Positions 1-20,271 of a stretch of 20,271 bases of DNA are shown one piece after another. The notes below the pieces were generated by a model that saw only the letters and a list, made by a program, of their open reading frames with translations, searched no databases and had not been told where the DNA came from. The stretch spans positions 1 to 20,271 of the IMG/VR virus record IMGVR_UViG_3300025889_001211; one strand, given 5' to 3'. This DNA comes from a virus. Positions within the stretch are counted from its first letter, which is position 1, and the number at the start of each line of letters is the position of its first letter. Position numbers and translations under genes: made by a program.

Positions 1-57
1 ACTTACTTCGTATAAGTAGTGATAAAAAGCAAAAGCCGTTAAATGATTAAAATAAAA

Positions 58-79
58 TATAAAATGATTAAAAAATAAT
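58..79. repeat. 22-nt AT-rich repeat, copy 1
   Basis: Positions 58-79 are identical to 19004-19025. In copy 2 the sequence encodes the C-terminal YKMIKK of a 30-residue protein plus its stop. Here the same frame reads a mini-ORF of 11 residues (43-78) with the same ending. Both copies sit just upstream of a TATATTTG promoter. The repeat could be a remnant of a duplicated promoter-proximal gene, but low complexity makes chance similarity possible. Confidence 0.5.
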
Positions 80-87
80 ACATAAGG

Positions 88-119
88 CTTGTGTATATAA
101 AATCTTTTTCGTATATTTG
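88..119 (+). promoter_or_regulatory. Bacteroidota-type promoter for the rightward genes at 133-1968
   Basis: A -33-like CTTG (88-91) is followed by 20 nt and then TATATTTG (112-119). This matches the known Bacteroidota pattern TTTG-N19-21-TAnnTTTG. The bases before the -7 element, TTTTCG, are shared with the other promoters in the window. The first gene starts 13 nt downstream, so the leader is very short. Confidence 0.8.
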
Positions 120-132
120 ACCTGTTGATTTA

Positions 133-474
133 ATGTTTAACCTTAATACTAATTCTATGAACAACCTCAACACACAATCGGATATTCCAACTATCCAACA
201 GAGCCTTCACTACATTTCAGCCCGTTTGGATGAAGTAACAGGCAACGCTATGGGGATGTCTAACATCCACATCGTTTCAGAGAATGATTACTCTGAAGAC
301 ATCGCTTCTGAACTTTCTACTTTGAATCAGAGCGTTAAGGAGATGAACTCTACATTGAATAATCTTTCTAACCGAATGGAAGATTTGGAGTTTAATCTTC
401 GTCCACTTTCCTCCATTGCTGAGAACTTGGAGATGATTATGATGGCTTATGTTGAATCAGTTAATCGTAAGTAA
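133..474 (+). CDS. Hypothetical coiled-coil protein, first gene of the rightward unit
   Basis: This 113-residue protein matches no family I recognise. The N-terminus is Asn-rich, with a second possible start at Met9 (position 157). Residues from about 60 to 95 have a heptad-like pattern (ELSTLNQSVKEMN, then LSNRMEDLEF) that suggests a helical coiled coil and oligomerisation. There is no signal peptide, transmembrane segment or cysteine cluster. It lies directly behind a promoter, and its TAA is followed after one base by the ATG of the ATPase-like gene, so the two are probably co-translated. A structural or adaptor role beside the ATPase is an inference only. Confidence 0.75.
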   Translation: MFNLNTNSMNNLNTQSDIPTIQQSLHYISARLDEVTGNAMGMSNIHIVSENDYSEDIASELSTLNQSVKEMNSTLNNLSNRMEDLEFNLRPLSSIAENLEMIMMAYVESVNRK

Positions 475-475
475 G

Positions 476-1369
476 ATGCAAGTATTTACCCGAAAACAAC
501 TTTTTGCATTAGAGCAAGGAAAAGCTCTTTACAATAAGTTTGAGAACGAAGTTAAAGTGGCAACCTCTGGAGATTACTCAATGTTTATGAAGAAACATTT
601 TTTCTTCTCATCAATGCCAGGTTATACAAAGTCTCATTTGATTAAAAAATATTTGGAAGAAGGTGTTGTTCCATATTACCTAATCACAGGTAAAAAATCT
701 TTAAGAGATTTTGGTTATCAACTATGTTTGATTGCAGCAAATCATCCAGATTCACCGGCTATTGTTAGTGTTGATGATTCTGATTTTATGTTTGCTAACA
801 GCGATTCAATGAATGTTATTAAGAATATGATGAGTGGGTTGAAAAAGTTTGAGTATTCTAACGCTCAAGCTTTATTGGGTGCTCGTAACCTACCCAAACC
901 AATGAAAGATGCAGTTAATAAGTTTAAGATGAAATATGGAGAAGGATTTAGTGTTCCAACTCACAATATTCATTTTATCATCGCTTCCAATGTGAAACTC
1001 CCATCAGCAGATGAGGCTGCAATGAGGCAGGATTTGAAGCCAGGTCCAACTTCACAAAAAATGGTAGATATGGCAGCAGTTGCAGACCGTATGAACAACT
1101 ATCATATTAACTTTGATGCTTGGGAAGAAAACTGGGGATATGTTGCGCATCGTATTTTGGAAGCTCCTTATTTCGGAGAAGGTCAGTTTGAGTTTACATT
1201 GGAGCAAAGACAACAAATGGTTAAGTTTGCTTGGGAAAACTTTGATAAACTTAAATCAAAATCTTTCCGATTGTATGAAGGGTTAGCACAAGAAATGATG
1301 TTGAATCCTGATGATTATTTGGATGTGTGGAATAGTTCTAAGTTTCTTAATATTTCTCAATACAAATAA
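476..1369 (+). CDS. AAA+-like P-loop ATPase with a degenerate Walker A
   Basis: The protein has 297 residues from ATG 476, one base after the previous stop. An upstream in-frame start at 449 would run back into the preceding gene and is less likely. The order of motifs suggests an AAA+ fold: a Walker A-like loop at about 46-53 (SMPGYTKS), a hydrophobic strand ending in two acidic residues (AIVSVDD, about 95-101) as Walker B, a sensor-1-like strand HFIIASN (166-172), and ADRM with an Arg near 205, placed like the DRF motif of MoxR-type ATPases. The Walker A has GxxKS spacing rather than GxxGxGK[ST], so nucleotide binding may be altered. Phage AAA+ proteins of this size act in replication, DNA remodelling or assembly; which applies here cannot be read from the sequence. 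It overlaps the next gene by one base (TAATG). Confidence 0.65.
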   Translation: MQVFTRKQLFALEQGKALYNKFENEVKVATSGDYSMFMKKHFFFSSMPGYTKSHLIKKYLEEGVVPYYLITGKKSLRDFGYQLCLIAANHPDSPAIVSVDDSDFMFANSDSMNVIKNMMSGLKKFEYSNAQALLGARNLPKPMKDAVNKFKMKYGEGFSVPTHNIHFIIASNVKLPSADEAAMRQDLKPGPTSQKMVDMAAVADRMNNYHINFDAWEENWGYVAHRILEAPYFGEGQFEFTLEQRQQMVKFAWENFDKLKSKSFRLYEGLAQEMMLNPDDYLDVWNSSKFLNISQYK

Positions 1370-1968
1370 TGAGCCCTGAAGAGATTAGAAAAATGTTAGA
1401 AGAGTATCAGTCCTCTCGTTTGGATAATAGGACTGATGCTCAACTACAACAAAATTCTGAAAGAGCTGCTCTTGGTGGAGTTAAAGCTCAAAAAACTCTT
1501 AAAAAAGAAAAAAAAGGTTTTTACGGGCTTACTGATGAAGAAAGAAGTAAGAATGGTAAAATTGGTGGAGATACATCTCATCCAAAAATGATTGAATGGT
1601 GTAGAAAAAATAATCACTGGGATAATTTATCTATTCTTCAAAAAGGATATGAAAAATCAAAAGAGCATAAAGAAAAAATAAGTAAAACTTTAATCGGTAG
1701 AGAATTATCAGAAGAAACTAAAAGAAAAATGTCTGAAAGCCAAATGGGACATGGATTTTCTGATGAAACTCTTAATAAAATGAAAAAATCTGCTCGTAAA
1801 AGAATGAGACCTGTAATGCAGTATGATTTAGATGATAATTTTATTAAAGAATGGGGTGGATTTGCCGAAATAGTAGATGAACTTGGATTGCAAAAATCAG
1901 GGATATATGCATGCTGTAATAACAAAATAAATAAATCTCAAGGATTTATTTGGAAATACAAAGAATAA
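1369..1968 (+). CDS. NUMOD3/NUMOD1 DNA-binding protein, homing-endonuclease-like without a visible nuclease
   Basis: This 199-residue Lys/Arg-rich protein has the modular DNA-binding parts of homing endonucleases but no GIY-YIG or HNH catalytic core that I can see. Around 97-140 there are three tandem NUMOD3-like helices (EHKEKISKTLIG, SEETKRKMSESQMG, SDETLNKMKKSA). Residues 147-197 form a NUMOD1 domain, starting MQYDLDDNFIKEW and ending GFIWKYKE. The N-terminal part has two similar Gly-rich segments (ERAALGGVKAQ and RSKNGKIGG) of unknown role. It is translationally coupled to the ATPase-like gene through TAATG. It could be a degenerate homing endonuclease, a nuclease with an unrecognised N-terminal active site, or a domesticated DNA-binding regulator. 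Confidence 0.75.
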   Translation: MSPEEIRKMLEEYQSSRLDNRTDAQLQQNSERAALGGVKAQKTLKKEKKGFYGLTDEERSKNGKIGGDTSHPKMIEWCRKNNHWDNLSILQKGYEKSKEHKEKISKTLIGRELSEETKRKMSESQMGHGFSDETLNKMKKSARKRMRPVMQYDLDDNFIKEWGGFAEIVDELGLQKSGIYACCNNKINKSQGFIWKYKE

Positions 1969-1969
1969 A

Positions 1970-2001
1970 TTTGGCCATTTAAGATTTATTTCGTATATTT
2001 G
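1970..2001 (+). promoter_or_regulatory. Rightward promoter reading into the convergent junction
   Basis: A perfect TTTG (1970-1973), a 20-nt spacer and TATATTTG (1994-2001) match the Bacteroidota primary promoter pattern. The TTTCG extension before the -7 element is present. It begins just after the stop of the NUMOD gene and points toward a stretch with no long rightward ORF, so its likely product is a small RNA or micro-ORF at 2018-2107. Confidence 0.75.
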
Positions 2002-2017
2002 TATAACAAAATAAGAA

Positions 2018-2051
2018 ACACACCTTTTTCGCATGAGCGGAGGGGGTGTGT
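2018..2051 (+). ncRNA. Candidate small RNA or 5' leader hairpin, 15-bp stem with AUGA loop
   Basis: The + strand can form a 15-bp stem (2018-2032 with 2037-2051) closed by the tetraloop ATGA (2033-2036). Eleven pairs are Watson-Crick and four are G-U wobbles. On the opposite strand the four wobbles become C-A mismatches, so the fold favours the rightward transcript, in agreement with the promoter ending at 2001. No T-run follows, so it is not a rightward terminator. The loop contains an ATG that opens a 24-codon ORF (2033-2107), which may or may not be translated. Confidence 0.45.
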
Positions 2052-2058
2052 ATTATAT

Positions 2059-2084
2059 AAAAAGAAAACCCACCGAATGGTGGG
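2059..2084 (-). terminator. Intrinsic terminator of the leftward structural operon
   Basis: On the - strand CCCACC-ATTC-GGTGGG (2084 to 2069) is followed by TTTTCTTTTT (2068 to 2059). It lies 48 bases past the stop of the last leftward gene (tail tube). On the + strand there is no T-run after the stem, so it acts leftward only. Confidence 0.8.
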
Positions 2085-2131
2085 CTTCCCTGTTGTATGA
2101 TAGATAAAAAATACGGGTTTCTTTGGGAGAA

Positions 2132-2677
2132 TTATCCGTATACGATAGTCGGTGCATTTGTAAAGCCTGCCGCTCCAAATGGGTCACCAAATGTGCTTCC
2201 ACTAACGAATGATGCTGGGAATTGTTCTTGTCCGGTGAAGGTCACAGCATAACCGTAAAGGTCTCCGAGTCCTGCTCCTGTTTGAATTGTTCCAGCGGTC
2301 AAATCAGCTCCTTCTCTTTCACCTACTAACAAGGTATCACCCTGCATTGTGTGAACAAAGATTTGAGGTCTTGACCAAGCCATCAACTTCAATTGAGTAG
2401 TCATCTCATTTGTAAGCTTCTTCAAGTTAAGAACCAATTCTTGTGAGAAGAATGTAGTGCCGTTTTCTCTTGAAGTATTTACGGTCTCTTGATAATTTGA
2501 AGTTCCCTTCAATTCGTAGTAGTATGCGTTCATTCCACTGGTTGGAAAGCCATCAACAAGACCTGAACCGTCTTTGCTGAATGAACCAGTTTGGAAGTTT
2601 ACGAAATACACACCAGCTAAACCACCAACGGACTCTTTACACACTTCTTGTCTACCTGCTGTTAAATCACATGCCAT
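2132..2677 (-). CDS. Probable tail tube (major tail) protein
   Basis: This 181-residue protein is the last gene of the leftward operon. It begins MACDLTAGRQEVCKESVGGL and has the features YYYELKG, SRENGTTFF and VTFTGQE, which I recall from structural proteins annotated as tail tube or unknown virion protein in phages of Bacteroidota. Alternating polar/hydrophobic strands and many Gly, Thr and Ser residues fit the beta-barrel tube fold. It follows the capsid gene after an 81-nt spacer carrying a GC-rich hairpin, which would allow its level to be set separately. It has no signal peptide. The virion role is fairly safe from context; the specific tube assignment is inference, and a head decoration or connector protein remains possible. 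Confidence 0.65.
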   Translation of the reverse strand: MACDLTAGRQEVCKESVGGLAGVYFVNFQTGSFSKDGSGLVDGFPTSGMNAYYYELKGTSNYQETVNTSRENGTTFFSQELVLNLKKLTNEMTTQLKLMAWSRPQIFVHTMQGDTLLVGEREGADLTAGTIQTGAGLGDLYGYAVTFTGQEQFPASFVSGSTFGDPFGAAGFTNAPTIVYG

Positions 2678-2720
2678 AATAGTTTATTTTTTTATTAGTT
2701 AAAGTTGTAAAAGAGTTTGG

Positions 2721-2740
2721 GGGAGGGTGTTACCCCTCCC
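2721..2740 (-). promoter_or_regulatory. GC-rich hairpin between capsid and tube genes
   Basis: In the leftward transcript GGGAGGG (2740 to 2734) pairs with CCCTCCC (2727 to 2721) around a 6-nt loop, beginning 18 bases after the capsid stop. Only a weak T-rich stretch (CTCTTTT) follows, so it may be a partial terminator or an RNA 3'-end stabiliser that raises capsid mRNA over downstream tube mRNA. Confidence 0.5.
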
Positions 2741-2758
2741 TTTAATCCTCTAATTGGT

Positions 2759-3715
2759 TTATACTGATGGGATGTGAATAGCCACATCAGAAAGGATACC
2801 TACTTGTGTATCCGCAGTGTATCTCATGATTACTCTGAAGTTCTGTGAACCATCCAAATCTGCCATGTCTAAGATACGCACTTCGTTGTAGTCGTTCATC
2901 AAACCAGTACCGAAGAACAAGTTTGATTTTTGAGCTGCTACAGCGTAAGAATCAGTCATACCTGGGCAAAGTGCCAACTCAATACCATTGAAGTTCATTG
3001 GCTTCTCACCCACGTTCATTTGGTTGTTCCAACCATTAGCACCTTGCGCACCACCAGCCAAAGCTTGTTGGTATGCCTTAGCCACGTTAGTTGCTACATA
3101 GATGGTCAAGTCTTCCTTACCATAAACTGCTGCTGGGATAGCGTCAACCAATGCTGATAATTTATCCAACACGTTAGCTGAAGTGATAGAGCCAGATGCA
3201 GAAGATTGGATTGCATCAGATGCTCCTGCAGTTGCTGCAGATGCAGAGATTACTGGAAGTAAACCTTTGAACTGACCGTTAGTTGCTGCTGCACCAGTCC
3301 AGATAGAAGTTTCAGTAGCTTCAGCTACCTTACCACCTACATAAGATACCAAGTAATCGGTGAATGTAGCAGGAACTTCATCAAATGCAGAGTAGCCCAA
3401 TTGAAGAGCTTCCCAAGATGCTACGAAGTTTTGCTTACACAATTCCAAGTTTACCTGAAGCTCTTTTGGCTCAAGGATTCTTTCAGTTAATGCTACAGTA
3501 CCAGAAGTAGTGAAATCACAAGAAGCATCGTTAACGATTGAGTCAACATCAACTCTCTGAATTACTTGCTTATACTTTACATTAGGAACAATAGTAATGT
3601 AGTTATTGTCCAATGTTCTTGCAGACAACAAAGCTGCTGCAATATACTTACCCGCAAATTCGCCAGCGTATGTGCTAGTGATAGAAGGCTGAGCAAATTT
3701 CTGTAATTTTCTCAT
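2759..3715 (-). CDS. Major capsid protein (HK97-fold type, probable)
   Basis: This 318-residue protein begins MRKLQKFAQPSITSTYAGEF, an N-terminus I recall from capsid proteins of uncultured Bacteroidota phages. Supporting features are its length, the Ala/Gly/Ser-rich middle (about 160-185), the segment LTERILEPKELQVNLELC (about 77-94) resembling the long helix/strand region of such capsids, and a C-terminal beta-rich part (FRVIMRYTADTQVGILSDVA) typical of a P-domain end. It is directly preceded by an acidic scaffold-like gene, with a 15-nt gap, which is the usual head-gene order. No protease domain is fused to it, and I see no separate maturation protease in the window. Confidence is high for a head protein and moderate for the exact fold. 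Confidence 0.8.
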   Translation of the reverse strand: MRKLQKFAQPSITSTYAGEFAGKYIAAALLSARTLDNNYITIVPNVKYKQVIQRVDVDSIVNDASCDFTTSGTVALTERILEPKELQVNLELCKQNFVASWEALQLGYSAFDEVPATFTDYLVSYVGGKVAEATETSIWTGAAATNGQFKGLLPVISASAATAGASDAIQSSASGSITSANVLDKLSALVDAIPAAVYGKEDLTIYVATNVAKAYQQALAGGAQGANGWNNQMNVGEKPMNFNGIELALCPGMTDSYAVAAQKSNLFFGTGLMNDYNEVRILDMADLDGSQNFRVIMRYTADTQVGILSDVAIHIPSV

Positions 3716-3730
3716 TGTTTTTGTTTTTAA

Positions 3731-4363
3731 TTAGTTATATAATTTTGCCAAGAACGATGATTGAGGGTTTCTGATGCTCTTGGACTTGTTTAATTTTACG
3801 CTAACTTTTGACATCTCTACTGGTGCGCCATTCATCGGAGAAACTTCTTCTTCATCCTCTTCTTCTTCACCAATTTCAATCTCAACTTCTTGCATTTTAG
3901 CGATAGCTTTTTCCATTTCTTCAATGCGATAAGCCATCTCTTCCATTTTCTTACCGTAATCTTCCATCTTAACCTTCATTTCCTCATATCCTGGTTCGCC
4001 TGGAAGTGGTTCTGGCTCTAAAGTTTCTTCAGCCATCTCTTCAACAACTTTCTCTTCAACTTCAGAATCAACTTTTACGATTTCTTCTTCCATTTCCTCC
4101 ACATTCTCTCTTTCAACGATAACGCCATCTTCAGTAATTACTCTGATATGAACTTCATTACCTTCCTCATCTTTGAGGAAAAGGTTGTGCTCGCCGTTAG
4201 GAGCTGGAGTTTTGCCGTCTTCGGTTACTACCTCAACTGGCTCGCCTACATCAAAAGTTGGAGACTCAACAATAGTTCCATCTTCTAACTTAGCGTAAGT
4301 CATCTTAACTTCCTCTTTTGTGAGTAAAGTTACGATTTTGTTTAATACACTATTTGCGTTCAT
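3731..4363 (-). CDS. Acidic scaffold-like protein upstream of the capsid gene
   Basis: This 210-residue protein is strongly acidic. It has a beta-rich N-terminal part (YAKLEDGTIVESPTF, VEVVTEDGKTPAPNGEHNLF), a Glu-rich middle, a predicted coiled coil at about 128-163 (EEMKVKMEDYGKKMEEMAYR and on), a run of Glu/Asp near 165-175 and a basic C-terminal tail ending SSFLAKLYN. Acidity, a coiled coil, a basic tail that could bind capsid subunits and its position next to the capsid gene fit an internal scaffold. Start 4363 is chosen because the leader MNANSVLNKIVTLLT resembles family N-termini; Met21 at 4303 is an alternative. A 61-nt spacer separates it from the preceding adhesin gene. Scaffold function is an inference from composition and order. 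Confidence 0.65.
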   Translation of the reverse strand: MNANSVLNKIVTLLTKEEVKMTYAKLEDGTIVESPTFDVGEPVEVVTEDGKTPAPNGEHNLFLKDEEGNEVHIRVITEDGVIVERENVEEMEEEIVKVDSEVEEKVVEEMAEETLEPEPLPGEPGYEEMKVKMEDYGKKMEEMAYRIEEMEKAIAKMQEVEIEIGEEEEDEEEVSPMNGAPVEMSKVSVKLNKSKSIRNPQSSFLAKLYN

Positions 4364-4404
4364 ATTATAATATGTTTTTATAGTTTAATGTTATAACAAT
4401 GTTT

Positions 4405-4426
4405 ATCACTTTTGTAGTGATTTTTT
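4405..4426. other. Small stem-loop at the adhesin/scaffold junction
   Basis: ATCACT (4405-4410), loop TTTGT and AGTGAT (4416-4421) form a 6-bp stem followed on the + strand by a T-run to 4426. There is no rightward gene here to terminate. In the leftward transcript it lies just after the LamG stop with no U-run, so it may separate the adhesin and head-gene parts of the mRNA. The function is unclear. Confidence 0.35.
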
Positions 4427-5276
4427 ATATTCCAACTCTATTAGCTAAAAATAAAGATGCTGATAAGATTTCATCAGCATTTAATAATTTATTGTAAATT
4501 AGTATATCCGCTACTTCACAATTTGAGTTTTCATAAACACTACTACCAACTATACCATCCGTATAAGAGCCGGTATTTACTCCAACTCCATATGGACCAG
4601 CTGGATATACGCTAGATGTTACTGATGATGTTATAAACTCTCCATTTAAGTACAAACTTTGAGTTCTTGGGTCGTGTACACCTGGTATGTCGTTCCATTC
4701 TGCGGTTGCTGCAAAAATCCTCCAATTAGTGTCATAGCTTCCAGATGGTTGAAATACAAACTTACCAACAACGGGGTCTGGTGCAATATATGCAGGTCCA
4801 ACTCCAGGTAATCCAGCGTAAGAGCCGGAATAATTACCCAAAGACCAATTTCGTAATAAATTGGTTGGACCTGTATTTGATAAACTTACCAAAATTCTAC
4901 CATGTTTATCAGTTATTGCTCCTGTATATCTACCTGAATAAATAACTGTATATTCTGGCGTATATGTTAAGTCAATTGCTCCGGGCGTTGGTTTTGTTTC
5001 AAATCCTTGTTGATGAGTAAAAGATAAAACACCAGTACCCGAGTCCCAAGTTGGAGAACCAAATAAAGATGCTGTTACATTACCACCATAAGAGTTATAC
5101 CAATAACCAGATGATGTATCTACATTTTTTTGACCATCTAAAAACATTACTAGCCCATCCAATGGAATAGGGTATGGTGGTGGAACAAATGGGTTTATAA
5201 TAATAGGAGTATCACCAACATATGAGTTGATGATTTCTTCGTTTCCTAAAAAGTATTGTGTTCCTATATCTCCCAT
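4425..5276 (-). CDS. LamG/concanavalin A-like tail adhesin
   Basis: This 283-residue protein has a short N-terminal module (MGDIGTQYFLGNEEI, about 1-30) that resembles the start of the 497-residue adhesin at 6240-7733, then a Pro-rich hinge (FVPPPYPIPL) and a LamG/ConA-like beta-sandwich. Supporting signatures are LVMFLDGQKNVDTSSG near the domain start, SLYLNGEFITSS (the usual strand where the ligand-bound chain reports its own size) and CEVADILIYNKLLNADEI near the C-terminus. Such domains bind glycans and are common on phage tail tips. It is the last of the fibre group, starting 3 bases after the previous stop. The host ligand is unknown. Confidence 0.75.
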   Translation of the reverse strand: MGDIGTQYFLGNEEIINSYVGDTPIIINPFVPPPYPIPLDGLVMFLDGQKNVDTSSGYWYNSYGGNVTASLFGSPTWDSGTGVLSFTHQQGFETKPTPGAIDLTYTPEYTVIYSGRYTGAITDKHGRILVSLSNTGPTNLLRNWSLGNYSGSYAGLPGVGPAYIAPDPVVGKFVFQPSGSYDTNWRIFAATAEWNDIPGVHDPRTQSLYLNGEFITSSVTSSVYPAGPYGVGVNTGSYTDGIVGSSVYENSNCEVADILIYNKLLNADEILSASLFLANRVGI

Positions 5277-5279
5277 ATC

Positions 5280-5729
5280 TTATGCACACATTTGGATTTC
5301 AGAAACAGTACCAGCACTTACATAAAATGCTTTATTCATACCATAGTCCTGATAACCATACCACTTTAGAGATTGCAATGCTGCATTACCAGCATCATCC
5401 ACCCATACACTATCTCCAACCTCAATAGAAGCTCCTACATTTGCTCCACCCTTTGAGTAATAGATTGTTTTAGGAGCGCCAGGATAAGCCCCACATGCTC
5501 CCATAATGGTATCGTGTCCAACTGGATATGGTATTGCACCATCACTATCGTAAATAGTAACGGATGAATAACCACCACCGGGAGGAGGGGTGTAAGGGTC
5601 TCCACCTCCACCACCAGGTCCTTCAGGCCATTGTGATGATGAATAATAGTTTACGATTGTAATCAATTCGTTCAACTTTGCTCTAATAGATGCTGCTGAT
5701 TCTAAATTATCTATACTATTTACACTCAT
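5280..5729 (-). CDS. Gly/Pro-hinged minor fibre protein
   Basis: This 149-residue protein starts at ATG 5729; an upstream TTG at 5753 would overlap the previous gene and is not preferred. It has a helical N-terminus (IRAKLNELITIVNYY, about 15-29), a Gly/Pro linker (EGPGGGGGDPYTPPPGGG, about 36-53) and a C-terminal domain of about 95 residues rich in Tyr, Gly and Val, ending in VSEIQMCA. The anchor, flexible linker and globular tip arrangement, and its place between adhesin genes, suggest a short virion fibre or tip. No enzyme motif is visible. The family is not recognised. Confidence 0.7.
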   Translation of the reverse strand: MSVNSIDNLESAASIRAKLNELITIVNYYSSSQWPEGPGGGGGDPYTPPPGGGYSSVTIYDSDGAIPYPVGHDTIMGACGAYPGAPKTIYYSKGGANVGASIEVGDSVWVDDAGNAALQSLKWYGYQDYGMNKAFYVSAGTVSEIQMCA

Positions 5730-5740
5730 TTCTTTTTCTT

Positions 5741-5995
5741 TTATTCTGTCCAATTTTGTGTATCATCCCATACACCTGTATCATTCCATACTCCATTATT
5801 TAACAACCAATTCGTAGTTGGTTCTTCAGGCACCGATATAGGAGGTGTAGAATAGATGATTTGTTTGTTTCCGTGGTTCTTAAAGGCTTGTGTTCTAAAG
5901 ATTGGATTTTTAGCCAATGTTCTAGCATCACCCAGCTTTGTACCACCGAATGCTATACTACCTAATGTTTTATTTCCTAATTTTATCGTTGCCAT
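5741..5995 (-). CDS. Small fibre-associated protein
   Basis: This 84-residue protein begins MATIKLGNKTLGSIAFGGTK, with a repeated LG-x-x-x-(I/L) pattern also seen in short anchor modules of tail fibres in flavobacterial phages, and ends with Trp/Asn-rich repeats (WLLNNGVWNDTGVWDDTQNW). The GVWNDT and GVWDDT copies are near-duplicates. It lies in the adhesin cluster, starting 3 bases after the previous stop. It may be an N-terminal anchor module encoded as its own gene. Function is not known. Confidence 0.65.
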   Translation of the reverse strand: MATIKLGNKTLGSIAFGGTKLGDARTLAKNPIFRTQAFKNHGNKQIIYSTPPISVPEEPTTNWLLNNGVWNDTGVWDDTQNWTE

Positions 5996-5998
5996 ATC

Positions 5999-6238
5999 TT
6001 ATTGTGGTATGTTATTTTGGTCCATTATTGGTTCTTCTATTACAATTGGTTCTGATTGGAATGTATTTGTCAAACCATCAAAATACAACCCAATTCCACC
6101 TTCATTATTCCATTTTGTAGATGGTATAAGATTTACAGACCCGTTTGGTAATACATAACCATCCAATGTATTTTTATTTTCAATGGTGATTATATCAACA
6201 CATTTATAATCTTCAGTTATTATTGCGTATGTAATCAT
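5999..6238 (-). CDS. Hypothetical small protein in the fibre cluster
   Basis: This 79-residue acidic protein (MITYAIITEDYKCVDIITIE at the start, IVIEEPIMDQNNIPQ at the end) has two short beta-rich parts and no recognisable family motif. It starts at ATG 6238, one base after the stop of the large adhesin, so it is likely coupled to it. The C-terminal EEP-rich tail resembles linkers that join anchor modules to receptor-binding modules in neighbouring genes. A role as a fibre accessory or chaperone is possible from position only. Confidence 0.6.
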   Translation of the reverse strand: MITYAIITEDYKCVDIITIENKNTLDGYVLPNGSVNLIPSTKWNNEGGIGLYFDGLTNTFQSEPIVIEEPIMDQNNIPQ

Positions 6239-6239
6239 T

Positions 6240-7733
6240 TTAGTATCTTGCGGTAAATATATCTAAGTTTTGTTGGATTTCTGATGGGCTTAATTTCCTA
6301 TCATAAATCAACACAGCTGCAACTTGCATATTTGAGTAACCCCAATAACCAGTTCCAACTGTAATTTGTTGGTTTTCACCAGCTCCACTTGCATCCAATG
6401 CTCTATCAGTAATGGTTTCAGTTCCATCAAAGTATCCATTTTGGGTACAATCAGCTTCAGTAATTACAAATGAATACCATTGGTTTAGATTGTATGATGC
6501 TGCTATATCAGCAACACCAGGAGATGTTAAATAAGAATATGTTCCACATGCAGTAGTATTCCATGTCAAATCTCTATATGGAGTAGATGATGTTGTTGTT
6601 CCAGTCAACAAAGTTGTCATCATAGTAGTGTGTGCTTTACTACCAGCAGTAGATTTAGCAATAATCATAAATGTATTACCACTCTGATTTAATCCAATTG
6701 GTAATCTAACATATTGGTTACTACCATTTAATTGGAAATAACCACTATCTCCTGATGTATGTGTTGGAGAGTTTACCAATGTTGCATCATTTCCATTTCC
6801 ACTCAAATCAGACCATGTAGTTCCACTTCCAGGGTAAGATGCGGCATTACCTGCATCTATGTACATTTGTAATCCACCCGATACAATACCAGTTGCTTGT
6901 TTTTCTACTACACTTAATGGTGTTGGTATAGTTGAGAATCTATATCCTTTATCAGTTCCAACATAAACCCTAAAGTCCTGAACTAATTTACCAACCGCAT
7001 CGTTTACACCATCATATCCTAAAATAGAGCAATAGTTTTCAGTTCCAAAATCACCACTAAATGTTCCAGTAGCCACCCTTGTTCCATTTACATAAATGTA
7101 TTTGTTAGTTCCACTTCTTACAAAAGCAAAATGGTAATAATTGTCTAATGTATCTGTCAAACTAAATGTAGTTGCAGAACCATTCATATAGTATCTTAAT
7201 GTAGTTCCAGTACTCCATTGTAATAATAAAGCATCTCCACCGGGTTCACCAAATATGTGTAATTGGTATGGGGGAGAGCCCCAATCAGGAGCAACAGGTG
7301 CAATATATCCTTCAACAACAAAGTCAGTATTACCCATATTGATAGATGTCCAAGGTAAAGCTCCTAAGTTCTTTTGGTTTGCCGTTACTAATGCAGTTGA
7401 ATAGCCTTCATCAACCCAATTACTTCCACTATAATTCAATACTGAAGATGATGCATATAATTCACCACTACCTGTAGATACTAAACTTACATTGCTTCCA
7501 ACTCCACTAATCAAAGAACTTACATCTTGCAATGGTTCTGCCATTCCCAAATCAGTAAACTCTGAACCTGGTACAGCAAGGAACAATGAAGATGAAAATG
7601 GGTCAAATCTGAATTGATATGATACAGATGGCGCTACTGCTTCACTATATGGATTTAATCCAATTAACTTATTATCGTAAAGTCCAAATACCTCAAAATC
7701 TCCTAAATATATTCTTTCACTTACCTCTCCCAT
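6240..7733 (-). CDS. Large adhesin with two LamG/ConA-like domains
   Basis: This 497-residue protein has an N-terminal module (MGEVSERIYLGDFEVFGLY) matching in pattern the start of the adhesin at 4425-5276. It is followed by a first LamG-like domain (from about 38 to 270, with YHFAFVRSGTNKYIYVNGTR as the core strands) and a second (about 285-497) that opens with GGLQMYIDAGNAASYPGSG and WSDLSGNGNDATL, a very typical LamG/ConA opening in Bacteroidota proteins, and closes with VAAVLIYDRKLSPSEIQQNL. Both domains are probably carbohydrate-binding beta-sandwiches displayed on the tail. The gene begins one base after the previous stop. The receptor cannot be named. Confidence 0.8.
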   Translation of the reverse strand: MGEVSERIYLGDFEVFGLYDNKLIGLNPYSEAVAPSVSYQFRFDPFSSSLFLAVPGSEFTDLGMAEPLQDVSSLISGVGSNVSLVSTGSGELYASSSVLNYSGSNWVDEGYSTALVTANQKNLGALPWTSINMGNTDFVVEGYIAPVAPDWGSPPYQLHIFGEPGGDALLLQWSTGTTLRYYMNGSATTFSLTDTLDNYYHFAFVRSGTNKYIYVNGTRVATGTFSGDFGTENYCSILGYDGVNDAVGKLVQDFRVYVGTDKGYRFSTIPTPLSVVEKQATGIVSGGLQMYIDAGNAASYPGSGTTWSDLSGNGNDATLVNSPTHTSGDSGYFQLNGSNQYVRLPIGLNQSGNTFMIIAKSTAGSKAHTTMMTTLLTGTTTSSTPYRDLTWNTTACGTYSYLTSPGVADIAASYNLNQWYSFVITEADCTQNGYFDGTETITDRALDASGAGENQQITVGTGYWGYSNMQVAAVLIYDRKLSPSEIQQNLDIFTARY

Positions 7734-7734
7734 A

Positions 7735-8616
7735 TCAACTTATTGTTATTCCGTATTTTGTAGATACATAATCTTTAAATTGCGCCCACTCACTTGCTGA
7801 TGGCTCACCATAAATTAGGATTACTTCAGCAACAGCCATATCGTTTGCTCTGGTGTTTACCAATGAACCAACATTTGATGTTCCTGTCATAAATCCATTT
7901 ATACCAAATATGGTTGTTCCAGCCCATGTATCGTTTGTTACACTTCCATTATATCTCAAACTTCCTGTAGTTGTATTGTTTCCAGTATAAGTGTCCGCAC
8001 TTGCAGCTTGGTATTGTTGCCATAGTACATATTCAGTACCTAATGTTAGGTTTGTATTTGTATCTACAACTTGAATAGAAGCTGCACCCAATCCCACAAC
8101 ATTTCTCATATCACCATCAGAAAATTGTCTATCAAACCAAATCCTTTTTACTGAATTACCATCAGAATGTCCAATAATTGGTGCTGAAAACGATTCTCCT
8201 GTTGTTTTTGAGCCTATATAATCACATATAATGATTTGAGTGTAGGATTCACTACTCAATGCTGGGAATGAGCCAGTAGAGTTCAAATACTGGGGAGCTC
8301 CATTTGGATAAGTTGCATTTGTAGTTATACCAAATCTTACAATAGGTTGATTATTCAAATCAGAATATGCTGATGCTGTACTTGGACTTCGTTCTACGGC
8401 TGTTAGATTGGGGTTAGAGTCAAATGATTGAGTTACGGGGTATCCGTTTATATAATCATCCCACCTTTGAACTTTTGAAGTATCGGTTGTACTCATTGTT
8501 ATACCATAATCTGCTTTCCACCATGCTTTGATGTTAGAAAAATCAGCAGGAGTCCAACTCGGTGGAGCAGGTACTTCTTCTATTTTAACGCTTCTAAATG
8601 CAAATGGTGTAAACAT
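7735..8616 (-). CDS. LamG/ConA-like adhesin
   Basis: This 293-residue protein starts MFTPFAFRSVKIEEVPAPPS, a short anchor plus hinge different from that of the other two adhesins. The ConA-like domain opens with IKAWWKADYGITMSTTDTSK and QRWDDY, and ends with VAEVILIYGEPSASEW and FKDYVSTKYGI, both characteristic of secreted and phage LamG-like proteins of Bacteroidota. It follows the collagen-like fibre with one base between stop and start. It is most likely a glycan-binding tip protein; enzymatic activity is not indicated. Confidence 0.75.
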   Translation of the reverse strand: MFTPFAFRSVKIEEVPAPPSWTPADFSNIKAWWKADYGITMSTTDTSKVQRWDDYINGYPVTQSFDSNPNLTAVERSPSTASAYSDLNNQPIVRFGITTNATYPNGAPQYLNSTGSFPALSSESYTQIIICDYIGSKTTGESFSAPIIGHSDGNSVKRIWFDRQFSDGDMRNVVGLGAASIQVVDTNTNLTLGTEYVLWQQYQAASADTYTGNNTTTGSLRYNGSVTNDTWAGTTIFGINGFMTGTSNVGSLVNTRANDMAVAEVILIYGEPSASEWAQFKDYVSTKYGITIS

Positions 8617-8617
8617 A

Positions 8618-11600
8618 TTATTGGAAATTATTTAATCCTACTAAGTACAATGAGGTTGTATCAAATGCGATGAATGTAAGAACATCCTCCGCAGTTGCTG
8701 ATGATGCAGTAAAGAACGAGCCCGATGGTTGTAAGATGTTCGGACCAAACGATACAGTTGCTCCACTTACTGATTTAACCAACATATTCACAGTTTGAGA
8801 ACCCTGAACATTCTCTGCTGTGATGTGTGTATCTCCACTTACCAATTGTAATACAAAGAAGTTTCCAGCACTCACATCCATAGATGCAGTTGTAGAAACA
8901 ATACTCATATTCACGTGATTTCCTTTGAGAGAACCTGTGATTCCTACACTACCTGTAATTTGTGCTGAACCTGAGTATGGGAATGTATCTACAGTCACCA
9001 TACTACCAGTGATTGCTGAGCCAGATACAACATAGAGTGTGTTAGGGTCTTTAGTACCCAACGCTGCGTAAGATGCTGATGTAATTGCTACCACATGCTT
9101 TACGGATGGAACACCACCATAGGTTGGGGATACATTATCTACTAATGAACCGGTGTAAGAGCCAGATGTAATAAAATAACTTCCACTTACATCTACCGAG
9201 CCCGTTACTTCAGCTTTACCAACAAATGGGAATCCACTTCCACCTCCACCAGCAGCATCAATCTCAACAGTCACAGTTCCACCACCAGCATCAGTCACAG
9301 TCACAGCACTACCTGTAAAGTTTAATGTTGATGCATCAGCGATTTCAACACTATCTTTTGCAATTGCTAAGATGGTTGTATTACCCGAAGTTCCCGAAGT
9401 TCCTCCACTACCTGCCGTTCCGTTAGTTCCATCAACACCAGAAGTACCCGATGTACCAGCAGGGCCTGTTGAACCTGTGGTTGCAGTTGAGCCAGATACG
9501 ATATATAATGTATTTGGGTCTTTTGTTCCTAATGCTGCATATGATGCTGAATCCAATGTTACAACGTGGTTTACTCTACCCACATCGGTGTATGTATCGG
9601 TAATGTTGTCCACCACCGAACCTGAGTAGGTATCCAAAGATAAAGAAATACTACCAGTTACACCTAAACTACCAGTGATTTGAGCACTACCAGTAAATGG
9701 GAAACCTGTTGCTTCATCTACAACAGAGCCGGAGATTACATATAAGGTATTTGCATCTACTGAACCCAAACCATCGTATTCCGCTTGTGTAAGGGTTACG
9801 ATATGTTCAATTCTATCTACTGATGTGTATATATCACCAATGTTATCAACTACTGAGCCAGAGAACGAACCTGTGGTGATTGTGATACTTCCACTTATGC
9901 TTGTACTACCAGTTACTTTTAATTCACCTTCAATGGTAGTCAAACCATCGTTTCTAACTGAAAGGAAATCAGTTGTTGATATATTACCTACAACTCTAAA
10001 CAATCCGGTATCAGGAGTAGTTCCTCTATTGGATACAATCCATAAACCAGCACCTTTGTTTACCGCTGGTGAACCATCAACATTTATTCTTACAACAGGA
10101 GTATTAGTTGCTTGATTTGCTTGGTCTTGAGTGAATACGATTTGTTGGTCTTTACCAACTTCAACATCTAAGCTACCAGTTAAGATAATACTACCTGTGA
10201 TTTGAGCACTACCTGTGAATGGGAATGCATCAGCCGTATTACCTGATGTGCCGGATGTACCACCACTTCCAGCAGTACCATTAGTTCCATCCACACCTGA
10301 TGTTCCAGCAGTTCCGTTTGTACCATCTACACCGGATGTACCAGCTGAACCATTGGTTCCGTCTACACCACTTGTCCCTGCTGTTCCATTTGTACCATCT
10401 ATGCCAGATGTACCAGCCGTACCATTTGTACCATCAATTCCTGAAGTACCCCCAGTACCATTAGTTCCATCTACTCCGCTTGTTCCTGCTGTTCCGTTTG
10501 TTCCGTCTATACCGGAAGTTCCATCAGTTCCTGATGTTCCACCAGTACCAGATGTACCTGATGTATTTGCATCAAATAAAGAAGAAGATGCTATCTGAGT
10601 TGGTACTCCATTAGAATCACCTACCCACAAGTATCCTTCTTGAATGTTTGGTAAGTTATTTCCAACTTGGTTAAAGATGATTCCTCTACCATTATTAGAA
10701 GAACGAGTAATAACTCCTAATGTCTGAACCGAGTTAGCAGAACCTGATGGTCTTGTTGGTGTCCATCCTCCATTTATTCCTAAATAAACAATTGTTCCAG
10801 CAGGATATAATGATGTATCTACACCAATGATTTCACCACTAATTAAGCCAGTACCCGTAGCAGAAGGTGCTAATGTAGTATCACCAGCAATTAAAGTAGC
10901 AGGTCTACGATTTGCTTGTCCTGCTCTTGCTATATATACATTTGCATTATCACCAGTTGCACCTGATACAAATAAAGGTGTACCTTTAAGGATTGATGAG
11001 GTTTCAGCGTTGTGAATGTTTTGGTGAAGTGTTTTAACCCAGTCTAAAGAAAGATTACCAGCTCCATCCGTAGTTACAAACATATCAGTTTGGCCATCAG
11101 CTGTTGGATAGTTTAGTCCACTTGCCGTTAATTCGTTTACTACTCTAACTGAACCATAAAGAGTTTGAACATCATCTGCCGCATCACCAAATTGGTTAGA
11201 GCCAGATGAATAGATTACTGATGATGTTTCAATTTGAACTAATAATTTAGAAGCTGTGATGTCTCCTGTTACATTAAGTGAACCATTAAATAATTGGTCA
11301 CCATTAAATGTATTACTACCAGTAGTAGCGTAAGAACCAGTCTTAGCAGTTAAATTACTGATGTTTGTAGTGTTGGTTGATATATTACCCTCATCAGTTG
11401 TTAATCTGCTTTCTAATGAAGAAGAAAGGGCATCTACGGATGCAGTTGTTGCATACCCACCAGTAACGGATGTAAGAGAATCAATTTGAGTTTGGAGTGA
11501 GCCTGTCTCCGTCTCTAAACTATCTAATCTTAAATCAGTTGATTGTGTATATGCGTTAAATGATGCGGTTGTTACCAATGATGAGGTATCAACGGATACA

Positions 11601-11941
11601 GCAGCTGCATTTACATTTATGGTAGCTATACCACCTCCAAATGAGGCTGTGATTGCATCACCTACAAAGTTTAATGTAGTTGCTACACCCAATGTTGTAC
11701 CTTCTTCTTGCACTACTACACCACTACCGCTGGCTACTAAACCATCAATTTGGTCTTGTAGGTTTATGATAGATGAGGAGAATGAAGATGAATCTACATT
11801 ATAACTACCTTCATCCACCAATGAATCAATCATATCGGAGTTGAAGTCCCTTAGTCTTTCAGCGGTTATAAACCCTGTATTATTATTGGGAAAATTACTT
11901 TGATTTTCCGCTTGTAATTGGTCTTTTGTTAATTGGCTCAT
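8618..11941 (-). CDS. Collagen-like, repeat-rich long tail fibre
   Basis: This 1107-residue protein is the largest in the window. The N-terminal part (about 1-60) is helical, followed by coiled-coil-like heptads up to about 200 (SLETETGSLQTQIDSL, ISTNTTNISNLTAKTG) typical of trimeric fibres. Residues 462-567 are 35 consecutive Gly-X-Y triplets; a shorter collagen-like block lies near 820-850. Four FPFTGSAQITGS-like modules and three VDN...NTLYVVSG modules (each about 50-60 residues) form the shaft, and the last 80 residues are a non-repetitive beta-rich cap (NFFVLQLVSGDTHITAEN through LYLVGLNNFQ). It is placed with adhesin genes downstream, so it is likely the main tail fibre or spike shaft. 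No peptidase or lyase motif was found. Confidence 0.85.
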   Translation of the reverse strand: MSQLTKDQLQAENQSNFPNNNTGFITAERLRDFNSDMIDSLVDEGSYNVDSSSFSSSIINLQDQIDGLVASGSGVVVQEEGTTLGVATTLNFVGDAITASFGGGIATINVNAAAVSVDTSSLVTTASFNAYTQSTDLRLDSLETETGSLQTQIDSLTSVTGGYATTASVDALSSSLESRLTTDEGNISTNTTNISNLTAKTGSYATTGSNTFNGDQLFNGSLNVTGDITASKLLVQIETSSVIYSSGSNQFGDAADDVQTLYGSVRVVNELTASGLNYPTADGQTDMFVTTDGAGNLSLDWVKTLHQNIHNAETSSILKGTPLFVSGATGDNANVYIARAGQANRRPATLIAGDTTLAPSATGTGLISGEIIGVDTSLYPAGTIVYLGINGGWTPTRPSGSANSVQTLGVITRSSNNGRGIIFNQVGNNLPNIQEGYLWVGDSNGVPTQIASSSLFDANTSGTSGTGGTSGTDGTSGIDGTNGTAGTSGVDGTNGTGGTSGIDGTNGTAGTSGIDGTNGTAGTSGVDGTNGSAGTSGVDGTNGTAGTSGVDGTNGTAGSGGTSGTSGNTADAFPFTGSAQITGSIILTGSLDVEVGKDQQIVFTQDQANQATNTPVVRINVDGSPAVNKGAGLWIVSNRGTTPDTGLFRVVGNISTTDFLSVRNDGLTTIEGELKVTGSTSISGSITITTGSFSGSVVDNIGDIYTSVDRIEHIVTLTQAEYDGLGSVDANTLYVISGSVVDEATGFPFTGSAQITGSLGVTGSISLSLDTYSGSVVDNITDTYTDVGRVNHVVTLDSASYAALGTKDPNTLYIVSGSTATTGSTGPAGTSGTSGVDGTNGTAGSGGTSGTSGNTTILAIAKDSVEIADASTLNFTGSAVTVTDAGGGTVTVEIDAAGGGGSGFPFVGKAEVTGSVDVSGSYFITSGSYTGSLVDNVSPTYGGVPSVKHVVAITSASYAALGTKDPNTLYVVSGSAITGSMVTVDTFPYSGSAQITGSVGITGSLKGNHVNMSIVSTTASMDVSAGNFFVLQLVSGDTHITAENVQGSQTVNMLVKSVSGATVSFGPNILQPSGSFFTASSATAEDVLTFIAFDTTSLYLVGLNNFQ
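10241..10558 (-). repeat. Collagen-like coding repeat, seven 36-nt units
   Basis: The block encodes 35 Gly-X-Y triplets. Seven units of GTS-G(I/V)D-GTN-G(T/S)(A/G) follow one another, framed by GTS/GTG/GTD triplets. No Pro, Lys or Arg occurs in it, so hydroxyproline- or salt-bridge-stabilised collagen is unlikely. Codons differ between units at many third positions although the amino acids repeat almost exactly. Confidence 0.9.
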
Positions 11942-11946
11942 AGTGT

Positions 11947-12207
11947 TTATCTAATAACATCAAAATCAGATGAGAATGCTCTTGAGAAAGCTCCTCTTTG
12001 AACTGGTGGTGCTTGTAATCTTCCTATACTTTGGTTTATCAATAATCCATCACAACACTCCCTTGAATAATTATTGGAATCTAAACACAAACAACCTCGT
12101 CTATTTGTTTTAGGAACTGCTAATCCCTGAGTAGGTCCTTTTACGATACCACCTTTGGAATTACGATAATTTTGATTATCCTTCCATGCTACTCTATACC
12201 TTTTCAT
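11947..12207 (-). CDS. Cys-rich mini-protein with CLC...CCDGLL motif, copy 2
   Basis: This 86-residue protein has a central motif at 36-63: RRGCLC, then NNYS, then CCDGLLINQSIGR. The same motif is in the preceding gene (12204-12389), and parts are identical in DNA (12085-12098 matches 12297-12310; 12043-12057 matches 12255-12269), so the two are tandem duplicates. Four cysteines in a CxC...CC layout could bind a metal or form disulfides. The N-terminus is basic (MKRYRVAWKD) and the C-terminal 20 residues carry RGAFSRAFSSDFDVIR. The start overlaps the previous stop as ATGA. I recall similar motifs near fibre genes of Bacteroidota phages but know no function. A small virion or tail-assembly component is a reasonable guess. 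Confidence 0.75.
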   Translation of the reverse strand: MKRYRVAWKDNQNYRNSKGGIVKGPTQGLAVPKTNRRGCLCLDSNNYSRECCDGLLINQSIGRLQAPPVQRGAFSRAFSSDFDVIR

Positions 12208-12389
12208 AGACTTCCAGTTACTGCGCTTATTCTTCCAATACCCTGTTCAATTAGTAATCCATCACAACATCTAACCGAGTATTCATTTCGGTTTCTACAC
12301 AAACAACCTCTACGAGAGTTCTTTGGAGATGATAAACCCCAGCTTCTCTCATATTTGTTCGGTTTTGGGATGTGTTTCTTATTGAACAT
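12204..12389 (-). CDS. Cys-rich mini-protein with CLC...CCDGLL motif, copy 1
   Basis: This 61-residue basic protein carries the motif at 26-53: RRGCLC, then NEYS, then CCDGLLIEQGIGR. The motif is almost the whole protein, with only a short N-terminal leader (MFNKKHIPKPNKYERSW) and eight residues after it, so the motif is probably the functional unit. It follows the end of the frameshifted tail-chaperone-like gene by 32 bases and is coupled to copy 2 by ATGA. It is shorter than copy 2, which has gained a C-terminal extension. Function is unknown; metal or disulfide-based stabilisation is suggested by the conserved Cys pattern. Confidence 0.75.
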   Translation of the reverse strand: MFNKKHIPKPNKYERSWGLSSPKNSRRGCLCRNRNEYSVRCCDGLLIEQGIGRISAVTGSL

Positions 12390-12421
12390 TTTATTCTTTT
12401 GTCTTTAACAACCAATTGGTG

Positions 12422-13188
12422 TTATGTATTGGAGTTCATAGCTTCTTTGTGCATTAACCCCTGTAATTGATTGTAATCAGCTTGGTATGCAAGGTATAAC
12501 AAACACTTCTCTAATGGTAAGGAGAGAACCTCATCAAAGTTTAAGATGTCATTGTTGGAAAGTTGGACAATAGCTCCATAGCCTCCCCATTTCTTTCCAA
12601 AATTGACTTGATGTTGGGAGGAAGCTTCTCCGCCTTCAAAGATTTCAGGATATCGTTCACTAAGTCCTCCGATAAAAGAAAAAAAAAGTGTAATGCCCCA
12701 AAGTGGACATCCATAGGCACATCTAAAAACTTATCCTCATCCATCACACCTTTGTATGCTTCTATGTTATACTGAGTTAAAACCTTCTTTGTAATAGGTC
12801 TATATAGAATAGACATAATCTTCTTCCAATTATCGTTGATAGAGATTGTATCATACTTTGTGATGTCCAAATATGCACCATATGCAATCTTAGATAGGTT
12901 TGGTTCAAATCCATATTCCTTATCCCCAATCTTTATTATCCTTTGTAGAGGTAAATCAGTCTTACCAATAAACTCCATCAAATCCACTTTAATTTCACCA
13001 TACATATCAGATGGTAATTGCCCAATGTAATCCGTTGGAACTTTGCAGAAATGGTGTAGTAAACAAGCCATATAGCCCGTTTCTTCTTCTCCATAGATTT
13101 CCAAATCCTTTTGGAAACGGAGGTATTCTCTCAAAGTGATTGCTGACCAATCCTTTGGAACTGTTATCTTTAATTCTTTCGTTGCCAT
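12422..13188 (-). CDS. Tail assembly chaperone-like fusion made by -1 ribosomal frameshifting
   Basis: The zero frame (12541-13188) and a second open frame without a start codon join at the T-run 12687-12679. A -1 slip after codon 170 continues with TCT (12679-12677) and runs 85 codons to TAA at 12424-12422, giving about 255 residues. The extension has the features SERYPEIFEGG, NFGKKWGGYGAI and FDEVLSLPLEKCLLYLAYQA, which resemble the C-terminal parts of tail assembly chaperones (the T part of G-GT pairs), as I recall them from Bacteroidota phages. It contains no in-frame ATG before its last 15 codons, so frameshifting is the simplest way to express it. Known G-GT proteins bind the tape measure protein during tail assembly. 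Confidence 0.7.
12541..13188 (-). CDS. Tail assembly chaperone-like protein, zero-frame (G-type) product
   Basis: This 215-residue, mostly helical protein starts MATKELKITVPKDWSAITLR and contains LPLQRIIKIGDKEYGFEPNL (about 79-98), a conserved-looking segment I recall from uncultured Bacteroidota phages. Codons 167-171 read CAC TTT TTT TTT CTT, a poly-U slip site, after which the zero frame continues another 45 residues to a stop at 12541. The two products share their first 170 residues. The start overlaps the FkbM methyltransferase gene by 19 bases. The chaperone role comes from the frameshift architecture and the extension, not from a domain recognised in this part. A tape measure gene, the usual partner, is not in the window. 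Confidence 0.75.
   Translation of the reverse strand: MATKELKITVPKDWSAITLREYLRFQKDLEIYGEEETGYMACLLHHFCKVPTDYIGQLPSDMYGEIKVDLMEFIGKTDLPLQRIIKIGDKEYGFEPNLSKIAYGAYLDITKYDTISINDNWKKIMSILYRPITKKVLTQYNIEAYKGVMDEDKFLDVPMDVHFGALHFFFLLSEDLVNDILKSLKAEKLPPNIKSILERNGEAMELLSNFPTMTS
12679..12688 (-). other. Programmed -1 frameshift slippery site
   Basis: On the - strand the sequence is C then nine T (12688 to 12679), followed by C and four more T. In the reading frame the heptamer T-TTT-TTT fits the X-XXY-YYZ rule for -1 slippage at codons 169-170. The -1 frame stays open for 85 codons beyond it. Confidence 0.7.
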
Positions 13189-13826
13189 AGTTTTACAAAG
13201 TGTGAATCCACACCATTACCTTCAGTATAGATTTCGGTGTGTGTTTTGTTAATGTGTCCAAATAGTAAATCTTGCTTCTCCTTACCTAAAAAGTTGTGAA
13301 ACTCACCAACTATGTACTGGATAGTAGATAGTTCAGCATGCATCAAAAAAGGATACTCAGCTCCTTCACAATCTATCTTTAGTAAGCCAACCGCTCTACC
13401 TTTAACCAAATCCTCAAAAGAGATAGTAGATACTTCTTCGTATTCTCCTCTCCATCCGTGGTTGTTATCCGTATTTAGGTATTGGGTTGTTCCAAAGTTG
13501 CCTGAAAGGGTATCACCCCCATCGTTATAATAGTTTTGTAATTGTAGGGTATCATCTGATGAGTGATATACTGCTCTTTGTATAGGAGTGATTGGTGTAT
13601 TCTTTTGGATTTGCTCACAATTGTAGGTGGATGGCTCTACCATTTCCCAATTATCGGAGATGGATGACCAAGCTCTATAAAACCCTCCTACATTTGCTCC
13701 TATGTCCAACACCAAATCTTCTTTAGAAATCTTTAGAAGATGTATAGGGTAATGCCTACATTCTGATGTTACTATATCTAACCAATTCTCTGGCTGATTA
13801 CTTGCTACTAATTTATCTACTTTCAT
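13170..13826 (-). CDS. FkbM-family SAM-dependent methyltransferase
   Basis: This 218-residue protein shows the class I methyltransferase motifs of the FkbM family: motif I VLDIGANVGGFY (39-50) for S-adenosylmethionine binding, an acidic residue after the second strand (EMVEPS, 61-66), AVYHSSDDTLQL (85-96), and the FkbM hallmark LLKIDCEGAEYPFL (148-161) followed by GEFHNF (174-179). FkbM enzymes usually O-methylate sugars or small molecules. Its place between packaging genes and tail genes, coupled by TGATG to the upstream coiled-coil gene, suggests modification of a virion glycan or a host-surface glycan, for example to block superinfection. The substrate cannot be read from sequence. There is no signal peptide, so it acts in the cytoplasm. 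Confidence 0.85.
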   Translation of the reverse strand: MKVDKLVASNQPENWLDIVTSECRHYPIHLLKISKEDLVLDIGANVGGFYRAWSSISDNWEMVEPSTYNCEQIQKNTPITPIQRAVYHSSDDTLQLQNYYNDGGDTLSGNFGTTQYLNTDNNHGWRGEYEEVSTISFEDLVKGRAVGLLKIDCEGAEYPFLMHAELSTIQYIVGEFHNFLGKEKQDLLFGHINKTHTEIYTEGNGVDSHFVKLWQRKN

Positions 13827-14137
13827 CAGTTTATATCCAATTTAGATTTTTGTTGTGGTTTGTATTCACTTACTCTATACTGCTCTGGATTAGTCAATTC
13901 TATGTTTTCAACAACGATTTCCGCTTGAATAGTGTTTAGGTTATCCAAAGTTACTTGTTGCTTCATATCCTCTAATTTTTTATGTAGAGAGTTTCTTTGA
14001 TGAACCACAGCCAATAAGTTTGATTTCAACTCTTCACTTTGTTGAACCATCTTATTCAGCTCTTTCTCCAAATGAGATGCCCATTGGGCTAAATCTATGT
14101 AATCCTTTTCGGTTACCTCAACTCCGTTTATCTTCAT
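13826..14137 (-). CDS. Hypothetical coiled-coil protein downstream of the terminase
   Basis: This 103-residue protein begins MKINGVEVTEKDYIDLAQWA. Residues about 20-65 form a long heptad-patterned helix (LEKELNKMVQQSEELKSNL, then HKKLEDMKQQVTLDNL). The C-terminal third is polar and probably disordered (VSEYKPQQKSKLDIN). It starts 3 bases after the terminase stop, and its stop overlaps the methyltransferase start (TGATG). It has no recognised domain. A structural adaptor is possible. Confidence 0.7.
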   Translation of the reverse strand: MKINGVEVTEKDYIDLAQWASHLEKELNKMVQQSEELKSNLLAVVHQRNSLHKKLEDMKQQVTLDNLNTIQAEIVVENIELTNPEQYRVSEYKPQQKSKLDIN

Positions 14138-14140
14138 ATC

Positions 14141-15325
14141 TTATCTAATTGAAATGGCATAAGTGCCATAGTTTTTCTTTTTGTTTGATAGCATCCAACT
14201 TCCTACATACCTACAAGCATCAATTGCGTGGTTGTTGGTATCTATGGGCTCGTTCAAAAGAGAATTGTTTTTATCTTTTTTCCACACATAGGAATAGAAC
14301 TCATCAATTAGATTCTTTGAGTTCTTTGTTAAATGTATTTTGTGTTGCTTTAGTGTATCTATTCCAGCCATAATACTATCAGGTCCTTTGAGGGCTGGTT
14401 TAATGTTGATTCCACCACTACGGAAGATTTCTTCTATAAGTCTTGGGTCAGATGAGTCCGCAATTACTTCCTTTCTGCCATAAGCGTTGTATGCTCCTCT
14501 AATAAAGTTTGAGATTTGATTTGAGAGTAGGTTTTTCTCATAACATACCTCATCAAAGTAAATACCCTCATCACCTTTCCATAGGGATACCAATGCGGTT
14601 GGGTCATTTGTAAAGCCAAAATCACAGCCATACCCCAATAGCTCACAGCCCTCAGGTATGTAATCTACCACATTTACATTATCAAACACCAATCCTTCAA
14701 TCATACCTTCCAAACCTAATCCATAGGTTTTCCAATAGGATGGTGATGTATGCTCTAATCTTTCAATCTCCTGTATTATCTCATCCTCTAAGAAGGGATT
14801 ATCCTTATAGGTGGAGATAATCCTCTCTGCTTCAGGGTGTGTAAGCATTTGGGTATAAATCCAATGGTTTGTTGGGAACGATGGGTTGTATGCTATTATA
14901 GTTTTGTTTGAAGTTCTTATGAATAGCTGGAACATATCATCCCAGTCTAACTCATTTGCTTCATCAACAAAAAGATAATCTCTTTTAGTTCCCTTTCTTC
15001 GTTCACCATCTTGCACCGATAAGAACTCTATGGTTGAGCCATTATGGAATGTGTATTGGTTTTCTGAAGCATACCATTGGTTTTCGTTCCACAAGTCCAA
15101 CTCCTTCATTATATTACGAAAGTCTCTTAGAGTTGAAATGCGTAGGGATGGGAAGGATTTTCTTACGATGGATATAGATGTTCCAGCTTCTTCTAATGCT
15201 TTTACTACCAAATACTGAACGGCTGAATAGGATTTACCACTACGAGTTCCTCCTTGTAGTATTACTATTCTCCCTCCGTTTAATATATCAGTAAAAGTCT
15301 TACTGGTCTTTATTTTTACTTCCAT
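14141..15325 (-). CDS. terL: Terminase large subunit (DNA packaging ATPase and nuclease)
   Basis: This 394-residue protein starts at ATG 15325, which has GGGAGA eight bases upstream; a TTG at 15352 would extend it by nine residues. The N-terminal ATPase shows Walker A GGTRSGKS (25-32) and Walker B YLFVDEANE (117-125, with the D-E pair at 121-122), followed by a coupling-motif-like IIAYNPS. The C-terminal RNase H-like nuclease shows GCDFGFTNDPTA (catalytic Asp near 235), IADSSDPR (Asp near 290) and NHAIDACRY (Asp near 369). This is the PBSX/Terminase_3-like type. With the small subunit it cuts concatemeric DNA and pumps it into proheads. The gene overlaps the small subunit gene by 26 bases. 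All key residues appear intact. Confidence 0.95.
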   Translation of the reverse strand: MEVKIKTSKTFTDILNGGRIVILQGGTRSGKSYSAVQYLVVKALEEAGTSISIVRKSFPSLRISTLRDFRNIMKELDLWNENQWYASENQYTFHNGSTIEFLSVQDGERRKGTKRDYLFVDEANELDWDDMFQLFIRTSNKTIIAYNPSFPTNHWIYTQMLTHPEAERIISTYKDNPFLEDEIIQEIERLEHTSPSYWKTYGLGLEGMIEGLVFDNVNVVDYIPEGCELLGYGCDFGFTNDPTALVSLWKGDEGIYFDEVCYEKNLLSNQISNFIRGAYNAYGRKEVIADSSDPRLIEEIFRSGGINIKPALKGPDSIMAGIDTLKQHKIHLTKNSKNLIDEFYSYVWKKDKNNSLLNEPIDTNNHAIDACRYVGSWMLSNKKKNYGTYAISIR

Positions 15326-15620
15326 CTTTATTCTCCCTTTGTATAACTTCAATTTGTAGCTTTTCTACTCTTGCATTTACTTCCGCATCTACCTTCATAT
15401 CTACGCTCTTTAGCTTTGGAACTACATACTCCAATAACTTTAAATAAATCTCAGCTGCTTTGATTGGATTTTCTTTTCTTATCTTATCTATATCTTCGGT
15501 AATATTGTCCAATCCTTTATTAGCCAATCGGGCAAGCGTGAGTTTGGCTTGTTCCGTAGAACGATTGATAGCTCCTTTTGGTCTACCACCACTTAACTTA
15601 TGTCCTTTTTCAAACGGCAT
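15300..15620 (-). CDS. terS: Small terminase subunit-like DNA-binding protein
   Basis: This 106-residue protein begins MPFEKGHKLSGGRPKGAINR, a GGRPKG-type basic N-terminus typical of small terminase-like phage proteins, followed by helical segments (STEQAKLTLARLANKGLDNI, then IYLKLLEYVVPKLKS) and a Lys/Asp-rich tail. It precedes and overlaps the large subunit gene, the classic order. The small subunit recognises the packaging site and regulates the large subunit ATPase. The 75-base AT-rich stretch upstream (15621-15695) is one of the longest gaps in the packed operon and might hold an extra promoter, although no TAnnTTTG match is present. Confidence 0.8.
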   Translation of the reverse strand: MPFEKGHKLSGGRPKGAINRSTEQAKLTLARLANKGLDNITEDIDKIRKENPIKAAEIYLKLLEYVVPKLKSVDMKVDAEVNARVEKLQIEVIQRENKDGSKNKDQ

Positions 15621-15695
15621 TTTATATTATCCTATAGTATTTTAATATATAACAACAATTTGTCTATTAGTATGTGAGTAATATATATAGATATA

Positions 15696-15923
15696 TTATA
15701 GTAGTGTTCTCCACTCTTCTTTTACACCTTCCTTACTAAAGATTTCTTTAGTAAATAGGTTTAGTATTTCTCCATCTGATTCTTCATATACACCTGTCTC
15801 TTTTATTACCATAAATTGTGTGTATACTATAGAAGGTAAACTAACTTTATTTGTATTGTCCAAATACAAAGCAAATTCTATAAACTTCTTCTGTCTCTCA
15901 TTGATTTGCTTCATCTTGTCCAT
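15696..15923 (-). CDS. Hypothetical small protein
   Basis: This 75-residue protein (MDKMKQINERQKKFIEFALY at the start) is predicted helical at the N-terminus with a mixed C-terminal part (TKEIFSKEGVKEEWRTLL). It overlaps the preceding NUMOD1 gene by 26 bases, or 17 if Met4 is the start. No domain is recognised and there is no membrane segment. The tight overlap argues that it is a real gene rather than a chance ORF. Confidence 0.6.
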   Translation of the reverse strand: MDKMKQINERQKKFIEFALYLDNTNKVSLPSIVYTQFMVIKETGVYEESDGEILNLFTKEIFSKEGVKEEWRTLL

Positions 15924-16371
15924 AAATTACAATTCGGGGTGGGTCAGCAAACTGCCACTTATATCCTAAATAAGTTTGAGCTCTTCCCCTTAATACACCA
16001 ACCAATGTCTGTCTTTGAGTTTTACCCAAATCCATTGCATCTCCAGCTGCATCTACATTTTCCCAAGTTTCTATAATCTCATCAGTCTCAGGGTTTATCT
16101 GATGTATTCTTCTTTCTCTATTTGTTTTAGAGCCAATCAAAGCACCATGCTTTGAGTTATATCTACTTCTTTCAGTTCGTAAGTAATGCTCCTCTCCTTC
16201 AAAAACCTGCATCCATCCTTCTCCATAATATTTAATTGCTAAATCTATGATGTATTCAGGTCCTTGAGATAAGATGTAATCTAACTTTTCTTTATTAACC
16301 TTTTGTATTTCTGCAACTTGTTCTTCAGTAAGTTTTGTTTTAGGTCTACCTACTCTTCTACTCTTCATCAT
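15898..16371 (-). CDS. NUMOD1-domain DNA-binding protein without a visible nuclease
   Basis: This 157-residue protein has a basic N-terminus (MMKSRRVGRPKTKLTEEQVA), a helical middle containing IIDLAIKYYGEGWMQVFEGE, a basic linker (NSKHGALIGSKTNRERR) and a NUMOD1-type module at about 89-141 that starts IHQINPETDEIIETWENV and ends YLGYKWQF. NUMOD1 modules bind DNA in homing endonucleases; no HNH or GIY-YIG core is present here. The start overlaps the sigma-like gene by 14 bases. It may be a trimmed homing element or a regulator. It is a different protein from the rightward NUMOD gene at 1369-1968, though built from the same module. Confidence 0.7.
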   Translation of the reverse strand: MMKSRRVGRPKTKLTEEQVAEIQKVNKEKLDYILSQGPEYIIDLAIKYYGEGWMQVFEGEEHYLRTERSRYNSKHGALIGSKTNRERRIHQINPETDEIIETWENVDAAGDAMDLGKTQRQTLVGVLRGRAQTYLGYKWQFADPPRIVIYGQDEANQ

Positions 16372-16891
16372 TATTGGTGAATGGATTATCTAATTTGTTT
16401 TTTAAGTGTTCTCTTATTTTTCTCACGTTTAAGAATGTAGTGCTTTTTGATACTCCTATCTTTGATGATAAGCTTTCTAATGTATCTGATGAAAACCAAT
16501 ACAAACTTGCTAATTTTGCGGATGCCCATACTTTTGTTCCTTCTAATCGTTTTAATTCATCTATAAGTTCATCGTATGTCTTTTGTATCCTTAAATCTTC
16601 TTCTACATTATATTCTTCTTCCGTAGTTTCAACATCTGAACCTTCAACAAACCTATTCTTTATTTTAACTCTATTTATCCACCTTGTCTTTATGAATGCT
16701 CTACAATACTGAAGATTGAATGTATCTTCATACCAAATTGATTCATTTCCTTTCTCTAATAGATAAACATAGAGTTCAGAGAGTAAATCATCACCTTCAT
16801 CAACATCCTTTGTTATATTAAACGCAACTTGCTCAAGCCATGTTCTATGTTTGAGGTGTAATAGTTCTACTCTTTTGGTATTCTCATCCAT
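16358..16891 (-). CDS. Sigma factor-like protein (ECF-like)
   Basis: This 177-residue protein has the layout of small sigma factors: a region 2-like helix set at about 15-75 (HRTWLEQVAFNITKDVDEGD, DLLSELYVYLLEKG, then FIKTRWINRVK), an acidic linker (ETTEEEYNVEED) and a C-terminal helix-turn-helix at about 135-165 (DTLESLSSKIGVSKSTTFLN) like region 4. Phage-encoded sigma-like proteins redirect host RNA polymerase to later promoters or act in packaging-gene control. It sits early in the leftward operon and overlaps neighbouring genes by 8 and 14 bases. The promoters visible in the window look like host-type promoters, so its own targets, if any, are not identified. It could also be a plain HTH regulator. 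Confidence 0.7.
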   Translation of the reverse strand: MDENTKRVELLHLKHRTWLEQVAFNITKDVDEGDDLLSELYVYLLEKGNESIWYEDTFNLQYCRAFIKTRWINRVKIKNRFVEGSDVETTEEEYNVEEDLRIQKTYDELIDELKRLEGTKVWASAKLASLYWFSSDTLESLSSKIGVSKSTTFLNVRKIREHLKNKLDNPFTNNDEE

Positions 16892-17123
16892 TTACTTTTT
16901 GGACAAAGTCTTTGATTGTGTTGTATGCACGCAACCAATGTTTACCAGACGATGCGCAGGTGCAAGGTTGAGGTTCTTTAGTATTACTAATCTTTAAGTG
17001 TAAATACCAAACGGTCTTTGCTAAATCGGTAGGGATTCTATCCTTAACTACCTTTACAACATTCAATGCTTCTTCCCATTCATTTTCCAATAATGGGGAA
17101 TAATCAATTTTCTTTTTTCCCAT
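16884..17123 (-). CDS. Small protein with a CTC-SSGKHW motif
   Basis: This 79-residue protein (MGKKKIDYSPLLENEWEEAL at the start) carries PCTCASSGKHWLRAYNTIKD near residues 53-72. The CxC followed by SSGKxW looks conserved among Bacteroidota phage proteins that I recall, but no function is established. It is mostly helical and soluble. It starts 6 bases after the 57-residue Cys protein and overlaps the sigma-like gene by 8 bases (TGA within), so it is likely co-translated with it and might work with it. Confidence 0.65.
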   Translation of the reverse strand: MGKKKIDYSPLLENEWEEALNVVKVVKDRIPTDLAKTVWYLHLKISNTKEPQPCTCASSGKHWLRAYNTIKDFVQKVNG

Positions 17124-17129
17124 AATAAC

Positions 17130-17303
17130 TTAAAATAATTTTATATCTTTTTTACAACCAAAGAAATCATTTATCTTTCTTTGTCTTTCTGAACAGCCAC
17201 AATCCTCAAATCCTAAAGAATTAGCAACCCTCATTGCAATACGCTTACCAAATCCTATAGTAGAATAGTGTATGATTCGTTCTAACCAATCACCTACACA
17301 CAT
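17130..17303 (-). CDS. 57-residue Cys-containing phage protein
   Basis: This short ORF encodes 57 residues, starting MCVGDWLERIIHYSTIGFGK and including GFEDCGCSERQRKINDFFGC. The pattern of an N-terminal amphipathic helix followed by CGC-x-x-R-x-x-K-(I/L)-N resembles small proteins I recall near terminase genes of Bacteroidota phages. The ATG overlaps the stop of the HNH gene as TAATG, and the stop lies 6 bases before the next gene, so it fills the gap exactly. Function is unknown; the cysteines might bind metal. Confidence 0.7.
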   Translation of the reverse strand: MCVGDWLERIIHYSTIGFGKRIAMRVANSLGFEDCGCSERQRKINDFFGCKKDIKLF

Positions 17304-17689
17304 TACTTTTTCTTCTTTAGTTTATCTACCCTGTGGTATTTTAGGATGTTTTCTTGCCATGTCAATAGTTGGAGGTTTTCCAATCGGTTATCCTTCTTAT
17401 TACTATTGATATGGTCAACCACATATCCCTCTGGGATTTCTCCTTTAAAGCTTTCCCAAACTACTCTATGAGCTCTGAAATAGGTTTTGTTCTTATGACC
17501 TGGCTCATTATACATCCCAACATTTATATAACCTGATGGGTGCTTATCCCAAAGTTTTAATTTGTAAAACTCACAATTTGGATTTGTTCTGGGGGATAGT
17601 CTTGTTGAATAAAAGTTTCCTTTATTGCTTACCCAATAATCAGGGAACTCTTCTATATTTCTTAATTCTTCTTTTATCATATCATACAT
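17303..17689 (-). CDS. HNH homing endonuclease with NUMOD4
   Basis: This 128-residue protein has an N-terminal NUMOD4 module (IEEFPDYWVSNKGNFYST, 12-29) for DNA contact and an HNH_3-type core at about 74-113: HRVVWESFKGEIPEGYVVDH (74-93), then INSNKKDNRLENLQLLTW. His93, Asn95 and Asn101 are in place, so it is probably active. Free-standing HNH genes of this type spread by cutting alleles without the insert. It is inserted between the 45-residue protein and small regulatory genes and is preceded by a 140-nt non-coding leader with a strong hairpin (17702-17721). No intron splice signals were recognised. Start 17689 is chosen; Met4 (17680) is possible. Confidence 0.9.
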   Translation of the reverse strand: MYDMIKEELRNIEEFPDYWVSNKGNFYSTRLSPRTNPNCEFYKLKLWDKHPSGYINVGMYNEPGHKNKTYFRAHRVVWESFKGEIPEGYVVDHINSNKKDNRLENLQLLTWQENILKYHRVDKLKKKK

Positions 17690-17701
17690 TTTTTAGGTAT
17701 T

Positions 17702-17721
17702 GGGGGAGGTTTCCCTCCCCC
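17702..17721 (-). promoter_or_regulatory. 8-bp hairpin upstream of the HNH gene
   Basis: The leftward RNA reads GGGGGAGG, GAAA loop, CCTCCCCC (17721 to 17702), a perfect 8-bp stem that ends 12 bases before ATG 17689. The 5' arm contains a strong SD-like GGGGGAGG that is paired in the stem. It is not a terminator, as no U-run follows. Hairpins that limit translation are known for phage homing endonuclease genes such as those of T4. Confidence 0.6.
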
Positions 17722-17829
17722 GAGTAAAAATCAAAATATACCTATGGGTGTAGGGAAAATGGCAATAAACCCAAACACCTACTATAAATAGATAATAATT
17801 TTGGAAACGTCATTCCTGAAAGAAAAAAC

Positions 17830-17967
17830 TTACTTTTTTTTATTTTTTTCTGCTAAAATCTTTTCCATTACTTCTTCAAGCTCTTTTTCAAGCTTTACTT
17901 TAGAAAGGTATTGTTCATAGGATTCTTTCTTTTCCTTGCTCCAACCTGTTGTATCTAGCTTATTCAT
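17830..17967 (-). CDS. 45-residue Lys/Glu-rich helical protein
   Basis: The protein starts at ATG 17967, coupled by ATGA to the stop of the replication gene; an upstream start at 18015 would overlap that gene by 52 bases and is less likely. The sequence begins MNKLDTTGWSKEKKESYEQY and continues as one amphipathic helix (LSKVKLEKELEEVMEKILAE) ending in KNKKK. It is not recognised. It could be a small replication accessory from its position. After it the operon has a 140-base non-coding stretch before the HNH gene. Confidence 0.6.
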   Translation of the reverse strand: MNKLDTTGWSKEKKESYEQYLSKVKLEKELEEVMEKILAEKNKKK

Positions 17968-18656
17968 AATTGATTTGTTTTTATATTGTAAATTGTGTTG
18001 ATTTGATTTAACCACTTTTTTTCTGTGTAATCATCAAATCCCATAGCATCTTTGATTGAATCCCATCCTAAATCCTTAAAATCTTCTACAGCTCTATTAT
18101 AAGATGTCATATCAGTATCTACATCAATTAGTTTATCAAGTATTTTTTCTACTAATTTACCTTTTACTTTTACTTCTTCTTGAATTATATCTTGAACTGT
18201 ATCTTGTTCTTGACCTTTATCTCTAGGGGTTAGGATAGTGTTAGTATACTGTATGGATACACTATCTAAATAATCTGTATTTTGTTTAGAAAATGAATAA
18301 TTACCACCAGCATCTTTGAAAACAATTCCATTGTCTTCTAACAATTTGATTACAGATAAAATTGGTTTAGATGTTTTACTTAAAAAATCTTTTCCATTTT
18401 GAAACTCACAAAACTTTTTAATAAACCATTTATCAGCATCAATAATTGTAATTCTATCCCCAATAACCTCCAGTAATTCACTTTCTGTTATATCTGTATT
18501 ACAATCAAAGTTTAATCTCCTCATAGATTTTTTCCAAATCCCAGCATGATTACAGTCATCTAACAACCAAATCCATACTAATTTATAATCATTAGAAAGG
18601 TTTATAAACCAATCATCTTTCCACTTTTCAGCATCGGTATATCTTTTCTTTGCCAT
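17964..18656 (-). CDS. Replication initiator-like protein (winged-helix replisome organiser type)
   Basis: This 230-residue protein is the first gene of the leftward operon. The start is ATG 18656; a TTG at 18680 lies inside the promoter and is rejected. The N-terminus MAKKRYTDAEKWKDDWFINL followed by LVWIWLLDDCNHAGIWKKSM resembles phage replication initiators (replisome organisers) with an N-terminal winged helix, where the KLLWIYLL-x-x-CDxAGIW pattern is frequent. A polar linker (about 130-165) leads to a C-terminal helical part (EKILDKLIDVDTDMTSYNRA, then YTEKKWLNQINTIYNIKTNQ), which may correspond to a loader-binding region. It would bind the phage origin and recruit the helicase. No iterated origin repeats were recognised inside the gene. 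Confidence 0.7.
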   Translation of the reverse strand: MAKKRYTDAEKWKDDWFINLSNDYKLVWIWLLDDCNHAGIWKKSMRRLNFDCNTDITESELLEVIGDRITIIDADKWFIKKFCEFQNGKDFLSKTSKPILSVIKLLEDNGIVFKDAGGNYSFSKQNTDYLDSVSIQYTNTILTPRDKGQEQDTVQDIIQEEVKVKGKLVEKILDKLIDVDTDMTSYNRAVEDFKDLGWDSIKDAMGFDDYTEKKWLNQINTIYNIKTNQL

Positions 18657-18677
18657 ATTATTTAATTTTAATTTATA

Positions 18678-18709
18678 CAAATATACGAAAAAAAGTTGAG
18701 ATACACAAC
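18678..18709 (-). promoter_or_regulatory. Leftward promoter of the 16.5-kb operon
   Basis: On the - strand GTTG (18709-18706), a 20-nt spacer and TATATTTG (18685-18678) match the Bacteroidota promoter with a one-base -33 variation. TTTTTTTCG precedes the -7 element as in the rightward promoters. It is the only clear leftward promoter in the window and lies 21 bases before the replication gene. Confidence 0.8.
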
Positions 18710-18721
18710 ATATACTCTATA

Positions 18722-18764
18722 GATAGTCTATCCATACTCTTATCATACACTTATATAAGTATAT
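18722..18764. promoter_or_regulatory. Two operator-like inverted repeats in the divergent region
   Basis: GATAGtCTATC (18722-18732) is a 5-bp inverted repeat with one central base. ACTTATATAAGT (18749-18760) is a perfect 12-bp palindrome that extends to 20 bp (18745-18764) with one mismatched pair. Both lie upstream of the leftward promoter and of the rightward promoter at 18872. The rest of the 18657-18931 gap is AT-rich, with no ORF seen. A regulator-binding role is plausible but unproven. Confidence 0.4.
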
Positions 18765-18871
18765 AGTAAAAATCCCAAACCACAAAAATCAGCAAAAGTT
18801 TTTTAACTTTTTTTCTTTGTGAGTATAAAATCTCAATTTTTAATCAAATTATACTTTTTTTTAGTAAATGG

Positions 18872-18903
18872 CTTGGTAGTTCAGGAATTATTTCGTATAT
18901 TAG
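18872..18903 (+). promoter_or_regulatory. Rightward promoter of the 30-residue membrane protein gene
   Basis: CTTG (18872-18875), a 20-nt spacer and TATATTAG (18896-18903) match the promoter pattern with one change in the -7 element. TTTCG precedes it. The first ATG is 28 bases further on. Confidence 0.7.
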
Positions 18904-18931
18904 TACTGTAATTAAAAGTTAAACCTAAAGT

Positions 18932-19024
18932 ATGATTGAGTATTTATCCCATCCAGAAAACCGAGTTACTGTATTTGCAGTAGTAATGTTGAGTTATTTA
19001 ATTTATAAAATGATTAAAAAATAA
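18932..19024 (+). CDS. 30-residue single-pass membrane microprotein
   Basis: The ORF encodes MIEYLSHPEN, then RVTVFAVVML, then SYLIYKMIKK. Residues 12-25 are hydrophobic (VTVFAVVMLSYLIY) and could span a membrane, with a basic C-terminus that would stay inside the cell. It has a dedicated promoter 28 bases upstream, and its TAA is immediately followed by the next promoter's TTTG, so the ORF fits its space well. Possible roles include an early host-membrane effector or a holin-like regulator, but nothing in sequence decides this. Very short length is the main doubt. Confidence 0.55.
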   Translation: MIEYLSHPENRVTVFAVVMLSYLIYKMIKK

Positions 19025-19025
19025 T
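19004..19025. repeat. 22-nt AT-rich repeat, copy 2
   Basis: Identical to 58-79. It codes for YKMIKK and the stop of the 30-residue membrane protein, and its last base begins the -33 TTTG of the next promoter. Confidence 0.5.
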
Positions 19026-19056
19026 TTGGATATATCAAAATAATTTCGTATATTTG
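19025..19056 (+). promoter_or_regulatory. Rightward promoter, best consensus match
   Basis: TTTG (19025-19028), a 20-nt spacer and TATATTTG (19049-19056), with TTTCG just before the -7 element. It drives the 61-residue gene at 19082 and the structured region after it. Confidence 0.85.
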
Positions 19057-19081
19057 TATAACAATTAAAAATTAAATCAAA

Positions 19082-19267
19082 ATGGCAAATCAAATCTCAA
19101 AAGAAAAATTAGTAGAGTATCTCAATGAGCAGGTAGAACAATACCATCACTCTACAAAAGATGTTATTCATAGTGCTTCACATCAACTAGCAATTGAAGC
19201 TACATACTCAACATATAATTCTTTACGAACTTTAATTGAGAATGGTGTGTTTGATGAACAACGATAG
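19082..19267 (+). CDS. Hypothetical 61-residue protein with structured 3' region
   Basis: The protein begins MANQISKEKLVEYLNEQVEQ and continues with HHSTKDVIHSASHQLAIEAT, then a Tyr/Ser-rich helix and a C-terminus ending IENGVFDEQR. It is predicted all-helical and slightly acidic, with no cysteines, membrane segment or known domain. It has its own promoter and a 25-base leader, and its last codons already form the 5' arm of an RNA hairpin (19261-19292). Small proteins with their own strong promoter in phages are often early host-takeover factors; this is context only. Confidence 0.7.
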   Translation: MANQISKEKLVEYLNEQVEQYHHSTKDVIHSASHQLAIEATYSTYNSLRTLIENGVFDEQR

Positions 19268-19380
19268 GTTTTACTGACCATTTTCCTATCGTATCGGAGG
19301 AGGGGAACAAAGTTTTAGGTTTTTGTCAATTGGTTATGTCAGTTCTCCTTCCTCCACCCTTTACCTAAGCGAACCGGGTA
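19261..19380 (+). ncRNA. Candidate structured RNA element downstream of the 61-residue gene
   Basis: Three stems are visible in the rightward RNA. H1: ACGATAGG (19261-19268) with CCTATCGT (19285-19292), 8 bp. H2: GGAGGAGGGGAAC (19296-19308) with GTTCTCCTTCCTCC (19342-19355), 13 bp with one bulge and two G-U pairs. H3: TTACC (19361-19365) with GGTAA (19377-19381). The H1 loop ACTGAC (19273-19278) can pair with GTCAGT (19338-19343), and the H2 loop TTAGGT (19315-19320) with ACCTAA (19363-19368), giving possible pseudoknots. The promoter upstream and the terminator at 19414 are on the same strand. No known RNA family was recognised. Confidence 0.5.
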
Positions 19381-19413
19381 AGTGTTTGTTAGTTATTTTG
19401 TTTTCCAAGGATT

Positions 19414-19442
19414 AGGAGGGTTTTACCCTCCTTTTCTTTTTT
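19414..19442 (+). terminator. Intrinsic terminator of the rightward unit
   Basis: AGGAGGG (19414-19420), loop TTTTA and CCCTCCT (19426-19432) form a 7-bp stem followed by a T-rich run (19432-19442). It ends the transcript from the 19025-19056 promoter. The stem also encodes the last residues of the leftward gene ending at 19423. Confidence 0.85.
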
Positions 19443-19695
19443 CCAAAAAATCTATCTTCGTTGTAAGTTCTGCTACTTTGGTTGAAAGGTCTAAGATAGT
19501 TTTTCTCATCTCATCCTTTTCTTTAGATGCCTGCTCTAATAGGGCTTCTAACTTTGCTATTCTATCTCTACAATCGTATCGGTATTGGTATTCATCTTCT
19601 CTTTTTTTTTCTGCCCTCTTTTCATAAAAACGAAAAGCGGCTGCTGAACCCAACACCGTAACTGCCGTTGCTAATACTGTGTAGATACTTTCCAT
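19423..19695 (-). CDS. Small membrane-anchored coiled-coil protein
   Basis: This 90-residue protein begins MESIYTVLATAVTVLGSAAA: residues about 4-22 are a single hydrophobic helix. A basic stretch (YEKRAEKKRED) and a long coiled coil follow at about 42-86 (DRIAKLEALLEQASKEKDEM, then LSTKVAELTTKIDFLEKRK). A membrane anchor plus coiled coil fits small phage envelope proteins of the spanin or holin-accessory type, but no lysis enzyme lies nearby, so this is only a possibility. The last codons (GGA GGG TAA) overlap the rightward terminator hairpin. It starts 3 bases after the preceding stop. Confidence 0.65.
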   Translation of the reverse strand: MESIYTVLATAVTVLGSAAAFRFYEKRAEKKREDEYQYRYDCRDRIAKLEALLEQASKEKDEMRKTILDLSTKVAELTTKIDFLEKRKGG

Positions 19696-19698
19696 AGT

Positions 19699-19998
19699 TT
19701 ATTCTGAAATAGGAACACAATTTGGAACTTCTCTACCGTCCAACATCTTTGTTCCGATTGCTTCATATCCTTCCCAACAAGCGTCTTCCAATCCTTCAGC
19801 AAATAGATAAATACCTTCGTATTTCTTTGCTTCAGATAACTTAGAAGCAATCTTACCTTGCGTAGACATATTCTCTCTAAACTTTGAGTAGCAAATTGCT
19901 AATGCTTGCTCCTGTGGGTATTCATTACCGATTTCTGACATACATCTTCCGATGTAATCATCTTCTCTTTCTCCTGATTTCTTTTGAGGTATTGGCAT
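19699..19998 (-). CDS. Small protein with RCM...YPQEQALAICYS and VPNCVP motifs
   Basis: This 99-residue protein has two short motifs common in phage structural or head-associated proteins: an N-terminal PIPQKKSGEREDDYIGRCMS with NEYPQEQALAICYSKF (about 3-41), and a C-terminal YEAIGTKMLDGREVPNCVPI (about 78-97), where the G-x-K-M-x-(D/N)-G-(R/K)-x-VPNCVP tail recurs in prohead or portal-linked proteins. The middle (YEGIYLFAEGLEDACWEGYE) is less familiar. It contains no enzyme signature. The combination suggests a head-assembly accessory, but the family's role is not established to my knowledge. Confidence 0.65.
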   Translation of the reverse strand: MPIPQKKSGEREDDYIGRCMSEIGNEYPQEQALAICYSKFRENMSTQGKIASKLSEAKKYEGIYLFAEGLEDACWEGYEAIGTKMLDGREVPNCVPISE

Positions 19999-20000
19999 CG

Positions 20001-20255
20001 TTAAATAATATTATAGGTTGTTCCGTTGTATTCCACCTTTTCAATTCTTCCAATTGGAAATACTCTAAATCCACTTCTACTTACATCGTAAAGAATAATA
20101 TATCCATTAGATGTTCCTGAGAATCCATCTACCCAATATTTTAATCCACGCATAGCTTTGTTACCAGGTCCAAATACGGAATATACTTCTTCTCCTCTTA
20201 AAGTTCTACGAGGATGACCAGGTGTTCTACCTTCAGTTTGTCCCCATATCTTCAT
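20001..20255 (-). CDS. Hypothetical small beta-rich protein
   Basis: This 84-residue protein begins MKIWGQTEGRTPGHPRRTLR and has a C-terminal part of short strands (GYIILYDVSRSGFRVFPIGR, then VEYNGTTYNII) reminiscent of small SH3- or WYL-like beta domains, though not enough to name a family. It is basic at the N-terminus. It is 2 bases upstream of the next leftward gene and is probably co-transcribed with 19699-19998 and 19423-19695 from a promoter outside the window. Only 16 bases precede it here, so the start could lie further upstream if the ORF continues, although ATG 20255 looks complete. Confidence 0.6.
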   Translation of the reverse strand: MKIWGQTEGRTPGHPRRTLRGEEVYSVFGPGNKAMRGLKYWVDGFSGTSNGYIILYDVSRSGFRVFPIGRIEKVEYNGTTYNII

Positions 20256-20271
20256 AATCTCATATTGATTA

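What the first reader, a model, noticed from the sequence alone, without database searches (positions are those of the whole stretch)
12422..13188. Hidden -1 frame extends a tail-chaperone-like gene through a poly-T slip site
The zero-frame gene (12541-13188) contains C-T9-C at 12688-12678, in frame as CAC TTT TTT TTT CTT. A -1 slip on T-TTT-TTT opens 85 further codons ending at 12422, with a conserved-looking protein (SERYPEIFEGG, NFGKKWGGYGAI, LPLEKCLLYLAYQA) and no usable start codon of its own. The G/GT frameshift pair of tail chaperones is established in lambda and many tailed phages. This extension sits in a stretch that a simple start-to-stop annotation leaves empty. What is unusual is that no tape measure gene follows and the probable tube gene is 10 kb away.
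Basis: partly seen in the sequence, partly recalled or inferred. Interest (0 to 1): 0.8.

Follow-up and report, generated by a model that had tools for sequence, protein, structure and literature searches.

The report
Poly-T frameshift gene in Bacteroidota siphophages
A phage gene makes a short and a long protein by slipping one base backward on a run of nine T's; the same hidden design is kept in every one of 84 related viral sequences checked, so it is a real and previously unannotated two-product gene, probably for building phage tails.

Summary
A T9 run (12687-12679, minus strand) sits in the 215-codon gene, and a -1 shift adds 85 codons, ending at 12422. It is not chance. All 84 surveyed IMG/VR relatives, plus three P12024-type phage sequences (about 26% identity), carry exactly T9 or T10 at the homologous point. 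The -1 frame is open 85-93 codons beyond it in the IMG/VR loci (about 80 in the P12024 type), and the zero frame stays open 25-59. In 706 kb of these loci, every T-run of 9 or more but two is this site. The -1-only part evolves like ordinary coding sequence (pN/pS 0.22; 0.85 in the wrong frame); the overlap looks dual-coding. So two nested products (about 215 and 255 aa) are under selection. Distant siphophages (Duneviridae, Leef) and a Microcystis phage encode both halves in one ORF without a T-run. The tail-chaperone (G/GT) reading is plausible but unproven: no known chaperone profile or solved fold matches, and the gene lies beside TerL, about 18.5 kb from the tape measure, which exists elsewhere in the genome. 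T9-T10 with no conserved RNA structure suits RNA-polymerase slippage at least as well as ribosomal frameshifting; only RNA or protein data can decide.

The parts
12541..13188 (-). zero-frame gene: short product, 215 aa (N-terminal domain of about 170 aa plus a 45-aa zero-frame tail after the slip site)
   Evidence: PHROG 32199 unknown function; AlphaFold2 N-domain pLDDT 91, pTM 0.86
12679..12687 (-). slip site: run of nine T (C-T9-C), codons TTT TTT TTT, containing T_TTT_TTT in the zero frame
   Evidence: T9 or T10 in 84 of 84 relatives and in P12024S/L
12422..12679 (-). -1-frame extension: 85 codons plus stop, completing the 255-aa long product
   Evidence: pN/pS 0.22 in the -1-only part; aligns with single-ORF proteins of other siphophages
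12541..12678 (-). dual-coding overlap: zero-frame tail and -1 extension read from the same bases
   Evidence: zero frame open 47 codons on average against 8.7 expected; synonymous change suppressed about 2.8-fold
14141..15352 (-). large terminase (TerL), syntenic neighbour of the gene in this phage group and in P12024S/L
   Evidence: Pfam Terminase_3/3C
2759..3715 (-). probable major capsid protein, used for synteny
   Evidence: phrog_11320 unknown function; conserved position between scaffold-like gene and portal region in relatives; identity inferred
   Evidence: phrog_19091 unknown function; a homologue occurs twice in P12024S

Best explanation
This is a programmed -1 recoding gene of a group of aquatic siphophages related to Nonlabens phage P12024S (hosts most likely Bacteroidota). 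SHOWN by comparison: the DNA encodes two nested proteins under selection, a short zero-frame protein of about 215 aa and a long protein of about 255 aa that shares the first 170 residues and continues in the -1 frame after a T9/T10 run. INFERRED: the long form arises when RNA polymerase adds one U on the run (its 9-10 bp hybrid lies entirely inside it), so that a fraction of mRNAs carry the -1 frame; the ribosome may add to this by slipping on U_UUU_UUU. INFERRED: the pair acts like lambda gpG/gpGT, the common N-terminal domain handling the tape measure and the -1 domain recruiting tail-tube subunits, with the slip rate setting the short:long ratio. My estimates: real conserved recoding 0.97; tail-assembly-chaperone function 0.6; polymerase slippage as the main mechanism 0.55.
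For: All 84 loci have T9 (47) or T10 (37), never 7, 8 or 11, in three codon phases, always with the -1 frame open 85-93 codons and the zero frame 37-59. P12024S/L and L132 have T9 in a further phase arrangement at about 26% protein identity. T-runs of 9 or more in 706 kb on both strands number 86, 84 of them the slip site. The -1-only region has pN/pS 0.22, equal to the N-terminal part, against 0.85 in the wrong frame; the overlap shows suppressed synonymous change. The zero frame stays open 47 codons against 8.7 expected from resampling. The fused protein aligns end to end with single-ORF proteins of Duneviridae, Leef and Microcystis phages (hhalign prob 94-96%, E 5.6e-9 to 8.3e-8; shuffled and reversed controls at most 1.2%), and those genes have no T-run above 6. 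In Duneviridae that gene lies between adaptor and tape measure. BFVD fold matches include an entry named tail assembly chaperone (E 5.8e-3, prob 0.99). Efficient slippage in vivo at 9 A/T and a 9-10 bp RNAP hybrid: PMC5009743; the nine-nucleotide limit in bacterial genomes: PMC1088944. No conserved structure 3' of the site.
Against: No Pfam, PHROG or NCBIfam chaperone model matches, and no PDB fold matches. The N-domain contains beta-hairpins, whereas I recall solved chaperones as all-helical. The gene is beside TerL, not beside the tape measure. U_UUU_UUU is itself a ribosomal slippery heptamer, and some phage G/GT sites work without stimulators (PMC5009743), so T9/T10 does not exclude the ribosome. 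No RNA or protein was examined.
Confidence: 0.62

Rival explanations
1. The same two products are made by classical ribosomal -1 frameshifting: tandem tRNA-Phe slips on U_UUU_UUU, as in lambda G/GT; the extra T's are incidental or raise the efficiency.
For: Every site contains T_TTT_TTT (T10 phase-1 and T9 phase-2 sites often also T_TTT_TTY) in the zero frame. U_UUU_UUY is among the efficient heptamers in E. coli (PMC4066793). Phage G/GT frameshifting is known to be ribosomal and may lack stimulators (PMC5009743).
Against: Seven T's would suffice, yet 0 of 84 loci have 7 or 8, across three phases and down to about 26% identity. No conserved 3' structure. T>=9 is otherwise nearly absent from these genomes.
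Confidence: 0.42
2. The two products are real but are not tail chaperones: another two-form structural or assembly protein, e.g. a head-tail joining or packaging factor, given its position next to TerL.
For: Adjacent to TerL in this group, in P12024S/L and near it in a Microcystis phage; no chaperone profile or fold match.
Against: Homologues found among named phages are in siphophages where morphology is recorded (Ingeline, Leef, laban6-1); in Duneviridae the gene is in the adaptor-to-tape-measure interval; a dual-product -1 shift with a small alpha-helical -1 domain is the hallmark of G/GT.
Confidence: 0.35
3. The T-run is a replication-slippage switch (phase variation) or a decayed gene rather than programmed recoding.
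For: Homopolymers of 9-10 are hypermutable (PMC1088944).
Against: If it switched, some loci would carry an in-frame length; none of 84 does. Both frames are under purifying selection.
Confidence: 0.03
4. Sequencing or assembly error in a homopolymer: the gene is really one ORF.
For: Homopolymers are error-prone, and distant relatives do have one ORF.
Against: 84 loci from many metagenomes and the P12024S/L isolates agree, with run lengths that differ by phase yet always leave the same -1 relation.
Confidence: 0.01

Closest known systems
lambda gpG/gpGT and other -1 frameshift tail assembly chaperones (Xu 2004; reviewed in PMC5009743)
   Same: One gene, two nested products from a -1 shift in the 3' part; small C-terminal domain in the -1 frame; long-tailed phages.
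   Different: Slip site is an invariant T9/T10 instead of a heptamer such as G_GGA_AAG (from memory); zero frame runs 37-59 codons past the slip instead of stopping soon after; gene lies by TerL, not between tail tube and tape measure; no sequence or PDB-fold match to known chaperones.
Bacterial transcriptional-slippage genes: Thermus dnaX (A9), Shigella mxiE/spa33, Citrobacter tssM (PMC5009743, PMC1088944, PMC4256274)
   Same: Long run of identical A/T (nine or more where stated) in a coding region, two products of different length.
   Different: Viral structural-gene neighbourhood; both reading frames conserved for about 45 codons; slippage not yet measured here.
Single-ORF homologues: phrog_25418 proteins of Duneviridae (FPSV-F7, laban6-1, Ingeline), Polaribacter phage Leef, Microcystis phage Mea-Yong924-1
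   Same: Colinear homology over both domains of the fused product.
   Different: One continuous ORF of 259-301 aa, no T-run over 6; no short form apparent.
Nonlabens phages P12024S/L gp38 + gp39 (Inhavirus)
   Same: Same gene beside TerL, T9 run, -1 frame open.
   Different: About 26% identity; annotated as two separate hypothetical genes, gp39 being only the end of the -1 frame.

Membership tests
Tail assembly chaperone G/GT family | Short and long product sharing an N-terminus through a conserved -1 shift | tested here: met
   84 of 84 relatives plus P12024S/L; selection in both frames
Tail assembly chaperone G/GT family | Gene located between major tail protein and tape measure gene | tested here: not met
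   Beside TerL; tape measure about 18.5 kb downstream in G003. Met only loosely in single-ORF Duneviridae homologues
Tail assembly chaperone G/GT family | Match to a known chaperone profile (Pfam Phage_TAC, PHROGs, NCBIfam) | tested here: inconclusive
   No match; these families are often undetectable by sequence
Tail assembly chaperone G/GT family | Fold of solved chaperones | tested here: inconclusive
   No PDB match for the N model, none credible for the C model; one BFVD match named tail assembly chaperone
Tail assembly chaperone G/GT family | Phage has a long tail with a tape measure | tested here: met
   Tape measure PHROG hits in a relative, E 8.8e-17
Tail assembly chaperone G/GT family | Long form binds tail tube, short form binds tape measure, both absent from virion | not testable with these tools
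   Needs protein work
Ribosomal -1 programmed frameshifting | X_XXY_YYZ heptamer in the zero frame | tested here: met
   T_TTT_TTT in every site
Ribosomal -1 programmed frameshifting | Stimulatory 3' structure | tested here: not met
   Consensus -1.1 kcal/mol over 14 sequences, no consistent stem; not required in all phages
Transcriptional slippage | Run of at least 9 A or T at the frame junction | tested here: met
   T9 or T10 in 84 of 84
Transcriptional slippage | mRNA population heterogeneous at the run | not testable with these tools
   Needs RNA from infected cells
T4 gp26/gp51 chaperones | Sequence homology | tested here: inconclusive
   hhalign probability 0.3-1.1% against single T4 sequences

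The most novel reading that the evidence does not exclude
A phage tail-chaperone-type gene whose short:long ratio is set by RNA-polymerase slippage rather than by the ribosome, with the run length held at 9-10 to match the RNA-DNA hybrid, in a large uncharacterised group of aquatic phages; related siphophages solved the same problem with a single ORF.
Probability: 0.35. Interest if true: 0.72.

Novelty: new variant of a known kind. Interest (0 to 1): 0.55.

Why it matters
It adds a large, unannotated set of recoding genes: the first broad scan alone gave 531 candidate relatives. Standard gene callers truncate the gene or split it, as happened in P12024S. If the shift is transcriptional, it would show that a fixed ratio of two tail-assembly proteins can be set at the RNA-polymerase level. 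The coexistence of frameshift and single-ORF homologues makes it testable whether the short form is needed at all.

Tried and rejected
Sequencing error and phase variation: rejected because 84 of 84 loci keep the same out-of-frame relation. Separate gene for the extension: no start codon precedes or opens it in the window; ATG positions in relatives are scattered and mostly far downstream. T4 gp26/gp51 as homologues: no support. PDB sequence and fold searches gave no credible match for either domain. Flavobacterium phage 6H looked at first like a second frameshift case, but its -1 frame is closed at the T6 run and its close relatives (FPSV-F7) have one 293-aa ORF, so its 191-aa protein is probably a sequence error or local mutation. 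The genome-contig scan found no relative in cellular genomes. No paper found in the library describes this case.

Full report
WHAT WAS CLAIMED AND WHAT IS THERE. The window is a 20,271-base IMG/VR fragment. On the minus strand the gene 13188-12541 encodes 215 aa. At 12687-12679 it reads CAC TTT TTT TTT CTT; a -1 slip gives 85 more codons to the stop at 12424-12422 and a 255-aa protein, while the +1 frame closes within a few codons. The stretch of -1 frame before the run contains no ATG, GTG or TTG. The coordinates in the finding are right.

CONSERVATION. Close relatives (94-100% aa identity) keep the T9 run and the open -1 frame wherever the contig covers them. A profile scan of viral contigs reached relatives at 47-60% identity. 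All 84 surveyed loci carry a run of exactly T9 (47) or T10 (37) at the homologous point, in three codon phases (T9 phase 0: 43; T10 phase 1: 37; T9 phase 2: 4). In all, the -1 frame stays open 85-93 codons and the zero frame 37-59 codons beyond the run. Nonlabens phages P12024S and P12024L, at about 26% identity, have T9 in phase 1, and so does an 87%-identical environmental copy; there the -1 frame runs about 80 codons and the zero frame 25. In the 706 kb of the 84 loci there are 86 T-runs of nine or more on both strands; 84 are this site.

SELECTION IN BOTH FRAMES. Over 47 pairs of relatives, the part read only in the -1 frame has pN/pS 0.22, identical to the undisputed N-terminal part (0.22); read in the zero frame the same bases give 0.85. 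In the overlap, synonymous change in the -1 reading falls from 0.371 to 0.133, as expected if the zero frame is also constrained. Resampling synonymous codons of the -1 protein leaves the zero frame open for 8.7 codons on average; the observed mean is 47 (67 distinct sequences). The sequences are related, so these are not independent trials, but the effect is large and recurs across divergent clades. The zero-frame tail therefore is not a mere run-on: both a short and a long protein are maintained.

RELATIVES WITHOUT A FRAMESHIFT. AlphaFold2 gives a confident N-domain (pLDDT 91, pTM 0.86) and a moderate, helical C-domain (pLDDT 76). Among predicted viral structures the N-domain matches 37 proteins with E at or below 0.001, several of 241-268 aa that also match the C-domain model in the same chain. 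One hit, in Flavobacterium phage 6H, led to Duneviridae, Polaribacter phage Leef and a Microcystis phage, where one ORF of 259-301 aa carries both parts. Profile-profile comparison aligns the fused protein with these over 230 columns across the junction (prob 94-96%, E 5.6e-9 to 8.3e-8), against at most 1.2% for reversed or column-shuffled controls. These single-ORF genes have no T-run over 6. The long T-run goes with the split frame.

GENOME CONTEXT. In a 31.6-kb relative (G003) the order is TerS, TerL, this gene, a small gene, a long fibre-like gene, scaffold-like, probable capsid, portal, DUF6712 protein, further tail-region genes, tape measure (PHROG tape measure hits, best E 8.8e-17) and S78_2 protease. 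The tape measure is thus about 18.5 kb downstream. G001 (34.9 kb) shows the same synteny and appears to close on itself, and P12024S has the gene directly after TerL. In Duneviridae the homologue sits between adaptor and tape measure, with other small genes in between.

MECHANISM. What is shown is a conserved DNA arrangement; slippage itself was not observed. Ribosomal slippage on T_TTT_TTT is possible at every site. Three things favour RNA-polymerase slippage: the length is never 7 or 8 although 7 would serve the ribosome; it equals the 9-10 bp RNA-DNA hybrid and the 9 A/T run at which efficient slippage in vivo is documented (PMC5009743; PMC1088944); and no conserved structure follows the site. 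Some phage G/GT sites also lack stimulators (PMC5009743), so this stays near even.

FUNCTION. The design (nested products, small -1 domain, long-tailed phages) matches lambda G/GT, where the shared part binds the tape measure and the -1 part the tail tube (PMC5009743). No chaperone profile or PDB fold matches, the neighbourhood is not canonical, and only one weak structural match bears the chaperone name. I therefore say it works like G/GT with probability about 0.6 and do not file it as a proven member.

VERDICT. A real, conserved, previously unannotated programmed frameshift gene; new variant of a known kind.

Noticed in passing
window 11947-12207 and 12204-12389, minus strand: Two small tandem genes (86 and 61 aa) are paralogues sharing a cysteine-rich motif (RGCLC...YS..CCDGLL..Q.IGR); the 86-aa one is conserved next to the frameshift gene in relatives (G001, G003, G005).
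   Followed up: no
window 13170-13826, minus strand: FkbM-type methyltransferase (Pfam PF05050) inserted between the 103-aa gene and the frameshift gene; no homologue at this place in relatives G001, G002 or G003.
   Followed up: no
L120 (KC959568) 10352-10927: Flavobacterium phage 6H protein of 191 aa is truncated relative to 293-aa single-ORF copies in FPSV-F7 and relatives; the break lies at a T6 run, so a sequence error or mutation is likely.
   Followed up: partly
L100 (JQ823122) 23663-23830: P12024S gp39 is annotated as a separate 55-aa gene but is the end of a -1 frame that is open back to the T9 run in gp38.
   Followed up: yes
L100 2149-2694 and 5953-6552: P12024S carries two genes of the phrog_19091 family (gp3 and gp9), related to window 2132-2677; one may be a head and one a tail protein.
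   Followed up: no
L112 4826-5527: Gene near the tape measure in G001 has a weak match to a DNA-methyltransferase PHROG.
   Followed up: no
L004-L007: Several near-identical contigs begin or end inside this gene, suggesting strain variation or assembly breaks there.
   Followed up: no

Follow-up and report, generated by a model that had tools for sequence, protein, structure and literature searches.

Moron-type insertions are units with their own promoter and terminator and a variable content that occupy a fixed slot between phage gene blocks. H-type pseudoknots are known in phage mRNAs and in riboswitches, as exemplified by T-even gene 32 and preQ1-I. Small RNAs encoded by phages have been reviewed (PMC12197685), and a category of small RNAs derived from 3' UTRs has been defined in Bacteroides thetaiotaomicron (PMC7366714). 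A literature search returned reviews on phage sRNAs and on 3'-end sRNAs, with no listed title on the locus described here and none dealing with a regulatory RNA of a Bacteroidota phage; such RNAs are, in our judgement, hardly charted.

Here, we report the analysis of a structured RNA encoded in a virus record of 20,271 bases (the window, that is, the whole stretch of DNA analysed), most genes of which are oriented leftward. With a confidence that falls just short of an even chance, we are inclined to read it as the product of a small phage RNA locus, made here as the 3' part of a short mRNA; the RNA itself would be the selected product and would serve as a regulatory RNA. The best matches of the terminase are to phages of Bacteroides, Phocaeicola and Parabacteroides, at 36-38% identity; given these matches and the presence of promoters of the form TTTG-N20-TAnnTTTG, the host probably belongs to the Bacteroidota. 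Among the leftward products is a protein of 1107 amino acids (8618-11941, minus strand) with GTSG/GTNGTAGTSG repeats, noted by eye, that is likely to be a tail or fibre protein.

The locus is a rightward unit enclosed by two leftward genes, 17964-18680 and 19423-19695, in which the promoter is followed by a short ORF, about 150 bases free of any substantial plus-strand ORF, and a terminator. Its outer features are as follows.

19025..19056, plus strand: Bacteroidota-type promoter, TTTG-N20-TATATTTG (from the sequence; consensus match).
19082..19267, plus strand: ORF of 61 amino acids, belonging to no family, on the 5' side of the transcript (from the ORF list).
19414..19442, plus strand: intrinsic terminator, stem 19414-19421/19425-19432 followed by a T-run (from the sequence and the predicted fold).
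19423..19695, minus strand: convergent holin/spanin-like gene of 90 amino acids, which marks the slot in relatives (PHROG match and homologues).

The Bacteroidota consensus places TAnnTTTG at -7 and TTTG at about -33 (PMC7366714). The promoter that had been proposed at 19025 conforms to this housekeeping arrangement over 19025-19056, with TTTG at 19025-19028, a spacer of 20 nt and TATATTTG at 19049-19056. An exact TTCGTATATTTGTA occurs at only three sites in the window, 1990 on the plus strand, 18676 on the minus strand and 19045 on the plus strand, and the plus strand of 19058-19442 holds no internal match to the promoter motif found at 19045. Just upstream of the rightward unit, between tandem promoters, lies a tiny hydrophobic frame of 30 codons by eye (18932-19024, plus strand); in the relative L139, another such frame, of about 26 codons by eye (about 597-518, minus strand), likewise lies between tandem promoters. 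The site at 1990 belongs to a second rightward orphan promoter (1981-2095, plus strand); downstream of it come a hairpin of 15 bp, several of its pairs being G-U, and a terminator-like hairpin; the fold of 2010-2095 has a z of -4.9. The relative L137 keeps the terminator-like hairpin of that region, and there an ORF appears to reach it in the stretch read.

Searched against Pfam and PHROG, the 61-residue protein gave nothing better than E 0.007, and it has no match in PADLOC. It is encoded in two further contigs, each of which matches the window without a difference along 481 bases. Its UAG stop falls within the 5' arm of the first hairpin (H1, below). Read-through of this stop found no support on inspection by eye: the frame ends after 16 codons, and a 1-nt indel alters it in the diverged relative L030. 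The convergent 90-residue protein matches PHROG 2658 ('hol-like chemotaxis') at E 1.1e-8 and, weakly, an Rz-like spanin at E 0.05. The absence of ORFs after 19267, noted in the sequence-only reading of this DNA, holds except for an 81-residue GTG frame (19382-19627) that runs antisense to the spanin-like gene.

The terminator combines a G+C-rich stem of eight pairs, five of them G-C, with the tail TTTCTTTTTT, and 19414-19432 is the one terminator-like site in 18600-20271. Its 3' half overlaps the leftward spanin-like gene at that gene's last codons (19423-19442, encoding KRKGG; KEKGK in the relative L101), and since the 3' arm and the T-run are also coding, a single stretch serves both strands. 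Such an overlap with the end of the opposite gene counts in favour of a plain 3' UTR, whose hairpins and pseudoknot would only block 3'-5' exonucleases and, together with the terminator, insulate the rightward unit from the convergent leftward operon. This interpretation is nearly as likely as a regulatory RNA and is its close rival, a serious possibility to which we assign somewhat more than one chance in three. The lack of an internal promoter of the same type and the position of the ORF stop inside H1 also speak for it; for termination, on the other hand, the terminator alone would be enough.

Between the ORF and the terminator, two hairpins are predicted.

19261..19292, plus strand: hairpin H1, 8 bp (19261-19268/19285-19292), with a 16-nt loop that contains ACCAUUUU (from the folds of the window and of L030).
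19296..19355, plus strand: hairpin H2, 13 bp (19296-19308/19342-19355), with one bulged U and a 33-nt loop (from the folds of the window and of L030).

The two hairpins and the terminator stem, all drawn in the sequence-only reading, are present in the sequence and in the predicted minimum free energy (MFE) fold of 19255-19442, where a third hairpin and a closing helix accompany them. The assignment of this fold to the plus transcript agrees with the orientation of the promoter and the terminator. Of the two G-U pairs in H2 that had been cited for that strand, the MFE form has one. With the terminator included, the fold has a z of -3.07, and none of 200 shuffles folds as well; the window core without the terminator is only modestly better than shuffles (z -1.64), and the RNA of L030 minus its terminator reaches -4.04. 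The closing helix below H1 and H2 (GAACAA/UUGUUU in the window, ACAAC/GUUGU in L030) appears in both MFE folds; we do not claim it, because it occupies different alignment columns in the two sequences.

A scan with the alignment of the spanin-like protein yielded 309 relatives, and the 80 top-ranking ones were retained. Among the loci collected, blastn and nhmmer identified one diverged copy of the RNA, at L030:2693-2876 on the minus strand; L030 and L101 are the same record, and L138 is the same contig as L030.

19258..19442, plus strand: conserved RNA module, from the start of the homology with L030/L101 to the terminator (blastn block from 19258, L101 2876).

DNA homology between the window and L101 extends, with gaps, over 12763-17980, is then lost except for a 104-base match in the promoter region, and resumes at 19258, three bases 5' of the base of H1. 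In L030, the RNA has an equivalent convergent position, preceded by two small ORFs (91 and 62 amino acids), neither of which matches the 61-residue protein of the window; in L101, it comes after a 3.7-kb block of rightward ORFs, one of them related to DnaC-like helicase loaders. The homology pattern and the unmatched ORFs together indicate that the RNA is kept while the genes that precede it differ, which makes it probably a working part. Protection of the mRNA of the 61-residue gene in particular, a purpose initially suggested beside a regulatory RNA and a sponge, is unlikely, given that the RNA of L030 follows unrelated ORFs. A plain 3' UTR would accept any upstream gene, so that the ORFs could differ between phages, and the position of the RNA after the 3.7-kb rightward block counts in its favour. 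The same arrangement argues against the idea that the RNA is the antitoxin of a type III-like toxin-antitoxin pair with the 61-residue protein as toxin. A short ORF and a pseudoknotted RNA do share one transcript; an RNA antitoxin would be tied to one toxin, and here L030 keeps the RNA without that ORF, its own ORFs being unlike the 61-residue protein, while the RNA lies downstream of the ORF and PADLOC gives no match. We regard such a pair as barely credible, the least probable of the readings considered.

Also in L101, a promoter-like block of about 84-91% identity is repeated before rightward genes (5053-5126, 6587-6636 and 6726-6775). A stretch that looked structured by eye (L101 6870-7170) was discarded, its fold being indistinguishable in energy from those of shuffled sequences (z 0.6 and 0.1).

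Beyond this pair of sequences, the searches for relatives of the RNA were negative. At E < 0.1, model R1 recovered only the window and L030 in one set of 84 sources, nothing in sets of 27 and 14, and a single match in 16 records, L138. Neither blastn against phages and plasmids (no credible match) nor the scanned genome contigs produced a relative of the RNA. The known RNA sequences fall into only two types, the other two copies being the identical contigs. At the gathering score, the 4227 Rfam families gave no matches in the window, L101, L139, L010, L137, L018, L019 or L011, in line with the initial failure to recognise a known RNA family; below threshold there were only chance-like matches at E <= 5, the best on 18880-19460 having E 0.45.

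Between the window and L030, the RNA is identical in 132 of 180 aligned columns (73%). This is barely above the identity at 4-fold sites of 11 shared genes (292/428, 68%; 5/17 in the adjacent spanin-like gene), so sequence conservation alone shows no constraint. It is on this closeness to silent-site identity, and on loop complementarities that are expected by chance, that the case for no functional RNA beyond the terminator would be built: an AU-rich intergenic region of recent shared descent with chance hairpins. The paired positions argue against it, since far more of them are preserved than when the structure is slid or substitutions are placed at random; on the hand alignment, 27 of the 28 scorable pairs of H1, H2 and the two pseudoknot helices S1 and S2 combined are kept, compared with 18.7 expected when substitutions fall at random. 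We therefore consider the absence of a functional RNA very improbable.

Pairs in H1, H2, the H-type pseudoknot and the terminator were counted on the MAFFT alignment A7 of the window with its one diverged homologue. The sequence-only reading would have been refuted by a lack of covariation, and covariation is observed: eight of all 39 pairs change on both sides in that single homologue without loss of pairing, whereas sliding the structure by 1-3 columns leaves 0-2 such pairs. In the terminator stem, 8 of 8 pairs are kept, four with compensatory changes, despite half of it being coding on the other strand. All seven scorable pairs of H1 are kept; one has changed in a compensatory way and one G-C pair has become G-U. 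H2 keeps 10 of 11 scorable pairs on the hand alignment, none of them compensatory; in the raw MAFFT alignment, 9 of its 13 pairs are kept and 4 look broken, and shifting a 2-nt gap mends all but one pair and leaves two pairs facing a gap.

A further element lies between H2 and the terminator.

19363..19389, plus strand: H-type pseudoknot of 27 bases, S1 19363-19366/19376-19379 and S2 19369-19374/19384-19389.

S1 reads ACCU/GGGU in the window and AGGU/GCCU in L030 (4/4 pairs kept, two compensatory), and S2 reads GCGAAC/GUUUGU and GUAAAC/GUUUAC, respectively (6/6 kept, one compensatory). All ten pairs are thus retained, three by compensation, and no gap of the MAFFT alignment falls inside the pseudoknot. 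Two interleaved helices with pair conservation in both define an H-type pseudoknot, here across two sequences and in a structure chosen after both had been seen; its loops of 2, 1 and 4 nt would be compatible with a compact form. When the observed substitutions were placed at random in 10,000 trials, the pairing of S1 and S2 was matched in 1.0% and the covariation in 0.9% (p_paired 0.010, p_cov 0.009). Because the pseudoknot had been picked with both sequences in view, the search was repeated on simulated relatives; in 7 of 400, it came upon an H-type pseudoknot with 10 bp or more, three or more of them compensatory. An unguided scan for conserved helices found nine of at least 6 bp compared with 2.3 under the null (p 0.0075); neither its total nor its maximal covariation exceeded the null (p 0.59 and 0.49).

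The 5-bp third stem drawn in the sequence-only reading is better read as S1 seen alone, one half of a pseudoknot the second helix of which was missed; this would account for its keeping four of five pairs in L030, two of them compensatory. The two pseudoknots proposed from loop-to-flank complementarity fared differently. ACTGAC/GTCAGT was rejected, as four of six pairs are broken in L030. TTAGGT/ACCTAA can form there only with a 1-nt loop shift and three G-U pairs; it is ambiguous and competes with the better-supported pseudoknot. Six-base matches of this kind are to be expected by chance: shuffling produces one for the H1 loop in 26% of cases, one for the H2 loop in 53% and one for each loop in 15%. 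The structured RNA is real, and its fold matches the original drawing only in part.

Pairing of TTAGGT with ACCTAA and formation of S1 are mutually exclusive, and the RNA might switch from one to the other. The observation that 19363-19369 can pair in two ways, in S1 or with the H2 loop, and the distance of 24 nt from the pseudoknot to the terminator stem might suggest an attenuator controlled by a ligand or protein, in which the pseudoknot or H2 would oppose the terminator and read-through would generate antisense RNA over the spanin-like, 99-residue and KTSC-like genes. The MFE and centroid folds lack an anti-terminator pairing to the terminator stem, the 3'-end position is unusual for a riboswitch, and Rfam yields no match; we consider an attenuator improbable. 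As regards a plain 3' UTR, a compact, compensated pseudoknot exceeds what insulation needs.

The same slot is used in two further relatives, L010 and L075. Both the 99-residue and the spanin-like gene are common to them and the window, and so is a relative of the leftward gene that comes next. In L010:683-788 and L075:835-951, both on the minus strand, a promoter of the same type precedes an RNA of 106 and 117 nt, respectively, with hairpins and a strong terminator in the same convergent slot. Neither RNA contains a substantial ORF, a frame of 12 codons being all that was noted by eye in L075; their stretches fold with z of -3.7 and -3.5, and they are themselves phage sRNA candidates. It speaks against a plain 3' UTR that these slots hold no substantial ORF to protect. 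Among 59 distinct spanin loci scanned with a strict promoter pattern, the arrangement was found only in L010 (as its duplicate L022) and L075, and not on the other strand; the scan dropped duplicates and loci with <300 bases downstream, included L030, whose promoter TATATTAG misses the pattern, and left out the window's own kind. L011 and L054, which have the 99-residue and spanin-like genes, did not show the promoter-RNA-terminator arrangement; a 298-base stretch is 92% identical between them (L011 about 6475-6770 and L054:4894-5191), and a wider 857 bases are 78% alike.

The L010 and L075 RNAs showed no clear sequence homology to that of the window. The hexamer CAUUUU lies in a hairpin loop in all four of the window, L030, L010 and L075, in the window in the H1 loop. 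When the L010 and L075 RNAs were shuffled, a 6-mer common to the H1 loops of the window and L030 landed in a hairpin loop in 3.3% and 2.3% of cases, respectively; as CAUUUU was noticed after the fact, we treat it as a lead, not a result.

In the favoured reading, that of a regulatory RNA, transcription would start at about 19061, as inferred from the promoter, and end at about 19440. The RNA would form the 3' part of a brief message from the convergent slot beside the end of the leftward holin/spanin-like gene and would be stabilised by the pseudoknot and the terminator hairpin. It would then act as a regulator, probably trans-acting or protein-binding, by way of its exposed loops, above all that of H1 with ACCAUUUU. 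What singles out the RNA as the presumptive selected product is that the feature common to all occupants of the slot is a terminated, hairpin-bearing RNA rather than a protein. We counted for this reading the retention of the RNA without the ORFs in L030, the eight compensatory pairs, the ten of ten pseudoknot pairs, the slot in L010 and L075, CAUUUU and the fold z; and against it the two sequence types, the identity close to that of 4-fold sites, the lack of compensation in H2, the unguided scan, the core z of -1.64, the absence of a significant target, the post hoc status of CAUUUU and the lack of an internal promoter of the 19045 type. Taken as a phage small or 3'-UTR RNA, without a choice between the two, the molecule has moderate support from the two sequence types.

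A bolder version of the regulatory reading, which we hold to be a long shot, is that this is a new family of Bacteroidota phage RNAs, in which a U-rich CAUUUU loop complementary to AAAAUG would bind translation starts of the host or phage and shift translation, the coding genes that ride along being secondary. AAAAUG places the start codon in an A-rich setting, which might suit those Bacteroidota mRNAs that lack a Shine-Dalgarno sequence. In a comparison of the H1 loop with the start sites of the phage genes, TerL came first in the window, second in L101 and first over the 12 shared genes, with a family-wise p of 0.23; against phage start regions, its mean pairing energy was no better than that of shuffled loops, and a general anti-start role inside the phage is unsupported.

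If the RNA is real, it would be a defined, compact, covarying pseudoknot RNA in a slot also used by relatives, and phages may retain a 3' RNA while swapping the genes in front of it. The locus can be set beside the systems described at the outset. Like 3' UTR-derived sRNAs, the RNA is at the 3' end of an mRNA and uses its intrinsic terminator, a sharing of the parental terminator that is read here from the sequence; unlike them, it is phage-borne and would contain a compact H-type pseudoknot. As in phage-encoded small RNAs, a short phage transcript with a promoter and a terminator lies outside the structural genes, whereas no sequence or Rfam relation to those described was found. With the pseudoknots of T-even gene 32 and preQ1-I it shares two interleaved short helices and loops of 1-4 nt and differs in its position at the 3' end, resemblance in sequence being judged by Rfam only. 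A parallel in layout is with moron-type insertions, which the locus resembles in its own promoter and terminator, its variable content and its fixed slot; here, unlike in morons, the RNA on the terminator side stays while the coding content changes, and in two relatives the slot holds no substantial ORF.
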